Shown here one piece after another: positions 1 to 64,000 of a stretch of 64,000 bases of DNA. Within the stretch, counting starts at the first letter, position 1. Every line of letters starts with the position of its first letter. The position numbers were made by a program, and so were the translations under genes. Below the pieces are notes generated by a model. That model saw only the letters and a list, made by a program, of their open reading frames with translations. It ran no database searches and was not told the DNA's origin. Origin of the DNA: Methylocystis sp. H62 (GTDB taxonomy: Bacteria > Pseudomonadota > Alphaproteobacteria > Rhizobiales > Beijerinckiaceae); contig NZ_JADNQZ010000048.1 in the NCBI RefSeq assembly GCF_015709515.1, positions 62,001 through 126,000 on the forward strand. The letters are read 5' to 3'.

Positions 1-616
1 CTTGCTCGAGCCCTATGGCGGACGCGTGCTGCACTTGCCTGTCAGCGCAACGACGGCGCTCACCGCGATGCTGGCGCTCGGCAGCGGCGTGGGACTCGCC
101 ATCGCGGCGCGCTGGCTGACGCGCGGTGCCGACCCCCATCGCGTCGCCGGTGTTGGCGCGGTCGTCGGCGTCATCGCCTTCTTCGCGGTGATCTTCGCGG
201 CGCCGGCGGATTCCTCGACGCTGTTCAGCATCGGCGTCACGCTGATCGGGCTCGGCGGCGGCCTTTTTGCGCATGGCACGCTCACCGCCTCCATGCAGAC
301 GGCGCGGCCGGAAGATCGCGGGCTTGCGCTCGGCGCATGGGGCGCCGCGCAGGCGACCGCGGCCGGTCTCTCCATAGCGGCGAGCGGCGTGATCAATGAC
401 GCAGGCTCGATGCTTGCCGCCAGCGGCGCGCTGGGCGAGGCGCTTGTGAGCCCCGCCAGCGGCTACGCCATCGTCTACGCCATCGAAATCCTCCTGCTGC
501 TCGCGACGGTCGTCGCGATCGGACCTTTGGTCCGCTTTACGAAACAGGACGGCGAAGCGCCGACGGACTTCGATCTCGTTCCCTCGTCAAGTTTCAACTC
601 CGGAGTGATGCAATGA
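1..616 (+). CDS. lhaA: LhaA/PucC-family light-harvesting assembly transporter, 3' part only
   Basis: The window begins inside this gene; roughly the last 204 codons are present, in the frame starting at base 2. The visible part is a run of hydrophobic helices typical of the C-terminal half of a 12-helix MFS-fold protein. The stretch LEPYGGRVLHLPVSATT is characteristic of the LhaA/PucC (BCH) family, which helps assemble the LH1 and LH2 antenna in the cytoplasmic membrane and probably handles bacteriochlorophyll. Its stop codon overlaps the puhA start in an ATGA junction, so the two are translationally coupled. LhaA directly upstream of puhA is the classic purple-bacterial order, which favours lhaA over pucC. 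Confidence 0.88.
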   Translation, partial: LLEPYGGRVLHLPVSATTALTAMLALGSGVGLAIAARWLTRGADPHRVAGVGAVVGVIAFFAVIFAAPADSSTLFSIGVTLIGLGGGLFAHGTLTASMQTARPEDRGLALGAWGAAQATAAGLSIAASGVINDAGSMLAASGALGEALVSPASGYAIVYAIEILLLLATVVAIGPLVRFTKQDGEAPTDFDLVPSSSFNSGVMQ

Positions 617-1380
617 TACGCGGAGCCATCACCAGCAATATCGATGTCGCCCAGGTCGTCCTCTATGCCTTCTTTATCTTTTTCGCCGGCCTCGTTTTCT
701 ATCTGCGCCGCGAAGATCGCCGCGAAGGCTATCCTCTGGAATCCGAAGTTGGTCCGCAGAGGGATCGCGGGTTCCTAATGATCCCAACGCCCAAGACCTT
801 CCTGCGCGGCGACGGCGCTAAAATTCAAGCGCCGAGTTTTAAACCCGATCCACGAACGCCGAACGCCACGAAAGTGGCGGTCTGGCCTGGCGCGCCGCTG
901 ACGCCGAACGGCGATCCCATGCTCGCCGAGGTTGGTCCCGGCGCCTATGCGCTGCGCGTCGATGTGCCGGAGAAAATGCACGACGGCCGCCATCTCATCG
1001 CGCCGTTGCGCGTCGCCACAAATTTTGCGGTGTCGAGCGAAAATCCCAATCCCATTGGCATGGAGGTCGTCGCCGCGGATCGACGCGTCGCTGGCGTCAT
1101 CAAGGACGCTTGGGTTGATCGCGCGGAAGACTTTCTGCGCTTCTATGAAGTCACGCTGAGCGAGGGTCGAGGCGACGTTCTTCTGCCCGTGCCCTTCGCC
1201 AAGGTCGATGGCGCGAGGCGACAGATCCATGTCGACGCGATCCTTGCCGATCAGTTCGCCAACGTTCCAAGGACACGCAATCCCGATCAGGTGACGCTGC
1301 TCGAGGAAGAAAAGATCGCCGCCTATTATGGCGCGGGCACGCTCTACGCGACGCCCGCAAGAGTGGAGCCGCTGCTGTGA
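613..1380 (+). CDS. puhA: Photosynthetic reaction centre subunit H
   Basis: 255 residues, the usual length for the H subunit. One N-terminal membrane helix (about residues 12-32, ending in FYLRREDRREGYPLE) is followed by a soluble PRC-barrel domain; this anchors the L and M subunits and shapes proton delivery to QB. The pufLM genes for the partner subunits are not in this window. The start ATG overlaps the upstream stop (ATGA) and the stop overlaps the GTG of the next gene. Identification rests on the N-terminal signature, length and operon position. Confidence 0.96.
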   Translation: MIRGAITSNIDVAQVVLYAFFIFFAGLVFYLRREDRREGYPLESEVGPQRDRGFLMIPTPKTFLRGDGAKIQAPSFKPDPRTPNATKVAVWPGAPLTPNGDPMLAEVGPGAYALRVDVPEKMHDGRHLIAPLRVATNFAVSSENPNPIGMEVVAADRRVAGVIKDAWVDRAEDFLRFYEVTLSEGRGDVLLPVPFAKVDGARRQIHVDAILADQFANVPRTRNPDQVTLLEEEKIAAYYGAGTLYATPARVEPLL

Positions 1381-2045
1381 AGGCCATCAATCTCGAGAAG
1401 CTCTTGCCGGAAGACGTTCCACAAGGAGAGCGCATCTTGTGGCACGGCCGTCCTCAGTGGACGAGTCTCTTCCGCCGCGCCTACCGAGGCGACGTTGTCG
1501 CCGGCTACTTTGCGGCGCTGACCGCGTGGAACGTCTTCGACGCCGCGGTTCAATCTGGGGCGGGGTCAGCCGCGCTGGCGGGCGCTCGCACTCTGGCGAT
1601 CGGTCTTGGCGCGCTGGCGCTGCTCGCCTTGCTCGCCTGGGCCTCGGCCCGCACGGCGCTCTTCATTATCACCTCGCGCCGCGTTGTGATGAAGATCGGG
1701 GTGGCCTTACAGGTCTTTTACAATCTGCCGTTCTCGCAGATTAGAGCCGCCGGCTTGCGCGTCGAAAGCGACGGTTCGGGCGATGTCATGCTGACGCTCT
1801 CACCCGACAAGCGAATCGGCTACCTGCATCTTTGGCCCTTCGCGCGGCCGTTCCGCTTCGCGCATCCAGAGCCCGCGCTGCGCGGCCTCGCCGATGCAAG
1901 ACATGTCGGCGACATCTTGGGGCGCGCGCTTGTCGCGGCCGCGGCCGAACGTGGCGACATGTTCGTGATTGGCGAAGACGACACGGTCGCATCCGCTTCG
2001 TCGCAAAAAACAAGCATGCCGGCGGGCGATGCAGTCGCAGCGTGA
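1377..2045 (+). CDS. puhB: Photosynthetic complex assembly protein PuhB
   Basis: 222 residues starting with GTG that overlaps the puhA stop. The N-terminus (PQGERILWHGRPQWTSLFRRA) has the bacterial PH-like 'GE.I.W.GRP' pattern of PuhB, followed by two or three membrane helices and a second conserved block. In Rhodobacter PuhB is needed for efficient assembly of the reaction centre and LH1. The C-terminal tail after about residue 205 is polar and low in conservation. Same operon as puhA and puhC. Confidence 0.9.
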   Translation: MKAINLEKLLPEDVPQGERILWHGRPQWTSLFRRAYRGDVVAGYFAALTAWNVFDAAVQSGAGSAALAGARTLAIGLGALALLALLAWASARTALFIITSRRVVMKIGVALQVFYNLPFSQIRAAGLRVESDGSGDVMLTLSPDKRIGYLHLWPFARPFRFAHPEPALRGLADARHVGDILGRALVAAAAERGDMFVIGEDDTVASASSQKTSMPAGDAVAA

Positions 2046-2048
2046 CGG

Positions 2049-2552
2049 ATGGGAAGGGCTACGATCATGAGCCAGGCGTCTATCGGCAAGAGTCAAAGGC
2101 CTTCGAGCGCACATGACGGCGTGCCGCGCCCGATCCTACGCGGCGCCGGCGTTTTCATCGTCTTTGCTCTGCTTGCGACGGGTTTGACCCGATTCACTGG
2201 CGTCGGCGCGGTGCATATGCCGTTGAGGAATGCGGTCGAGAGTCTCGCATTGCTCTTCGAGGATCGCAATGATGGCTCAGTCGCCGTGCGCGACGCCCGT
2301 GACGGCGCGCTCTTTTATGTCGTGCAGCCGGGCGCCTACGGCTTCATTCGATCGACGTTGCGCGGGCTCGCGCGTGAGCGGCGCCGTTCGGGCCTCGACG
2401 CATCGACGCCCTTTGCCTTGACGCGTTGGAGCGACGGCACGGTTTCGCTCGAAGACTCGGCGACCGGGCGGCGCGTCAATCTGGACGCTTTCGGACCCGA
2501 CAATGCGCGCGCCTTCGCGCAGCTCTTTACTGAAAGAAGGCGCGAGCCATGA
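2049..2552 (+). CDS. puhC: Photosynthetic complex assembly protein PuhC
   Basis: 167 residues from ATG 2049; a second ATG at 2067 (MSQASIG) is also possible and has a GGGAAGGG run about 10 bases upstream. One membrane helix (about residues 33-52) is followed by a periplasmic domain with the LRF-type PuhC fold (DGALFYVVQPGAYGFIRSTLRGLAR). PuhC supports reorganisation of the RC-LH1 core and photosynthetic growth. Its end overlaps the next gene in an ATGA junction. Confidence 0.87.
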   Translation: MGRATIMSQASIGKSQRPSSAHDGVPRPILRGAGVFIVFALLATGLTRFTGVGAVHMPLRNAVESLALLFEDRNDGSVAVRDARDGALFYVVQPGAYGFIRSTLRGLARERRRSGLDASTPFALTRWSDGTVSLEDSATGRRVNLDAFGPDNARAFAQLFTERRREP

Positions 2553-2854
2553 ACTGGTTGCTCCCCATCACCCGCCAGACGTTCGACGCGCCCTGCAGGG
2601 TCGAGATCGGCCACACCGCCGAAAGCCTCTTCGCGCATGTCGAGATCGAAGGCGATTTCGACATCAGGCCGGGCGATCGCGTGCTCGTGCAAAATGCGCC
2701 AACCGAAACGCCCTTCGGCTATCGTGTGACGGTCGAGCGCCGCGCGACGATCATTCGCGCCGGCCTCATCGAACGGTTGTGGGCGCGCTTTCTTGGCAAT
2801 TTTGAGCTTACCGAACTTTACGACGTCAGCTTCACGAACAGGAGAGCGCTATGA
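2549..2854 (+). CDS. Small conserved puh-operon protein of unknown function
   Basis: 101 residues with no signal peptide and no membrane helix; mostly beta-strand-like sequence with a [20 protein letters not shown] segment that looks like a small barrel. It sits between puhC and acsF with a four-base overlap at both ends, so it is almost certainly cotranscribed and coupled. A small protein of this type is commonly found at this point in alphaproteobacterial photosynthesis clusters; I know no assigned biochemical role and infer one in photocomplex assembly or cyclase function only from position. Confidence 0.75.
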
Positions 2855-3912
2855 ACGCCCCGTTGCGCCACAACGTCTCGATCGAAGCGACCCGCGTCGC
2901 CCAGGAAAATACCCTTCTGAGCCCGCGGTTCTACACGACGGATTTCGCGGAGCTTGACCGGACAGATGTCTCTCCCGTTCGCAAGGAGTGGGATGCGCTG
3001 ATGGAGGAGATGCGCTCCGACCCCAACAACAAGCATTTTCAGCGCACCGAGGAGTTCGACGCCGGCTTCGTCTATTCGGAAAAACTCGACAAGGAATTCC
3101 GTGACTTTCTCATCAGCTCGATCACCGCGGAGTTTTCAGGCTGCGTGCTCTATGCCGAAATGAAAAAGCGCGCGCACAATCAGGATATGAAGGACCTCTT
3201 CGGCTTCATGAGCCGCGACGAGGCGCGTCACGCTGGATTTATCAACGATACGCTGAAGGATTTCGGCATCGGCATCGATCTGAGCTTTTTAACGAAGACG
3301 AAGAAATATACGTTTTTCAAGCCGAAGTTCATTTTTTATGCGACCTACCTGTCCGAGAAAATCGGTTACGCCCGCTATATCACCATCTTCCGCCAGCTTG
3401 AGCGCCATCCCGAGCGCCGCTTCCATCCGATCTTCAAATGGTTCGAGAAGTGGTGCAACGACGAGTTCCGTCACGGCGAGGCCTTCGCATTGCTGATGCG
3501 CGCCAATCCGAAGCTCGTCTCGGGCCTCAATGTTTACTGGATCAAATTCTTCCTGCTTGCCGTTTTCGCGACCATGTATGTGCGCGATCATTGCCGCCCC
3601 GCATTCCACGCGGCGATCGGCATGAATCCTGACGACTACGACTTCAAGGTGTTGCGCCTTACGAGTGAGATCTCTCGCCAGGTCTTTCCGATCACCCTCG
3701 ATCTCGATCATCCACTGTTCAAACCCGGCCTCGACCGCCTAGTGGCGATTGAACGCGCGATCGCCGCGGCCAAGAAGCAGAAGGGCGTCGTCGCCCGAGC
3801 CAAGCAGGCGGCGCTGACCGCGGCCGCGGCCGCGACCTTCGCGCGGCTCTATTTCCTGCCCGCGAAATCCAACGCGCTGCCGGCGCAAATTCGTCTTGCG
3901 CCGGTGTGGTGA
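2851..3912 (+). CDS. acsF: Aerobic Mg-protoporphyrin IX monomethyl ester cyclase
   Basis: 353 residues, the normal length for AcsF. This di-iron enzyme uses O2 to close the isocyclic fifth ring of bacteriochlorophyll, giving divinyl protochlorophyllide. Two carboxylate/histidine iron-binding motifs are visible: RDEARHAGF near residues 123-130 and [11 protein letters not shown] near 203-213. No anaerobic radical-SAM cyclase (bchE) is seen here, so the cell can at least make the pigment under oxic conditions. Start ATG overlaps the previous stop. Confidence 0.96.
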
Positions 3913-3922
3913 GGAGCGCCGC

Positions 3923-4762
3923 ATGTCCGACTATGCACCGCCAATCGTCGCAACGCTCCTGCTCTGGTGGGGGAGCACCGGCGTGCTGCTCTATCTCGAC
4001 GGCCTTTCTCGCCGCACATTCGTGTGGAGCATGGCGGGCGCGACCGCGCTGTTCACGCTGGCGCTATGGGGCGTCGTCGCGACGCGCAGCGAAACGACGG
4101 CCTCCTCCGCCTACTATGCGTTCCTTTGCGGATTGATCGCCTGGGCGTGGCAGCTTGTGAGCTACTACATGGGCTTCATCACGGGTCCGCGAAAAACGGC
4201 CTGTCCGCCGCATTTGCGCGGCTGGCCCCGCTTCGTCGAGGCGGTGCGCACCAGCCTCTATCACGAAATCGCAATTATCCTGTGCGCAGGCGCGCTCGTC
4301 GCGCTGACTCGCAACCAGCCCAATCAGATTGGCGCGTGGACCTTCCTCATCCTTTGGTGGATGCATACGAGCGCCAAGCTCAATCTCTATTTCGGCGCGC
4401 CGAACCTAAGCGAAGAGCTGCTGCCGGAGCATTTGCGCTATCTGGCGACCTTCATGACGCGCAGGCCGATGAACCTGTTTTTCCCGCTCTCGGTGAGCGC
4501 CTCGACCATCGTCACCGTGCTGATCGCGCAAAAGGCGCTCGTCGCGACGACGCCGTTCGAGCTTGTCGGCTTTACAATTCTCGCGACGCTCATGGCGCTC
4601 GCCGTCGCCGAGCATTGGTTTCTCGTCGCGCCGCTACGCGCCAATGCGCTCTGGTCATGGGGCGTCAAAGAAACTTGTCCGGACGAAGCGAATGAATACG
4701 ACTCGCTTCGTATCGTCGCGATCGAGGCGCCTCTGCGCCGCTCGCGCGTCAGTGAGGTTTAG
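3923..4762 (+). CDS. puhE: PuhE-family membrane protein (DUF3623)
   Basis: 279 residues from ATG 3923, chosen because GAGGAG lies 6-11 bases upstream and the family begins close to this point. About seven to eight hydrophobic helices span the protein, with the conserved block FLILWWMHTSAKLNLYFGAPN in the middle. PuhE is a conserved alphaproteobacterial photosynthesis-cluster protein that affects bacteriochlorophyll production in Rhodobacter; its mechanism is not established. It lies between acsF and hemA on the same strand. Confidence 0.9.
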   Translation: MSDYAPPIVATLLLWWGSTGVLLYLDGLSRRTFVWSMAGATALFTLALWGVVATRSETTASSAYYAFLCGLIAWAWQLVSYYMGFITGPRKTACPPHLRGWPRFVEAVRTSLYHEIAIILCAGALVALTRNQPNQIGAWTFLILWWMHTSAKLNLYFGAPNLSEELLPEHLRYLATFMTRRPMNLFFPLSVSASTIVTVLIAQKALVATTPFELVGFTILATLMALAVAEHWFLVAPLRANALWSWGVKETCPDEANEYDSLRIVAIEAPLRRSRVSEV

Positions 4763-4810
4763 CGCCCGCAGAATGGCGCGTCTAGGGAAGTTACGCCGAT
4801 GGAGAGTCAC

Positions 4811-6124
4811 ATGAATCCGATGGCTTTGACGTACGACCAGCATTTTCAGTCGGCGATCGCGCAGTTGAAGATGGAGAAGCGCTACCGGGTTTTCGCCAAT
4901 CTCGAACGCGACGCCGTTCGCTTTCCCACTGCGCTGTGGCGTCCCGAGGGCGAAGAGCACGCGCCTCGCGAAGTCACGATCTGGTGCTCCAACGATTACC
5001 TCGGGATGGGCGGCCACCGCGCTGTGGTCGACGCGGCGCGCGACGCTCTGGACCGCCACGGCGCCGGGGCGGGGGGCACGCGCAACATCTCCGGCACTCA
5101 CAATCCGATCGTCGAGCTTGAGGCGGAACTCTCCGATCTGCACGGCAAGCCCGCGGCGCTCGTCTTCACATCGGGCTGGATCTCCAATCTCGCCGGCATT
5201 TCGACGATCGCGTCGCTGCTGCCGAATTGTCTTATCCTTTCCGACGCGCTCAATCACAATTCGATGATCGAAGGCGTTCGGCGGTCGGGATGCGAAAAGC
5301 AGATCTGGCGTCATAATGACGTCGGCCACCTTGAGGAATTGCTGAAGGCGGCGGGCAAGGAGCGGGCCAAGCTTATCGTCTTCGAAAGCCTCTATTCGAT
5401 GGACGGCGACATTGCGCCGGTCGCGGAGATCGTCGCGCTTGCTGAAAAGTACAATGCGCTCACCTATGTCGATGAAGTGCACGCGGTCGGCATGTATGGC
5501 GCGCGCGGCGGCGGCATCTGCCAGCGCGAAGGCGTCGAAGGCCGCATCGACATCATCGAGGGCACGCTCGCCAAGGGCTTTGGCGCGCTCGGCGGCTATA
5601 TCGCCGCGAGTCCGGCGATCGTCGACGCCGTGCGCAGCTACGCGCCGCAATTCATCTTCACCACCACGCTGCCGCCGATGGTCGCGGCCTGCGCTCGCGC
5701 CGCCGTTCGTCATCTCAAACATTCGGGAGATGAACGCGCGCGTCATCAGCACATGGCGATGTTGACGAAACATGCCTTGCGCGCCGCCGGCCTGCCGGTG
5801 ATGGATAACAAATCGCACATCGTGCCGGTGATGGTCGGCGACGCGGCGCGCTGCAAGGAGGCGAGCGATCTGCTGCTGCGCCGCCATTCGATCTACATTC
5901 AGCCGATCAATTATCCCACCGTTGCGCTAGGCACGGAGCGCCTGCGGATCACGCCGACGCCGCGCCACAATGAGGCGCATGTCGCCGAACTCGTTGAAGC
6001 GCTGGTCGACGTCTGGTCGTCACTCAGATTGCCTTTCATCGAGGCAAAAGTCATACCGCTGCGCGCGCGCCAAGCCGCCGAGGCGCACTGCACCTATCCG
6101 GAGATGAAACGGGCGGCCGAGTAA
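4811..6124 (+). CDS. hemA: 5-aminolevulinate synthase
   Basis: PLP enzyme that condenses glycine and succinyl-CoA to 5-aminolevulinate, the first step of the alphaproteobacterial heme and bacteriochlorophyll pathway. The fold-type I signatures are clear: [12 protein letters not shown] near the N-terminus, [16 protein letters not shown], the aldimine aspartate in [12 protein letters not shown], and the PLP lysine in [13 protein letters not shown] (about residue 254). ATG 4811 is preferred because GGAGAG lies about five bases upstream; ATG 4799 would add four residues. Placing hemA at the end of the puh operon ties tetrapyrrole supply to photocomplex synthesis. About 437 residues, slightly longer than the usual 405 because of a C-terminal tail. 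Confidence 0.95.
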
Positions 6125-6269
6125 GAAAGAGCCGAGTTTTATGGCTGACGGCGCCGCAACCATATAGCTGGGTTCCGGCGACGAACATGTTGGAGATGCT
6201 CGTCGGACGACGAGCCTTTCGCCGAACAGCTCCGCGCCGCAGCATGCGCGTTTCGGGCGCTTTGGCGGC
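6125..6269. other. Convergent gap between hemA and the MFS gene
   Basis: 145 bases separating two convergent genes. I see no clear intrinsic terminator with a T-run. Confidence 0.4.
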
Positions 6270-7563
6270 TCACGGGCCGGTCCGAAGTTGGGCGCGTTGC
6301 GCGAAAATGCAGCTGGCGATCAGTCCGAGGATCGCGAATAGGGTGACGACGGAGAACACGTAATTGTGCCCGGCGGCCCCGGGCCACCGGTCAAGCAAAT
6401 AGCCCATGAGCGGCCCCATAAAAATATCCGGCGCGTAGCCGATCACCGAGAGCAAGCCAACCGCGCTCCCCGTGTGCTGCATAGGAATTTTGCCATCTTG
6501 CATGATCGCGAAATACAGGCCACGCAGCGCGAAGACGCCGATGCTGGTGAAGACGATCGTCAAAACAAACGTCCATACCATGCCTGCGTCAATCGCGCCG
6601 GAGGCCAGCATGGCGCTCCCGGCTGCGAGCAGCACGAAACAGCCGATGATCATGAAGGGCGCGCCAAGCCGCTCAGCCAGGTAGCCGGCGCCAATGGCGG
6701 CAAATGGTCGTATCCAGAGCGATGCGACGCCGGCCCGCGCCGCCTCTACCTGATTGAGGCCAATGACTTGATTGGCGTACAGCGAAAAGTCGTCGATCGC
6801 TTTAAAGCCCACATAAGCGCACAGGATCACCGCAGCCTGCAGCCAGACTGACGGCATCGCGAACACGCGGGCGATGTCGCTTAACGACGCCGTCGCTTGC
6901 GCCGGCGTTTTACGCTCCGGCAGCGCCAGCCGGATGAGCAAGGCGGCGCCGCAGGTCATCGCGGACAACAGCAGGATGATCCACCGCAATGATTCCGTGC
7001 GCAGCGCGAGACTGGCCGTCTCGCTGTCGTCTGGCAGCAGCGCGGCGAACAGGACCACCATGATCGACGCCATGACGGCCGCGAGCGCGCCTCTGCCGCC
7101 CTCGAGCAATCCAAATGCGCGACTTTGCGAAAAGCTGAGGCCCCACTCACGCGTCGCGCGAATCAACGGCGCCCAGAACAGCGCGATCGTGGTGATTCCC
7201 CAATACCCGTATAAGATCGCCAGCGTCGATGGGGACGGAACCGCCATCATCACAAGGCCGCCGACGGCGGTGGACGTCAATGCGACAGTCAACATTGTGC
7301 GTGCGGGATATCTGTCGGCGAGCGGGCCGCCAAACAAATACGCGGCCATTGCAACCACGCCATAAACCGAATAGGCGGCGCCGAGTTCGAGATTGGTTAT
7401 GCCGAACACATCGAGGAGGGTGGGCCGGAATACGCGAGGCAATACGAAAGGCAGCAAAAAAACCGATTCCCCGGCGACAATCAGCGCCGCGATCGCCAGT
7501 CCACGCTGCGGCGCGAAGCGCGCGTCATGTGCGAGCAGTGGCGCCGGCGCGACGATTGGTCAT
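6270..7563 (-). pseudogene. MFS transporter with a frameshifted start
   Basis: The reading frame ending at 6270 encodes about 400 residues of a 12-helix major facilitator with a typical loop motif (FGGPLADRYPARTML). Substrate cannot be told. It has no good start in its own frame: the only in-frame candidates are CTG codons or TTG 7457, which would cut into the first helix (GLAIAALIVAGESVFLLPFVL). A perfect start exists in another frame: ATG 7563 with GGAGG five bases upstream, overlapping the KGG-gene stop (ATGA), but it stops after 12 codons at 7525-7527. A single-base indel between 7563 and 7527 would join the two. Either a recent inactivating mutation or a sequence error; otherwise the gene looks intact. 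Confidence 0.65.
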
Positions 7564-7853
7564 GCGCCTCCTGAAATAACGTCATCCTCGTTGCGTGTGT
7601 TGCGCGACGCATGGCCCCCTTTTCGTCCAGCTTGCGACGCAAGCTGGCGATCGACAGAAAAGCTGCGCTTCGCGGCGTTGACTGCAAGCCCGCCTTTGCG
7701 TCCCGCCGCCGACGCAAGCTCGGGATTTTTGGCGAAACTGCGCTGGTCGCCCGGCACGCTCTTGCCGCCCTTGCGCGCAATTTCACGTTGCCGCTCCGGC
7801 GTCATCGACGCGAAACCCCTTCGGGACTTGGTGGCCGCCGTTACCGTATCCAT
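7560..7853 (-). CDS. KGG-repeat stress-induced protein
   Basis: 97 residues from ATG 7853, which has GGAG eight bases upstream; a start 14 codons earlier is possible. The sequence carries three KGG motifs (ARKGGKSVP, GRKGGLAVN, GRKGGHASR) separated by the pattern SFAKNPELASAAGRKGG / SFSVDRQLASQAGRKGG, the hallmark of the YciG/GsiB/con-10 stress family: small, basic, hydrophilic and probably disordered proteins. Function is linked to general stress or desiccation, exact role unknown. Its stop overlaps the start of the downstream MFS gene. Confidence 0.85.
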   Translation of the reverse strand: MDTVTAATKSRRGFASMTPERQREIARKGGKSVPGDQRSFAKNPELASAAGRKGGLAVNAAKRSFSVDRQLASQAGRKGGHASRNTRNEDDVISGGA

Positions 7854-8406
7854 CAGTCGCGCTCCAATTCTTTGTCGAAGACGCCTCCGCAACAACCGAA
7901 GCTGCAGAAGCCGCTCAACAGCAAACCAGGCAAAGGCGCCGGTTTATGACCTTGTCGAAAGGCGGCTGAGCGATATTCATTTTGGCTAAGACTAAGCGGC
8001 TGCCAAGCTGGTAATCTTACGTAGAAAATTGATTTTTCGACCCATCAGAATCGATCAGTTCTCGATGGCCGTCGCGAGACCGTTGGTCTCGAGCTTACGA
8101 GTAAAGAGCCGCCTTTGACAGTAAGACGTCGTTAGGGATTCGCTCGGGTCGGCCCTGATGCTGCGTAACGGAATCTTTCCGGTTCCAAGTGCTCTCTGTG
8201 CTCTTCGTCCTTAGAGGCGCGCAGCGCGCCTATACACTGAATACAACAAACCGGCCGACACAATATTCCTCATACGTAAGTCTACCAATTTTGCCTTGCG
8301 CGCGGCCGTGCTTTTATGCCGAAGGAGCCGATCTCTCCAAGTAAATGCCGGTGTAAGGGCGCAACAGCGTCTTGAGCAGAGCACGAAAACACGACGGGAG
8401 CGTCCA
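7854..8406. other. Gene-poor spacer between divergent genes
   Basis: About 550 bases between the minus-strand KGG gene and the plus-strand gene at 8407. The only structure I can point to is a short GC-rich inverted repeat, AGGCGCGCAGCGCGCCT, at about 8213-8229. No convincing ORF, tRNA or promoter was recognised. It presumably holds both divergent promoters. Confidence 0.4.
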
Positions 8407-8799
8407 ATGTTGTCGGTGTCGCGGCGTGGGGAGCAGTCGAGTCTCGGACCGCAGGAAGGGGTTGCGACGGTTTCACCGAAGCAGAAACAGCTGCTTGCGA
8501 GCTACCTGCTGAACCTGCAAAAGGGCGAGTGGTTCGTATTCGAGATGATCGTGCTGGATATACAGGGACTTGTGGATATCGGCGCACAGTCGCTTGCGAC
8601 AGACGTGTTCGTCGTCCTTCGTATTTTCATGCAGGACCGTCCGCAATTCGACGCCTTGGTGCGACGTAACCGCAAGTTCAAAGGCTTGTCAGAGAATCAC
8701 TCGACGCGGCGGAAGCTCGATTCGCTGCTTGCGGCGAACGGCGAGAGGCAAACTCAGTCTGCGCTCCACGCTCAGAGAGACAAACAATCCCTGGCGTGA
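8407..8799 (+). CDS. Hypothetical protein, 130 residues
   Basis: Not recognised. From ATG 8407 it reads MLSVSRRGEQSS and continues through a central hydrophobic, probably helical part (LLASYLLNLQKGEWFVFEMIVLDIQGLVDIG) to a basic, polar C-terminus. No signal peptide or clear motif. An in-frame start further upstream (8296) would add 37 residues of Arg-rich, coding-unlike sequence, so I prefer 8407. It lies upstream of the sensor kinase at 8994 with a gap of about 195 bases, so cotranscription is uncertain. Confidence 0.4.
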   Translation: MLSVSRRGEQSSLGPQEGVATVSPKQKQLLASYLLNLQKGEWFVFEMIVLDIQGLVDIGAQSLATDVFVVLRIFMQDRPQFDALVRRNRKFKGLSENHSTRRKLDSLLAANGERQTQSALHAQRDKQSLA

Positions 8800-8993
8800 A
8801 CTCTGCCGCCACCCATAGATCTTGGCGCGCCCTGCTGCTCAGTTCAGAAAGCCGCAATCTATCCGGAGAGGCGGGCGCGCCGCAAAAAGAATAGCGACCG
8901 GGGCGAGGCGCTGATACGCTTACGGCGATCTAAGCTGGAGTTCGCGTTTGCCGAACCTGCCGCGTATGCCGGCGAGCAAGACGAAGTTTTGGA

Positions 8994-9764
8994 TTGAATC
9001 AGGCCAATAGGGTCGCTTCGGTGGATGATGCTGGTCCCAAAGTATCTGGCGTTAGTCTTAGAGAACTCGAACGCCTGAAAGCCATTAGCGGACTGGCTGC
9101 GACTCTCGCCCACAATATCAATCAACCGCTGACTGCGGCGAGCGCCTATCTCAGGGCGGCGCAGCGCCTCACAGGAGGGCTTCCGAAGGAGTCGGTCGCG
9201 CCGATCGTTGGAGCGCTCGACAAGGCTGTCATGCAGATCATGCGCGCCGGGCAGTTCGTCCGCAGTCTGAGCGAGCTTGTTGCGCAGGGCGAGCCAGAGA
9301 AGACGCTCCTGAGCGTTAATTCGCTGATTGAGGAGACGCTTTCCCTCTTTGAGGCGGAGGCCGCCGAGGCCGGCGTCTTGATCAGCAAGCGGCTGACCAA
9401 GGACGACGATTTTATCGTCGCCGACCGTGTCCAGATCAGACATGTTCTGGTTAATCTTATACGAAACGCCATCGAAGCGATGCAGGATTTGCCGCGACGC
9501 GAGCTGGTGATTTCCACACAGACGCAGGCGGCAAAGGCCATACGCGTTGAAGTTCAAGACACTGGCTGCGGACCTGGCGGCCGGGAAAACGCCGATCCGC
9601 TCGATCTTTTTGCAATGCGGAAAGAGGGAATGGGCATTGGGCTGTCGATTTCCCGCGCAATCGTCGAAGCGCATGATGGCCGTCTTTGGGCTAAGGTCAA
9701 TCCCGAAGGCGGCGCTATATTCTCATGTGATCTTCCGTTGCGAGGGCGAGAATTTAGCGGATGA
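8994..9764 (+). CDS. Sensor histidine kinase without sensor domain, FixL/TodS type
   Basis: 256 residues from a TTG codon; no ATG lies before the kinase domain. A HisKA domain (GLAATLAHNINQPLTAASAYL, phospho-His about residue 40) is followed directly by a HATPase_c domain with N box (HVLVNLIRNAIEAM) and G boxes (DTGCGPGG, GMGIGLSISRAIVEAHDG). It resembles the transmitter half of FixL-like kinases, but the PAS sensor usual there is missing and the upstream DNA does not continue in frame with one. No membrane helix, so cytoplasmic. Overlaps the FixJ-type regulator by ATGA, so the two are a pair. Confidence 0.85.
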   Translation: MNQANRVASVDDAGPKVSGVSLRELERLKAISGLAATLAHNINQPLTAASAYLRAAQRLTGGLPKESVAPIVGALDKAVMQIMRAGQFVRSLSELVAQGEPEKTLLSVNSLIEETLSLFEAEAAEAGVLISKRLTKDDDFIVADRVQIRHVLVNLIRNAIEAMQDLPRRELVISTQTQAAKAIRVEVQDTGCGPGGRENADPLDLFAMRKEGMGIGLSISRAIVEAHDGRLWAKVNPEGGAIFSCDLPLRGREFSG

Positions 9765-10381
9765 ATTCGGGAACGGTATTTGTCGTGGACGACGATGCGG
9801 CGGTGCGCGACGCCCTTCAGCTTCTACTCGAATCTGAAGGATTCGCTGTCTCGAGCTTTCCCTCGGCGCCAGCTATGCTTTCGTCCATCGGGCCGGAGAG
9901 CGCCGGGTGCGTCATTGCCGACGTTCGCATGCCGGAGGTGAGCGGACTCGACCTGATTCTCGAAATGAAGAACCGAAATCTTCGTCTGCCGATCATTATC
10001 ATCACCGGCCACGGCGACGTGCCTCTGGCCGTCGAGGCCATGAAGCGCGGCGCCGTCGATTTTCTCGAGAAGCCGTTCGATGACGATGCGCTCTTCGCAG
10101 CCGTCAGGCGCGCGCTATCAAAGCACGACGCCGTGCAGTCGCGTTATGCGGAAGAGCGGCAGATCTCCGAAAGATTTAAGTCGTTGACCAAGCGGGAGCG
10201 GGAAATTCTCGAAAGGCTCGCGGAAGGCCGCTCGAATAAGGTCATTGCTCATGATCTCGGCATCAGTGTGCGCACCGTGGAAGCGCATCGCGCGAATGTC
10301 ATGGCGAAAATGCGCGTCAAGAACCTCGCAGAGTTGGTCCGGATGTTTCTCAACGGTCGGAATATGAGCTTGGGCGCGTGA
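9761..10381 (+). CDS. FixJ/NarL-type response regulator
   Basis: 206 residues: an N-terminal receiver domain (FVVDDDAAVRDAL; phospho-Asp in IADVRMPEVSG; Thr/Lys switch in ITGHGDVPLAVEAMKRGAVDFLEKPF) and a C-terminal LuxR-type helix-turn-helix (LTKREREILERLAEGRSNKVIAHDLGISVRTVEAHRANVM). This is the FixJ/TodT arrangement. Its start overlaps the stop of the kinase at 8994, making it the likely cognate regulator. In alphaproteobacteria such pairs often control oxygen- or redox-dependent genes; nothing here shows the target. Confidence 0.9.
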   Translation: MNSGTVFVVDDDAAVRDALQLLLESEGFAVSSFPSAPAMLSSIGPESAGCVIADVRMPEVSGLDLILEMKNRNLRLPIIIITGHGDVPLAVEAMKRGAVDFLEKPFDDDALFAAVRRALSKHDAVQSRYAEERQISERFKSLTKREREILERLAEGRSNKVIAHDLGISVRTVEAHRANVMAKMRVKNLAELVRMFLNGRNMSLGA

Positions 10382-10522
10382 CGTCGCGAAGCGCCATCCG
10401 CCAGACTCCGCGTCGTCGATCATGCGTCGCCGGTAATTTGGGTGCGCTGAGGATGCCTTGCCGAAATGCGCGCGCTAAGTATCCAAGTGAAAATCGCGGA
10501 ACGCAAGAGGAGCGAATTGGTC

Positions 10523-10966
10523 ATGCGAGCGCCACTCTCCCCGGCAGACGCTGTCCAACGGAACGAGTTCCCCGTAACGACGCCCTCGGCGCCGCGTGTT
10601 CTCGTCATCGACGACGACAGGGACGTCGCCGACAGCATGGCGATGCTGCTGGACGTATTGGGATGCGACGTGAGAACGGCCTATAACGGAGCGGTGGGCA
10701 TCTCGCTCGTATCCGCTTTCCAGCCGAGGATCGTGTTCCTAGACCTCGGCATGCCCGAGATGAACGGCTATGAAGCCGCGCGTCGCATTCGCAGCGAGCC
10801 GGCCGGTCAGCAGGCGCAGCTTATTGCGCTCTCCGGCTGGGGGCAGGATCTTGACAAAAAGCGCGCCCGTGACGCGGGGTTCGACCGCCATCTGGTCAAG
10901 CCGGCCGATATCGACATTTTGGAAGAAATCCTCGCCGCGTATGGGGACGAATCACAGCAGATTTAG
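10523..10966 (+). CDS. Single-domain response regulator receiver
   Basis: About 147 residues from ATG 10523, which has AGGAG ten bases upstream; ATG 10466 would add 19 residues. One CheY-like receiver: RVLVIDDDRDVADSMAMLL, phospho-Asp in IVFLDLGMPEMNGYEAARRI, and LVKPADIDILEEIL at the end. No output domain. Sequence resembles receivers attached to hybrid PAS kinases, so it may act as a phosphorelay partner of the multi-PAS kinase downstream at 11436; this is inference from order and strand. Confidence 0.85.
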   Translation: MRAPLSPADAVQRNEFPVTTPSAPRVLVIDDDRDVADSMAMLLDVLGCDVRTAYNGAVGISLVSAFQPRIVFLDLGMPEMNGYEAARRIRSEPAGQQAQLIALSGWGQDLDKKRARDAGFDRHLVKPADIDILEEILAAYGDESQQI

Positions 10967-11435
10967 GCGACATATCGGCGCAGGCGTCTTGGCGCGCCTT
11001 CTCTTAGCAAGCCTTTATTTCAGGACCTCTACCGCGTCAAACCGCTTTAGGCGCCTTGTTTGGCGCTCTCACCCCTTCAGGCGGCGGCGCGCGCGGGGGG
11101 CGATGGCGGCGTGAGCCGCAGCTGGAGCGAGGGCCGTTATTGCCGCGCCGCAGCTAGATTTTTCGTAGACGCCAGCGTTAGTAAGGATGTCCGGCGGCGG
11201 GCCCGTCCTGACATTTCCTTGCGGGGAACATCGTGACGACTAACTCCCTGGCGCGGCTGCGCATGCGGTCCGCGGATACGTTGCGCGGAAGAGAGTTGCG
11301 CGGAAGAGAGTTACGCTTACGCTTAAGCCGCCCGGAATCAACGTCTTCGAGGCGTCCATTGCGCCGGCCAAGCTGATCAACACGGCTGAATCGCTCTGCT
11401 TGGCGCCTGAGATATTCCTGTCCCTCGGATAGCAA
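10967..11435. other. Gene-poor spacer before the multi-PAS kinase
   Basis: 469 bases with no ORF I would support. It contains a 15-bp tandem duplication at 11281-11310 and a short TTACGC doublet right after it, which may reflect slippage. Confidence 0.4.
11281..11310. repeat. 15-bp unit repeated twice in tandem
   Basis: TTGCGCGGAAGAGAG occurs twice head to tail without interruption, followed by TTACGC twice. No known function; may be a simple duplication in the leader of the kinase gene. Confidence 0.8.
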
Positions 11436-14400
11436 ATGACCTTTTCAAAGATGGACACGTTCTGGGTTGTAAACTGGTCAACGGATGTCGACGGAAAATG
11501 CAGTTCCATTGGCCGGCAATGGCCAATAGTTACCGGACAATCAGCCGAAGCTGCGATGGGAGAAGGATGGCTGAAAGCCTTCCACGCCGACGATCTGGAG
11601 TTGGTGAAGGGCGAGCTCGGTTTGGCGGGACGATCAGAGCGCCCGTTTCAGATCGTCGCCAGGCTTAAGCGCCAGGATGGCCAGTTTCGCTGGGCGTTAG
11701 CGGTCGGCGCGCCGCGCTATGATGCGCTGGACGCATTCATTGGCTACGGCGGCTCCATTATCGATTTCCATGATCGGATAGATATAACCGAGCGCAAAGA
11801 GCGCTTGGACGCGCTGCGGCCAAGCGAAGCGCGCGATCGTTCGCTCTTTGAGACGAGTCGCGACGGCATCGTCACCGTCGATATGAGCGGCCATATTCTC
11901 GAAGCCAACCCCGCCTACCAGAAGATGCTCGGCTACACGCTCGAAGAGCTGAAGCGTCTGACGTATCAAGAGCTGACCCCAGAAGTCTGGCGCGACATGG
12001 AAGCGGCGGTCGTGCGGGAGCACATTCTTCCGCGCGGCGAATCCGCCGAATATGAGAAGGAATATATCCGCAAGGATGGAGCGGTATTTCCGATAAGCCT
12101 GCGAACGTGGACCGTTGTCGACGAAAAGGGCCGTGTTGTCGGCATGCGCGCCTTCGTGCGCGACATCACCGAACGCAAGCAGGCCGAGGCGGCGCTGCGC
12201 GACAGTGAGGAACGGTTCCGCGTCTCCTTCGCCAACGCCTCGATCGGCTTCGCGATGAACGGGCCGGACGATACGCACCTGGACGCCAACCGCGCTTATT
12301 GCGTGATCACCGGCTACACGCGCCAGGAGCTTCTTGCCCTCAAGGGTTCGGAGCTGATCCATCCGGATGATTGGCCGGCCAACAGGGCCTTGGCCGAACG
12401 GATGCTTGCGGGCGAGATCCCGGGCTTCGTCATCGAAAACCGCTATGTTCGAAAGACCGGTGAAAACATTTGGGTCCGCAAGAGCGTTTCGCTCATTCGC
12501 GCGGCCGACGGCGAACCACGGTGGATCATCACTCTCGTCGAGGATGTCACCGAGCGCAAGCTGGCCGAAGAGGCGCTGCAGCAAAGCCGCAACGATCTCG
12601 ACCGCGCCCAGGAGGTTGGAAAGATCGGCTGGTGGCGGATGGACGTGCGCCGGAACGTTTTGACCTGGTCGGACGAGAACCATCGGATCTTCGGCGTGCC
12701 GAAGGGGACGCCGCTGACCTACAACAGTTTTCTTTCCATCGTGCACCCAGACGACCGGGCCGATGTTGACGCAAAGTGGCAGGCCGGCCTTCGCGGCGAA
12801 CCCTACGACATCGAGCATCGCATCGTGTCCGGGGACGAGGTCAAATGGGTGCGCGAGAAGGCCTATCTGGAATTTGACGCGGCGGGCGCGCTTCTTGGCG
12901 GCTTCGGCATCACGCAGGACATCACGGAGCGAAAGCAGGCAGAGGAGGCGCTCCGCGAGAGCGAAGCTCGGCTGCGGCTCGCGACCGAGGCCGCCAAGAT
13001 CGGCGCCTTCGACTGGCGCATCCTGACGGACGTCAACATCTGGACGCCGGAATTAGAGGCGATGTATGGGCTGGGGCCGGGCGAGTTCGGCCGGAGACGG
13101 TCGGCCTGGGAGCAGTTGGTGCATCCAGACGACCGCGCGGGCGCGGTCGCCAAGGTTAACGAAACGCTGGGCTCGGGCGAGCCCGTCGAACATGAGTGGC
13201 GAGTCGTGTGGCCCGACGGCAGCGTGCATTGGGTTGCGGGGCGGTTTCAAGGTTTCAAGGACGCTGCCGGCAAGCCGGTCCGCCTCACGGGCGTGAACAT
13301 CGACATTTCCGAGCGCAAGCGGGTCGAGGAGGCGCTGCGCGAAAGCGAGCTGCGCTATCGCTCACTCGTCGAAGCGGCGAGCGCAATCACATGGAGCTGT
13401 CCGCCATCCGGACTGCATCAAAAGCCGCAACAGGAATGGATGGACTTCACCGGTCAGACCGCCGAGGAAATGCTGGGCGACGGCTGGACCAAGGTCGTTC
13501 ACCCTGATGACCTCGAGGCCGCGGCGGCGCAGTGGCGCGCCGCGGTCGGTCGCGGCGAGCCGTTTTGGAGCGAGCACCGCATCCGCCGACATGATGGCGA
13601 GTGGCGCTGGATGCGCGTTCAGGCAGCGCCCATTTGCGACGCAACCGGCGAGATCGTCGAATGGTTCGGCAGCAATACGGACATCGACGATCTCAAGCAG
13701 GCCGAACTGGCGCTACGGGAAAGCCAGCAGCAGCTCGCGCTGGCGCTGGAAGCCGGCCAGCTGGGATTTTGGGACTGGCACGTGCCCAGCGGCCGAGTCC
13801 AGTTCGGCGGCAGTTGGGCCTCAATGCTTGGTTATGAACTCAGCGAAATGGAACCCGATGTCCGAGCCTGGGAAAGGCTGATTCATCCCGACGAGCGTGA
13901 AACCGTTGCCGCTCGATTGTCCGATCATCTGGAGGGGCGGACCGAATTCTACGAATGCGAGCACCGTCTGCGTCACAAGGATGGGTCTTGGCGCTGGATT
14001 CTGGACCGCGGGCGGGTCGTGGAGCGGGACGCCGTTGGCCGGCCGCTAAGGGCGATCGGCACTCATGCCGACGTGACCGCGCGTCATGAGGCCGAAAGCG
14101 CGCTGCAAGAGGCCGACCGCCGCAAGGACGAGTTCCTCGCCACTCTGGCGCATGAATTGCGCAACCCGCTCACCCCGATCCGGAACGCCGTGCATATCTT
14201 GAAGAAGAAATATGGTCCCCAATTCCCTGACGCTCCGCTGTTCGCGATGGTTCAGCGACAGGTCGATCATCTAGTTCGTCTCGTCGACGACCTTCTTGAA
14301 GTGTCACGGATCAGCAGCGGCAAGGTGGACTTGCGCCAGGAAAACGTCTCCGTGTCGGATTTCTTGCGGCACGCTTTGGAGTCCTGTCAGCCGCTCATCG

Positions 14401-14837
14401 AAAACAAGCGCCACCGCGTAACCGTGAAGGTCGCGGATGAGCCGCTGCAGGTTTTCGGGGACTCCGTCCGTCTGGCGCAGATTGCGGCCAATATCATCAA
14501 CAACGCGGCGAAATACACGCCGCCGGGCGGGCGCATTGAAATCGACGCCGCGCGCGGGGATGACGAAGTCGTACTGCGGGTTCGCGACAATGGCGTCGGC
14601 ATCAGCGCCGACATGATGCCGCGCGTCTTCGATCTTTTCGCGCAGACGGACGACCAGATTCGGCTTTCCGAAGGTGGGCTCGGCATCGGGCTCGCGCTTG
14701 TGCGCAGTCTTGTCGAGATCCACGGCGGCCGGGTGGAAGCGCGCAGCGCGGGCGTCGGCCGCGGCAGCGAATTCATCGTCAGTCTGCCGCTCGCGGATCG
14801 CGCCTATCCGGCTTCGTCACGATCCTCCGGAGACTGA
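11436..14837 (+). CDS. Multi-PAS sensor histidine kinase (seven PAS domains)
   Basis: 1133 residues, no membrane helix, so a soluble sensor. Seven consecutive PAS/PAC units can be read, each ending in a D-ITERK-type PAC tail: about residues 5-120, 133-255, 257-380, 385-505, 510-635, 640-760 and 765-885. A HisKA domain follows (DEFLATLAHELRNPLTPIRN, phospho-His about 906) and then HATPase_c (IINNAAKYTPPGGRIEID; GLGIGLALVRSLVEIHGG) to the end. No receiver domain is attached, so a separate regulator is needed; the single receiver at 10523 is a candidate. Ligands of the PAS units are unknown. Confidence 0.93.
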   Translation: MTFSKMDTFWVVNWSTDVDGKCSSIGRQWPIVTGQSAEAAMGEGWLKAFHADDLELVKGELGLAGRSERPFQIVARLKRQDGQFRWALAVGAPRYDALDAFIGYGGSIIDFHDRIDITERKERLDALRPSEARDRSLFETSRDGIVTVDMSGHILEANPAYQKMLGYTLEELKRLTYQELTPEVWRDMEAAVVREHILPRGESAEYEKEYIRKDGAVFPISLRTWTVVDEKGRVVGMRAFVRDITERKQAEAALRDSEERFRVSFANASIGFAMNGPDDTHLDANRAYCVITGYTRQELLALKGSELIHPDDWPANRALAERMLAGEIPGFVIENRYVRKTGENIWVRKSVSLIRAADGEPRWIITLVEDVTERKLAEEALQQSRNDLDRAQEVGKIGWWRMDVRRNVLTWSDENHRIFGVPKGTPLTYNSFLSIVHPDDRADVDAKWQAGLRGEPYDIEHRIVSGDEVKWVREKAYLEFDAAGALLGGFGITQDITERKQAEEALRESEARLRLATEAAKIGAFDWRILTDVNIWTPELEAMYGLGPGEFGRRRSAWEQLVHPDDRAGAVAKVNETLGSGEPVEHEWRVVWPDGSVHWVAGRFQGFKDAAGKPVRLTGVNIDISERKRVEEALRESELRYRSLVEAASAITWSCPPSGLHQKPQQEWMDFTGQTAEEMLGDGWTKVVHPDDLEAAAAQWRAAVGRGEPFWSEHRIRRHDGEWRWMRVQAAPICDATGEIVEWFGSNTDIDDLKQAELALRESQQQLALALEAGQLGFWDWHVPSGRVQFGGSWASMLGYELSEMEPDVRAWERLIHPDERETVAARLSDHLEGRTEFYECEHRLRHKDGSWRWILDRGRVVERDAVGRPLRAIGTHADVTARHEAESALQEADRRKDEFLATLAHELRNPLTPIRNAVHILKKKYGPQFPDAPLFAMVQRQVDHLVRLVDDLLEVSRISSGKVDLRQENVSVSDFLRHALESCQPLIENKRHRVTVKVADEPLQVFGDSVRLAQIAANIINNAAKYTPPGGRIEIDAARGDDEVVLRVRDNGVGISADMMPRVFDLFAQTDDQIRLSEGGLGIGLALVRSLVEIHGGRVEARSAGVGRGSEFIVSLPLADRAYPASSRSSGD

Positions 14838-14861
14838 CGCCGTGTTCTTGCAGCCTCAATA

Positions 14862-15203
14862 CTATTCTGCGGCAGTCGGCGCATAGTTTGGATTGGATTC
14901 GGTGAGAACCGCGTCGAAGCCTTCGAATTCGGGACCGCCCAGATAGAGATCGCGGTTCTGACCAGCGTTTTTGTGGGCCTCACGGAAATGTTCGGAATGC
15001 GTCCAATCGATGAAGTGCTGCCGAGTTTCCCACAGCGCATGGGACGCATAGAGAACGTGGTCCTCCCGCTCGGGCCCCTTGAGTAAATGGAAGACGATGA
15101 AGCCGGGCCTTTCCTGAAGCCGCGACTGACGCGACCGCCAGACGTCCTCAAAGGCCTGTTCCTTTCCCTTGACGATTTTGAAGCGGTTCATTGCGACAAA
15201 CAT
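14862..15203 (-). CDS. ABM-domain monooxygenase, possibly heme-degrading (HmoA/IsdG-like)
   Basis: 113 residues forming a single antibiotic-biosynthesis-monooxygenase (ferredoxin-like dimer) domain: FVAMNRFKIVKGKEQAFEDVW, then ERPGFIVFHLLKGPE and the W..S.HF..AH pattern (DWTHSEHFREAHKNAG). AGGAG lies about ten bases before the ATG. Members of this group include IsdG-type heme oxygenases that free iron from heme, and position next to the iron-uptake island fits that. The same fold also serves quinol oxidation, so the heme role is not proven. Confidence 0.75.
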   Translation of the reverse strand: MFVAMNRFKIVKGKEQAFEDVWRSRQSRLQERPGFIVFHLLKGPEREDHVLYASHALWETRQHFIDWTHSEHFREAHKNAGQNRDLYLGGPEFEGFDAVLTESNPNYAPTAAE

Positions 15204-15544
15204 GACTCGGCTCCTGTCATTGGTCTCGGCGGGTCCCGCCGGCGTTCTTAGCTAATCGTCCTTAAGGCGAAAGGCAAAGAACGTGGTTGAAGCAGGGAGC
15301 GGCTGGGACTCGATGGCTATGGTCCCTGATCTGACGTTCGCCGCAGGCGTGATCAGCAACTCTCCGCCATATGGCATGCCTTAATGCTCTATCGCGCGGT
15401 AGCGGCTCCGCTAAGACCGCAACGCATTGTGGACCGGGGCGCCAAACTAAGTTAGGAGCGAAATCTCGCGGCCGCGTGAAGGTAGAGTCGGAGATCGCCG
15501 CTCGCAAGCATTTCCGAGAAACGCTTTTGAGGTCCTCGCTGACC
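15204..15544. other. Divergent intergenic region
   Basis: About 340 bases between the divergent ABM gene and the P1B ATPase. It contains the short GC-rich hairpin GGCGGGTCCCGCC near 15229. The ATPase frame stays open back to 15371, but those 58 codons are Arg/Ser-rich and lack the HMA-like start, so I treat them as non-coding. No Fur or Irr box could be recognised confidently. Confidence 0.35.
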
Positions 15545-17665
15545 ATGGCGTGTGTAGAAATTGTCCATGAGTTGGACAAGCGACTGCGGTTGCGGATTTT
15601 GTCCGATGCGGACGATTTTGCGCAGATGGAAGTAGCGCTGCGACAGCTTCCCGGCGTCGCGTCCGTGCGCGCCAATCGCGCCTGCGCATCGATGACGCTG
15701 GTATATGACGGACAGCCGGAGGTCCGCGGCGCCATTCTCGCGACCGCACGTCGAACGCCTTTAATGGCCGCGGAGGTCTGGCGACCTCCGCCAGCCGCCA
15801 ACGCCAGGCGCGTGACTCTTGCAGCCGGCGCGATCGCCGCCGCGCTCCTGCTTCCCGCGCCGCTCGCCGCAGCGGTCACTTGGCTTAACATCGCCGGCGT
15901 CCTCGCGCGCGGCATGCTTGCGGCGTCGCGCGGCAAGCTGAAGACCGACGTTCTTGATGCGCTCGCCATCGGCGTGCCGGCGGCGCGCCAGGAATATGCC
16001 ACCGCCAGCGTGACCCGCTTCCTTCTCGCGCTGGCGGAGCATATCGAGGCCACCACCGTCCAGCAGTCAGACGAAATGCTGCGTTCGCTCCTGCGACAGG
16101 CGCCTGGCGACGTCTGGGTGGAAGGCCGCGACGGCGAGCTCGCGCGTGTGCCTTTCATGCAGCTTAAAGGCGGCGAGCGCGTCGTCGTCGGCGCCGGCGA
16201 AACCATTCCGGTCGACGGCCCGGTGGTCGCCGGCGACGCTTATGTCGATCAGTCGTCGGTGACCGGCGAAAGCCTTCCCCTGCCGCGCGCGGTTGGAGAT
16301 CAGGCGCTCGCGGGCGGCGTTGTCACCGACGGACGGCTCGTGATCCAGGCTGAGCGCGTGGGCGAGGCTACGACCACCGGGCGTATCGCGCGCTATGTCC
16401 AGGAGGCGCTCGACCGTCCGGCGGAGATCGAGACTGTGTCCAGCCTCTTTGCCGATCGGCGCGTCGGCATTACGCTGGCCACGGCTGCAGCGGTGTTCGC
16501 GCTCACGCGCGACTGGCGCCGGATCGAATCCGTCTTCATGGTCGACTATTCCTGCGCCGTGAAGCTCGGCACGCCGATCGCCATAAAATCCGCAATGTAC
16601 CGGGCCGCGCAAGAAGGCTGTCTGGTCAAGAGCGGAACGGCGATCGAAACGCTTGCCGGAGTCGACACGATCGTCTTCGACAAGACCGGCACGCTGACCC
16701 ACAACACGCTGGAGGTCACGGACATTTGTCCGCTGGACCCGGGAATCGATGAAGAACGGGCGGCTGCGATGGTGGCGTCTCTTGGCGAACACACGAGCCA
16801 TCCCATCGCGCGCGCCGTTGTCGGGCTCGCGCAGCAGCGCCGGCTCGCCCATATCCCGCATGAGGCCGTCAATTTCATTGTCGGTCACGGCGTGGAAGCG
16901 AATGTCGATGGACGTCGCATTCGGTTTGGCAGCCGGCATTATCTCGAAGACGACGAGCACATTTCATTCGCGGACGCCCGCAAGACCGTGCGAGCGCTTC
17001 AAGAACAAGGCAAATCGCTTCTCTATGTCGCCGCCGACGAGCGCCCGATTGCGGTCTTCGCCTTGCGCGATCGATTGCGGCCGGAGAGCGCGAGCACGCT
17101 TGCGCAGTTGCGCGCGTTAGGAGTCAAGCGCTTCGTGATGATCACGGGCGATCGTCAGGCGCCGGCGCTGGCTTTCGCGGAGACGCTTGGCATCGATGCG
17201 GTGCATTACGAACAGCAGCCGGAAGATAAGGCCAAGATCATAGCGGCGCTCAAGCGGGAGGGGCGCCGCGTCGCTTATATCGGCGATGGCGTGAATGACG
17301 GTCCCGCATTGATGGCGGCCGATGTCGGCATCTCGATGCCGCGCGCCGCCGATATTGCTCGGGCCACCGCCGACATCGTGTTGCTGGAAGACAGACTCGA
17401 TTCCGTCGCCACGATGCTGACCATCGCCCGCGAGGCCATGGGGCTGATCCATTCGAACTTTAAAATCGCGGTTGGGGTGAATTCGGCGATTCTGGGCGCT
17501 GCGGCGTTCGGCCGTCTTTCTCCTCTCGCCGCCGCCACGCTGCACAATGGGACGACGATCGCCGTCCTGCTGCGCGCCCTGCTGAGCGGACGAGCGCAGA
17601 CTCCCGCCACAGCGAAGATCTCACGCGCTTCAGTCGCACTCGAGCGCAGCCGGGCGCAAGAATAA
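15545..17665 (+). CDS. P1B-type heavy-metal ATPase with atypical SCA motif
   Basis: 706 residues from ATG 15545. An N-terminal HMA-like ferredoxin fold (residues 1-75) lacks a CxxC pair. Then come the membrane helices, actuator loop (SSVTGESLPLPR), phosphorylation site DKTGTLT (Asp about 379) and hinge (YIGDGVNDGPALMAADVGISM). In the metal-binding helix where P1B ATPases have CPC or SPC this protein has SCA (DYSCAVKLGTP, about residues 335-342), so the transported ion cannot be inferred from known classes. HP-type His is present in HTSHPIARAV. It lies between the ABM monooxygenase and the siderophore receptor, suggesting iron or related metal efflux or trafficking. Confidence 0.88.
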   Translation: MACVEIVHELDKRLRLRILSDADDFAQMEVALRQLPGVASVRANRACASMTLVYDGQPEVRGAILATARRTPLMAAEVWRPPPAANARRVTLAAGAIAAALLLPAPLAAAVTWLNIAGVLARGMLAASRGKLKTDVLDALAIGVPAARQEYATASVTRFLLALAEHIEATTVQQSDEMLRSLLRQAPGDVWVEGRDGELARVPFMQLKGGERVVVGAGETIPVDGPVVAGDAYVDQSSVTGESLPLPRAVGDQALAGGVVTDGRLVIQAERVGEATTTGRIARYVQEALDRPAEIETVSSLFADRRVGITLATAAAVFALTRDWRRIESVFMVDYSCAVKLGTPIAIKSAMYRAAQEGCLVKSGTAIETLAGVDTIVFDKTGTLTHNTLEVTDICPLDPGIDEERAAAMVASLGEHTSHPIARAVVGLAQQRRLAHIPHEAVNFIVGHGVEANVDGRRIRFGSRHYLEDDEHISFADARKTVRALQEQGKSLLYVAADERPIAVFALRDRLRPESASTLAQLRALGVKRFVMITGDRQAPALAFAETLGIDAVHYEQQPEDKAKIIAALKREGRRVAYIGDGVNDGPALMAADVGISMPRAADIARATADIVLLEDRLDSVATMLTIAREAMGLIHSNFKIAVGVNSAILGAAAFGRLSPLAAATLHNGTTIAVLLRALLSGRAQTPATAKISRASVALERSRAQE

Positions 17666-17946
17666 TAGCAGCGCTCCTTCCGCTCGGCGGCGCAAGCGCC
17701 CGCCGGGTGAATCGCGATGAGCTGCAAGCGTTGCGCCCAACCACGCGATCTGAAGCTCGATGCGTCCACGAGTTCGGACGCAACTCAGACCAGCACCCTC
17801 GCGATTTCCTCGGACCGGTCCGCCGCGTGATCGGATTCTATGGCTTTGGCGCTGCACGGTGACTGCGTGCGAGTCGTTTTGTTTACAACTTAAGCAACAA
17901 AGTACTATCTACTTTGGAATGAGAATAAATACACGTTATATATGGT

Positions 17947-17962
17947 ACATATGTCACATGTG
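17947..17962. promoter_or_regulatory. Two adjacent 8-bp palindromes upstream of the TonB receptor
   Basis: ACATATGT and CACATGTG are perfect palindromes placed back to back in an unusually AT-rich stretch (about 17880-18010) in front of the siderophore receptor gene. They could form a dimeric regulator site. A weak match to the left half of a Fur box (TGAGAAT at 17920) lies just upstream. Role inferred from position only. Confidence 0.35.
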
Positions 17963-17994
17963 CTTAAAAGACTTCCGAAATAACGACTACATAA

Positions 17995-18023
17995 TTGACG
18001 AAAAAAAAATATCCGCGCTATGT
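17995..18023 (+). promoter_or_regulatory. Candidate sigma70 promoter for the TonB receptor operon
   Basis: TTGACG (17995-18000) is followed after 17 bases by TATGTG (18018-18023), about 50 bases before the ATG at 18073. The spacer starts with a run of A, and the whole region is AT-rich against a GC-rich background. Confidence 0.45.
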
Positions 18024-18072
18024 GCTGCATACAACGCGAGGCATCGCACTGCACACTAGTAGAGGCAGAAGA

Positions 18073-20505
18073 ATGACTAAGAAACATTCCAAATTTTCCT
18101 GCCTCGAATCTTGGGTGATCGGGAAAAAATCCCTGCTGGTTTGTGGTCTCGGCGCGCCGGTTGTGATCGCGCTCGAAATCGCATCGGCTTCGGCGCAGAA
18201 CGCCTCGCAAACACTGCCGCCGGTGACCGTGGATGCGCCGCGTGAAAAGCCGCAAGCAAAACCGCTGCAACAAACGCAACGACCAGTGGCGTCAAGCGCA
18301 CGGGCGAGCAGCGTTCACCCGAGCGGCCCGAGACCGCATGTGGCTTCGACGACGCGCGGCGCGACTTCCGCCGTCCCGCAGGTCGGTCCTCCGCTGCTCT
18401 CCGGCGCCAACGGCGTCGCGCCGTCTCCGCCAACGGGCGAAATCGGCAATCTTCCGCCCGCCTATGCCGGTGGCGAGGTCGCTCGCGGCGCCCGGCTTGG
18501 CATGCTCGGCAATCGCGATTTCATGGATACGCCGTTCAATGTGACGAGCTACACGTCGGCGCTGATCGAGAACCAGCAGGCGCGCACCTTGCAGCAGGTC
18601 CTGGAGAACGATCCGTCGGTCCGCATGGCCACGTCGGCCGGGCACATTCGCGAGAATTTCAGGATTCGCGGCTTCCCCGTGCTTGGCAGCGAACTCGCGC
18701 TCAATGGCATGTATGGTCTCGCGCCCGACGGCCATGTGCCGACCGAATTCCTGGAGCGCGTCGAAGTTCTCAAGGGTCCGGGCGCGCTGCTCAACGGGAT
18801 GGCGCCCTTCGGCGCGGTCGGCGGCTCGATCAATCTCGTCACCAAAAATGCCAGCGACGCGCCGATCACCAGCGTCAGCACCGACTACACATCCAGTTCT
18901 CAGTTCGGCACGCATATCGACGTCGGCCGGCGCGGCGGCGACCACAATCAATTCGGCGTTCGCTACAACGGGGTTTACCGCAGCGGCGGGACCGCGCTCG
19001 ACGAGCAGTGGAAAGTGCGCGGCCTGAATGCGCTGGCGCTCGATTTTCGTGAAGAGCGCGTCAGGCTGTCGATCGACGCCTATCACAGCCAGGAAATTTC
19101 CAAGAACGGCAGCCCGTTCTTTGCAAGCTTCACTGGCATTGGAGTAGCGGCTGCGCCAAGCGCAAGCAAGAATCTGTTTATCGGTACGAACGCCCGCTTC
19201 GAGAACGCGGCGGTCATGGCGCGCGGCGAACTCGATATTGCAGAAAATGTCACCGTTTTCGCCGGCATCGGGTTTTTGGACAGCCGAAACTTCGGCTTCA
19301 CCAACGGAACCAACGCCCCCAGCGTCAATCTGCTCGGCAACTTTACTGGACCGCGAATCGTCAATCTGCGCGGCTACACCAATACGCTGTCGACGCAGGG
19401 CGGCATTCGCGGCCAGTTGGACACGGGCCCGCTGCGCCATCAATTCGTGCTGAGCGCCTCGGCGCTGAAATTCAGCCAAAGTTCGGAGTTCGGGTTCAGC
19501 GGATCGTACCGATCGAACATCTATGTCCCCGTCGTGCCGCCTCAGGCGCCGCCGCCGGCGGTCGTTCCGAACACGGCGTTTAATCCCAGTCGGCTGTATT
19601 TCGAGACCGATCCGCGAAAGACCGGAGAGAACTATCTGGCGAGCCTCGCCTTCGCCGACACTATTTCCGCGTTCGACGATCGTATCCAGTTCATCGGCGG
19701 CCTGCGCAGCCAACGGGTGATGACCAAGACGTTCCAGGCCAATACCGGCTTGGAGACCAACTCCTATGATAGCCATCGTCTCTCGCCGGCCTATGCGTTG
19801 ATCGTGAAGCCGTTCGACAATCGGCTGTCGCTTTACGCCAACTATATCGAGGGCCTCAGTCAGGGGTTACGAGTCACCAATCCGCTCGCAACCAATTTCA
19901 ACGAGTCGTTTCCGCCCTTCGTCTCCAAGCAGATCGAAACCGGCGCGAAGCTGGATTTGGGCGTTCTCGCGAATACGCTGAGCTTCTACGAGATTACGCA
20001 ACCCACTCTTTCGACCGTGACGAGCGGCGGCCTGCTCAGTTACAAGCCCGTCCGGCAACGCAACCAGGGCATCGAGTGGAACGTCTTTGGCGAGCCGATC
20101 CCGGGCGTCCGCGTGCTGGGCGGGGTCACCTATATGGTCGGCGTCATCACCCAGAGCGCTGACGGAAAGACCACCGGAAAGAACGCCTTCGGCATACCAA
20201 GATGGCAGGCGAACTTCTACGGCGAATGGGACCTTCCCTATCTGGTCGGGGTGACCGTGGAAGGCCGCGTCATCTATACGAGCGCCCTCTATGTCGACTC
20301 GTTGAACTACTACCGAATTCCTGAATGGACGCGCTTCGACGCAGGCGCTCGCTACACCACGAAGATATACGGCACAGACATGACGCTGCGGGCGAATGTG
20401 AACAATCTGTTCAATCGCAGCTACTGGTCTGGAGCGTTTAACGACGGTTTCGCCACGCTCGATGCGCCGCGCACCGTCCTCCTGTCGGCGACCTTCAACT
20501 TCTAA
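18073..20505 (+). CDS. TonB-dependent siderophore receptor
   Basis: 810 residues. ATG 18073 begins a signal peptide (basic MTKKHSKF, hydrophobic core SLLVCGLGAPVVIALEIA, cleavage after ASAQ). A Pro/Ala/Thr-rich linker of about 120 residues follows, then the plug domain (FNVTSYTSALIENQQARTLQ, VLENDPSVRMATSAGHIREN, RVEVLKGPGALLNG) and the 22-strand barrel ending in the aromatic SATFNF typical of outer-membrane proteins. The plug is of the FhuA/FcuA siderophore type, so it most likely imports the ferric catechol made by the genes downstream. It heads a run of closely spaced plus-strand genes reaching the NRPS. Confidence 0.93.
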   Translation: MTKKHSKFSCLESWVIGKKSLLVCGLGAPVVIALEIASASAQNASQTLPPVTVDAPREKPQAKPLQQTQRPVASSARASSVHPSGPRPHVASTTRGATSAVPQVGPPLLSGANGVAPSPPTGEIGNLPPAYAGGEVARGARLGMLGNRDFMDTPFNVTSYTSALIENQQARTLQQVLENDPSVRMATSAGHIRENFRIRGFPVLGSELALNGMYGLAPDGHVPTEFLERVEVLKGPGALLNGMAPFGAVGGSINLVTKNASDAPITSVSTDYTSSSQFGTHIDVGRRGGDHNQFGVRYNGVYRSGGTALDEQWKVRGLNALALDFREERVRLSIDAYHSQEISKNGSPFFASFTGIGVAAAPSASKNLFIGTNARFENAAVMARGELDIAENVTVFAGIGFLDSRNFGFTNGTNAPSVNLLGNFTGPRIVNLRGYTNTLSTQGGIRGQLDTGPLRHQFVLSASALKFSQSSEFGFSGSYRSNIYVPVVPPQAPPPAVVPNTAFNPSRLYFETDPRKTGENYLASLAFADTISAFDDRIQFIGGLRSQRVMTKTFQANTGLETNSYDSHRLSPAYALIVKPFDNRLSLYANYIEGLSQGLRVTNPLATNFNESFPPFVSKQIETGAKLDLGVLANTLSFYEITQPTLSTVTSGGLLSYKPVRQRNQGIEWNVFGEPIPGVRVLGGVTYMVGVITQSADGKTTGKNAFGIPRWQANFYGEWDLPYLVGVTVEGRVIYTSALYVDSLNYYRIPEWTRFDAGARYTTKIYGTDMTLRANVNNLFNRSYWSGAFNDGFATLDAPRTVLLSATFNF

Positions 20506-20520
20506 AGATGGGAGCGGACG

Positions 20521-20808
20521 ATGAACCTCTCGCCCGCAGCTATTCAATTCGCCGCCTGCGCGGCCATCGCGACGGGCGCCGCCGGCCTCTATCTCGGCGC
20601 ACAGAACCAGCGCTGGCTGTCGCGGCCTCTGCCTGCTCCGTGGAGCGGCCTCGCTGGCGCGGCGCTGCTGCTTCTCGGCGTCTTTCTCTGGAGTCAGGTG
20701 GTTCAGCTTTCGACCGCGATTTTCGCGGCGCTCGTTTTGATCATGCTTCTGTTCATCGCTTTTCCGTGCCTGGGGGCGCTGCGAACCTTGATCAGGAACA
20801 CGCCATGA
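20521..20808 (+). CDS. Small three-helix membrane protein, DUF3325-like
   Basis: 95 residues with three hydrophobic helices and the pattern GLYLGAQNQRWLSRPLP, which resembles DUF3325 proteins that accompany TonB receptors and PepSY membrane proteins in iron-uptake operons. It starts 15 bases after the receptor with GGGAGCGGACG as ribosome site and ends in an ATGA overlap with the next gene. Function not established; membrane support of siderophore iron reduction or uptake is inferred from context. Confidence 0.7.
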   Translation: MNLSPAAIQFAACAAIATGAAGLYLGAQNQRWLSRPLPAPWSGLAGAALLLLGVFLWSQVVQLSTAIFAALVLIMLLFIAFPCLGALRTLIRNTP

Positions 20809-21089
20809 ATCAGATCCGACGCGATTGGGTCAGTAAAACCTCGGCCGGCGTCATTCTGGGCTTCAGCCTCGCGATCGGTCTTGCGGGTCTCTTCGCGTGG
20901 CTCAGTCCCGGCGGACTCGCAACTCCGAATAAATTTCAGCTGGTGATGTGGCTGATCGCGCCGATCTGGCTGACGACGCTGACTCTTTGTTTCTTTTTTT
21001 CGAGCGGTATGCGCGCCTGGCTCTGGCTGGGCGGCGTAAATCTACTGGCGTACGCCGGCCTCTTCGCCTGCCGCCTTTTCCTTCGCTAA
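20805..21089 (+). CDS. Small iron-uptake-associated membrane protein
   Basis: 94 residues from the ATG overlapping the previous stop. Three hydrophobic helices (AGVILGFSLAIGLAGLFAWL; FQLVMWLIAPIWLTTLTLCFFF; GGVNLLAYAGLFACR). Proteins of this size and shape, often labelled DUF3649 or 'iron transporter', sit between TonB receptors and PepSY proteins. The exact family is a guess; the membrane location and operon membership are firm. Confidence 0.65.
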   Translation: MNQIRRDWVSKTSAGVILGFSLAIGLAGLFAWLSPGGLATPNKFQLVMWLIAPIWLTTLTLCFFFSSGMRAWLWLGGVNLLAYAGLFACRLFLR

Positions 21090-21104
21090 TCGGGACAACG
21101 CACG

Positions 21105-22706
21105 ATGCGCAGCGACGTTGTTCGACTCTATAAGGTTGTCCATACCTGGACAGGCATCACCGCCGGGATGTTTCTGTTCATCGCCTTCTACGCCGGCTCC
21201 ATCACGGTGTTCGCCGAGCCGCTCGCGCGCTGGGTTTCATCCCCCGCGCCGGTCCGTCTCACGGCGCTCGCGCAGTCGGACGAATTGATCGCGCGCACCC
21301 TTGCCGCTCGGCCTGACGCAGCGAAGGAATTCACACTTTATCTCACCGATACCGAAGATGTTTGGACGCGCCTCACATGGCGGAAAGGCAAGGACGACAA
21401 GACGCCATGGTCGGCGGAGCTTTCTCCAGCAGGCGAGGTGCGCCTTGCGCAGTCATATCGCTCGAGTCTTGCCGACTTCGTCGACAACATTCACCGAACC
21501 GCTGGCATTCCAGGCGCGAACGACATCGGTGAGACCATCATGGGGGTCGTGAGCGCTGTCTATGCCGTCGCGCTTGTGTCAGGCTTGATCATCGTTCTGC
21601 CTTCGCTCGTTAAGGATCTCTTCGCGCTGCGAGTCGGCGCCAATCTCAAGCGCATGTGGCTCGACGCGCATAACGTCGTGGGCGTCGTCAGCCTGCCGTT
21701 CCACATCGTCATCGCGCTGAGCGCCGTCGTTTTCTCCCTGCACGACCAGCTATACGACGCGCTCGACTACGTCGTCTATGACGGCCGTCTGAAGTCAGTC
21801 ATGGCCGCGAGCAACCCCTTCAACTCGATCAAAAAGGACGAGCGACCCGCGCCGATGCTGCCCGTCAACACGCTCCTTGAGCGGGTGAAGGCGGCGTCGC
21901 CAAGTTTCGTCCCAGTCGAAATGCGTTACCGAAACGCCGGGCTTCGGGGCGCCTCGGTTCAGGTTTGGGGTCATGACACCCGCTATATGACGAGAGGCAA
22001 GGGGTTTGCGGTCATCAGTCCAGTCACCGGCGAGATCGCCAACACGGACTATCTGCCGGGCAGAGAGGGAACTTGGACGGGCGTCGTGGCGACGTTCTTC
22101 GCCCTGCATTTCGCCACCTTCGGCGGCGATGCCGTGCGCGTCTGCTACTTCCTTCTCGGCGTCGCGGGCGCCTTCCTTTTCTATTCCGGCAATTTGCTTT
22201 GGATCGAATCTCGTCGGCGAACTGAACGGAGAAACGGCGGGCCCGTAATTCAGAAGACATCGACGCGGCTGATGTCCGCCGCCACCGTCGGCGTTTGTCT
22301 CGGCGCGATCTGCGCGATCTCCATCACGATCGTGGCGGCGAAATGGTTGAACGGCCGCGTCGCGAACATCGACGTGTGGCACAATGGCGTTTATTACGCC
22401 GTGTTCGTGGCGAGCGTGCTTTGGTCGTTCCTTCGGGGAGCCGCCGCGGCCAGCGTCGAGCTTCTCTGGCTTGCCGCGATAGCCGCCGCGGCAATTCCTT
22501 TCACCACACTGTTCAGTTGGACATCGCCTGCGCTCGGCATGCAAGGTTCGGCGAGCATGGCCGCGCTCGGCGTCGATCTCGTCGCGCTTTCCGCCGCACT
22601 ATGTTTCGTCTGGATGGCGCGCTCTGCAGCTCATCGCGTCGAATATGGGCCCGCCGACAGCGTCTGGTCCGCGTCACACCGGCAATTGCAGGAGGACGCG
22701 CGATGA
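21105..22706 (+). CDS. PepSY-associated membrane protein, putative siderophore-iron reductase
   Basis: 533 residues with four or more membrane helices and PepSY_TM architecture: an N-terminal helix after VVHTWTGITAGMFLF, a long periplasmic part, FVDNIHRTAGIP, a second block with LDAHNVVGVVSLPFHIVIAL, and further helices at the C-terminus. The His residues in VHTW, NIHRT and PFHI helices are spaced as in this family, whose members (FsrB/PiuB type) are proposed to reduce ferric siderophores at the inner membrane. Cotranscribed with the receptor and overlapping the esterase start (ATGA). Confidence 0.85.
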   Translation: MRSDVVRLYKVVHTWTGITAGMFLFIAFYAGSITVFAEPLARWVSSPAPVRLTALAQSDELIARTLAARPDAAKEFTLYLTDTEDVWTRLTWRKGKDDKTPWSAELSPAGEVRLAQSYRSSLADFVDNIHRTAGIPGANDIGETIMGVVSAVYAVALVSGLIIVLPSLVKDLFALRVGANLKRMWLDAHNVVGVVSLPFHIVIALSAVVFSLHDQLYDALDYVVYDGRLKSVMAASNPFNSIKKDERPAPMLPVNTLLERVKAASPSFVPVEMRYRNAGLRGASVQVWGHDTRYMTRGKGFAVISPVTGEIANTDYLPGREGTWTGVVATFFALHFATFGGDAVRVCYFLLGVAGAFLFYSGNLLWIESRRRTERRNGGPVIQKTSTRLMSAATVGVCLGAICAISITIVAAKWLNGRVANIDVWHNGVYYAVFVASVLWSFLRGAAAASVELLWLAAIAAAAIPFTTLFSWTSPALGMQGSASMAALGVDLVALSAALCFVWMARSAAHRVEYGPADSVWSASHRQLQEDAR

Positions 22707-24073
22707 CGACGCCCTGCGAGCAATTGTTGGAAGCGCGCTTCGGCCAAGACGTGGGTTCGAATCGTTGGTGGCGCCGCGTCGCCATCGAAGGCTGCCCAAT
22801 TGTCCAGGCGATCGGCGGCGACCGGGCGCGCGTCTTGTTCTTGTGGCGAGACCCCGAAGGCGATGCGACGGCCTCGAGGACTCTATCGGTTTATATCGAT
22901 ATCTGCTCAGTCACTGATCATCAAAGCAATGAGTCCGCCTCTTTAGAGCGGATCGCCGGAACGGACGTCTGGCATTGGTTCTTTGAGGTCGAGGCTGAAT
23001 GGCGCGGAAGCTATTGCTTCATTCCTCTCAACGACGACCATCTCCTTGGCGCACATGGCGTCGGCCGCGAAACGACTCCGAAGGAGTGGTGGCGTTCGGC
23101 GTTGAAGTTCGCGCAGACCGATCCGCTGAACCCCAACTTTGGCCATGTCGGTCTGCGCGGACAGCCATTATCCGCGGCGCATCTTCCACAGGCGCCATTC
23201 CAAACGGCGTGGCGTGACGTCGACCGCAATAACCGCGCAGCAGCCGATCAAAGTCGCCTGCATCTCATGGAATGGAGCAGCGCTCGGTTGCGTAACACTC
23301 GCCGTGTTTGGATTTATCGCACGGGCGCGACGACACAAGAGAGCAAGCTTCCTCTTGTCGTGCTCCTGGACGGCCAATATTGGGCCAAAGCCATGCCGGT
23401 CTTCTCGGCCCTGGATCATGCCACGCAAGCCGACTTGCTCCCGCCGAGCGTCTATGTGCTCATCGACTCGCTGGATGCAAAAATACGAACGCGCGAACTC
23501 GCGTGTGACGAAGCCTTTCTGGAGGCCGTTCAACAGGAGCTATTAACAATAGTGGCAGGCCTCGCGCCGTGCTGCCATGATCCGAGCAAGACCGTCATCG
23601 CGGGACAGAGTTTTGGCGGACTCGCGGCGCTTTTCGCCGGACTTCGCTCGCCAGAATGCTTCGGTTGCGTGCTCAGCCAATCTGGCTCGTTTTGGTGGCC
23701 GGGAAGCTATGTGGGGGAGGAGCTGCGCCCGCACGTTCCGGACACGCGCAGCCATGCGCGAGACGTCGTCGCCGATTTGATCGAGAGCAGCAAGAGCGGC
23801 GTTTCCCGTCTGCGCGTCTTTCTGGAGGCTGGAAGCTTTGAGAAAGTCATTCGCGTCGCCAGCGACCGCACTCACCGGACTCTCATCGACGCGGGGCACG
23901 ACGCCCACTATCGCGTCTATTCGGGCGGGCACGATCCGCTCTGCTGGCGTGGCGGATTGATCGACGGACTGTCCCGTCTGCTCGCCGACCATCGTGCGGC
24001 GCCCGCGGGCGTTACGGCGTCTCGCTCGGACGCTTCAAGACGCGATTACAAACGCGACGGAGTGAATGTGTGA
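22703..24073 (+). CDS. fes: Enterochelin esterase-like ferric-siderophore hydrolase
   Basis: 456 residues, Fes architecture: an N-terminal beta domain (about 1-165, with RVLFLWRDPEGDA and VWHWFFEVEAEWRGSYCF) and a C-terminal alpha/beta hydrolase (LVVLLDGQYWAKAMP). The nucleophile elbow is GQSFGGLAALF and the catalytic His is in YSGGHDPLCWRGGL. Fes cleaves the serine trilactone of ferric enterobactin-type siderophores to release iron in the cytoplasm, which implies the NRPS product is a cyclic tri-ester. Starts in an ATGA overlap and its last codons overlap the MbtH start. Confidence 0.92.
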   Translation: MTTPCEQLLEARFGQDVGSNRWWRRVAIEGCPIVQAIGGDRARVLFLWRDPEGDATASRTLSVYIDICSVTDHQSNESASLERIAGTDVWHWFFEVEAEWRGSYCFIPLNDDHLLGAHGVGRETTPKEWWRSALKFAQTDPLNPNFGHVGLRGQPLSAAHLPQAPFQTAWRDVDRNNRAAADQSRLHLMEWSSARLRNTRRVWIYRTGATTQESKLPLVVLLDGQYWAKAMPVFSALDHATQADLLPPSVYVLIDSLDAKIRTRELACDEAFLEAVQQELLTIVAGLAPCCHDPSKTVIAGQSFGGLAALFAGLRSPECFGCVLSQSGSFWWPGSYVGEELRPHVPDTRSHARDVVADLIESSKSGVSRLRVFLEAGSFEKVIRVASDRTHRTLIDAGHDAHYRVYSGGHDPLCWRGGLIDGLSRLLADHRAAPAGVTASRSDASRRDYKRDGVNV

Positions 24074-24294
24074 ACGACGCGCAGCCAAATCCATTCGACG
24101 ACGAAAGCCTTACGTTTCTCGTTCTGGTCAATTCCCAGGGGCAGCACAGTCTCTGGCCGACATTCGCCCCGAAGCCCGCAGGTTGGCGACGGCTCTTCGG
24201 CCCGAGCGATCGGAGCGACTGTATAAACTTTGTCGATGAGCATTGGACGGACATGCGCCCAAAGTCTCTTCGTGAGGCCTCTCGTCCGCGCTAA
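24070..24294 (+). CDS. MbtH-like protein
   Basis: 74 residues from a GTG overlapping the esterase stop. The family signature is present: NPFDDESLTFLVLVNSQGQHSLWP, then PAGWRRLFG and C-terminal NFVDEHWTDMRPKSL. MbtH proteins bind NRPS adenylation domains and are often needed for their folding or activity; this one lies 43 bases before the NRPS and is its obvious partner, like YbdZ for EntF. Confidence 0.94.
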   Translation: MNDAQPNPFDDESLTFLVLVNSQGQHSLWPTFAPKPAGWRRLFGPSDRSDCINFVDEHWTDMRPKSLREASRPR

Positions 24295-24337
24295 CAAACG
24301 ATTTCGTCGACAGCCTTTCCTTCGAAGGGAACGATAA

Positions 24338-27300
24338 GTGCTTCTTGCCCCGCCTTTGCGACCTTCCTTGCCGATCGCGCTTGAGCTCCCGCTCATTGCA
24401 GCGCAGCCGGGCATCTGGATGGGCGATCAGGTTTCACCGACGCTAAACGCCTTCATCGTTGCACAATATGTGGAGCTGAATGGCGACGTCGATCTTGAAT
24501 CGCTGCGCCTTGCCATTCGCATCGGACTTTCCGAGGCCGATACAGTTCATGCCCGATTTATCGAGACGGAGGGCCGGCTCTCGCAAATCATTCCTCAACG
24601 CATAAATGCTGGGGAGTCGCCCGATCCGGATGTCGTTGACGTCAGCGAAGAACCCGCTCCGGAGGCTGCAGCGCTTGCCTTCATGCGCGCCGATCTGGCG
24701 GCGGATCTGCCGTTGGATGGCGACGCGCTGCTTTATCGGCACGCGCTGATTCGTCTCGGTGATACATCGAACGGCGAGCGTTGGTTCTGGTATCAGCGCT
24801 ACCACCATTTGATGGTCGACGGTTTCAGCTTTGCCGCCATCGCGCGGCGCATCGCCGATATCTACACGGCGCTAAGGCGCCGTAAGCCTTTAAGGGATTC
24901 GCCTTTCACCTCCTTCGCCGAGGTCGTCGAAGAATACCAGTCCTACGAGGGCTCGAAGGCGCAGGAAGCAGACCGATTGTTTTGGCTCGGCCACGCCCAA
25001 AATCTGCCGACCCCGATCGCATTGTCGCAGCCGAGCGCGAAGACGCCCCAGGCCGGGGCTGTGTCCTTGCCGCTGCGGCGACGAATATCTCTTCCGCCAG
25101 ACGTTATGACGGCGTTCGAGGCGCAAGGCGCCGCCGTGCGCGTCTCCGGCGTCGAAATGGCGATGGCGGCCGTCTTCGCGTATCTGCATCGGATGAGCGG
25201 CGCCACGCGATTGACGGTCGGCATGCCTTTCATGCGCCGCATGGGATCCATCGCGCTCTTCGCCGCAGGTCCTGTCGTCAACGTCCTGCCTGTGCAACTG
25301 AGCATCGACCCCTCGATGTTATTGTCGGAGGCGGCGACAGCGCTTGCCTTGGAACTGAGGGCGGTGCGGCGGCGCCAACGGTACGAAGCCGAACAGCTGC
25401 GGCGCGATCTCGGGCTGGTCGGCTCGGATCGCTCTCTCTACGGGCCGATGCTCAATCTCAAGATGTTCGATTATCGGCTCGATTTCCATGGCGTCGCGGG
25501 CGTAACGCATCAGCTCGCGTCGGGGCCGGTCGAAGACATGGAACTCGATCTTTATGTCGACGACGGCAGGCTGACGATCGATCTCGTCGGCAATTGCGAT
25601 CGCTACGACGAGCAGGATCTGGAACTGCACGCGAAGAGGCTCGCCTGTCTTGTGGAGCGCCTCGCGGCAGATCCCAAGCTCGCAATCGGCGCGGCGCCGC
25701 TCCTGACCGAAGGCGAGCGCGCGCTGATCGCGGCGGCGAACGACACAACGAAAGATGTTCCACGGCTGACGTTATGCGACATGCTTGCCGCCCAGGCGGC
25801 AAAGACGCCAGACGCTATAGCGCTCGTTGATCCAGACCATACGCTGACCTACCGAGAGGTTCGGCGGCAGATCTCTCGACTTGCGCAAATGCTTGCAACC
25901 GCGGGGGTGGTCGCTGAGGATCATGTCGCGATCGCGCTTCCCCGGATTGTTCACTTAAGTCTTGCGATCATGGCGGTGCTGGAAACGGGCGCCGCCTACC
26001 TGCCCCTCGATATCAATTATCCCGACGAGCGACTGGCCTACATGGCTGAGGACGCAGCGCCGCGCGTGATCATCACCAGCGAGAATCTGCGAAGCCGGTT
26101 CGAAAGTATGGGACCGGTTCTGATCTTCGATGATCTTGCGCCCGGCGTCGAAGATTATCCTTCAGCGCCAAAGACGGCGCTCACGCTGGGCCACCCGGCC
26201 TATATCATCTACACGTCAGGCAGCACCGGGAAGCCGAAGGGCGTCGTTGTTTCTCACGGCGCGGTCGTCAATCTCCTGTACTGGCTTCAAGACGAATATT
26301 CGCTGACCGCCGCCGACGTTGCGTTGCAGAAGACGCCCTGCAGCTTCGATGTCTCCGTCGGCGAGTTCTTCTGGCCCTTGACCGGCGGCGCCCGCCTCGT
26401 GATGGCTCCGGAAGAAGTCGACCGGGATCCGGAAGCCCTTCTGCAGGTCATCCGCGACTATCGGGTCACGACGATGAATTTCGTGCCGTCGCTGCTGGCC
26501 GCCTTTGTCGCCGGCGTTCGGACGACGGCGAACGCCGCGCGTGACGCTGCAAGCCTGCGGGCAGTGTTTTGCATTGGCGAGGCCCTGTCGAAGGAACTCG
26601 CCGAAGCCTTCGGAAATCTTTTTCACGCGCCGCTGCATAATGTCTATGGACCGACGGAAGCCACGGTCGAGGTGACGTATCAGCCTGCATTCGGACAGGC
26701 GCTCGCCTCGGCGCGGGGACCGGGCGTGCCGATCGGGCGGCCTTTGTGGAACACAGGCTTGCGCATATTGGACGCGCGCTTGCGCCCTGCGCCGATCGGC
26801 GTCGCCGGCGATCTCTATCTGACAGGGGCGCAACTCGCGCAAGGCTATTGGCGCCGTGCTTCGCTGACCGCCAGCCGGTTCGTCGCCGACCCCGAAGCCG
26901 ATGGCGAGCGCATGTACCGCACCGGCGACATCGCGCGCTGGCTGTCCGACGGAACCGTCGATTATCTGGGTCGCAGCGACGATCAGCTCAAAATACGCGG
27001 CCAGAGAATCGAACTCGGCGAAATCGAAAGCGCTTTGCGGGATCAGCCTGGCGTCGCGCAGGCGGCGGTGATCGCGCGCGTTCTCGGCCGTGGGGATGCG
27101 TCGGCGCTTGCTTCTGACGCTCGACAACTCATCGGCTATGTCACGCCCGCGACGCGCGGCGACGAACTCGACGGCGAAGCGCTGCGCGCGGCGCTGGGCA
27201 AGCGCCTTCCTGCCTATATGACGCCGATTGCGATCATGATTTTGGAGGAATTGCCGCTGAGCGCCAACGGCAAGCTCGATCGGAACGCTTTGCCCGATCC

Positions 27301-30300
27301 GTCTGAAGCGGCTCAGTCGAAAAGCCGCCAGCCGCTTCCTGGACCCGAAGCGATGCTGGCCGATCTTATCGCCGACATCCTGCGCGTAGACCACGTCGGC
27401 GCCGATGACGACTTTTTCCTTCTCGGCGGCGACAGCATTTCCGCGATAGGTCTTTGTGCGGCGCTGCGTCGGCGCAGCGCCTTGTTGCGGCCGCGAGACA
27501 TCTTCGAGTGCCGCAGCGTCGCGCGTATGGCGAAGGCGCTCGAGTCGAAGTCTGAGGTGGCGCCCGCCGAAACTCTTGAGAGCAGCGAAATCAGCGAGGC
27601 GGAGCTGGATGCCTTGCGCGAGCGTTACGGTCCTATCGCCGCCGTATTGCCTGCCTTGCCGTTACAAGAAGGACTGCTGTTCCATGCCCGGCTCGGCGAG
27701 CAAGCCAGCCGCTACAACGCTATCTCCCGCTTTGATTTCGAAGGTCCGCTTGATGTCGAAAGACTGAAGGATGCGCTGGAGACGCTGCTCCGCCGTCACC
27801 CCCAGCTGGCGGCGGTCTTCGATGTTCAGCAGGGCGCGGCGCTGCAAATCCTTCCGCGGCTCGATGAGGGTTCCAGTCTACGTCACTGGCCATGGAAGCG
27901 TTGTAAACTCGACGCATGCGATGAAGAGCAGCAGTTCGCGGAACTCGATCGTCTCGAGCGAGCGGAGCTCGACCGCGATTTTCTTGGCGCCGAGGCGCAA
28001 GAGCGAATGATGGCGCAGGCGACGCTCGTGCGCCTTGCCGGCGACAGGCATGTTCTGCTCATCTGCTCGCATCATTTGATCGGCGACGGCTGGTCTTCAA
28101 CGATCATGCTGCGAGAGCTGCTCGGCGCCTATGCGGGTCATGCGCTGCCACCTCTCACGCCCGACTATCCAACGGTCGTGCGTCGCCTCACAAGCCGCGA
28201 CCCGGCCCCTGCGCGTCTCGCCTGGCGAGAGGCGCTGCAGGGCGCTGCGCCGACATTGCTGTATGAAGACACGAAGCGCTTCGGAGCCATTCATGAATTG
28301 CCGCTTCGACTTCGGCCCGGATTCCTGGAAGAACTTGAGACGCTGCGCCGCAGCCGCGGGCTGACGCTCAACTCGCTGATGCAAGGCGTATGGGGCGCTT
28401 TCCTTGCAACTATGACGGGCCGCAGCGACGTCGTGTTCGGATCGCCGATGTCGGGACGTTCCGAGGCGATCGAAGGCATCGAAGCGCATATTGGACTTTT
28501 CACCAACACGCTACCGGTCCGCTTGCGGCTGCGCCCAGATCAGCCGCTGCTCGAGCAGCTTGTCAATGTCCAGCAGCGCCAAATTCGGCTGCTGGAGCAT
28601 GACGGCGTTGGGCTTGGCGAAATCCAACGACTGTGCGGCGTCGCGAACCTCTTCGACACATTGCTCGTGGTGGAGAATTATCCGGAAGATGCGAATCTGT
28701 TCGCGGCGGACTTCGGCGGTCTGCGATGCGTCGGCGCCCGCAACCGCGGCTATACGCATTATCCTTTGACGCTGATGGTTCTGCCGGGGCGCGAACTGGA
28801 GCTGCGGCTCGAATATCGCGAAGGCGTCAAGGAGCCGGAGCGCATTGCCCGCCGTGTGACGAGACTGCTGGAACAGCTCGTCGACCGACCCGATGCGCCG
28901 CTCTCTGTGATGGACGTTTTGCTCCCTGATGAGCGAGATCTTCTCGCGCGCGTCAACGCGACGAAGGTGGAAATTCATCCGAGCACCCTGTGCGAGCTGT
29001 TGGCGGACCAGGCGCAGCGCACGCCGGACGCCATAGCGCTGGTCGACGGCGATCATGCGCTGTCCTACCGCGAGGTTCGGCGGCAAGTAACGGCGCTCGC
29101 GCGCAACTTCGCGGCCATCGGCGTCACGACCGGCGACATCGTCGCGATCGCGCTGCCGCGTTCAGTTCGACTGGTTATCGCGCTGATGGCCGCGCAAGAA
29201 GCGGGCGCCGCCTATTTGCCGCTCGACACAAGCTATCCGGAAGAACGTCTTGCGTATATGGCGCAAGACGCTCGACCTCGCCTCATCGTCACGACGCGAG
29301 AACTGCAGGAGCGCTTCGAGCAATTGGGCGCATCGCTCGTCTATGATGAGCTGTCGGATGGTCCGAGCGAAGACAGCTTGAACAGAGTCATCCGCCCAAG
29401 CCCCGACGATGCGGCCTATGTCATCTATACTTCCGGCTCGACGGGTCGTCCTAAGGGCGTGACTATCTCTCACAAGGCGATCGTCAATCGATTGCGCTGG
29501 ATGCAGCATGAGTACCGATTGACTGCTGACGACGTCGTCTTGCAGAAGACGCCAAGCAGCTTCGATGTTTCGGTATGGGAGTTTTTTTGGCCGCTGATTA
29601 CGGGCGCGCGACTCGTCGTCGCGCCGCCGGAAGCACATCGCGATCCGCGCGAGCTGCTTCGGCTCATTCATGACCACCGGATCAGCGTGATCCATTTCGT
29701 TCCGTCAATGCTCGCGACCTTCGTCGCGACGGCCAAATCCGAATCCGGCCATGCGGCGGACTCCAGCAGTTTGCGTCTCGTCTTTTGCAGCGGCGAAGCG
29801 CTGTCGAAAGAATTGGCCCGGTCCTATGAGACGCTGTTCAGCGCGCCGCTGCATAATCTCTACGGTCCGACAGAGGCGGCTGTCGACGTCACCTATCAAC
29901 AGGCGTGCGGAGTAGGTGCAGAAGACGCTGCTGAGGCGGCCAGCGTTCCCCTCGGCCGGCCCGTGTGGAACACAGGCTTGCGGGTTCTCGATGGCTGGCT
30001 GCGGCCGACGCCAGTCGGAGTCGCGGGCGAACTTTATCTTTCCGGCGTGCAACTTGCCGATGGTTACCTCGGCCGCCGATCGCTCACGGCCAGTCGTTTC
30101 GTCGCCGATCCTTTTGCGGACGGCGAGAGAATGTATCGCACAGGCGATATCGTCCGCTGGTTCGGGAGGGGAACCGTCGAATATCTTGGTCGAGGCGACG
30201 ACCAGATCAAGATCCGCGGTCAGCGGATCGAACTCGGCGAAATCGAAAGCGTGCTGCTGGAGCAGCCTGGCGTCGCGCAGGCCGCGGTCATAGCAAGAGC

Positions 30301-31537
30301 GACGGGCGAACGCGTGGGCGGCGGCGCCGATGAGCGTCAGTTGATCGGCTATGTCGTTCCATCAAAGGATGCGGAACTCGACGGCGAGGCGTTGCGCGGC
30401 GCGCTTTTGCGGCGTCTGCCAGGCCATATGACTCCGACTTCGGTCATCTGCCTCAAGGAATTCCCGCTGAACGCCAGCGGCAAACTTGACAGAAAGGCGT
30501 TGCCGGCGCCGGGAAATGGGCTTCAACGCCAAGGCCGCAAGCCGCTTCCGGGAATTGAAACGACTCTTTCAGAAATATTCGCGCGTGTTCTTGGGATCGA
30601 TGAGGTCAACGCCGACGATGACTTCTTCGCGCTCGGCGGACATTCCTTGCTCGCCATGCAGCTCGCCGCGGCGTTGGAGGCGGAATTCAAGACGCCTGTC
30701 TCCGTCGGCGAAGTCATCGTCAATTCGAGCGTTGAACGGCTTGCGCGCGCGCTTTTCGACGAACAAGCGGGCGAAGAGCGCAAGGCGGGTTTCGGCGAAG
30801 TGCTGCATCTGCGCTCGGGCGCCGATGCGCCGCTGATCTGCATTCATCCAGCTTCCGGCTTTTCGTGGCAGTTCAGCGTCCTTACCCGCTACCTCCAAAG
30901 CGACAGCCCCGTGATCGGACTTCAGTCGCCGCGGCCGAACGGAGTCATCGCCGTCTGCGATACGATGGATGAGGTCTGCAAGAGACATCTCGACACGATC
31001 CGCAGCATACAGCCTCGCGGGCCCTACCGCCTGCTTGGCTATTCGCTCGGCGGCGTGGTGGCGCAGGCGATCGCCGCGCGCCTGGTTGAAGACGGCGACG
31101 TGGTCGACTTTCTCGGACTGCTCGACACCTATCCGCCGGAAATCCAGGACTGGAGCAGACCGCCGACGGAAGACGAAGAGCGCGAGATCGAGAAGGAGCG
31201 CGCGCTGTTCATGAACGCCTCCAAAGACGCTCTCGACTCGGCCTTGGCGAAGGAGAAGGCGGAGATGTTCGGCAATATCATGCGGAACTACGAAGATTCA
31301 GTGCGTCTACTCTCCACCGCGAGGACGGCGCGCTATCCCGGAGCGGCGACGCTATTCGTAGCGAGGCGGACCTTGCCGCCGGGAATGGACGTCCAGGAGA
31401 CCTGGCGTCCCTATGTGGGCCAGCTCAACGTCGTCGACCTGGACTGCGCCCACACGGACATTGTCTCTCCGCGCTCCCTGCAGGCTTTGGGGCCAATCCT
31501 CAACGACTTGCTGCGCGACAGAGAGGCGAGGAGCTAG
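24338..31537 (+). CDS. Two-module NRPS, catechol siderophore synthetase (C-A-T-C-A-T-TE)
   Basis: 2399 residues starting with GTG. Domains in order: C1 (HHLMVDG about 155), A1 (YTSGSTGKPKG about 625), carrier T1 (GGDSIS, Ser about 1033), C2 (HHLIGDG about 1245), A2 (about 1697), T2 (GGHSLL, Ser about 2103), thioesterase (GYSLGG, Ser about 2236; DCAHTD near the end). The A2 pocket reads DVWHFSLVDK by my alignment, identical to EntF, so serine. A1 reads DVGNFIVVEK, which I do not recognise. C1 would accept dihydroxybenzoyl from EntB. The layout matches EntF with one extra module, as in synthetases of DHB-amino acid-Ser triscatechols (trivanchrobactin, chrysobactin family). No epimerase domain, yet C2 begins PLQEGLLFHA like DCL or dual C domains. 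The TE would trimerise and cyclise. Confidence 0.93.
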   Translation: MLLAPPLRPSLPIALELPLIAAQPGIWMGDQVSPTLNAFIVAQYVELNGDVDLESLRLAIRIGLSEADTVHARFIETEGRLSQIIPQRINAGESPDPDVVDVSEEPAPEAAALAFMRADLAADLPLDGDALLYRHALIRLGDTSNGERWFWYQRYHHLMVDGFSFAAIARRIADIYTALRRRKPLRDSPFTSFAEVVEEYQSYEGSKAQEADRLFWLGHAQNLPTPIALSQPSAKTPQAGAVSLPLRRRISLPPDVMTAFEAQGAAVRVSGVEMAMAAVFAYLHRMSGATRLTVGMPFMRRMGSIALFAAGPVVNVLPVQLSIDPSMLLSEAATALALELRAVRRRQRYEAEQLRRDLGLVGSDRSLYGPMLNLKMFDYRLDFHGVAGVTHQLASGPVEDMELDLYVDDGRLTIDLVGNCDRYDEQDLELHAKRLACLVERLAADPKLAIGAAPLLTEGERALIAAANDTTKDVPRLTLCDMLAAQAAKTPDAIALVDPDHTLTYREVRRQISRLAQMLATAGVVAEDHVAIALPRIVHLSLAIMAVLETGAAYLPLDINYPDERLAYMAEDAAPRVIITSENLRSRFESMGPVLIFDDLAPGVEDYPSAPKTALTLGHPAYIIYTSGSTGKPKGVVVSHGAVVNLLYWLQDEYSLTAADVALQKTPCSFDVSVGEFFWPLTGGARLVMAPEEVDRDPEALLQVIRDYRVTTMNFVPSLLAAFVAGVRTTANAARDAASLRAVFCIGEALSKELAEAFGNLFHAPLHNVYGPTEATVEVTYQPAFGQALASARGPGVPIGRPLWNTGLRILDARLRPAPIGVAGDLYLTGAQLAQGYWRRASLTASRFVADPEADGERMYRTGDIARWLSDGTVDYLGRSDDQLKIRGQRIELGEIESALRDQPGVAQAAVIARVLGRGDASALASDARQLIGYVTPATRGDELDGEALRAALGKRLPAYMTPIAIMILEELPLSANGKLDRNALPDPSEAAQSKSRQPLPGPEAMLADLIADILRVDHVGADDDFFLLGGDSISAIGLCAALRRRSALLRPRDIFECRSVARMAKALESKSEVAPAETLESSEISEAELDALRERYGPIAAVLPALPLQEGLLFHARLGEQASRYNAISRFDFEGPLDVERLKDALETLLRRHPQLAAVFDVQQGAALQILPRLDEGSSLRHWPWKRCKLDACDEEQQFAELDRLERAELDRDFLGAEAQERMMAQATLVRLAGDRHVLLICSHHLIGDGWSSTIMLRELLGAYAGHALPPLTPDYPTVVRRLTSRDPAPARLAWREALQGAAPTLLYEDTKRFGAIHELPLRLRPGFLEELETLRRSRGLTLNSLMQGVWGAFLATMTGRSDVVFGSPMSGRSEAIEGIEAHIGLFTNTLPVRLRLRPDQPLLEQLVNVQQRQIRLLEHDGVGLGEIQRLCGVANLFDTLLVVENYPEDANLFAADFGGLRCVGARNRGYTHYPLTLMVLPGRELELRLEYREGVKEPERIARRVTRLLEQLVDRPDAPLSVMDVLLPDERDLLARVNATKVEIHPSTLCELLADQAQRTPDAIALVDGDHALSYREVRRQVTALARNFAAIGVTTGDIVAIALPRSVRLVIALMAAQEAGAAYLPLDTSYPEERLAYMAQDARPRLIVTTRELQERFEQLGASLVYDELSDGPSEDSLNRVIRPSPDDAAYVIYTSGSTGRPKGVTISHKAIVNRLRWMQHEYRLTADDVVLQKTPSSFDVSVWEFFWPLITGARLVVAPPEAHRDPRELLRLIHDHRISVIHFVPSMLATFVATAKSESGHAADSSSLRLVFCSGEALSKELARSYETLFSAPLHNLYGPTEAAVDVTYQQACGVGAEDAAEAASVPLGRPVWNTGLRVLDGWLRPTPVGVAGELYLSGVQLADGYLGRRSLTASRFVADPFADGERMYRTGDIVRWFGRGTVEYLGRGDDQIKIRGQRIELGEIESVLLEQPGVAQAAVIARATGERVGGGADERQLIGYVVPSKDAELDGEALRGALLRRLPGHMTPTSVICLKEFPLNASGKLDRKALPAPGNGLQRQGRKPLPGIETTLSEIFARVLGIDEVNADDDFFALGGHSLLAMQLAAALEAEFKTPVSVGEVIVNSSVERLARALFDEQAGEERKAGFGEVLHLRSGADAPLICIHPASGFSWQFSVLTRYLQSDSPVIGLQSPRPNGVIAVCDTMDEVCKRHLDTIRSIQPRGPYRLLGYSLGGVVAQAIAARLVEDGDVVDFLGLLDTYPPEIQDWSRPPTEDEEREIEKERALFMNASKDALDSALAKEKAEMFGNIMRNYEDSVRLLSTARTARYPGAATLFVARRTLPPGMDVQETWRPYVGQLNVVDLDCAHTDIVSPRSLQALGPILNDLLRDREARS

Positions 31538-31540
31538 GGG

Positions 31541-32968
31541 ATGGACACTCAGCGCGCCCCAGAAGCGTCGCAAGAGACGCGCAACGAAGGCCATGCCGTG
31601 TCGCCGGGTTCATCTCGTGATCCGGCGGGCGCCGTCGCCAAAAACATCGTCAAGAACATCGTCAAGAACAAATCCACTCTGCTGTTGGACCTCAGTCTGC
31701 TGCGCGACAATGCGCCATTTCGCACCGTCGTCATCGCCCGAACCCTTTCGGTGTTTTCGCTGGGCATGCTGACAGTAGCGGCGCCCGTCCAAATCCAGGA
31801 ATTGACCGGCTCGCCTATGCAAGTCGGAATAGCCATGGCGCTGGGCGGCGGCGGCGCCTTCGCCGGGCTGTTGGCGGGCGGGGTGCTCGCGGACCGGTGG
31901 GATAGACGCAAGCTCATCCTCTTTGCGCGGTCGGTATGCGGCATTGGCTTCGCGGCGCTCGCCGTCAATGGCTTCAGCGCGTCGCCGTCAGTGCTGGCGA
32001 TCTATGCGTTGGCGCTATGGGACGGATTTTTCAGCGCGCTCGGCGTTACTGCGCTGCTCGCCGCAACGCCTTTTCTCGTCGGCCGCGAAAATCTTGGCGC
32101 TGCCGGCCAGTTCAACATGCTGACGATTCGCATGGGCGGAATCCTCTCTCCGGCGCTCGGCGGGATGGTGATCGCGTCTTTCGGCGTGGGCTGGAATTTC
32201 CTTGCAGCCGCGATCGGCGCGCTGCTCACCGTCGCTCAGCTCATGCGGCTTCCACCGATGCCTCCTGCCAGACGCGAACCGCAGCACCCCCTGCGCGCGC
32301 TCGGGGCGGGCGTAGGCTATCTTTTCGTTAACAGGCTCGTCGGCGCCGTCGTCGCCGTGGGCGCGCTTGTCAGTCTCGGCGGCGGCGTCCGCATTCTCTT
32401 GCCGGCGCTTGCCGAGGACATATACCGCGTCGGGCCGTCGGCGGTGGGGATGATGTATGCCGCAGCGCCGCTGGGCGCGACGGCAGCCGCCTTAACAGGA
32501 GGTTGGCTCGGCGGCTTTGCTCGTTCCGGAGCGCTGCTGCTCGCAAGCGGCCCGGCGGCTTTCGTCGCGCTCGGGTCGCTCGGATTTGTCAGCGATCCAG
32601 TCGTCGCCTTTATGGCGCTCGCGGGCTTTGGCTATTTGAGCTCGATCGCATCGCTTCTGCAGTTCACGCTTGTCCAACGCCACACGCCGGAACATTTGTT
32701 GGGCCGGGTCAATGGTCTATGGGCCGCCCAGGCGGTCACCGGCGATGCTTTTGGCGCGCTTGCGCTTGGAGGCCTGACTCGCGTTTTTCCGCTGACGTCA
32801 GCCATTCTCATTTTCAGCCTTATCGCGCTTCTTTCGAGCGGGGCGATGGCGATCGGATTTCGTTCGCTTCGTTTCGCCTCGTCAAAGAGGAGCGAGGATT
32901 TGCCTTCGACGAGCGCCGAAAAGAGCGAACGGCCGCAGCCTCAACTCTCGAAGACCGAGAAAGCTTGA
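31541..32968 (+). CDS. entS: MFS exporter, EntS-like
   Basis: 475 residues, 12 hydrophobic helices with the MFS loop GGVLADRWDRRKLILFARS, after a polar N-terminal extension of about 45 residues containing an imperfect repeat (KNIVKNIVKNK). Sequence style and context match EntS, the inner-membrane exporter of enterobactin. It starts four bases after the NRPS stop, with GGGG before the ATG, so it is translated in the same operon. The C-terminus has a charged tail. Confidence 0.82.
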   Translation: MDTQRAPEASQETRNEGHAVSPGSSRDPAGAVAKNIVKNIVKNKSTLLLDLSLLRDNAPFRTVVIARTLSVFSLGMLTVAAPVQIQELTGSPMQVGIAMALGGGGAFAGLLAGGVLADRWDRRKLILFARSVCGIGFAALAVNGFSASPSVLAIYALALWDGFFSALGVTALLAATPFLVGRENLGAAGQFNMLTIRMGGILSPALGGMVIASFGVGWNFLAAAIGALLTVAQLMRLPPMPPARREPQHPLRALGAGVGYLFVNRLVGAVVAVGALVSLGGGVRILLPALAEDIYRVGPSAVGMMYAAAPLGATAAALTGGWLGGFARSGALLLASGPAAFVALGSLGFVSDPVVAFMALAGFGYLSSIASLLQFTLVQRHTPEHLLGRVNGLWAAQAVTGDAFGALALGGLTRVFPLTSAILIFSLIALLSSGAMAIGFRSLRFASSKRSEDLPSTSAEKSERPQPQLSKTEKA

Positions 32969-33040
32969 TGTGCACGCCGTGCATGTCGGCGACGCTTTTT
33001 GATGAAGAACGAAATCGATAGCGGTAGGTAGAGGTGCGAC

Positions 33041-34231
33041 ATGAATGCGATTAATCTTGCTCCTTCAGTTTCGACCATTGAAGCCAATACCAGCTTTGTG
33101 TTCACTTCGCCGCATCGAAGCATCAAAGCATTCGGCATCGCCGAGAGAATTTGTCTTTCGGCGTGCGGCGCGGCGCATTCGGATAGTTTCCTGCAGACGG
33201 CCGTGCAGGGCGCAATCAATCGGGCGCGGCAGGCCGGACAGGTAAATCCCATTGTTGCGGGCGCCATTCCTTTCGACATACGGCAGCCCTGCTCACTGTT
33301 CGTGCCAATGAGTTATACGGATTTCGCAAGAGGGTCGCTGATGGTCGAGGAGCGACGCTCGGAGCGGGCGCCCACGGTGCTCGGCATGCGTAGCCTCCCC
33401 GACAAGGACGCATTCAAAGACGCCGTCACGCGCGCGATCACAAGCTTTCGCGCCGGGAAAATGTCGAAAGCGGTTCTATCCCGCATCCTCGAGATCGAAC
33501 TCGCGCAACCGGTCGACGTCGCAGCGATCTTGAACGCCTTGGTGAAGCAAAATCCCAGCGGCTATCATTTCAAGGCGCCCTTGACCGATGGGGCGATATT
33601 GCTTGGCGCAAGTCCTGAGCTCCTGATCCGAAAGGACGGCGCCGCCATTCGCTCCAATCCCTTGGCCGGTTCGGCCAAACGCAGATCGGACCCGGAAGAG
33701 GATCGGCTGGCGAGCCGCACGCTGTTGCAGTCGAACAAGGACAATTTCGAGCACAGGCTCGTCGTGGATGAGATACAGGAAGCGCTGGAGCCCGTATGCA
33801 AAGCTCTGACGACGCCCGCTGGGCCAGCGCTCATGAACACGTCGACGATGTGGCATCTCTCGACGTTGATCACCGGCGAGCTGGCGAACCACCACACGTC
33901 GGCGCTTCAACTAGCCTGCCGTTTGCATCCGACGCCTGCGGTCTGCGGCTATCCAACCGCCGAGTCGCGGTCGTTGATTGGCGCTCTGGAGCCATTCGAC
34001 CGCGGCGTTTTCAGCGGCGCCGTCGGATGGTGCGATTCAGAGGGTAATGGCGAGTGGGCGGTGGCGATAAGGTGCGGAACGGTTCACGACAAAGCCATTC
34101 GACTCTTTGCCGGCGCCGGCATCGTCGAAGCTTCTGATCCGGAATCCGAATGGGCGGAAACTGAAGCCAAGTTAGGCACGATGCTGCGCGCCTTCGGAAT
34201 AGAAACGGGGGAGCGCCCGGCATGCCGATAG
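33041..34231 (+). CDS. entC: Isochorismate synthase
   Basis: 396 residues of the chorismate-binding fold. Makes isochorismate from chorismate, the first step to 2,3-dihydroxybenzoate. Visible signatures: GASPELLIRKDGAAIRSNPLAGSAKR, then NKDNFEHRLVVDEIQEAL, LHPTPAVCGYPTAESRSLI and the C-terminal VGWCDSEGNGEWAVAIRC. It lies 72 bases after the exporter and overlaps the start of entE. Siderophore rather than menaquinone role (MenF) is inferred from the adjacent entEBA genes. Confidence 0.94.
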   Translation: MNAINLAPSVSTIEANTSFVFTSPHRSIKAFGIAERICLSACGAAHSDSFLQTAVQGAINRARQAGQVNPIVAGAIPFDIRQPCSLFVPMSYTDFARGSLMVEERRSERAPTVLGMRSLPDKDAFKDAVTRAITSFRAGKMSKAVLSRILEIELAQPVDVAAILNALVKQNPSGYHFKAPLTDGAILLGASPELLIRKDGAAIRSNPLAGSAKRRSDPEEDRLASRTLLQSNKDNFEHRLVVDEIQEALEPVCKALTTPAGPALMNTSTMWHLSTLITGELANHHTSALQLACRLHPTPAVCGYPTAESRSLIGALEPFDRGVFSGAVGWCDSEGNGEWAVAIRCGTVHDKAIRLFAGAGIVEASDPESEWAETEAKLGTMLRAFGIETGERPACR

Positions 34232-35844
34232 AGTTCACGCCCTGGCCCGAAGCCTTCGCCCGTAGATATCGCGAGAAAGGCTATTGGCGCGGCGAGCCGC
34301 TGACGGAGATTTTGCAGCGCGCCTGCCATCGTCATCCTGGCGCCGTCGCGCTCATTTGCGGCGAGCGACATCTCACTTACGCTGAGTTGGACGCCAAGTC
34401 CTCGCGACTTGCGTCAAGCCTCATGCGACGCGGAATAGAGCAGGGCGATACCGCGCTCGTTCAACTTCCCAACGTCGCCGAGTTTTACATCGTTTTTTTT
34501 GCGCTGCTCAAAATGGGCGTGGCGCCGGTCAATGCGCTGTTCAGCCACGACAGGCTGGAGATGACCGCCTATGCGCAGCAGCTTCAACCCAAGCTTCTCA
34601 TCGCGTCCGCCGAACATCGTCTCTTCGCGGACGGCGTCTATGTCACAGGCTTGCGGAGCTTCGCGCCGACATTGAGCGTCGTGGCCATCCACGGACGAAC
34701 TGAATATGCTGAAAATCTTGAGTCGCTGTGGGAATGTGACTCAGACGGCGCGGCGGACGAACCGCGCCCTTCTGCGGCCGATCAGGTGGCGTTTTTCCAA
34801 TTGTCGGGCGGCAGCACCGGCGTTCCCAAGCTCATTCCGCGCACCCATGACGACTATTACTATAGCGTGCGGCGAAGCGCGGAAATCTGCGGTCTGACGG
34901 CGGAGAGCCGCTACCTGTGCGCGCTACCGGCGCCGCATAATTATCCGCTCAGTTCGCCCGGCGCGCTCGGCGTCTTTCACGTCGGCGGAACAGTGGTGAT
35001 GGCGCGAAATCCAAGCGCGGATCTCTGCTTCGATCTCATGCGCCGTCACAAGGTAAACTTCACGGCCATTGTGCCGACGATTGCTTCGTTATGGCTTGAC
35101 GCGACTGTTGACGCCTCTCTGAAAGCGCCGACCTTGAGCGTGATGCATGTCGGCGGCGCGCGACTGAGCGAGACGGTCGCCCGCCGAATTGTCGCCGTCT
35201 TCGGCTGTCGGCTGCAGCAGGTTTTCGGCATGGCGGAGGGGCTCGTCAACTACACGCGTCTCGATGATGCGCCCGAGCGCATTTTCACGACTCAAGGCCG
35301 GCCGATGAGTCCCGATGATGAGCTGAAAGTCGTCGATGCAGATGGCGAAGAGGTCGCCGCGGGCGAAGTCGGAGAACTGCTGACTCGCGGTCCCTACACG
35401 ATCCGGGGGTACTATCGCTGTCCCGAATACAACGCCCGCGCTTTCGATGAAGATGGTTTCTATCGCACAGGCGATCTCGTCGTGATGACGGCGGACGGCG
35501 ATGTGAAAGTCGTGGGCCGCAAGAAGGATCAGATTAACCGGGGCGGCGAGAAGATTCCTGCGGAAGAGATCGAGAATGTGCTGCTTCAGCACGAAGCTGT
35601 GGTCCACGCGGCTCTCATTTCCATGCCTGACGCCGTCATGGGGGAGAAAAGTTGCGCTTACATTGTCACGAGCGACGCGGCGCTAAGACCGATCGCCTTG
35701 CGCAAGCACCTCCGCAGCCAGGGTGTCGCTGAATTCAAACTCCCTGACCGTTTTGAATTCATCGATCAAATGCCGCTTACCGCCTTCGGGAAGGTCGACA
35801 AGCAAACGCTTCGCGACGACATCCAGGCGAAGCTCAACGTCTAA
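34222..35844 (+). CDS. entE: 2,3-dihydroxybenzoate-AMP ligase
   Basis: 540 residues, stand-alone adenylating enzyme. ATP-binding loop SGGSTGVPKLIPRTHDDY, the family block LPAPHNYPLSSPG (typical of aryl-acid ligases), FGMAEGLVNYTRLDD, and C-terminal YRTGDLVV and KDQINRGGEKIPAEEIE. Activates 2,3-dihydroxybenzoate and loads it on the carrier domain of EntB. Start overlaps the entC stop by ten bases. The N-PHN motif supports a 2,3-DHB or salicylate substrate; DHB is favoured by entA in the same operon. Confidence 0.95.
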   Translation: MPIEFTPWPEAFARRYREKGYWRGEPLTEILQRACHRHPGAVALICGERHLTYAELDAKSSRLASSLMRRGIEQGDTALVQLPNVAEFYIVFFALLKMGVAPVNALFSHDRLEMTAYAQQLQPKLLIASAEHRLFADGVYVTGLRSFAPTLSVVAIHGRTEYAENLESLWECDSDGAADEPRPSAADQVAFFQLSGGSTGVPKLIPRTHDDYYYSVRRSAEICGLTAESRYLCALPAPHNYPLSSPGALGVFHVGGTVVMARNPSADLCFDLMRRHKVNFTAIVPTIASLWLDATVDASLKAPTLSVMHVGGARLSETVARRIVAVFGCRLQQVFGMAEGLVNYTRLDDAPERIFTTQGRPMSPDDELKVVDADGEEVAAGEVGELLTRGPYTIRGYYRCPEYNARAFDEDGFYRTGDLVVMTADGDVKVVGRKKDQINRGGEKIPAEEIENVLLQHEAVVHAALISMPDAVMGEKSCAYIVTSDAALRPIALRKHLRSQGVAEFKLPDRFEFIDQMPLTAFGKVDKQTLRDDIQAKLNV

Positions 35845-35863
35845 ACGCAAACAGGAATTGACC

Positions 35864-36751
35864 ATGGCCATACAATCCCTTGCATCCTACGCCATGCCGG
35901 GCCCGGATTCCTTCCGAATAAACAAAGTCAATTGGAGTTTTGCGCCCGAGCGCGCGGCGCTGCTGATCCACGACATGCAAGACTATTTCGTCGGCTTCTA
36001 CGGCGAGGAAAGTCCACTCGTCGATCAGCTCGTTTCGAACATTCGTAGGCTGCGCGCCTTTTTCAGGGCCCACGGCGCCCCCGTGATCTATACGGCTCAG
36101 CCCATTGAACAGAGCGACGAAGATCGCGGCTTGCTAAATGACATGTGGGGATCTGGTCTGAACGCCCAACCGCATAGACGCAAAATTGTTGAGCCTCTAT
36201 TGCCGGACGCCGGGGAGACAGTGCTGACGAAGTGGCGCTACAGCGCCTTCAAGCGTTCGTCGCTGGCCGAGATGATGAAGGACATGGGCAGAGATCAACT
36301 GGCGATCTGCGGCGTCTACGGCCACATCGGTTGTCTGTCGACGGCGCTCGACGCCTTCATGCATGACATCAAGCCTTTCATGATCGCCAACGCTATCGGC
36401 GATTTCTCGCTCGAAGATCATCTCATGACTCTGAACTATGTCGCCGGACGCTGCGGCATGGTGATCGGCGTCGACGACGTGCTCGCCGCGCGAAACACGC
36501 ATTCTGCGCCTCTGACCAGAGAAGACCTCAAAAAGCAGCTCTTGTCGGCGCTCGATGTCGAGGAGTCAGACTTCGACCCCGACGAAAACCTTATCGATTA
36601 CGGCCTCGACTCGGTGCGAGTCATGATGCTGGTCACCGAATGGCGCAAGCTCGGCATAGATGTGGGTTTTGACGAGCTGGCGAAAAAGCCGACCTTGAAT
36701 GGCTGGTGGGACATCATCGATCGCCGGCTCGCAGCGGTCGTCTCCGCGTGA
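35864..36751 (+). CDS. entB: Isochorismatase with aryl carrier domain
   Basis: 295 residues from ATG 35864 (CAGGAA upstream). Residues 1-210 are an isochorismatase (LLIHDMQDYFVGFYGEES, TKWRYSAFKRSSLAEMM, CGVYGHIGCLSTALDAFM), giving 2,3-dihydro-2,3-dihydroxybenzoate. Residues about 220-295 are an aryl carrier domain with the phosphopantetheine site DYGLDSVRVMML. The protein thus both makes the acid and presents it to C1 of the NRPS. A phosphopantetheinyl transferase (EntD) to activate it is not in this window. Confidence 0.95.
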   Translation: MAIQSLASYAMPGPDSFRINKVNWSFAPERAALLIHDMQDYFVGFYGEESPLVDQLVSNIRRLRAFFRAHGAPVIYTAQPIEQSDEDRGLLNDMWGSGLNAQPHRRKIVEPLLPDAGETVLTKWRYSAFKRSSLAEMMKDMGRDQLAICGVYGHIGCLSTALDAFMHDIKPFMIANAIGDFSLEDHLMTLNYVAGRCGMVIGVDDVLAARNTHSAPLTREDLKKQLLSALDVEESDFDPDENLIDYGLDSVRVMMLVTEWRKLGIDVGFDELAKKPTLNGWWDIIDRRLAAVVSA

Positions 36752-36768
36752 CGTCTCGGCGGTTGCGA

Positions 36769-37515
36769 ATGGATTTTTCAGGAAAGCGGATCTGGGTCAC
36801 CGGCGCCGGCCAGGGAATTGGCTATGCGACGGCCGCTCAATTCGTGGCGCTCGGCGGCGACGTTGTCGGGCTGGACAAGACGTTCGCGGGCTCGATCTAT
36901 CCTTTCGCGACCGTGCGCCTCGACGTCAGCGCGCGCGATCAGGTACAAGAGACCTGTCGGGCTTTGCTGAAAGAGCGTCCGAGATTGGATGTGCTGGTTA
37001 GCGCCGCAGGCGTGCTGCGTCTTGGTTTGACGGAAGAGCTGAGCCTGGATGATTGGGCCGCGTGCATGAACGTCAACGCGTCCGGCCCCTTCCACCTGTT
37101 TCAGCAGACCATTCCGCAGTTCAAACGGCAGCGCTCGGGGGCGATCGTCAGCGTCGGCTCCAACGCCGCGCATACGCCGCGCATGCTGATGAGCGCCTAT
37201 TGCGCCTCGAAGGCGGCGCTGACCAGTCTGACGCACTGCGTGGGCTTGGAGCTCGCGCCGTATGGCGTTCGCTGCAACCTCGTATCCCCTGGCTCCACTG
37301 ACACCGCCATGCAGCGCTCCATGTGGCGCGCGGCAGACGCCGAGGCGCAAGTGATCGCTGGAGACCTTGAGTCCTTCAAATTGGGAATTCCGCTGGGAAA
37401 GATCGCTGCCTCCGAGGAGATCGCAAGCGCCGTCGTGTTTCTTGCGTCGGATCTTGCCAGCCACATCACGCTTCAGGACCTTGTCGTGGACGGCGGCGCG
37501 ACGCTTGCCGCTTAA
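36769..37515 (+). CDS. entA: 2,3-dihydro-2,3-dihydroxybenzoate dehydrogenase
   Basis: 248 residues from ATG 36769, 17 bases after entB. Classical short-chain dehydrogenase: NAD-binding GAGQGIGYATAAQF, NAG-equivalent SAAGVLRLG, catalytic Ser in IVSVGSNAAHTPR and YCASKAALT (Tyr/Lys), then CNLVSPGSTDTAMQRSMW. The VSPGSTDTxMQ pattern and position after entB identify the EntA/DhbA type, which oxidises dihydro-DHB to 2,3-dihydroxybenzoate. Last gene of the siderophore run. Confidence 0.94.
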   Translation: MDFSGKRIWVTGAGQGIGYATAAQFVALGGDVVGLDKTFAGSIYPFATVRLDVSARDQVQETCRALLKERPRLDVLVSAAGVLRLGLTEELSLDDWAACMNVNASGPFHLFQQTIPQFKRQRSGAIVSVGSNAAHTPRMLMSAYCASKAALTSLTHCVGLELAPYGVRCNLVSPGSTDTAMQRSMWRAADAEAQVIAGDLESFKLGIPLGKIAASEEIASAVVFLASDLASHITLQDLVVDGGATLAA

Positions 37516-37721
37516 CGGCTGATCGACGCACCGCCGGCGGGCCTCCGACATGCCTGCCGGACGTCCGCCCGCCGTCATGCCCGTCCCGCAGCCGAGGCAG
37601 AGCGGGCGCAGCACCGACATCTGCGCCTCGGCGTTGGTCTTTGGCGAGACCGCTTCGACAAGTTATAAATCACCAGCGCGATTGCGACACTCAAGCTTTA
37701 GAGCGCCAGCCCCTGGCCGGA

Positions 37722-38834
37722 ATGATGATCAAAATCAACATCCTAATGTCAACGATGTTAGCCTGCTTGGCCATCGTTGTGTCCACGCCCGCATGCCCGG
37801 AAACCAGCTCCCCTCCCGCGAAAAAGATGCAGGTTGTGGTGTTGGAAAGTCCGCCGTTCGTCATGAAGACCGACCAGGGATTCACTGGATTTGCGATCGA
37901 CCTGTGGGAGGAGAGCGCCAAACGCATGGGCTTGGATTACGAATATCGGGAAGCATCAACTCTCCAAGAGCTTCTCGATTCAGTAACCACGGGAAAATCC
38001 GATGTTGCCGTCACCGAGTTGACGATAAACGCCGAGCGGATGGAGCGAATGGATTTTTCCCAGCCGTGGTTCGATGCGGGCTTGCAGATGATGATTCATC
38101 AAGCGCCCCCCGCTGGTTTCTGGAGTTTCTTCAAGCAGCTTGAGGAGAACGGCCATCTTAGAGTGTATCTTTGGATGGGGCTCGGCGTGATCGTCGCTTC
38201 TTTTCTCCTTACGGCGCTGGACAGGCGCCTGGACCCCGAGTTTCCAGCGGAGTGGAAACAGGGCTTTTCCGAGAGTTTTTATCACGTCCTCTCGGTGCTG
38301 ACGTCTGGGAAGACAAATCACAAGCTGGTGTTCGGAAGTTACGGGACGATGATCGCAGGTCTCTGGCTCGTCATGGGCGCGGGCGTTGTGGCTTACATAA
38401 CCTCCTCGATCACCAGCGTCATGACTGTAAACTCTCTGGAACGGCGCATATGGGTCGCAGACAAAGGCAGGATCGAGGATTTAACGGATCTTAAAGGCAA
38501 GATTGTTGGCACGCTCAGCGGGAGCGTCGCGAACATGTATGTCGCGAAGGCGGGGCTGTCCGGCCGGGGATTCAGCACCCTCGGCAGTCTCGTCAATGCG
38601 CTAGCGGAAAATCGCGTGGATGCGATCGTCGGCGACCAGCCTTCCCTCGTTTATCACCTACATCAGCACCCTGATTTACCCGTGATCGCCGTAGGTAAGG
38701 TCGTAAGACACGAAAAGTATGGGTTCGCCCTGAAGGCCGGGAGCCCAATCCGTCTGAAGCTCTCGAAACAGGTGATGCTCGCCTGGGAGACCGGCCTGAT
38801 AGACCGTTTACGAAAAAAATATCTTGGCGGCTGA
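37722..38834 (+). CDS. Ionotropic glutamate receptor-like ligand-gated channel
   Basis: About 370 residues from ATG 37722 with a signal peptide (MMIKINILMSTMLACLAIVV). A bacterial solute-binding family 3 fold is split by a pore module: S1 lobe (FVMKTDQGFTGFAIDLWEE, SDVAVTELTINAERMERMDF), helix M1 (VYLWMGLGVIVASFLLTAL), a P-loop (SFYHVLSVLTSGKTN), helix M2 (GTMIAGLWLVMGAGVVAYIT) ending in the SSITSVMTV block that parallels eukaryotic SYTANLAAFLT, then S2 (LKGKIVGTLSGSVANMYVA, NRVDAIVGDQPSL). This is the GluR0 layout, but the K+ filter TVGYG is absent. Ligand and ion are unknown. Separate from the ent operon by about 200 bases. Confidence 0.85.
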   Translation: MMIKINILMSTMLACLAIVVSTPACPETSSPPAKKMQVVVLESPPFVMKTDQGFTGFAIDLWEESAKRMGLDYEYREASTLQELLDSVTTGKSDVAVTELTINAERMERMDFSQPWFDAGLQMMIHQAPPAGFWSFFKQLEENGHLRVYLWMGLGVIVASFLLTALDRRLDPEFPAEWKQGFSESFYHVLSVLTSGKTNHKLVFGSYGTMIAGLWLVMGAGVVAYITSSITSVMTVNSLERRIWVADKGRIEDLTDLKGKIVGTLSGSVANMYVAKAGLSGRGFSTLGSLVNALAENRVDAIVGDQPSLVYHLHQHPDLPVIAVGKVVRHEKYGFALKAGSPIRLKLSKQVMLAWETGLIDRLRKKYLGG

Positions 38835-38905
38835 GCGCGCACGAAACGACGTGGCGCAATTGCGAATTAAGAGATAGCGTGTCGCCGATAACTACAGGAG
38901 AACTT

Positions 38906-39121
38906 ATGGCACACTTTCGGATTTTGGTGACCGCGGCTACACTTGGTCTTGGTTTTGCTTTCGCGCCTACAGCATCGAACGCCATGCCGGCGGCCTCGGT
39001 GAATGCTGCGGTTCAGGCTCCGATCGAGAAAGTTTATGGGGGATGTGGCGTTTACGGACACCGTGGCCCATATGGCGGTTGCCGGGCTGGCGGGCAGGCT
39101 ACTGGGCGCTATCGCAGGTAA
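38906..39121 (+). CDS. Small secreted GCG-motif peptide
   Basis: 71 residues with a clear signal peptide (FRILVTAATLGLGFAFAPTASNA) and CAGGAG eight bases before the ATG. The mature part ends in YGGCGVYGHRGPYGGCRAGGQ, a GCG...HRGPYGGCR pattern seen in short exported peptides of Rhizobiales. Two Cys and Gly-rich tail suggest a small disulphide or metal-binding peptide; function unknown. Just downstream of the channel gene with a 70-base gap. Confidence 0.72.
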   Translation: MAHFRILVTAATLGLGFAFAPTASNAMPAASVNAAVQAPIEKVYGGCGVYGHRGPYGGCRAGGQATGRYRR

Positions 39122-39527
39122 GCGCTATTCTTTGGCCAATGCAAAGCACCCGAGGACTTGACCTCCTCCGGGCGACGCACTTGAGACCTGGTTGGCGAGT
39201 TTAAGACGGGCTCTCAAGATTCTAAAGGAGGGGCGCTGGCTGCTGCGCCCTTTCCGCTTTGAGTTCTTTGGGAGGGAGCCTTTGGCTGGCGCTCCATTTT
39301 TTGGAAGAGATTGCGCTGCACTCCGCAGCCTGGAAACGCCTCAACTCCGCTGACGACCGCCTATAGCCTAGCGTGACATCGGGTAAGCAGGTCGACGATT
39401 AGATAGACCTTCGTCGCCCAGAGTTCGGAGCCGCGGTATTCGCGGCGCAAGTAGTAGAAGGGCGCCTATCGACGCGGAGCCAATGTCCGCGTATCGAGGG
39501 CGGGTACGATCGCTTCGAGGATTTTCC
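39122..39527. other. Spacer between the GCG peptide gene and mucR
   Basis: Holds the hairpin at 39231 and nothing else I can support. The minus strand between about 39362 and 39465 has a 34-codon open stretch of protein-like composition (contains FYYLRREYRGSELWATKV), perhaps a leftover of a lost gene. Confidence 0.35.
39231..39260 (+). terminator. Intrinsic terminator-like hairpin
   Basis: GGGCGC (39231-39236) and GCGCCC (39245-39250) form a six-pair stem with an eight-base loop, followed by TTTCCGCTTT. Located about 110 bases after the GCG peptide gene. Confidence 0.5.
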
Positions 39528-39986
39528 GTGACATCAAATACAGATCAGCCGAATACGACCGAACTCGCCGCCGAAATCGTGGCGGCCTTCGTTTCTCGCA
39601 ATTCGCTTCCGGTGTCGGAGCTTCCCGCTCTGATCTTGTCCGTGGATGCGACGTTGCGCCGCCTCGCCACGGGCGCGCCGGTGACGCCGGCTTCGCCAGC
39701 CGAGCAACCCACGCCCGCCGTCTCCATCCGTAAGTCGATCACCGCGGACCATCTGATCTGTCTGGATGACGGGAAGCGGTTCAAATCGCTCAAGCGGCAT
39801 CTCGCAACGCTGGGGATGACGCCGGAGGAGTATCGCGCCAAATGGGGCTTGCCCGCCGACTATCCCATGGTCGCGGCGAATTACGCGGCGCGGCGCTCGG
39901 ACCTGGCGAAGAGCATGGGGCTCGGTCAGTCGCGCGACAAGGCGGCCCCGGCAAAGCGCGGGCGCAAGCCGAAGGCGAGCGCTTAA
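39528..39986 (+). CDS. mucR: Ros/MucR-family transcriptional regulator
   Basis: 152 residues from GTG 39528, preferred because GAGGA lies eight bases upstream and this gives the normal MucR length; ATG 39483 would add 15 residues. The prokaryotic C2H2 zinc-finger region is recognisable (ADHLICLDDGKRFKSLKRHL, then TPEEYRAKWGLPADYPMVAANYAARRSDLAKSMGLG). The tail is Lys/Arg-rich. MucR proteins bind AT-rich DNA and control exopolysaccharide, motility and cell-cycle genes. The genome probably encodes several copies. Confidence 0.92.
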   Translation: MTSNTDQPNTTELAAEIVAAFVSRNSLPVSELPALILSVDATLRRLATGAPVTPASPAEQPTPAVSIRKSITADHLICLDDGKRFKSLKRHLATLGMTPEEYRAKWGLPADYPMVAANYAARRSDLAKSMGLGQSRDKAAPAKRGRKPKASA

Positions 39987-40063
39987 ATTGGTGAAGCGGG
40001 TGGTGATCTGAGAGGCATTGCCCGTCCCAAAACGCTCGTGATCGGCCTTATCCACCGAGGCGC

Positions 40064-40717
40064 CTATGAAACCGCTTCTTCCCTGCAGCGGCATTCAACG
40101 CATGGGTCTTTGCACCACGCGTCGCGAATCAGCCTTTTGGCGGCTTTGATCGCGAGGGCAGGGTCACTTCGATGTAAATCGAGGTTGAGATGGACGCGCA
40201 GGAAATCGGCCCAGCGAAACTCGGCGAAAGGCGCATGATCCTTCGGGCATCCGCAGTCCCGGCGCAGTCGGGCTATGAGGCTCCGGAACGGATCGTCCGC
40301 CAAGTCCTGGAGCGCGTGCGGCAACTCCGAAAGGGTCCGCGGCGCGCCGCTAGAGCAAACCAAGCCGCGTTTTCGTAGCGCCACGAAAAACTGATTAGCA
40401 TCGAGGCTGGACAGGTCTTCGATCTGACGCACTGAAACTAAGTCGATGCTCTCCTGAAGAAGCGCGAGCGCCATGTGATGGCCGTCAATCAGGAAATATT
40501 GCGCGCCAGGTCCGCATACAGCAGGAAAAGGGTGAGACGCGAGAAAACGGAGTTTTTCTCCAGCCGACAAGGCTCGCCACTTCGCGCGCTTAGCGCCGAC
40601 CTCCTCATATCCGACCGCTGTCTGGGTCGGTCGCAGCTGCGCAAGCTTGACTGAAACAGTTTTCGCGGCGGCTTCCATTCTTGGCAACCATTCTGACGCC
40701 GTCTTTGACGTGGCCAC
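40064..40717 (-). CDS. ParB-like nuclease-domain protein
   Basis: 217 residues from GTG 40717; ATG 40678 would remove 13. A ParB/Srx-like domain (VSVKLAQLRPTQTAVGYEEV, YFLIDGHHMALALLQE) fills the first half; the rest has HALQDLADDPFRSLIARLRRD and a Cys-rich C-terminus (CKDPCVECRCREE). It resembles the ParBc_2 group of chromosomal ParB-like proteins of unknown role. It is isolated: no parA is adjacent and the neighbours are unrelated. Confidence 0.72.
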   Translation of the reverse strand: MATSKTASEWLPRMEAAAKTVSVKLAQLRPTQTAVGYEEVGAKRAKWRALSAGEKLRFLASHPFPAVCGPGAQYFLIDGHHMALALLQESIDLVSVRQIEDLSSLDANQFFVALRKRGLVCSSGAPRTLSELPHALQDLADDPFRSLIARLRRDCGCPKDHAPFAEFRWADFLRVHLNLDLHRSDPALAIKAAKRLIRDAWCKDPCVECRCREEAVS

Positions 40718-41062
40718 GCCGGCTCGCGCTCACAAAGCGCTTGTGGGGGTAGGGGAAACGGTCTGGCCAGATCCCGCTGAAGAAAACGCCCAGACTGAGC
40801 GGGCGCATTCAGGAAGGAGTCCAGCTGATCCTGTGAGCGAACCGCCGTCTGCTGCAATGCGGTCATTCGACGCGCGGATCAGCCTGCCGGTTTTCCTTCG
40901 GCTCAATATGAAGAGCCTTGGCGAAGCTTTGGAAAGCGGCGATCGACGTAGATCGTCGACGCGCTGCCTGCTCCCTTGCCGGAAACGGAACGGATCAGAT
41001 AGAGTTGCGCACATGTCGGCGTGCCGCTGGCTTCAGCGCAACTTTCATGGGGACGCTTTGAT
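40718..41062. other. Divergent spacer, nothing recognised
   Basis: About 345 bases between the ParB-like and MAPEG genes. Open frames exist on both strands but have Arg/Ser-rich, coding-unlike composition. I see no site to report. Confidence 0.4.
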
Positions 41063-41482
41063 ATGACTGGGCTTCTCACGCCCGTTTTTGTGCTTGTCTC
41101 ATTGGCCTTCACATTGCTGTTCTGGTTGGGAGGATCGCGCTATTTGAGCATCCGAAATCGGGAAGTGAGAGTTTCCGAGATTGCGCTAGGCCAGCCGGCA
41201 TGGCCCAGTCGTCTGACTCAGATTGATCGCGCCTATCACAATCAATTTGAGCTTCCCCTCCTGTTTTATGCGCTCGTCGGCCTCGTCATCGTCACCGGCG
41301 CGCAACCCTCGGGCTTCCGATTTCTCGAATGGCTATTCGTGATCCTGCGTCTCGCCCATGCCTATGTTCACGTGACGTCGAATCAGCTGCGCGCAAGATT
41401 TTTGCTGTTTGCCGCCGGGGCGACGACGCTGCTCGCGATGTGGGTCCTGTTTGGCGTCCGCCTTTTTGGCGGCGGTAATTAG
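41063..41482 (+). CDS. MAPEG-family membrane protein
   Basis: 139 residues from ATG 41063 with four membrane helices. The conserved MAPEG region is present (RAYHNQFELPLLFYALVGL and LRLAHAYVHVTSNQLRARFLLF, where Asn and Arg residues contact glutathione in characterised relatives). Bacterial members are mostly uncharacterised, with some glutathione transferase or peroxidase activity. Stands alone. Confidence 0.85.
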   Translation: MTGLLTPVFVLVSLAFTLLFWLGGSRYLSIRNREVRVSEIALGQPAWPSRLTQIDRAYHNQFELPLLFYALVGLVIVTGAQPSGFRFLEWLFVILRLAHAYVHVTSNQLRARFLLFAAGATTLLAMWVLFGVRLFGGGN

Positions 41483-41664
41483 ATTGTTGCGCAGACGTTC
41501 GTCGCGCGCGCGCCGCTATCGCGAGACATCTGCTTCGCCATTCGGCGACAACGACCGATTGCGCCTCGTGAGTAGTCTGACCCACGGCCAATCGGCGCAA
41601 GCTTGAGATGGTAGGCGTCGAGCGACCGCTTTGACAGTCCTCTGACCATTACTATTTTACGCTC

Positions 41665-42660
41665 ATGGATCTGCCGATCGGCGAACTGTTCATCTTGGGC
41701 TTTCGCGACCCGCTCATACCTGGCTGGCTGCAGGATTTTGCCCGTCACTTCGGCTTGGGCGGAGTCATTCTTTTCGACTACGACTGTACTGATCGGAAAT
41801 TCGAGCGGAACGTCTATGGCCCGGCTCAGCTTGAGGAGCTTTGCGAGCGTCTTCACGCTCTCCCCTCGCGCCCCCTCATTTTTATCGATCAGGAAGGCGG
41901 CAAGGTCCGCCGGTTGAAGGAAGAGCGGGGCTTCCTCCCGCTGCCCAGCGCCCGCCAATTCGGGCGATTGACCCCTGCGGAGCGGCAGGCCGTTTTACGC
42001 CCGTCCTATGCGCAAATGCGACAGATCGGCATCGATGTGAACCTGTCGCCGGTCGTCGATCTCGACATCAACCCCGACAGCCCGGATGTGGGGTCCGTCC
42101 AGCGCAGCTATTCAAGCGATCCCAAGGTTGTAAAGGCATGCGTGGAGGCGCTGGCGGAAGTCGCCGGTTCGGTGAATTTGAAACTTTGCCTGAAGCACTT
42201 CCCCGGTACCGGCGGCGCGAAGGTCAATCCCCACGACCACGTCATGGATCTTTCCGAGTGCCTCACGGACGCACAAGTCGACGTGTTCCAGGAGCTGATC
42301 TCGCGCGTGCCGATGGTTCTGTTCAGTCACGGCATCGTCAACCAATGGGAGAAAGACACGCCCGTCTGCCTCTCCGCCGTCGCGGTGAATAAAATGCGCG
42401 CCTGGGCGCCGGACGCCTGCATCCTGACCGACGATCTGCAAATGCAGGGCGTGCAAAAGCTGATGTCGACGGGCGAAGCCTGCATGAAGGCGGTTCACGC
42501 CGGCGCGGATTTCATCCTCATCGGCAACAACATGAAAGACGAGCAGGAGCAGGCGGCGGAATTCGCGCGGCGGCTGCTCTCGGCCTGTAAGCAGGATGCG
42601 TCCATGCGGGCGCACGCCGAGGCCTCCATCGAGCGAATTAGAAAGCTGAAATTCGGATGA
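41665..42660 (+). CDS. nagZ: Beta-N-acetylhexosaminidase, NagZ (GH3)
   Basis: 331 residues, no signal peptide, so cytoplasmic as expected for NagZ, which removes GlcNAc from GlcNAc-anhydroMurNAc peptides during cell-wall recycling. Visible: FIDQEGGKVRRL, VNLSPVVDLDIN, CLKHFPGTGGAKVNPHDHV and the nucleophile loop ILTDDLQMQGV. The KHFPG loop differs from the usual KHFPGHG: the His is replaced by Thr, with an HDH triplet ten residues on that may supply the general acid/base. Next to murQ and nagA, which handle its products. Confidence 0.9.
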   Translation: MDLPIGELFILGFRDPLIPGWLQDFARHFGLGGVILFDYDCTDRKFERNVYGPAQLEELCERLHALPSRPLIFIDQEGGKVRRLKEERGFLPLPSARQFGRLTPAERQAVLRPSYAQMRQIGIDVNLSPVVDLDINPDSPDVGSVQRSYSSDPKVVKACVEALAEVAGSVNLKLCLKHFPGTGGAKVNPHDHVMDLSECLTDAQVDVFQELISRVPMVLFSHGIVNQWEKDTPVCLSAVAVNKMRAWAPDACILTDDLQMQGVQKLMSTGEACMKAVHAGADFILIGNNMKDEQEQAAEFARRLLSACKQDASMRAHAEASIERIRKLKFG

Positions 42661-42701
42661 AGCGCGGAGCGCGCCGAGCCACAAACTGGCGCGATTGAGC
42701 C

Positions 42702-43676
42702 CTAGTCGTGCGTCACATCCTCCCGAATGTTCTCGCGAAGGTCCGCCGCCTTTCGCCGCTCGACCATCAAGCTCATGGCGCGACGTAAATGGCCCTCGGC
42801 CTCATCCAGCGCCGCCGCCGCCTCGGCGAGCCCGTAACCCTGCAGCAGCAGAAAGGCGAGCTTCACGCTTCCGCCTGCGCGATGCAAGGCCTCATGGATC
42901 TCCTCGTCGCCGCGGCCGGTCAGCCGGGACAGGATTTTTTCGCTCCGTCGGACCAGTTTCTTGTTCGACGCCTGCACGTCGACCATGAGGCCGTCATAGA
43001 CGCGCCCGAGCAGGATCATGACGAGTGAAGACAGCAGGATAAGCGTGATTCGCTGGGCGGTTCCCGCCTTCATCCGCGTCGAGCCGGCGATCGGTTCCGC
43101 GCCGGTTTCGAGAAAAATCGCATAGTCGGCCTCCTGGAGAAGCGGCGTCCCGCGATTGTTCGCGACGCCGATTGTCAGGGAGCCTCTGTTTTTCGCCTCG
43201 CGCAAACAGGCGAGCGTAAAAGGCGTCGTGCCGCTTGCGGCCACCGCGATGGTGACGTCGGACGCCCCAATCTCATGGCGCCGAACCAGTTCGATCGCCT
43301 GATGGTCCTGGTCTTCGGCGCCTTCAACAGCGTGTAGCAGGGCGGTCTGTCCGCCCGCCATCAGGAGCAGAAGTCGATCTTGCGGCCAGCCGAAGGTCGG
43401 CATGAGCTCCGCCCCGTCCTGAGCAGCCAAGCGGCCGGATGTGCCGGCGCCGACGTAAACGAGCCGTCCGGGTCCGCGCAGCCGGCGCTCAATCGCTAGC
43501 GCCGCCCGCTCGATCGCGGGGCGCGCGGCGCGAACGGCGGCGACGGCGGAAAATTGCCCTTCGATCATGGAATCCAGGATCTCGGCCGGTTCCCAGACGT
43601 CGATTTTGGCATAGCGCGGACTTTGGCGTTCGGTCTCCGTCGGGCACATCGGCGCATTCCAGGTGATAAGCCGCAT
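42702..43676 (-). CDS. murQ: N-acetylmuramic acid 6-phosphate etherase
   Basis: 324 residues; ATG 43649 (MCPTETERQSPRYA) is an alternative start closer to family length. SIS-domain enzyme: YVGAGTSGRLAAQDGAELMPTFG, AVAASGTTPFTLACLREAKNRG, and EPIAGSTRMKAGTAQRITLILLSS. It cleaves the lactyl ether of MurNAc-6-P to GlcNAc-6-P and D-lactate. Encoded opposite to its functional neighbours nagZ and nagA but between them. Confidence 0.95.
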   Translation of the reverse strand: MRLITWNAPMCPTETERQSPRYAKIDVWEPAEILDSMIEGQFSAVAAVRAARPAIERAALAIERRLRGPGRLVYVGAGTSGRLAAQDGAELMPTFGWPQDRLLLLMAGGQTALLHAVEGAEDQDHQAIELVRRHEIGASDVTIAVAASGTTPFTLACLREAKNRGSLTIGVANNRGTPLLQEADYAIFLETGAEPIAGSTRMKAGTAQRITLILLSSLVMILLGRVYDGLMVDVQASNKKLVRRSEKILSRLTGRGDEEIHEALHRAGGSVKLAFLLLQGYGLAEAAAALDEAEGHLRRAMSLMVERRKAADLRENIREDVTHD

Positions 43677-43824
43677 ATGGCCAAATGGTGGGGAGAGTTC
43701 AAGCTAAGCTTCCTGTCAGCCAGCTCATGACGCCGGCGCCGACGCGGGAGCTGCGCTGGAACTTGCTTTCCCGCGCGTCCGGCTCAATCTCTGTGCTGAT
43801 GGGTTTGACCGAAAGCCTAAACCA

Positions 43825-44856
43825 ATGACCGTCCTCGACGCGCAGATGATTTCCGATATGCGAGAGGCGCCGGCGGCCGTGCGACGGCAGGGTGACGGGC
43901 TCGCCGAGGTTCTCCCAGTTCTCGCGGATCGGTTACGGCGCAAGCCGCCGCAAGTCGTCGTCACCTGCGCGCGCGGCAGTTCAGCGCACGCAGCGACCTT
44001 CGGCAAGCATCTGATCGAGCGATACATCGGCGTCGTGGTGGCGCCTGCCGCGCCCAGCATCACGACGATCTATCATCGGCCTCTGCGCCTGGCTGACCAG
44101 CTCTTTCTGGCGATTTCACAGTCGGGCGAAAGCAGCGACATCATCGAACAGGCCGCTGCGGCGCGCTCTTGCGGGGCCGTGACCGCCTGCATCACAAATG
44201 ACCCGGCGAGCGGACTGGCGCAGGCTTGCGAATTCCTGTTGCCGATGGCGGCGGGCCCCGAGCTCAGCATCCCCGCGACCAAGACCTTCATCGCATCGGT
44301 GGCGGCGCTCGCCCGACTGGTCGCCTTTTGGGCCGAGGACAAGCCGCTCGCGAACGCGCTGACGGCATTGCCGGATCGTCTCGCCGCCGCCGGCGATCTC
44401 GACTGGAGCTGCGTCCTGGAGAAGATCGCAGGCGCCGAAAGCCTCGTCACGATTGGACGGGGTCCCACACTCGCCATCGCGCGCGAGGCCGCCCTGAAAT
44501 TGAAAGAAACCTCGGATCTCCACGCGGAGTGCTTTTCGTCGGCCGAATTCCTCCACGGCCCGGTCGCTCTGGTGGCGCCCGACTATCCCGTGCTCATGTT
44601 TGCGCCGACCGACGCCGCCGCCGCCGGGATGACGCAGCTCGCCGCGGATCTCAGGGCAAAGGGAGCCGCGGTCTTCATCACCTCATCGGAGGCGGGAACG
44701 CCGGACCGGCTTCCGGCCTTGTCCCCTGAACATCCCGAAACCGACGCGATCTGTCTGATCCAGAGCTTCTACGCCATGGTCGTGCGGCTGGCCGCGATGC
44801 GCGGAAAGAACGCTGACCGGCCGCGCCACCTGCGCAAGATTACGCGCACCCGATGA
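43825..44856 (+). CDS. SIS-domain glucosamine-6-phosphate deaminase (NagB-II type)
   Basis: 343 residues with two SIS domains as in the C-terminal half of GlmS but no glutaminase domain: VTCARGSSAHAATFGKHLIE, LAISQSGESSDIIEQ, SIPATKTFIASVAAL, GRGPTLAIAREAALKLKETSDLHAECFSSAEFLHGPVAL. Proteins of this kind beside nagA act as NagB-II, converting GlcN-6-P to Fru-6-P and ammonia. The last codons overlap the nagA start (ATGA), supporting joint action. Confidence 0.87.
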   Translation: MTVLDAQMISDMREAPAAVRRQGDGLAEVLPVLADRLRRKPPQVVVTCARGSSAHAATFGKHLIERYIGVVVAPAAPSITTIYHRPLRLADQLFLAISQSGESSDIIEQAAAARSCGAVTACITNDPASGLAQACEFLLPMAAGPELSIPATKTFIASVAALARLVAFWAEDKPLANALTALPDRLAAAGDLDWSCVLEKIAGAESLVTIGRGPTLAIAREAALKLKETSDLHAECFSSAEFLHGPVALVAPDYPVLMFAPTDAAAAGMTQLAADLRAKGAAVFITSSEAGTPDRLPALSPEHPETDAICLIQSFYAMVVRLAAMRGKNADRPRHLRKITRTR

Positions 44857-46016
44857 ACGGCTGCTCTCGACGCGCGGTGGCCGCGGACGTCGTCTTCGAC
44901 GGCGAAAAAAAACATCACGACTGTGCCGTCGTGATTGAAGGTCAGCAAATCGCGGCGCTGACGCGGCGATCGGATCTTCCTTCTTCGATTGAAGTCTACA
45001 ACGTCCCCCAAGGCGCATGGCTCGCGCCGGGCTTTATCGACATTCAGGTCAACGGCGGCGGCGACGTCCTTTTCAACGCCGATCCGACGCCCGCCGCTTT
45101 GGCGAAGATGGCGCAGGCGCATCGCAAGTTCGGCGTGACGTCGTTTTTGCCGACGCTCATCACCGACAGCGATAAGGCTATGGCGGCGGCGCTTGACGCG
45201 GTCAGCGCGATCATGCCGCGCGAGCCCGGCATTCTCGGAATTCATCTCGAGGGCCCTTTTCTCTCTCCGCAAAAACCGGGCGTTCATCGGCGAGAGTTTA
45301 TCCGCCGTCCACAAGCCCATCATCGCCAGATGCTCGGCGCGTTTCGTGCGGGCGTCTTGCTGGTGACGCTCGCGCCCGAGGATGCGCCCGACGGCTTCAT
45401 CGCCGAACTTGTCGCTGCGGGCGCGAAGGTCTCGCTCGGTCATTCGATGGCGACTTATGAGCAAACCCGCGCCGCAATGGCCGAGGGCCTGACGGGCTTC
45501 ACGCATTTGTTCAACGCGATGCGTCCGCTTTCCGCGCGCGAGCCCGGACCTGCCGCGGCGGCGCTCGAATCGCCCGACGCCTCTTACGGGCTCATCGTTG
45601 ACGGCGAGCACGTCGCCCCCGCCATGCTGGGATTGGCGATGCGCGGCGTCGGGCGTCCCATGCTGGTGAGCGACGCCATGCCGCCGGTCGGCGGGACGAA
45701 AGTCGAGTTCAATCTCCTTGGCGCGCGGATCATGGTCCGCGACGGCAGTTGCCGCACGCAGGAGGGCGCGCTTGCAGGATCGTCGATCGAGATGGCGAGC
45801 GCGGTTCGCAACTGCGTGCGGCTTCTCGGACTGCCTCTGGAGCAAGCCCTGCGCTGCGCCTCTCGCCACCCTGCCGAGTTTCTAGGTCTCGGACGCTCGC
45901 TTGGCCGCCTCGCGCCGGGATATCGCGCCGACATGGCGGCGTTCGACCCGACGGATATTTCGGTCTCCGCCGCCTGGGTCGCCGGCGAAAGATCGGATTA
46001 TTGTCCCGGAGCGTAG
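44853..46016 (+). CDS. nagA: N-acetylglucosamine-6-phosphate deacetylase
   Basis: 387 residues, amidohydrolase superfamily. WLAPGFIDIQVNGGGDVLFN near the N-terminus, the metal-site Glu in GIHLEGPFLSPQKPGVH, VSLGHSMATYEQ, FTHLFNAMRPLSAREPG and LVSDAMPPVGG (catalytic Asp). Removes the acetyl group from GlcNAc-6-P. With nagZ, murQ and the SIS deaminase it completes the route from recycled muropeptide sugars to fructose-6-phosphate; anmK and a GlcNAc kinase are not seen in the window. Confidence 0.94.
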   Translation: MNGCSRRAVAADVVFDGEKKHHDCAVVIEGQQIAALTRRSDLPSSIEVYNVPQGAWLAPGFIDIQVNGGGDVLFNADPTPAALAKMAQAHRKFGVTSFLPTLITDSDKAMAAALDAVSAIMPREPGILGIHLEGPFLSPQKPGVHRREFIRRPQAHHRQMLGAFRAGVLLVTLAPEDAPDGFIAELVAAGAKVSLGHSMATYEQTRAAMAEGLTGFTHLFNAMRPLSAREPGPAAAALESPDASYGLIVDGEHVAPAMLGLAMRGVGRPMLVSDAMPPVGGTKVEFNLLGARIMVRDGSCRTQEGALAGSSIEMASAVRNCVRLLGLPLEQALRCASRHPAEFLGLGRSLGRLAPGYRADMAAFDPTDISVSAAWVAGERSDYCPGA

Positions 46017-46174
46017 CTCGTTGGCCGATCTAGGTGCGCGACCGCCTCGCTCAAGCGAATCTTGCGCATCCACAAAAGTGCTTGCCGGGCGAAGAACTCT
46101 ATCGCAGACCTATCTGACTTATCGATCCATTCAATGGATTGGATCAAGCTCGCTGCGCGCATAGGGAGAGACCG

Positions 46175-47827
46175 ATGTCTGCCGATCAAAACTTCCCGTC
46201 GGAAAAAGTGGTGTCGGAACTCGCCGCGCCGCAGGGTGTGCGGCCTCTCAATCAGCGTGGCCGGGTGGAACGTCGAGAGGTGCTGCGCGCCGGCGCCGCC
46301 GGAATCATCGGGACCATTTTCGGCGGCAAATCCGCCAATGCGACAGGGCTGTTCTCACGCCTGATGGGAGACACGGCGTCGGCGGCGGAGGCGAGCGCGC
46401 CGCGTCTTGCGACGCTTGGCGACTACGTCTGGCTCACGCCGACGAAGCTCGGCGGGGGCGCTCAGGTGCAGGATCTTGCGACCGGCAAGACAATGGCCTG
46501 GATCGAATATTGGAATTACGGCGACAGCTGCCCGATCGCTCATCATCTCGCGGCCTTTCCTTCGGCCGACCCGCGCAAAGGCTTCGAGTTCGTAAACTCG
46601 ACCCAGGGTGCGCAGAACGTGCTGATTTATGGCATCCCCACGCAGATCCGGGAACATGGAATGCTCGATCCTTTGTGGGGTCAGGGCAATCAGATCTATC
46701 GCGTCGGCTTCGACGGGCAGCAGATGAGTTTGCTCGAGAACGTCGCCGAGACCACAGGGATCGGACTTGGCGTGCACACCGTCATCTTCCCGGATGCGTC
46801 TGGTTTCACGGTCGCGGACGGACAAAAGGATGTGGTCGCCTTCTTCAATCGCGCGACCGGAAATCAGAAGACGACGGTGATCGACGCCTTCCGTTTCGAC
46901 TGGCGTGGAAACGAGCCGGACGGCGTGCTCGAGGACAACTGGTTCAAGGGAGGGACCGTTCGCGTTTCCCGTCTCGTAAAGGCGCCCGACACCGGGCTCT
47001 ACGATTATCGCGGCGTCAAGGGAAACAAGCTCGATTGGGAGATGGTGCCGATGGGCGAGTATCTCGCCTATTCGGGACAGCTTCCGGGCGACTCGGTGAA
47101 GACGCTGACCGGCGCCGATAATTGCGTCCACCATCCGATCCATCCGCTCTCGCTGGTGACGCTTCGCATGTTCGCCGTCGGCGTCGTCATCGACCGCACG
47201 ACGATGGAGCCGGTTGCGTGTATTTCTTCTCCGGACGGCACGACCAAGGAAAGCATTCCGGTCAAGAAAATCGCCGACGGCATTTGGGACATCAAGCTGG
47301 ATAATGTCGTGTCCTCCGGACACGAATGCGGCTTTGGACCACACGGCAAATGGTTCACCATGACGAACAACACCCGCCAAAACAGCATGGGCGTGTTCGA
47401 TTGTTCGGACCGCGATCCGCGCAACTGGAAGCGAGTCGCCGAGTTCAAGGATTCGCACTGGGTCGGCTCGACGCCGAGCCCGTTCCACATCACCTATTCG
47501 ATGGACGGCTCAAAGATGTTTGTCTCAGAGCTGCATCGCAAGCCGGCGAAAAGCGCCATCGTCGTCGTCGACACCAACACCTGGACGACAATCAAGCGCT
47601 TCGAGAATGTGGGCGTTGACCTGCAGACGATGCATGTCACCTATGACGGCAAATATGTGCTCGCAATCTTCAGCGGATTCCAGCGGCTCGAAGGAGGAAC
47701 CTTCGTCTTCACGCAGGATACGCTGGAGCCCGTCGGTTATATTCCGAACTTTGGCGGTCACCACGACTGCGTTATTGTTCCGCGAAACAATGAGGAACTG
47801 ATCCACAGCCGCTGCACCACGGTCTGA
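46175..47827 (+). CDS. Tat-exported NosZ-like copper beta-propeller lacking the CuA domain
   Basis: 550 residues from ATG 46175 (AGGGAGAG upstream). A twin-arginine signal (VERREVLRAGAAGIIGTIFGG, residues 31-51) means export folded, as for NosZ. The rest reads as a seven-bladed propeller. The CuZ ligands of Pseudomonas stutzeri nitrous oxide reductase (His129, 130, 178, 326, 382, 433, 494) have counterparts at His123/124 (CPIAHHLAAFPS), 201 (GVHTVIFP), 383 (SGHECGF), 438 (SPFHITYS), 487 (TMHVTYDGK) and 529/530 (GGHHDCVIVP); the spacings 383-438-487 (55, 49) match NosZ (56, 51). The chain ends right there, so the CuA cupredoxin domain is absent. Extra His319/320/323. Reaction unknown. Followed by an ABC system on the same strand. 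Confidence 0.7.
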   Translation: MSADQNFPSEKVVSELAAPQGVRPLNQRGRVERREVLRAGAAGIIGTIFGGKSANATGLFSRLMGDTASAAEASAPRLATLGDYVWLTPTKLGGGAQVQDLATGKTMAWIEYWNYGDSCPIAHHLAAFPSADPRKGFEFVNSTQGAQNVLIYGIPTQIREHGMLDPLWGQGNQIYRVGFDGQQMSLLENVAETTGIGLGVHTVIFPDASGFTVADGQKDVVAFFNRATGNQKTTVIDAFRFDWRGNEPDGVLEDNWFKGGTVRVSRLVKAPDTGLYDYRGVKGNKLDWEMVPMGEYLAYSGQLPGDSVKTLTGADNCVHHPIHPLSLVTLRMFAVGVVIDRTTMEPVACISSPDGTTKESIPVKKIADGIWDIKLDNVVSSGHECGFGPHGKWFTMTNNTRQNSMGVFDCSDRDPRNWKRVAEFKDSHWVGSTPSPFHITYSMDGSKMFVSELHRKPAKSAIVVVDTNTWTTIKRFENVGVDLQTMHVTYDGKYVLAIFSGFQRLEGGTFVFTQDTLEPVGYIPNFGGHHDCVIVPRNNEELIHSRCTTV

Positions 47828-47958
47828 CGGGAACGGCGAACCCGCAAAGGCGACTCGCTTGCGTCCGGCGACGAGCCCCTCAAGCGATCGCTCCTCCTCA
47901 ACGAATCGGCCCGGCGTCACGCGCCTGACCGCATCGCCCTGCAGATAATGGTTCACCT

Positions 47959-49266
47959 ATGACGAAACGCCATCGCTCGCGCTTCCTGCTGGTGCGGCTC
48001 GGCGCTCAGAACGTCGGACGCCGGCTGCTGCGCAGTCTCTTGCTCGGCATGGCGGTGATGATCGCCGTCGGGGTTGTCTTCTCCGGCTTCGTCACCGGCT
48101 GGTCGCTGCGAGAAGGAATTTTGACGACCTTTTCGCGAATGGGCGCCGATCTCATTGTCGTGCCGCATGGCGCCTTGGTGAACATCACCAGCACGTTGCT
48201 CACAGTGCAGCCGACGGATCTCGATCTGGATGCTGCTCTGGGCGACAAGCTCAGAGCCGTTCCCGGCGTGGCGACGGTCGCCGCGCAGCGTCTCATCCGC
48301 GCGAGCGTCGAGGGGCGCGCGATCAATCTAATCGCCTATGATCAGGCGACCGATTTCACCGTCGAATCCTGGCTGCCCGCGGGCGAGAAACCCGTGGCCG
48401 CGACCGGGGGCCTGCTCGTTGGGGAGCGGGTCGCGCTGAAGACTGGCGAAGCCCTGACGATTTGCGGTCGGTCGCTGGTCGTGACGGGACGATTGGGCCG
48501 AACGGGCGTGGGTCCCTTTGACGAATCCTATTTCATCACCTTTTCCGCGCTCGACGAGCTTGTCGCCGCCGCGATCCGGGCGCGCCCTGCGAACATCCCT
48601 GTTCATCCGCCCGCGTCTTCGCCTTCGAAAGGGGATGACGCGACGCATCATGATCACGCCGCAGGACGGGCCGAATGCCTTCCGCCAATCGCGCAGGATC
48701 GTGTCTCTGCATTTCTCTTGCAACTGTCGCCCGGCGCCTCGGCGGAGCAAGCGCGTTTCGCCATTGGACAGATCCCGGCCATCAAAATCGTCACGGGCAA
48801 TCCGATCTTCACCGCCGCGCGCCAATCGCTCGGAAGTCTCTTCGGGGGCGTGGCGATTTTTGCTGGCTTGCTGATGCTGGCGATCTTCTTTCTCGTGTCG
48901 TTGTTGTTTTCCGCCATCGTTCAGGAGCGCTATCGTGAACTCGGCGTGTTGCGGGCCATTGGCGCACGGCCGGCGCAGATCATATCCATCACTTTGATCG
49001 AGGCGGGGCTCATCACAGGCTTTGGCGGCCTGTTAGGCATCGGCGCGGGTTTCTCGCTGATCTTCGTTTTTGCCCGTTCTCTCGGCTTTTACTTCTCGTC
49101 TCTCGGCGTGCCGTTCGACGCGCCGCCTGCCGGAATCATATGGATCGCCGCGGGCGCCGCGGCGCTCTGCGGCGTTACGATCGGCGTCGGAGGGGCTTTC
49201 GTCGCCGCTTGGCGGACACGGCGTCTTGAACCCTACGCGATGATCCAGATGGAAAGCGCGCGATGA
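47959..49266 (+). CDS. FtsX/MacB-type ABC permease with His-rich insert
   Basis: 435 residues, four membrane helices in the FtsX/LolE pattern: one near residues 28-48, three in the C-terminal part (about 290-315, 345-370, 390-415; VQERYRELGVLRAIGARPAQI before the second block). The large periplasmic domain between has a local insert around residues 214-240 rich in Pro, Ser and His, including HHDH at 230-233 and a Cys at 240, which could hold a metal ion. It lies 131 bases after the NosZ-like gene and overlaps the ATPase start (ATGA). MacB-like permeases move substrates by mechanotransmission in the periplasm, fitting maturation or release of a periplasmic protein. Confidence 0.87.
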   Translation: MTKRHRSRFLLVRLGAQNVGRRLLRSLLLGMAVMIAVGVVFSGFVTGWSLREGILTTFSRMGADLIVVPHGALVNITSTLLTVQPTDLDLDAALGDKLRAVPGVATVAAQRLIRASVEGRAINLIAYDQATDFTVESWLPAGEKPVAATGGLLVGERVALKTGEALTICGRSLVVTGRLGRTGVGPFDESYFITFSALDELVAAAIRARPANIPVHPPASSPSKGDDATHHDHAAGRAECLPPIAQDRVSAFLLQLSPGASAEQARFAIGQIPAIKIVTGNPIFTAARQSLGSLFGGVAIFAGLLMLAIFFLVSLLFSAIVQERYRELGVLRAIGARPAQIISITLIEAGLITGFGGLLGIGAGFSLIFVFARSLGFYFSSLGVPFDAPPAGIIWIAAGAAALCGVTIGVGGAFVAAWRTRRLEPYAMIQMESAR

Positions 49267-50663
49267 TTCTTTCCGCCACGGGTTTGCGGAAGCATTACGG
49301 CGGCGATCCTGGCGTGGACGCGGTAATCTCTGCCGATTTGATCATTGGCGCAGGCGAGTTCGTTTCGATCGTCGGACGATCTGGCTCTGGTAAATCGACG
49401 CTGCTCGCCATGGTCGGCGGGTTGACGCCGCCGACGGCGGGCAGGATTCAACTCGCGGGGGACGAGCTCTGGGATCTTCCCGAGGCGCAGCTTGCCGATA
49501 TCAGGCGAGAGCGGATCGGCTTCGTCTTCCAGTTCCAGAGTCTCCTTCCGAATCTTCGCGCCATCGACAATGTCGCCTTGCCGGCGCTTCTGGGCGACGA
49601 CGTGACGCCGGAATGCGCCTATGCGCGCGCGCAAGACCTTCTCGCCCGCGTGGGTCTGAGCGATCGGATGACAGCCTTCCCAGGACAGATGTCCGGCGGC
49701 GAGCAGCGTCGCGTCGTCATCGCTCGGGCCTTGATCAATGAACCGCAATTGCTTCTCGGGGACGAACCGACAAGCGACCTCGACGAGGAGACGGAAGAAG
49801 AAATCTTCACGCTGCTCGACAATTTGCGACGAGAGGAAAATTTCGCAATAGCGCTCGTCACGCACAACCATGCGCTGGCGCAACGCGCTGATCGCATGTT
49901 CGAGATGCGGCAAGGAATTCTCCTTCCGAGCGATGCGCCGCGCGCCTTCGTCGCTGCGCCGATCCGGCGCTCCGAACCGTCCGCGCCAAAAACGCCCGCG
50001 CCGGTCGGCGCCGATGCAGACGGCGCGCGCGATTTCGAAAAACTTGGCAAGACGCTGTGGGCGACAGCGGGACGCATCTTCGCCGCCGCGGCGCTGTTGT
50101 TCATTCTCGCGTCGTCGGCCAATTACGGCGTGGCGCGCTACCAGCAGTATGAACTTGACGCCGGTCGGCAGCGACTCGCCGCCCTCGAAGAACTTGCGAC
50201 GTCCACTTTGCAGAGCGACATCGCGTCGATTACGCAGCTCGGCGACGGTCGTTATGAGGTGACGATTTATCTTGAGAACACAAAAGCCGAACAACCCATT
50301 TACGTCATGTCGCCGAGCGTGCAGGGTTTCGTGCAGGTTGGAGTCGGCTGGCAGGAAGCGCCGCTGACGCCGATCGACGACGCCACCGCCGCGGTGCTGA
50401 AAGTCACAGGGCGGCAGCTCTACCGCTTCGTTTTTGAGGCTCGCCTCACGAAATTCACCGAATTGTTGCCCCACTACATGCATGTGCGCTTCAGCAACAG
50501 CATGCTTGTCAGTCCCGAGAGCACACCCACGAATGAGTTATTTCAGCGCGTCGACAACTACTATGTCTATCTGAAACCAGACAATGTCGACGACGCGACG
50601 ATCGCAAAGGATGTTCGGTTTCCCGGGCCGCCGCCGCTCTGGATCTGGATGCCGCCGCACTGA
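49263..50663 (+). CDS. LolD/MacB-type ABC ATPase fused to a membrane anchor and periplasmic domain
   Basis: 466 residues. Residues 1-225 are a normal ABC ATPase (Walker A GRSGSGKST, Q loop FVFQFQSLLPN, signature MSGGEQRRV, Walker B LLLGDEPTSDLD, then H switch VTHNHALA). After a Pro/Ala linker comes one membrane helix (about 277-297, AAALLFILASSANYGV), and residues 298-466 form a domain of unknown type placed in the periplasm if the topology is as expected (GDGRYEVTIYLENTKAEQPI, HYMHVRFSNSMLV, C-terminal PPPLWIWMPPH). I know no standard LolD/MacB-class ATPase with such an extension. It probably docks the upstream permease and the NosZ-like protein. Confidence 0.85.
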   Translation: MILSATGLRKHYGGDPGVDAVISADLIIGAGEFVSIVGRSGSGKSTLLAMVGGLTPPTAGRIQLAGDELWDLPEAQLADIRRERIGFVFQFQSLLPNLRAIDNVALPALLGDDVTPECAYARAQDLLARVGLSDRMTAFPGQMSGGEQRRVVIARALINEPQLLLGDEPTSDLDEETEEEIFTLLDNLRREENFAIALVTHNHALAQRADRMFEMRQGILLPSDAPRAFVAAPIRRSEPSAPKTPAPVGADADGARDFEKLGKTLWATAGRIFAAAALLFILASSANYGVARYQQYELDAGRQRLAALEELATSTLQSDIASITQLGDGRYEVTIYLENTKAEQPIYVMSPSVQGFVQVGVGWQEAPLTPIDDATAAVLKVTGRQLYRFVFEARLTKFTELLPHYMHVRFSNSMLVSPESTPTNELFQRVDNYYVYLKPDNVDDATIAKDVRFPGPPPLWIWMPPH

Positions 50664-50699
50664 CGTCTCTCCCTCAAGTCGATGGGCGCAATCCTCGCG

Positions 50700-51446
50700 C
50701 TACGCGGTTGCGGCGTCCAAAATCGCCGCTGCTTCGATAAGGTCGAAGTCGGGAATGCGCGCGTTGGTCAAAGGGTCTTCGCCCGATATCCATTGCTCGA
50801 GCGCATGTGGCGCGGAGAGCGCGCAATTGAGCGCTCTGTTGACTTCATAGAGTCCCCACGCCAGTCCGGCGCGCCGCAGCGCCGCCATCAGGGCGTTCTG
50901 AACGAGGCTGCGGACGACGAGATGCGGCGTGGAGATCGGCGCTTCAACGGCTTCGCCTCTCACCGCCGCAAGGCATAACGCCTTGTCGAACGCCGCATGA
51001 CCGCGGCAAGCAAGCGGACGAATTTTATAGGCGAGGCATAAGTCGCCTTCGATCAGCGGGCAGGCATGCTGGGCGGTCAGCCGCTGTTCTTCGGATAGGC
51101 CGCCAACGGCCTGATCGGCGTCGGCGATGCGCTTACCGAGCATTATGCCGCGCTCCTGAAAGGCGGCGGCGTTGACGGAAATGAAGCGCGCGAGCAGAAA
51201 TATCTCCGGCGCCGTCGCGACGACGCGAAGGCGGCAACAGGCCGCGCATTCTCCCTGACAGGCGAGCGCTGGCGCGCCTGCCGCCTGAAGGGCGACGTTG
51301 TGCGTGAAGCTGTCAAAAGCTTGCGCGCAGAGCAGCGCGACAAGCTCCGGGCGCGCCCCGCGCGAGCCTATCGTTTCGCTGAAGGCATGCGACGCGGCCT
51401 TGAAGAAGGCAGAAGGGCTGATATCCCCGCTCATCGGCTTTTCCAC
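50700..51446 (-). CDS. YkgJ-family cysteine cluster protein
   Basis: 248 residues from GTG 51446; ATG 51434 with GGAAAAG upstream is an equally good start. The zinc/iron-chelating pattern is present: CQGECAACCRL early on and CPLIEGDLCLAYKIRPLACRGH in the middle. Such proteins are thought to bind a metal or Fe-S cluster; function is not established. Convergent with the ABC ATPase gene, so not part of that operon. Confidence 0.8.
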   Translation of the reverse strand: MEKPMSGDISPSAFFKAASHAFSETIGSRGARPELVALLCAQAFDSFTHNVALQAAGAPALACQGECAACCRLRVVATAPEIFLLARFISVNAAAFQERGIMLGKRIADADQAVGGLSEEQRLTAQHACPLIEGDLCLAYKIRPLACRGHAAFDKALCLAAVRGEAVEAPISTPHLVVRSLVQNALMAALRRAGLAWGLYEVNRALNCALSAPHALEQWISGEDPLTNARIPDFDLIEAAAILDAATA

Positions 51447-51961
51447 CCCTGCGCCAGTAGAAGACGATCGGCGCAGCGCTGGCTTCGCTCACGCCGACTT
51501 CGGTTGCGAACTCCAACTCATAAGACCGCGATACCTGCGGAGCATCGTGCTGGTGTAGAACGCTGGGTAGATTGGCGGGTCGGAAGAGAAGCCTGAAACC
51601 GGAGAGGATCTTCGGCCACCTGGGGCGCTCCGGCGCCATCCGTGATTCCGCCTCGATAGCGGATGTGGGGGGGAAAGGTGGTAGCGGAGGTCCGCTACCG
51701 CCGATCCCCCCGACTGAGTCCATGGGTATTTTCGCTTGCGCTCGCATTGACGGCCAAAATGCGGGACAGGGGGCGGACACTTCGGGTATCGCCTGCGACA
51801 GAGGTTTGATTCGTTCGATCAATCGACTGCAATATGCTGCGATAAGCCCACATTATCGGACATATAGGAGAGAAGACAAGCGCGGCGGATTGGCGTGGAG
51901 TTTAAGCATAAAGCGCCGCCGCGACTTGCCGGCGGAGTCGATCTGAGGGACGATTCCACGC
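51447..51961. other. Gene-poor spacer upstream of the DUF1403 gene
   Basis: 515 bases. Frames on both strands stay open, but neither gives a recognisable product; both are Pro/Gly-rich around 51660-51720. A small inverted repeat GATAAGCCCACATTATC lies at about 51840-51856 just before an AGGAGAG run. Possibly promoter or attachment DNA for the DUF1403/scpB unit. Confidence 0.35.
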
Positions 51962-53029
51962 ATGTTGCAAATCGATTCGGCCGCAGTTTTGGATGCCCAA
52001 TCTTCGTCGCGCGCGCCGAAGAAGCGGCGTGCGCTGACCCGCAGCGATGAGGCACAAAACCCCCGAAAACCCATAGAAATCCAGTCGCTGCCGCGCTGGG
52101 CGCGGTTCGAAGCCAGCGCCCGCGGTGACCCCGAATCTAAGGCCTTTGTTGCTGGCGCCAATCTTCTCGCCCTCGACCAGATTTTGCGATCTGGCGAAGC
52201 TCGCGGCGAACCTTGTTTGGCCGGCGTCTTGCGTCAGCGCCTCGCGCTGAAAGCCGCCGCGACCTGCGCGCGGCTCGCGCGGCTGCGCGAGGACGAAGCG
52301 GCGTTGCGCGACGCCGAGCATCTTTCCGGCGTGGGCGTCGAGACCACGCCAGCCGGACGCATTCATCGACTGTTTCGGCTCTTCGCGCCGAGCGCCGTGA
52401 AACTCGATGCGCAGACTTTGTCGGCGGCCCTCAAACATATCGGGGCGCAAGGCGCCCTGGAGGCGCACCGGTTCGTCGACGCTTTGCAAGAAATCGTGAC
52501 AAACGCCAATGAGCCGCTCGCCGTGGCGGCGGGCGTGAGCGCAGCGGCGATCCATGATCTAGCGGAGTTTCCCGCGATCGACGCGGAAATCTTGGCGCTC
52601 TGGCTCGCCGACGTCGCTTTGGCGCAAAAACTCGGCTGGCGTTCGCCGATGCCGCTGCTGGCGACAGTGATCGCGTATCCCGCTCTGCGCCTTGGGCAAC
52701 AGGGCCAGCGACCGCGTCCGGGCGATCGCGGCTGGTCGGACGCGCAGGCGAGCGCCTACGCGCTCGCCGCGCGCGACGCGGTCGATCTCGCTGGCGCCTT
52801 GTCGCGCCAAACGCAAAAACTTCTCGACGCCGCGCCAAAGCTGCGCGCCAAGGGAGCAGAGCGGGTCGTCGAGATGTTGCTTGACGACGACTGCATTGCG
52901 CCGGCGCGGGCGGCGAAAATGGCAAGGCTCTCCGACCGCGGCGCGCGGCGGCTGTTTGATCGGCTGACCGAACTTGGGGCGGTGCGGGAGCTGACTGGGC
53001 GAGCGAACTTCCGACTCTATGGATTGTAG
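51962..53029 (+). CDS. DUF1403-family protein
   Basis: 355 residues, cytoplasmic, mostly helical. Contains the blocks PRWARFEASARGDPESKAFVAGANLLALDQILR, WRSPMPLLATVIAYPALR and a winged-helix-like C-terminus (RAAKMARLSDRGARRLFDRLTELGAVRELTGR). I recognise it as DUF1403, found in alphaproteobacterial accessory replicons directly upstream of an scpB homologue, as here (68-base gap). The C-terminal helix-turn-helix shape suggests DNA binding; the real function is unknown. Confidence 0.78.
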   Translation: MLQIDSAAVLDAQSSSRAPKKRRALTRSDEAQNPRKPIEIQSLPRWARFEASARGDPESKAFVAGANLLALDQILRSGEARGEPCLAGVLRQRLALKAAATCARLARLREDEAALRDAEHLSGVGVETTPAGRIHRLFRLFAPSAVKLDAQTLSAALKHIGAQGALEAHRFVDALQEIVTNANEPLAVAAGVSAAAIHDLAEFPAIDAEILALWLADVALAQKLGWRSPMPLLATVIAYPALRLGQQGQRPRPGDRGWSDAQASAYALAARDAVDLAGALSRQTQKLLDAAPKLRAKGAERVVEMLLDDDCIAPARAAKMARLSDRGARRLFDRLTELGAVRELTGRANFRLYGL

Positions 53030-53097
53030 CTCTTGCGGGCGACGCGCGAATGAATGGATGAAGAAAACGCGGTAAGACTCAATGGGAGGCCGAGGTC

Positions 53098-53921
53098 ATG
53101 GGTCGTCCGAAAAGGCGCGAAATATACGACGACTTCGATCAGGTTCTGACCGACCTGCCAGAAGCCGCGCGCTGGCGGGAATGGATGGGGCGGGTCGAAG
53201 CGGTGATCTTTGCGGCGCGGAACCCGGTGCCGCGCGAGGCGCTCGCCAGACTGGTTGGCTCAACCTGCAATCTCGACGATCTGATCGCCGACATCCGCGA
53301 AGACTTGCGCGCGAGATCCTATGAACTCGTCTTTGTCGCCGGCGGCTACCGACTGGTTACCCGGCCGCGTTTCGCGTCGGCGATCCGGGCGGCGAGCGGC
53401 GACGACTTACGGCATGCAGGCGCGCCCGAACTGACGCCGACAGAGATTCTGGCGGTGACGGCGATCGCCATCTGCAGCCCGCTACCCGCGGCGACTTGTC
53501 CCGTCTTGCTGGGCGGGAGATTAGCCGTGACGTGATCGGCGCTCTTAAGCGTCATGGTCTGATCGATGGCGCGCATCGCGCGCCAGAACCCGGCGCGCCT
53601 TTCGCTTATGTGACGACGCGGAAGTTTCTGGAGGTGTTTGGGCTGGCGACTCTGCGCGATGTGCCGGATATCGAACGGCTCGAAGACGAAGGCTTGTTGA
53701 GCTGGCCTCAATCGGAAAGCAATCTCGATGATGCGCTTAGTCTGTTGGACAACAATGAAGGCGTCGACCCGATGAAGCGGAGCGGGACGATCTGGCCGAG
53801 GAAGACCATCTATTCAAGCCGCTGCGAATTGCAGGCGGGAGTCGCGCCTAAGCGAAGCCTCGGAACGATCGCCCAAAATTTTGTGAAGCGAGTGCACCAA
53901 CCCACGCAACAAACCAGCTGA
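53098..53921 (+). pseudogene. scpB: scpB homologue broken by a frameshift
   Basis: The first part (53098 onward, MGRPKRREIYDDFDQVL, VEAVIFAARNPVPREALARL, ELTPTEILAVTAIA) is an SMC-Scp subunit ScpB, a winged-helix protein of the condensin complex. At about 53469-53470 a single missing base shifts the frame: the first frame ends at 53535, while the frame three positions apart continues with HLQPATRGDLSRLAGREISRDVIGALKRHGLI and FAYVTTRKFLEVFGL to about residue 220. Inserting one base after GCGATCGCC restores TAIAYLQPATRG. The last 40 codons after GVDP also look unlike ScpB, so a second change is likely. Accessory copy, not the housekeeping gene. Confidence 0.8.
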
Positions 53922-54235
53922 CATGCCTTCGGTCGCGGTTTTCGTACAGGATTTCCGGGCCCGCACCATTGTTTCCGAGCCAAAGCTTTCGCGTCTTAAG
54001 GGGTCGCCGGCGGTGAGTTGCTCCTCCTCGCTCAGGGACTAGGCGTAAAGGAAGCTGCTGATGTGTTCAGGATTAGACGACGGTCAGAACCCAGATTGCT
54101 CGCATGCTCTGCAAAACGGCGTTTCCGGCCAAGGAGATCTACGGCATCTGCTTAAAATTGCTTGGCGCCTACGAGCAAGGAGTAAGCCCAACGGCTCAAA
54201 AGAATTTGTGTCCGGTTATCTGGAGAGGGAAGGCC
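53922..54235. other. Spacer, nothing recognised
   Basis: About 310 bases between the scpB relic and the LuxR gene. The LuxR frame is open back to 54104, but ATG 54236 has the better ribosome site. No other feature seen. Confidence 0.4.
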
Positions 54236-55354
54236 ATGGATCCCGAATTCATTGATCGAATCTATGAATGTTCGTTCCTGCCGGAGCTCTGGCCCGGCGT
54301 TCTCAATGAACTCGCACAGCTAGCAAGCGTTCCAGGGGCGGCCCTGTTCCTAACCGAGAGTGAAGTTGAACGTTGGGTTCTTTCGCCGCCGCCTGAAATG
54401 AACGCCAACGCCCAGGCGTTCTTGGACGCTGCGGCAAAATTTGTAAACGAGCGCTGGTTCAACCGTGGAACCATTTTTCCACGTCTTTTTGCAGCTCGCC
54501 ACTCCGGCTTTTTGGTTGATCTTGACCTCCTCGCGGCCGACGAATTGGAGCGGGAGCCCGTCATCCGCGATCTCATGCGTCCGCTAGGTTGGGGGTCGAC
54601 AGTGCTCACTGCCGTTCCTCTAACGACGGGGGAAAATGCGATGTTCATTATGGCGAGACCGATAGGGGGATCCCCTTTCGACCGAGCGACAATAAATGAG
54701 CTTGACCAGGTGCGCCCCCATCTCGCCCGAAGCACGCTCTTGGCGGCCCGCCTATTGTTGCAACAGGCGCGCGTCGCAAGCGAAACGCTTTCTGCTCTTG
54801 GCATTCCTGCTCTGGTTTTGAACGATCAGGGTAAGGTTCTCGCCGCCAATTCCTTGATAGAAGCGCTTGCCGATTATGTTCAATGGCGCGCCTATGACCG
54901 GGTATCGCTGATGGATAAAGCCGGCGAAAGATTATTCCGGGACGCCATCGCGAGCATCAATTTAAGTGACCAGACTGTGCGGTCATTTCCGGTTCGTGAT
55001 GCGCATGGGTCGGCGGCAATGGTCGCGCATGTCATTCCAATCCGTTTGTCGGCGCGGGATATATTTGTCCGCTGTGCGACAGCGCTCATCTTGACGCCGG
55101 TGACGCTTCCTGAGGCGCCGCCAGTCGAACTCGTTCAATCGCTTTTCGATCTAACGCCTACCGAGGCGCAGGTTGCACGCTGCCTGGCGTCTGGCGAGAC
55201 GGTCAATGACTTGGCCTCTCGCCGCGGGCTTTCGCAGAGCACCGTCAAGACCCATGTCCGACGCATCTTGGAAAAGACCGGCTGCAATCGTCAAACGGAC
55301 GTCGTTGCGCTGCTTACCGCAATATCCGCCACGCGGCCCGCGAATTCGTCCTGA
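54236..55354 (+). CDS. LuxR-type transcriptional regulator
   Basis: 372 residues from ATG 54236, with GGAGAGGGAAGG just upstream. The N-terminal 200 residues form a PAS/GAF-like regulatory part (PEFIDRIYECSFLPELWPGVL; LVLNDQGKVLAANSLIEAL is PAS-like), and residues about 300-365 are a LuxR/NarL helix-turn-helix (LTPTEAQVARCLASGETVNDLASRRGLSQSTVKTHVRRIL). No autoinducer-binding or receiver domain. Signal and targets unknown; a perfect 8-bp-arm palindrome lies 35 bases after its stop and again before hypX. Confidence 0.88.
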   Translation: MDPEFIDRIYECSFLPELWPGVLNELAQLASVPGAALFLTESEVERWVLSPPPEMNANAQAFLDAAAKFVNERWFNRGTIFPRLFAARHSGFLVDLDLLAADELEREPVIRDLMRPLGWGSTVLTAVPLTTGENAMFIMARPIGGSPFDRATINELDQVRPHLARSTLLAARLLLQQARVASETLSALGIPALVLNDQGKVLAANSLIEALADYVQWRAYDRVSLMDKAGERLFRDAIASINLSDQTVRSFPVRDAHGSAAMVAHVIPIRLSARDIFVRCATALILTPVTLPEAPPVELVQSLFDLTPTEAQVARCLASGETVNDLASRRGLSQSTVKTHVRRILEKTGCNRQTDVVALLTAISATRPANSS

Positions 55355-55386
55355 CCGGCTGCGCTGCGATGATTTGATATATTTCC

Positions 55387-55409
55387 TGTCGTCATCATTT
55401 CTGATGACG
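55387..55409. repeat. 23-bp palindromic repeat, copy 1
   Basis: Identical over 23 bases to 56121-56143. Contains CGTCATCA and TGATGACG as perfect inverted arms around TTTC. Lies between the LuxR gene and the small gene at 55519. Confidence 0.85.
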
Positions 55410-55518
55410 TCTGCAATTCACCTGGGTGACATCTTTTGCGTCTGTTGACGTAGCCAGCTAAGCCGCGGCGATAAAAATAGGCTCGCTGGTATGACGGCCC
55501 GCGCTTCGGGGGAAGATT

Positions 55519-55737
55519 TTGGATCGGTGGGATCCCAAGCAAGCGATGTTGCCGATCCTTACTGCTGCGCAAAGCGGCAGTCCACTCGGCGTAAGCGAGG
55601 ACGATCTTCGCGCACGTTTTGCCGTCATTATAAGAAACGTGCGCGAAGAACGAGGCTGGAGTCTAGATCGGCGCAATGAAGCCAGGCTAATCGCTTGGGC
55701 GCTAGAGATGCTTGCTGAGCGTCGTGCAGACCGGTGA
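55519..55737 (+). CDS. Small hypothetical protein, 72 residues
   Basis: Not recognised. Starts with TTG preceded by a strong GGGGGAAG ribosome site. Soluble and charged; the second half (VIIRNVREERGWSLDRRNEARLIAWALEMLAERR) is probably helical. Coding composition is better than the other short frames nearby. It lies between the two copies of the 23-bp palindrome, so may be controlled with hypX. Confidence 0.4.
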   Translation: MDRWDPKQAMLPILTAAQSGSPLGVSEDDLRARFAVIIRNVREERGWSLDRRNEARLIAWALEMLAERRADR

Positions 55738-56384
55738 ATGTGTCGGCGACAGTAGCTATCAATGAGGTGTTATGAGCAGCTGATTATTCGTGGTTACACG
55801 GAAAATCGCCAAATGGATTCGTGCTGTGTCGGACAAGCAAAAGTTGTCGAACGACGAAACAACGACGATTGGGAGTTGCCTGCCATAAGCCGCTGCCGAC
55901 GCAGATGGTCGGTCTTTGGCAAAGCCAGAGCTAGGCGTTCAAAGGCAGGCAATACTGGGCCCTGAGTCAGGCTAGTGCGCGCACTGATCTCCATTTTGTC
56001 GATCACCTTGCTTTTCAAATGGATGGAAATTGATCGCGCGGGCTTCCTGTGCAGCGCGCCGTGCAATCTTCACGGCTGCCAATTGCATCCGCCTGCGTGG
56101 TCGGATCGATTTTTGTCCCTTGTCGTCATCATTTCTGATGACGGCAGCCAGTTCATTTTGCGCGAGGATGTTTGCCGACTATCGAGACGCGAGCAGCTCA
56201 GATGTCTCAGGTCGGCGAGGCAGCTGAAGGTCATTGACGAGAGGTTGGCGGCATTTTTGGAGCGGTCGGGGGCTTCGATCTTCCCTCGCATAAACCATGG
56301 CAGACGCTTGATCGAGCTATGCGCTCAGTTCCGCGTCAAAAGATTCTTTTCTCCCTAATCAATCAAGAACGTGGGAGGTTGCCC
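55738..56384. other. Long spacer before hypX
   Basis: About 650 bases with no ORF I would support. Includes the second palindrome copy at 56121-56143. The hypX frame is open from 56319 but the GTG at 56385 has the ribosome site. Confidence 0.4.
56121..56143. repeat. 23-bp palindromic repeat, copy 2
   Basis: Second exact copy of the repeat at 55387, about 240 bases upstream of hypX. Similarity continues loosely downstream (a C-A-R-TTCA stretch and then TTTTGCG in both), so a longer segment was probably duplicated. Confidence 0.85.
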
Positions 56385-58253
56385 GTGCGCATTCTCTTTC
56401 TGACTTCTGTTCATAACAGCCTTAGCCAGAGGCTTCTGACTGAATTGACCGATCATGGTCATGAAATTCGGGTAAGGGTTGTCGCGAAGCCCGAGGAAAT
56501 GACTGAAGCCGCCACCCAAGAAGCGCCAGACCTAATTATTGCGCCCATGTTGAAGATCGCGATTCCTAAGGAAGTTTATTCACGCAATAGGTGTCTAATC
56601 GTCCACCCCGGCATCAAAGGTGATCGAGGATCATCGTCGCTTGATTGGGCCATTATCAACAACGAACCTGCATGGGGCGTAACCATCCTGGAAGCCGCCG
56701 AGGACTTCGATGCTGGCCCTATTTGGGCGTCTCACGAATTCGCCTTCGATCAGGATCTTCCGACGAAGAGCGGGCTATATCGCGGCCCGGTTACCGAAGC
56801 CGCCTTGCGCGGGGTGCTTGAAGCAATCGGACGAATCGAGACGGGCGAGCTTCAGTCTGGCAGTTGGGGGCCGGAACCGCTCGCCGAGGCGATGTCATAT
56901 GCGCGCGGCCGCCTACGCCCGCCGATGAAGCAATCGGATCGCGCCATTGACTGGACGCGTGAAACGACCGCGTCGATCGTAAGGAAAGTGCGCGCGGCCG
57001 ACAGCGCTCCGGGCGTGCTAAGCACATTGTTAGGCGTAGACTGCTTCCTCTACGGCGTGCATGAGGAAGATCGCCTTAGAGGCAGCCCGGGTGAAATTAT
57101 TGCTTGGCGGGACGGCGCTATCTGCATCGGCGCTGTCGACGGATCGGTGTGGATTTCTCATCTGAAGGCCAAGAGCGGCCCCAACGGGAATAGGGAAATC
57201 TGCAGCATCGCTGAGACAGGCGCTCGCTGCGGACTATGCGCCGAAGATCTTTGCGCTGTCGCTGGTGTAAAACTACCGGCCACGCATGTATTGGGCTCCT
57301 TGCTTTGCGGAGTGCCCGAAAAGCCGCTACCGGTCGATGCGCCGGTTGACCATCGCACCTTCAGAGAAATTGTCTATCGCGAAGAGGACGAGGTCGGTTA
57401 TCTCTCGTTCGATTTCTATAATGGCGCCATGAGCACGACGCAGTGTCAGCGTCTGCGCGACGCTTTCCTATACGCTCGGTCACGTCCTACGAAAGTCATC
57501 GTCCTTCTCGGCGGCCGCGATTTCTGGTCGAATGGCATTCATTTGAACGTAATCGAGGCGAGCGCTGACCCAGCCGAGGAGTCTTGGCAAAACATATATG
57601 CCATGGACGATTTGGTCCATGAAGTCATCAACACGATGTCCCATGTCGTGATCGCAGGAATTCGCGGAAATGCTGGAGCGGGCGGCGCAATCCTCGCGTT
57701 GGCGGCTGATCGAGTTTTTGCAAGGCCGAGCGTAGTCCTCAACCCTCATTATCGTGGGATGGGAGAACTCTACGGTTCTGAATACTGGACGTATTTGCTT
57801 CCGAAGCGCGTCGGGCAGGCGAAAGCGCTTGAACTCACCCAAACCTGCCAGCCCCTGGGCGCACGAATGGCTTTAGAGATTGGTTTTCTCGATGATGTCT
57901 TTGGAGAAGATTTGGACGCGTTTGAAGAAGACCTGAGGCTGCGTGCCTTGGAGCTCGCGAGAGAGCCGAAACATCGTTCCAGCCTTCAGCAAAAGTTCGC
58001 GCGCCGATCAGAGGACGAATCGGCCAAGCCGCTGTCGAATTATCGCGCCGAGGAACTCGAGAGGATGCGGGTCAACTTCTTTGGATTGGATCCTGCTTAT
58101 CATGAAGCTCGTCGTCGTTTTGTTTTCAAAGGGAAGCGACCGGAACGCTTGATTTCTAATGCGACCTCGTTTGTTCAGACCAGCCACGTCGGCGATCGTT
58201 CGAAATCTGATTTCGACAACTACACGCCATCCGAGCCTGCGCCATCAAGTTGA
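56385..58253 (+). CDS. hypX: Hydrogenase maturation protein HypX (CO-forming)
   Basis: About 622 residues from GTG 56385, which has GGGAGG eight bases upstream. Two fused domains: an N-terminal formyltetrahydrofolate-using transferase part (HPGIKGDRGSSSLDWAIINN, AAEDFDAGPIW) and a C-terminal enoyl-CoA hydratase/crotonase part (VLLGGRDFWSNGIHLN, IRGNAGAGGAILALAADRVF, PHYRGMGELYGSEYW). In HypX/HoxX these convert the formyl group via formyl-CoA to CO, the carbonyl ligand of NiFe-hydrogenase in air. No hydrogenase or other hyp gene lies in this window, so it is separated from its partners or part of a cluster beyond. Confidence 0.93.
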   Translation: MRILFLTSVHNSLSQRLLTELTDHGHEIRVRVVAKPEEMTEAATQEAPDLIIAPMLKIAIPKEVYSRNRCLIVHPGIKGDRGSSSLDWAIINNEPAWGVTILEAAEDFDAGPIWASHEFAFDQDLPTKSGLYRGPVTEAALRGVLEAIGRIETGELQSGSWGPEPLAEAMSYARGRLRPPMKQSDRAIDWTRETTASIVRKVRAADSAPGVLSTLLGVDCFLYGVHEEDRLRGSPGEIIAWRDGAICIGAVDGSVWISHLKAKSGPNGNREICSIAETGARCGLCAEDLCAVAGVKLPATHVLGSLLCGVPEKPLPVDAPVDHRTFREIVYREEDEVGYLSFDFYNGAMSTTQCQRLRDAFLYARSRPTKVIVLLGGRDFWSNGIHLNVIEASADPAEESWQNIYAMDDLVHEVINTMSHVVIAGIRGNAGAGGAILALAADRVFARPSVVLNPHYRGMGELYGSEYWTYLLPKRVGQAKALELTQTCQPLGARMALEIGFLDDVFGEDLDAFEEDLRLRALELAREPKHRSSLQQKFARRSEDESAKPLSNYRAEELERMRVNFFGLDPAYHEARRRFVFKGKRPERLISNATSFVQTSHVGDRSKSDFDNYTPSEPAPSS

Positions 58254-59175
58254 GTTTGCACCGGCTTGCGGCGATGACAAGCAATGTCGGTCGTCCTAAC
58301 TCGGCCAAGGCATTGGTATAGAGACAGCGGGCCGTGAACCGAAGCTTGTTCGCAGCGCCTCTTCAATTATCCCGTATCGGGAAGCCTTTCCTTGGGTGCC
58401 TCGGATCCTCCGGCCGGTCCGCTTTGCCTATGTTTGAGTCGCTCTCGCGGTCAGCGCCGAGAGCCGCGGGCGCGCGCGTCGCGCGACCCAAAGACTTGAT
58501 GGCGGATTCCGTTCAAGCTCGTCCCTTTCGAGCCGGGCCACCTCGACGTCGATTTCCGGCGCTCCGTCCCCAAGGTCAGTGACGATTTTCACCCGCCAAA
58601 CCAGCTTTTGCATAGGCTCGCCTCTCTCAAAGAGGCGATTGTAACCTTCGAAAATTTACATACTCCCCACGACTTTACATGCTCTCGTCGCGCCTCGGCT
58701 TCATGTCGAGGCGCGATCCGCAATCGAGGATGAGGAGCACTGGTCGCGCCTCATCGCGGCGCTGGCTTGTTACGCCCCCGATCGATCCGGCGCGCGCCGA
58801 GGCCTTCGCGCATTGGGGACAAAGAGCCTTGCTCGCGTCGGGCGACAGAATTTTCTCACCGGTCCTCAGTCACGTAAAGATTCTGCTGGATCCTCTGCGT
58901 CCGCCTGAGGCGAAGTGCTTTTTCGGTTTGTGGGAGTGCGCAGCCGCGCGGGGACCGTTAAACTAGCTGGGGCAGCTATGCTGCTCGAAGGAGCGTCGGC
59001 GTCGGCTTGAACAGCCAGTCGAAACGCGATTTGAAGCTTGGCGGTTCGTAGGACAACTGCTCACGCAGGTTTCCGTTCATGACCGCTGTCGATTTCGGTT
59101 TCAAGATGAGACTCACGATCTTTTGAAAAACAGTGGCTTAGAAAAAATCAGTCTCAATCCGATTTCGGTTTCAAT
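58254..59175. other. Degraded, transposon-rich spacer
   Basis: About 920 bases with only fragments. Contains the ISKra4-like remnant at 58428-58613. Near the right edge CGATTTCGGTTTCAA occurs twice (59089-59103 and 59160-59174), with GAGACT/CAGTCT between, like the multiple terminal repeats of an IS21-type element end. Plus-strand frames at 58334 and 58679 have no recognisable product. Confidence 0.4.
58428..58613 (-). pseudogene. Possible 5' remnant of an ISKra4-family transposase
   Basis: 61 codons starting MQKLVWRVKIVTDLGDGAPEIDVEVARLERDEL, which resembles the start of ISKra4-type transposases (WRVKLV...IERD). After the ERDEL block the frame seems lost; another frame continues with SLG. 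No further part of the transposase was seen. Weak assignment from memory of the family. Confidence 0.3.
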
Positions 59176-60452
59176 GGGTCTGCGTCACTTTACGTGCACA
59201 TGGCCGTTTCGAATGGAAGCATTCGAGCTCGCAGCAGCTCAATGCCTGCGCGGCCATACATGGCGCGCTTTAATGTCTTGAGGCGGTTGATCTGCCCTTC
59301 GGCTTGGCCGCTGCTCCAATGTTCTACGATGGCGTTCTTGACGGCCTCGATATCTCGGCTCAACGTTCGCGCAAACTGCTGCATTGAACGCACACCGCAA
59401 TGCTTTGCGTCATGAAGCCAATTATTGAGCTTGTCTGGATCATCGCCGCGCAGAATGCTTCGAAAGCGTATTGCGAGTTGGCGCATCACGACGAAGCTGG
59501 GCGAGGCCTGCTTCAAAACGACGACCTTAGCGTATGCTTATCCCGCAGGCTGGGAGAAATCATCACATCGCGTTCGTCGTCGCCGTCCTGCCCAGGCAAC
59601 AAAGGACGCGCAGATGATCCTGTGGCGCGGCTGAGCTGCGCCTGAATAACATCGCGTAGGTTCTGCAGGATATGGAAGCGATCGGCGACTTGCCGCGCCT
59701 GTGGCGCGCCTTCGCGAGCGCCCTGAGCGAACAAACCGCAGCGATCACGACTGATGATCTCGATTTCGGGATGCTGCTTGAGCCAATTTGCGGTTCCGGT
59801 CATGGAGCGATCCGGCAATACATCGATCACTTCGCGCCGTTCCAAGTCCACGACGATGGTCCCGTATGTGGAACCCTTTCGCCAAGCCCAATCGTCGATT
59901 CCGACCACCCGAACGCCTAGCTCGGCACTCCGCACTTTTGCTCGACGCTTGAGATGGTGCAAGATCGTATCGTCGCTGGTCGGCATGCCGATGCGCTTCA
60001 TCAACCTTTCGCCTGGACGGCCGCCAACGCTGTGGCCGAAGAGATGAAGCAGTTCGGAAGCGCGCTGCGTCCGGCGCGCGAAAGGGGTAGCGATTTCAGG
60101 CAACCGCTCGACAAACGTCTGCCGCTCACACGTCTTATTGCAACAGCGCCAACGCCGCATACGCAACTTCAGCGTCACGCTCGCTCCTTGCGCCGGAAGG
60201 TCTTGAAGTTTACGCTCGTGCCAGCCGTGCCGATGGGTTGAATGCTGGCCGCAGTCAGGGCAACTGCCGGGACCCTCGGTCATCGCCATGATGCTCCAAT
60301 GACCGTCCGCCTGCACGGCGTCTAAAACTCGCACGCCAAGTCCGGAAGCCCAGCCAAATTTCTCTTGCATAAGACAAAGCTATCGCCCGACATCCGTCGA
60401 GACAAATCCGTTTCAGAAATCGATGTCGACCCACACAGAGTGAGGGAGACCC
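59176..60452 (-). mobile_element. ISL3-family insertion sequence, 1277 bp, transposase disrupted
   Basis: The ends form imperfect inverted repeats: GGGTCTGCGTCACTTTACGTG at 59176 reading inward, and GGGTCTCCCTCACTCTGTGTG reading inward from 60452 on the other strand (16 of 21 match). The only gene inside is an ISL3-type transposase running right to left. No 8-bp target duplication is visible (GTTTCAAT left, ATCAAACG right), so the ends have decayed or a rearrangement removed it. Confidence 0.8.
59190..60370 (-). pseudogene. ISL3 transposase split by a one-base deletion
   Basis: The upstream frame (60370 to 59513) has the ISL3 zinc-binding N-terminus (CPDCGQHSTHRHGWHERKLQ, CNKTCERQTF) and the DDE part (VVGIDDWAWRKGSTYGTIVVDL, DRCGLFAQGAREGAPQARQV). 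The second frame (59516 to 59190) carries the end (HWSSGQAEGQINRLKTLKRAMYGRAG with the catalytic Glu). Near 59530 the sequence reads CATACGCTAAGG where one extra base (CATACGCGTAAGG) would give HTRKVVVLKQ and fuse the frames into about 393 residues. So a single deletion inactivates it. Confidence 0.85.
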
Positions 60453-60497
60453 ATCAAACGTGAGAATATTGAAGGCCGATATTCTCACTTTTGATGG
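60451..60497. repeat. 19-bp near-perfect inverted repeat at the IS border
   Basis: Arm 60451-60469 (CCATCAAACGTGAGAATAT) and arm 60479-60497 pair at 18 of 19 positions around a nine-base loop. It abuts the ISL3 end and lies 50 bases past the stop of the gene ending at 60549. It could be that gene's transcription terminator (no T-run, though) or a hairpin chosen as target by the element. Confidence 0.75.
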
Positions 60498-60548
60498 CTA
60501 TTCCGATTCAGAATCAGATAATCTCAAGCCAAGATGGCTCCCTTCAGT

Positions 60549-63497
60549 CTAATCGAATGAAAAGAAGTCGAACCTTGACGGACCAACATTATCAACATTG
60601 GCCAAAGTCCCCGACTGAATCTCAATTTTGACTTTGCTAAGCCACGTTTCGGCTGAGAAACTCTGCTGCGCCTTCCAGGACGAACCGTCGGCGCTTGTCT
60701 CGAGAAATACCGAGGAGCCCGCATGTCGGACGCGCCACCAGGCATGCTCGATTGGATCGAATTGTATATGCGGAGCAGTCCAATTCCCGCCATCGGCCTT
60801 CTCCAAGAAGAGCAACTGCCCGGAACGAAGAAGCCGATACGCATTGTTATTGTCGACTGCGATCCCAAAGAACGTTATGGCGTTCGAATCTGATTCGGCG
60901 AGATGAATTGTGACCGCTCTATTCGTAAAATCCCAAGCGTCGCGCGAAACGTAGCCGGTATAATTCGGCGCATCAGTCCACGCTGTTACTGGATAAGCAG
61001 AGGCTGGGCGCTTCTGCCGGAAGGGCATGCGAATCTCAAGCGCGCCCTCGCCCTGCGAGACACATCCCGCTCCTCCAAGCCCTGTTGCAGAAACGTTTGA
61101 AGTGATCCACTTTGATCGATCCTGAAAGAACGCTGAGAAGTCCTCACTCAGGGTTTCTTGTTTCCCCTCCTTGAAAGAGAAATTCCGGAATTTAGCTGCG
61201 GTTGAGGACGCGGGAGCATAGCTCCCGGCTCCGATCTCAACGTAGGCTGATGCGATCCAATTCGGGTTCGCGATCTTGCGCTGGACCTGCCATTCGACGT
61301 TATCAGCGCTCGTCTCGAAGAAAACTTGACTTCTTACGCTGCGGAGGCGCCACCACCGATGCATTTTTCCGACGTAATCGATGGACGTCGTGGAAACAGA
61401 ACCATTCTCATTGGATTGGAACAGAAGCGAAGGCGTCTGTACAATGATCCGATACCAGTTATTTGCGTCTTGAGCTATCGCTAGGTAGGTGTTGGAATTG
61501 CCGTCCGACGTGGTTTGCGTCACTTCAACGGACGCCTGCATGTTCGTGAAATCCATCGCTTGGTGAGTGGCGTAGCCCGCGAAGTTCAAACCAGACGCGC
61601 CAAGAGCGGGAGCAACGGAGAGTACGCCTCCCCCTTGTTTTATTTCAATGCCCTGACCTGTGGGGCCAAGAGAAATCGATTTAACATCCCAGAGCCCAGC
61701 ATCGACCACATTGGAGTAGAACGACTCGCTGAACGAGTTTTTCCAAGTGGGGCGCATGCCGGAGAGTCTTTTCAGCACATTTCGCGTGATCTGCTGCGCA
61801 GTTTCACTCACATACGAGGGACGGGAGCAGGTGGCGTCATAATCATCGAGGCCCCAGCTCCACTGCACGGTGTTCGCATTAAAAACCGTTGAGCCATGGC
61901 CAGTGTCGTAAATGGTCGCCTCAGCGCATGGCGGGCACGCGGTAAGATCGCTCCCATAGGGTGATTTGCCGATCACGATCGCTCCAGGCCTACGGGTTCC
62001 AACCTCCACTTCGAGCCCAATCAAGCCGCGTAGTCTTTCCCCATCCGATGCGCCGGTGCCCGTGTAAAGCCAAGGAAAACCACTGCTGCCGTCAACGTTC
62101 GCGGGGACAAAGGGCACTGAAAGGTAGCTACCACGAGAGTTGAACTCAGCATCAAATCCAGGCTCTCCAGCGACGCCGCCCGTCCCCAACATGTTCACTT
62201 CGGGATTGTTCGCGTTCCTCCAAAGATGGGTTTTAAGATCAATGCCATTTCCGGCGTCAAAAGTGTCCGGCAATGCGCTCAGATATGTTACGCGTGTCGC
62301 GATATCACCTGCTTGGCCAGTCCCTGCGTTCTTGAACGCGACCATGATTCGATCCGGGCGATCTCCGCTCGGCTCAAATCGAACCTGCCAGAAAGAGGTG
62401 TTCGACGAGAAAAACGCTAGGCTCAACCCCGCATCGCGCGCGGCCTCGACATTCTCTCGCATTTTGCGCGACCAATACTCATCGTGGCCGACCGAAAGAA
62501 GAACTTTGTGCTTTAGCAGCGACGCCGCAGAACCCATCTGATGGGTGTCGATGCTGGTTATGTAACTAACATCGAACCCCTCACGCTCGATAAAGCGCAC
62601 CATATTGTATTCCCATCCCCCAACGGTATCGAAGAGATCAGAATTGAGATGCCCGAGAAATTCACCCGAACCGATGGTGCTAGCCACATTAGGGTTGTTC
62701 GATTTCCCGCCCGTGCTGCCCATGTTCATCACTGCGTAAGGCCGGTTGAAGGACACCTTCAGGGCTCCGCAACCTCTTGGCTCACCGCCGTGCCCGACCC
62801 AGTCGGGACAATATATAGACTTTCCAATTCCCTTGCTTGTGTCGCCTCCGTCGACACCCCGACCGACCGGCGGTCCGGGCCAGCTATTGTATGCCTGCCA
62901 ATTCGCGACCGCCGACTGGAAAAGAAATTTCGAAGCGGTCGCGTCGTCTCTCACAACGAATATGATGTAACTTTGCTTGCCGCTATTGGCTGTAAGCTTC
63001 ACCAAATAGAATCCGGTCGTCCAGGTGCGGGTGGTTTCGCCGGAAATCGAAAAAGAGACTTTCCAGTTGCAGTCTATCGTCCCGAATTCCGGGTCGATCG
63101 ATGGCGTTTCCTGGACGCCGCCAGAAACACTCGTCGGCCCGAGCACGCTTCGCCCGCCAGCTCCTGCGTACCAGCCCATGCGATAAACTTGATAGATGAA
63201 CGTCGGACTCGAAGTGCTAACGAAGAAATCGATTGCGCTTCCTTTGTTGACGCTAGTTAACGAGGCGTAACCTTCGATCTCTTGCGCTGTCGCCGGATTC
63301 GTAAGCTTCCATGAAGTAGTCCCGCCGAGCGCATTCTCTATTTCGATCGCGTTGAATTTCTTGCTCGAAGCGTCAGTGATGTCAGACCCCTGCTTGAGCG
63401 GTGATTCTTGGCTGAATGCGATTCTACTTTCGAAGCTGATTGCCAAGTATAAAAGGAGTATTGCGCATATCGCCCGCCGATGTATAGTATCGCGCAT
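60549..63497 (-). CDS. Secreted N,N-dimethylformamidase beta-like protein with two lectin-like domains
   Basis: 982 residues with a signal peptide (RAICAILLLYLAISFESRIAFSQ). Residues about 40-600 match the large-subunit-like domain of N,N-dimethylformamidase: YRMGWYAGAGGRSVLGP, LFQSAVANWQAYNSWPG, the hallmark LLSVGHDEYWSRKMRENVE, then FFSSNTSFWQVRFE. Two jelly-roll repeats of about 190 residues follow (each with FTN..V...L.....NS.TFLAIA.D..N.YR and WWR.R.....VFFETSAD...W), similar to DUF1349. Known DMF amidohydrolases are cytoplasmic alpha2beta2 enzymes; export and carbohydrate-type domains suggest another, perhaps wall-directed, role. Base composition is visibly lower in GC than the left of the window, suggesting transfer. 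Confidence 0.8.
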   Translation of the reverse strand: MRDTIHRRAICAILLLYLAISFESRIAFSQESPLKQGSDITDASSKKFNAIEIENALGGTTSWKLTNPATAQEIEGYASLTSVNKGSAIDFFVSTSSPTFIYQVYRMGWYAGAGGRSVLGPTSVSGGVQETPSIDPEFGTIDCNWKVSFSISGETTRTWTTGFYLVKLTANSGKQSYIIFVVRDDATASKFLFQSAVANWQAYNSWPGPPVGRGVDGGDTSKGIGKSIYCPDWVGHGGEPRGCGALKVSFNRPYAVMNMGSTGGKSNNPNVASTIGSGEFLGHLNSDLFDTVGGWEYNMVRFIEREGFDVSYITSIDTHQMGSAASLLKHKVLLSVGHDEYWSRKMRENVEAARDAGLSLAFFSSNTSFWQVRFEPSGDRPDRIMVAFKNAGTGQAGDIATRVTYLSALPDTFDAGNGIDLKTHLWRNANNPEVNMLGTGGVAGEPGFDAEFNSRGSYLSVPFVPANVDGSSGFPWLYTGTGASDGERLRGLIGLEVEVGTRRPGAIVIGKSPYGSDLTACPPCAEATIYDTGHGSTVFNANTVQWSWGLDDYDATCSRPSYVSETAQQITRNVLKRLSGMRPTWKNSFSESFYSNVVDAGLWDVKSISLGPTGQGIEIKQGGGVLSVAPALGASGLNFAGYATHQAMDFTNMQASVEVTQTTSDGNSNTYLAIAQDANNWYRIIVQTPSLLFQSNENGSVSTTSIDYVGKMHRWWRLRSVRSQVFFETSADNVEWQVQRKIANPNWIASAYVEIGAGSYAPASSTAAKFRNFSFKEGKQETLSEDFSAFFQDRSKWITSNVSATGLGGAGCVSQGEGALEIRMPFRQKRPASAYPVTAWTDAPNYTGYVSRDAWDFTNRAVTIHLAESDSNAITFFGIAVDNNNAYRLLRSGQLLFLEKADGGNWTAPHIQFDPIEHAWWRVRHAGSSVFLETSADGSSWKAQQSFSAETWLSKVKIEIQSGTLANVDNVGPSRFDFFSFD

Positions 63498-63730
63498 GAT
63501 AATCTCGAAGTTTAGTTGAACTAACGAAGCTTAAGCTGATTCCCTAGGCCTTAGGCCAGGATTGCCACGTCGTTATAGACGTCTTGAAGTGATGTCTGGA
63601 ATTTTTTGCCGTTCAAAGCGTAATGACTGCGGCTGTGAGATCGCTGAAGTGAAGCCTTTTGTATGAGAGGATGTGATCGTCACATCGGCCCCTTCTCAGC
63701 ACAGTAGCCTCCCGATCGCGACGACTTCAC
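63498..63730. other. Upstream region of the secreted protein gene
   Basis: Spacer of about 230 bases, relatively AT-rich. Probably holds the promoter of the minus-strand gene; no clear -35/-10 pair was chosen. Confidence 0.35.
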
Positions 63731-63939
63731 CAGTGCATGATCGAAGACATGAGGATCCGCACCTGTCGCGGGCGACGCAGCAATCATATATCGATGGAGT
63801 GGCGGGGTTCAACTGCCATTTTAAGTTCATCCAAAGATCGACTCGGCGCGGATGGGTCCACGCTTATCAATCGCATCTGGTCGCGCCATTCCTGGGAACA
63901 CATAAATCAGGTGTTGCTGAGTTGATGCCACAATGGTAA
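63731..63939 (+). pseudogene. Decayed tyrosine recombinase/integrase fragment
   Basis: Pieces of an integrase N-terminal SAM-like domain appear in alternating frames: MIEDMRIR (63737 frame), then ATQQSYIDGVAGFNCHF and VHAYQSHLVAPF (63673 frame), DRLGADG and RHSWEHINQVLLS (back in the 63737 frame). Together they follow the order MIEDM-R-TQQSYI-HF-DRLG-AYQ-HLV-W-HINQ of IS91-associated or XerC/D-like recombinases. Several frameshifts and no catalytic domain, so dead. Confidence 0.55.
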
Positions 63940-63970
63940 AATTGATTATTGATAGATCTTGGAGAGCGAG

Positions 63971-64000
63971 ATGAAATTACTTATTTGCGATTTATCCCGA
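63971..64000 (+). CDS. Possible gene start cut by the window end
   Basis: ATG 63971 is preceded by GGAGAGCGAG, a good ribosome site, and reads MKLLICDLSR up to the last base. Too short to identify. Confidence 0.35.
   Translation, partial: MKLLICDLSR

Follow-up and report, generated by a model that had tools for sequence, protein, structure and literature searches.

A thiocyanate dehydrogenase-family propeller protein with a naturally altered active site, encoded next to its own ABC module in Methylocystis sp. H62

The window analysed here, a stretch of 64,000 nucleotides from Methylocystis sp. H62 (contig NZ_JADNQZ010000048.1, positions 62,001 to 126,000; all coordinates below are those of the window), contains a gene for a propeller protein of the thiocyanate dehydrogenase (TcDH) family followed by the genes of an ABC module, with these features:

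46175..47827, + strand: P0001, TcDH-family seven-bladed propeller protein, 550 aa (phmmer, AlphaFold/Foldseek, dN/dS)
46271..46345, + strand: putative Tat-type signal, with the RR pair at residues 33-34 and then a hydrophobic stretch (translation read by eye)
47624..47626, + strand: Gln484 codon, aligned with that of TcDH residue His482 (alignments; Gln in 64/64 sequences of a peptide-seeded scan)
47633..47635, + strand: codon of His487, at the position of TcDH Ala485 (alignment; taken for a ligand in the initial annotation)
47959..49266, + strand: P0002, MacB/LolC-type permease, 435 aa (Pfam FtsX 1.3e-16, MacB_PCD 5.7e-8)
49263..49925, + strand: ABC ATPase domain, the N-terminal part of P0003 (Pfam ABC_tran 3.3e-31)
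50064..50660, + strand: fused transmembrane helix and beta-sandwich domain, the C-terminal part of P0003 (AlphaFold)
50475..50483, + strand: invariant Tyr-Met-His of the fused domain, proposed copper ligands (30/30 aligned domains)
50649..50660, + strand: C-terminal Met-Pro-Pro-His, with an invariant Met and an invariant last His as proposed copper ligands (30/30 aligned domains)

An initial annotation of this DNA had described P0001 as a 550-residue protein with a Tat signal, with His at 123, 124, 201, 383, 438, 487 and 530 and with no CuA motif. The open reading frame is as given above, a twin-arginine motif (Arg33-Arg34) is present, the seven His are found among 16 in total, there is no CxxxC (the Cys residues are at 119, 317, 349, 385, 410, 532 and 547), and the protein ends after the propeller. 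The assignment to a separate protein family was not confirmed. In the PDB, nine different TcDH sequences match P0001 over its full length with E <1e-112, 8yu5, 8q9x and 5f75 among them (E 3e-128 to 2e-114, phmmer), and its identity to two solved TcDHs is 42.6% over 455 aligned positions and 45.2% over 456. The homology to thiocyanate dehydrogenase (EC 1.8.2.7) extends over the whole propeller and is seen in both sequence and fold, all of the 20 best Foldseek rows for the AlphaFold model being TcDHs with TM (target) of 0.91-0.93. The dN/dS values of 0.07-0.11 (against five relatives) indicate purifying selection. P0001 is a full-length TcDH-family relative; in the Methylocella tundrae record, the propeller is labelled a hypothetical protein. 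TcDH is a solved trinuclear-copper propeller, and what stands of the earlier interpretation is that P0001 is very likely a multinuclear-copper, presumably trinuclear, propeller oxidoreductase without a CuA domain and with its own ABC system; the part that falls is the relationship, which is to TcDH and not to NosZ. Since the relatives of P0001 are solved TcDHs, such a multinuclear-copper propeller has known counterparts; the unusual features here are the natural His-to-Gln change described below and the fused periplasmic domain.

P0001 is probably exported to the periplasm by the Tat pathway. The signal read by eye, ERREVLR, does not fully fit [ST]RRxFLK, the motif that PMC5328954 gives; the RR pair belongs to the majority consensus of the propeller alignment (32 chosen sequences), and the model has a helix at residues 33-46.

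The legend of Fig. 4 in PMC6504805 lists 13 active-site residues of TcDH. According to the alignment, P0001 keeps 12 of these, namely, Lys103, His135, His136, Gln156, His206, Glu288, Asp314, His381, His437, His528, Asp529 and Arg544 (TcDH numbering), and the sole change is the replacement of His482 by Gln484; with 12 of the 13 residues present, we therefore class the protein as a TcDH-family variant and not as TcDH. Tyr164 of TcDH, modelled as the electron exit in the passage of PMC9456337 that treats it, is present as well. The seven His of P0001 had been taken for seven ligand positions; six of them (His123, 124, 201, 383, 438 and 530) indeed align with active-site His of TcDH, whereas the seventh ligand position is occupied by Gln484 and His487 falls on Ala485. 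As indicated by PDB titles, the same His-to-Gln change has been engineered by others in both solved TcDHs, the T. paradoxus His482Gln mutant being PDB 6sji.

Genome contigs were scanned with six peptides of P0001, and the 74 loci, some of those from the same genus having been fetched twice, yielded together with P0001 65 distinct core sequences, of which one (L073) ends before position 482 and another (L070) is without its first half. Gln occupies TcDH position 482 in all 64 distinct sequences that cover the site, the window's included, a count to be read with the caveat that the scan was seeded with window peptides, one of which contains Gln484, so that close relatives were favoured and Gln may have been favoured, too. 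The position of His487 (TcDH Ala485) is variable, with Ala in 43, His in 18 and Ser in three of the same 64. His is found at position 482 in the two solved TcDHs, from Thioalkalivibrio paradoxus and Pelomicrobium, and in five distant homologues. In a 23-row tree, the Gln proteins formed one clade with 97/93 support, and the five distant His482 homologues fell on both sides of it, in a topology for which the tree tool gave a long-branch warning and which was rooted at the midpoint for display. Among 369 genomes, 23 had a match: one was the genome of L030 itself, five held the distant homologues, and the remaining 17 gave matches that were weak and partial, with best E values between 1.8e-9 and 9.4e-4.

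The initial annotation was correct in that an ABC pair adjoins the propeller gene: the permease is followed by the P0003 frame (49263-50663, + strand), with a 4-base overlap between the permease stop and the ATG of P0003. The permease exceeds the Pfam cut-offs of both FtsX (61.2 bits against 25.5) and MacB_PCD (33.7 bits against 27) and is weakly similar to MacB and LolF. The best NCBIfam row for the ATPase is LolD-like and under its cut-off, and the MacB, LolD, LolCE and LolE rows are all under cut-off (for the ATPase, among the 25 of 200 matches listed). Compared with five relatives each, both proteins show purifying selection, with dN/dS of 0.09-0.23 (permease) and 0.11-0.19 (ATPase). The domain fused to the ATPase is modelled with a mean pLDDT of 93.5, matches no Pfam family over the cut-off, and has no relative that stands out in fold searches; in other lineages, it is encoded by a separate gene 3' of the ATPase gene, as in Methylocella tundrae (293 aa) and Reyranella massiliensis (288 aa). 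In an alignment of 30 chosen sequences of this domain, the Tyr-Met-His motif and the C-terminal Met and His are invariant, and we propose from this conservation that they are copper ligands. A His-rich loop was observed in the permease, in only 8 of 24 aligned permeases.

The propeller is co-inherited with its own ABC module, an outcome of the genome survey that agrees with the expectation of the initial annotation. Of 61 genomes, the 16 that encode the propeller, the window's included, all have a match to the fused domain (the G028 copy is cut at a contig end), compared with one of the 45 propeller-negative genomes, where only a fragment was found. A permease match is present in 54 of 58 propeller loci, and almost all loci that are long enough to hold them have the permease and the ATPase with its membrane-anchored domain beside the propeller; in L027, L042, L049, L055 and L073, the absence of partners coincides with contig ends, and for L027, where the ATPase match is an unrelated ABC gene, the true partner is likely on another contig (L103). 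In two Methylococcaceae assemblies, for which completeness is not stated, the propeller is present with no match to the C-terminal domain, so that the propeller may not depend on the module in every case. By record title, the hosts belong for the most part to methanotrophs, to Reyranella and to further Alphaproteobacteria. A cyanate pathway was sought via co-occurrence with cyanase, and no association emerged: cyanase matches were found in one of the 16 propeller-positive genomes and five of the 45 negative ones, with only one of 14 control genomes matched, and no cyanase was found in the window's genome. Cyanase-free thiocyanate oxidisers are known in Thioalkalivibrio, as a passage of PMC6504805 states.

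In the papers cited here, TcDH is described from few organisms, and a passage of PMC5744179 calls the acquisition and insertion of its copper open. The FtsX-type ABC pair, regarded as unusual in the initial annotation, has a precedent by description, given that a permease and an ATPase also lie directly downstream of TcDH in the Thioalkalivibrio block as portrayed in passages of PMC5328954 and PMC5744179, in which the permease has one N-terminal and three C-terminal helices. In T. thiocyanoxidans, the TcDH gene and what lies after it, namely two permease/ATPase pairs and a hypothetical protein with a single transmembrane segment (G372_RS0106345), are all up on thiocyanate, and the Thioalkalivibrio transporter genes are described as having no metal-binding domain or P1B feature (both in passages of PMC5744179). 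By contrast, the window has one pair instead of two, with the membrane-anchored domain fused to the ATPase, and no copCD, tatA, fccAB, cytochrome or two-component gene was found beside the locus (window ORFs by eye; Pfam for P0001 to P0003 and the gene that follows them). In its propeller fold and exit Tyr, P0001 resembles the TcDHs of T. paradoxus (5f75, 6sji) and Pelomicrobium methylotrophicum (8q9x, 8yu5); it differs from them in having Gln484 for His482 and extra His at 319, 320, 323 and 487. The module shares the FtsX C-terminal and MacB_PCD domains and a LolD-like ATPase with MacB, LolCDE and LolF but departs from these in the C-terminal transmembrane helix and periplasmic domain of the ATPase and in that the listed NCBIfam rows are under cut-off. 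NosZ and NosDFY offer another case of a multinuclear-copper propeller with a dedicated ABC system, from which the present locus differs in having no detected NosZ homology, no CuA and an FtsX-type permease. Among papers that touch on both thiocyanate and methanotrophs, passages of PMC8906906 concern MAG 65 Thiohalobacteraceae or the sulfur genes of one genome, and a passage of PMC7716213 concerns rhodanese.

Taken together, P0001 is, with good probability, a periplasmic trinuclear-copper oxidoreductase of the TcDH family with a naturally altered site that is matured by its own ABC module. After Tat export, the tunnel of the propeller would house a trinuclear copper site, with the active-site His482 replaced in its clade by a fixed Gln, and the protein would most likely oxidise, by two electrons, a small S- or N-containing anion such as thiocyanate or a close analogue; the electrons would most likely pass to a cytochrome c via the conserved His530/Tyr152 exit. 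Together with the ATPase and its fused, membrane-anchored Met/His domain, the permease would make up an ABC module of MacB-like type, the most likely task of which is to load or repair the copper of the propeller after export, much as NosDFY does for CuZ, rather than to transport a bulk solute.

Two alternatives divide the substrate question within this reading, so their odds are not to be added to it. P0001 might be an ordinary thiocyanate dehydrogenase that converts thiocyanate to cyanate and sulfur, with Gln484, joined in some members by His487, in the role of His482. The 12 retained active-site residues and the exit Tyr, a Gln that is fixed rather than drifting, and an ABC block of the type described at Thioalkalivibrio TcDH in the passages of PMC5328954 and PMC5744179 speak for it, as do, weakly because the total of such genomes in the collection is uncounted, three of the 58 loci (L031, L032 and L038) that come from scnpilot- or SCN-labelled records. 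However, His482 is kept in the T. paradoxus and Pelomicrobium enzymes and in the distant homologues that flank the Gln clade, and cyanase is scarce among the propeller-positive genomes; we find this reading rather doubtful. Thiocyanate turnover may be lost because an engineered His482Gln change in TcDH reportedly abolishes or lowers activity. A serious possibility, if short of a likely one, is that the enzyme acts on another substrate (sulfide, thiosulfate or another pseudohalide) without need of a step assisted by His482. This is compatible with a single fixed change at an otherwise conserved site, the other listed residues being kept under purifying selection, and with hosts that, by record title, are not among the thiocyanate-oxidiser genera described in the passages of the papers cited here. 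Yet there is no positive evidence for any particular alternative substrate, and the listed pocket Lys, Glu, Asp and Gln are unchanged.

The remaining alternatives concern catalysis itself and the role of the module. Loss of the probable catalytic His, together with the pMMO/AMO-family gene in the window's genome and the high copper demand of methanotrophs, could point to a non-catalytic copper store, sensor or chaperone, but this seems improbable when strong purifying selection has preserved the exit Tyr and the 12 other residues of the list, and when the majority of the 58 record titles refer to groups that are not known to be methanotrophs. Hardly conceivable is the relative of CuZ-type N2O reductase without CuA that the initial annotation favoured: the two have in common a His-rich propeller and a multinuclear copper site, but neither Pfam nor NCBIfam gives a nos_propeller or NosZ hit at E up to 1, TcDH accounts for every strong sequence match and for each of the 20 top structural ones, NosZ is absent among the best 50 of 1679 Foldseek rows, and one of the counted His (487) lies outside the TcDH active-site positions. 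Profile and sequence comparisons lead us to reject a CuZ-only NosZ-like family, and the fold search agrees. Finally, the ABC module might export a product or take up substrate or copper instead of maturing the enzyme, and copper uptake has been raised for the Thioalkalivibrio block in passages of PMC5328954 and PMC5744179. Against such a role, which we consider unlikely, stand the periplasmic Met/His domain tethered to the ATPase and the FtsX/MacB_PCD type of the permease with its weak similarity to MacB and LolF. Families of the MacB/LolF type are known mainly for force transmission and not for ion transport. The Thioalkalivibrio transporter genes, too, are described as free of P1B copper-transport features (passage of PMC5744179).

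We tentatively suggest that the Gln clade, which consists mostly of Alphaproteobacteria including methanotrophs, performs a different oxidation and that its enzyme is matured by an FtsX-type ABC machine with a new Met/His copper domain, a counterpart of NosDFY drawn from another ABC type. Under this suggestion, and with the same reserve, the ATPase would be tethered to the periplasmic Met/His domain, in the lineage of the window by direct fusion. A fixed active-site change in one clade is a natural experiment on the role of residue 482, and the Gln clade would show whether trinuclear-copper propellers act beyond thiocyanate. The co-inherited permease, ATPase and Met/His domain are a testable candidate for a copper-insertion machine, and in the copper-centred methanotrophs, the propeller could represent a step of sulfur metabolism or cyanide detoxification that has been overlooked.

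With regard to the genomic setting, no clean empty site for the cassette was seen among the genomes compared, and no nagA-like match was found in G006, G009, G010 and G011. A nagA-like gene and a CxxCxxCC gene closely flank the cassette in seven genomes (G000, G004, G005, G013, G018, G021 and G023), and the nagA-like gene of G025 sits on a different contig. A J-domain-like gene, matched in none of the fused-type loci, was matched in 41 of the 58 propeller loci.

The propeller gene lies immediately ahead of the two genes of an ABC module, and the translations give the following features:

46175-47827, + strand, propeller gene, 550 aa, with a twin-arginine motif
47959-49266, + strand, permease gene, 435 aa
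49263-50663, + strand, ATPase gene, 466 aa, with a fused C-terminal, membrane-anchored Met/His domain

The ATPase start overlaps the permease stop by 4 bases, and all three genes are under purifying selection, with dN/dS values, against five relatives, of 0.07-0.11 for the propeller, 0.09-0.23 for the permease and 0.11-0.19 for the ATPase. The closest named relatives of the propeller locus are Methylocystis species (98% identity with M. rosea), and the 4.54 Mb draft genome of Methylocystis sp. H62 encodes a pMMO/AMO-family protein, so we take the host to be a Methylocystis-like methanotroph. The permease carries a His-rich loop (HHDH; window 48590-48700, residues about 211-240). In an alignment of 24 permeases, eight (the window's and those of the related loci L018 and L020-L025) are clearly rich in His here, while in the others the loop is absent or almost so.

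The propeller protein is a variant of the thiocyanate dehydrogenase (TcDH) family in which one active-site residue has been exchanged naturally, and its neighbours form a fused, probable maturation module. A PDB sequence search matched nine distinct TcDH sequences over residues 79-549 (E 3e-128 to 4e-113), with no other strong match, and in Foldseek the 20 best rows were all TcDH (target TM 0.91-0.93), the query being an AlphaFold model built on an alignment of 32 relatives (disordered N-terminus, weak stretch at 147-169; mean pLDDT 75.9). The best reading is still that of the initial annotation, a propeller with multinuclear copper and an ABC system of its own, but the proposed separate, CuZ-only NosZ-like family gives way to TcDH: profile searches with the propeller protein brought no Pfam or NCBIfam family over the cut-off, and the predicted fold best fits TcDH. 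PMC9456337 describes TcDH as a homodimer whose seven-bladed propellers carry three copper ions in the tunnel and which converts thiocyanate to cyanate and sulfur, and places Tyr164 on a modelled electron exit; its counterpart here is Tyr152.

Of the 13 TcDH active-site residues listed in the Figure 4 legend of PMC6504805, 12 are kept in the alignment (Lys91, His123, His124, Gln144, His201, Glu289, Asp315, His383, His438, His530, Asp531 and Arg546), and the remaining one, His482 of TcDH, is replaced by Gln484. His487, which the initial annotation counted among the His in ligand order, instead aligns opposite TcDH Ala485. The window protein and 74 loci yielded 65 distinct sequences, 64 of which cover position 482 (TcDH numbering); all 64, the window's included, have Gln, most of the loci coming from a scan that used peptides of the window protein as seeds, one of them including this residue. 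Three residues further on, His is found in 18 of the 64 (again including the window's), Ala in 43 and Ser in 3. Histidine occupies position 482 in the TcDHs of Thioalkalivibrio paradoxus and Pelomicrobium methylotrophicum and in five distant homologues. These five came from a search through 369 genomes belonging to the same class as a Methylococcaceae genome; 17 more genomes there gave weak partial matches and were left out of the comparison. TcDH mutants engineered with the His-to-Gln change are reportedly inactive. According to PDB titles (6sji, 8yu5, 8yu6), others have made this identical change in both solved TcDHs.

In a midpoint-rooted tree of 23 sequences, for which the tree tool issued a long-branch warning, the Gln proteins grouped as a single clade with 97/93 support; the two solved TcDHs (99/99) were their neighbours, and the five distant homologues with His fell across the root. 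Given this placement of His proteins on either side of the Gln clade, His would most simply be the older state and Gln the derived one.

Most likely, the protein is a periplasmic trinuclear-copper oxidoreductase with ABC-dependent filling or repair of the copper site. It would be exported folded via Tat, the ABC module would fill or repair its site through the tethered Met/His domain, and the propeller would move two electrons from a small anion, putatively thiocyanate or something similar, to cytochrome c. Fixation of Gln speaks for a reaction that departs from that of TcDH in at least one step. Cyanase is absent from the genome; since thiocyanate oxidisers without cyanase exist, according to PMC6504805, this absence does not settle the substrate.

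Judged by the published description, the ABC block looks to be of the same kind as that of Thioalkalivibrio, but compact and fused. There, according to PMC5328954 and PMC5744179, two permease/ATPase pairs come after TcDH, along with a single-TM hypothetical protein and further genes; the block is strongly induced on thiocyanate, and the permease helices are laid out one-plus-three. The authors raised the possibility of copper uptake and found neither P1B nor metal-binding features in the transporter genes. The five distant-homologue loci gave no match to the window's block in the flanking DNA examined, which in one (L107) extends less than 1 kb downstream of the propeller; for the loci of Thiohalobacter and Guyparkeria, PMC6504805 reports Cus-type genes instead. 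Two Methylococcaceae loci, L029 and L030, encode Gln-type propellers (~54% identical); the fused periplasmic domain was unmatched in both assemblies, as were permease and ATPase in the DNA examined beside the propeller. A membrane protein whose C-terminus weakly resembles DnaJ, under the Pfam cut-off (L075 10710-11432 and L035 6694-7416, in related loci), was matched in 41 of 58 propeller loci, every one outside the clade with ATPase and periplasmic domain in one gene.

The propeller is a patchy accessory trait, matched in 2 of 398 genomes sampled evenly across the phylum, both of the window's genus and one its own, versus 15 of 37 genomes of that genus (own included). In G017, a same-genus genome without a propeller match, a piece of the fused periplasmic domain is present (L101 5182-5397), probably left behind when a cassette was lost. 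The literature searched, surveyed in part and with little coverage of subscription papers, yielded no report of this TcDH-family variant in methanotrophs.

Elsewhere in the window, some genes of a photosynthesis cluster lie at 2-6121 (PUCC, reaction-centre H chain, DUF3623 and a Rubrerythrin-family protein that, we presume, resembles AcsF); the pMMO/AMO-family gene is in this genome as well. About 77 kb upstream of the propeller gene, the same contig carries two reaction-centre L/M-family genes; a search of 25 genomes of the genus, counting the window's own, showed such genes in 8. The region 17995-35841, with a TonB receptor, PepSY protein, MFS transporter, chorismate-binding enzyme, AMP-ligase and a 2399-aa ORF (24338-31537), looks like a catecholate siderophore cluster.
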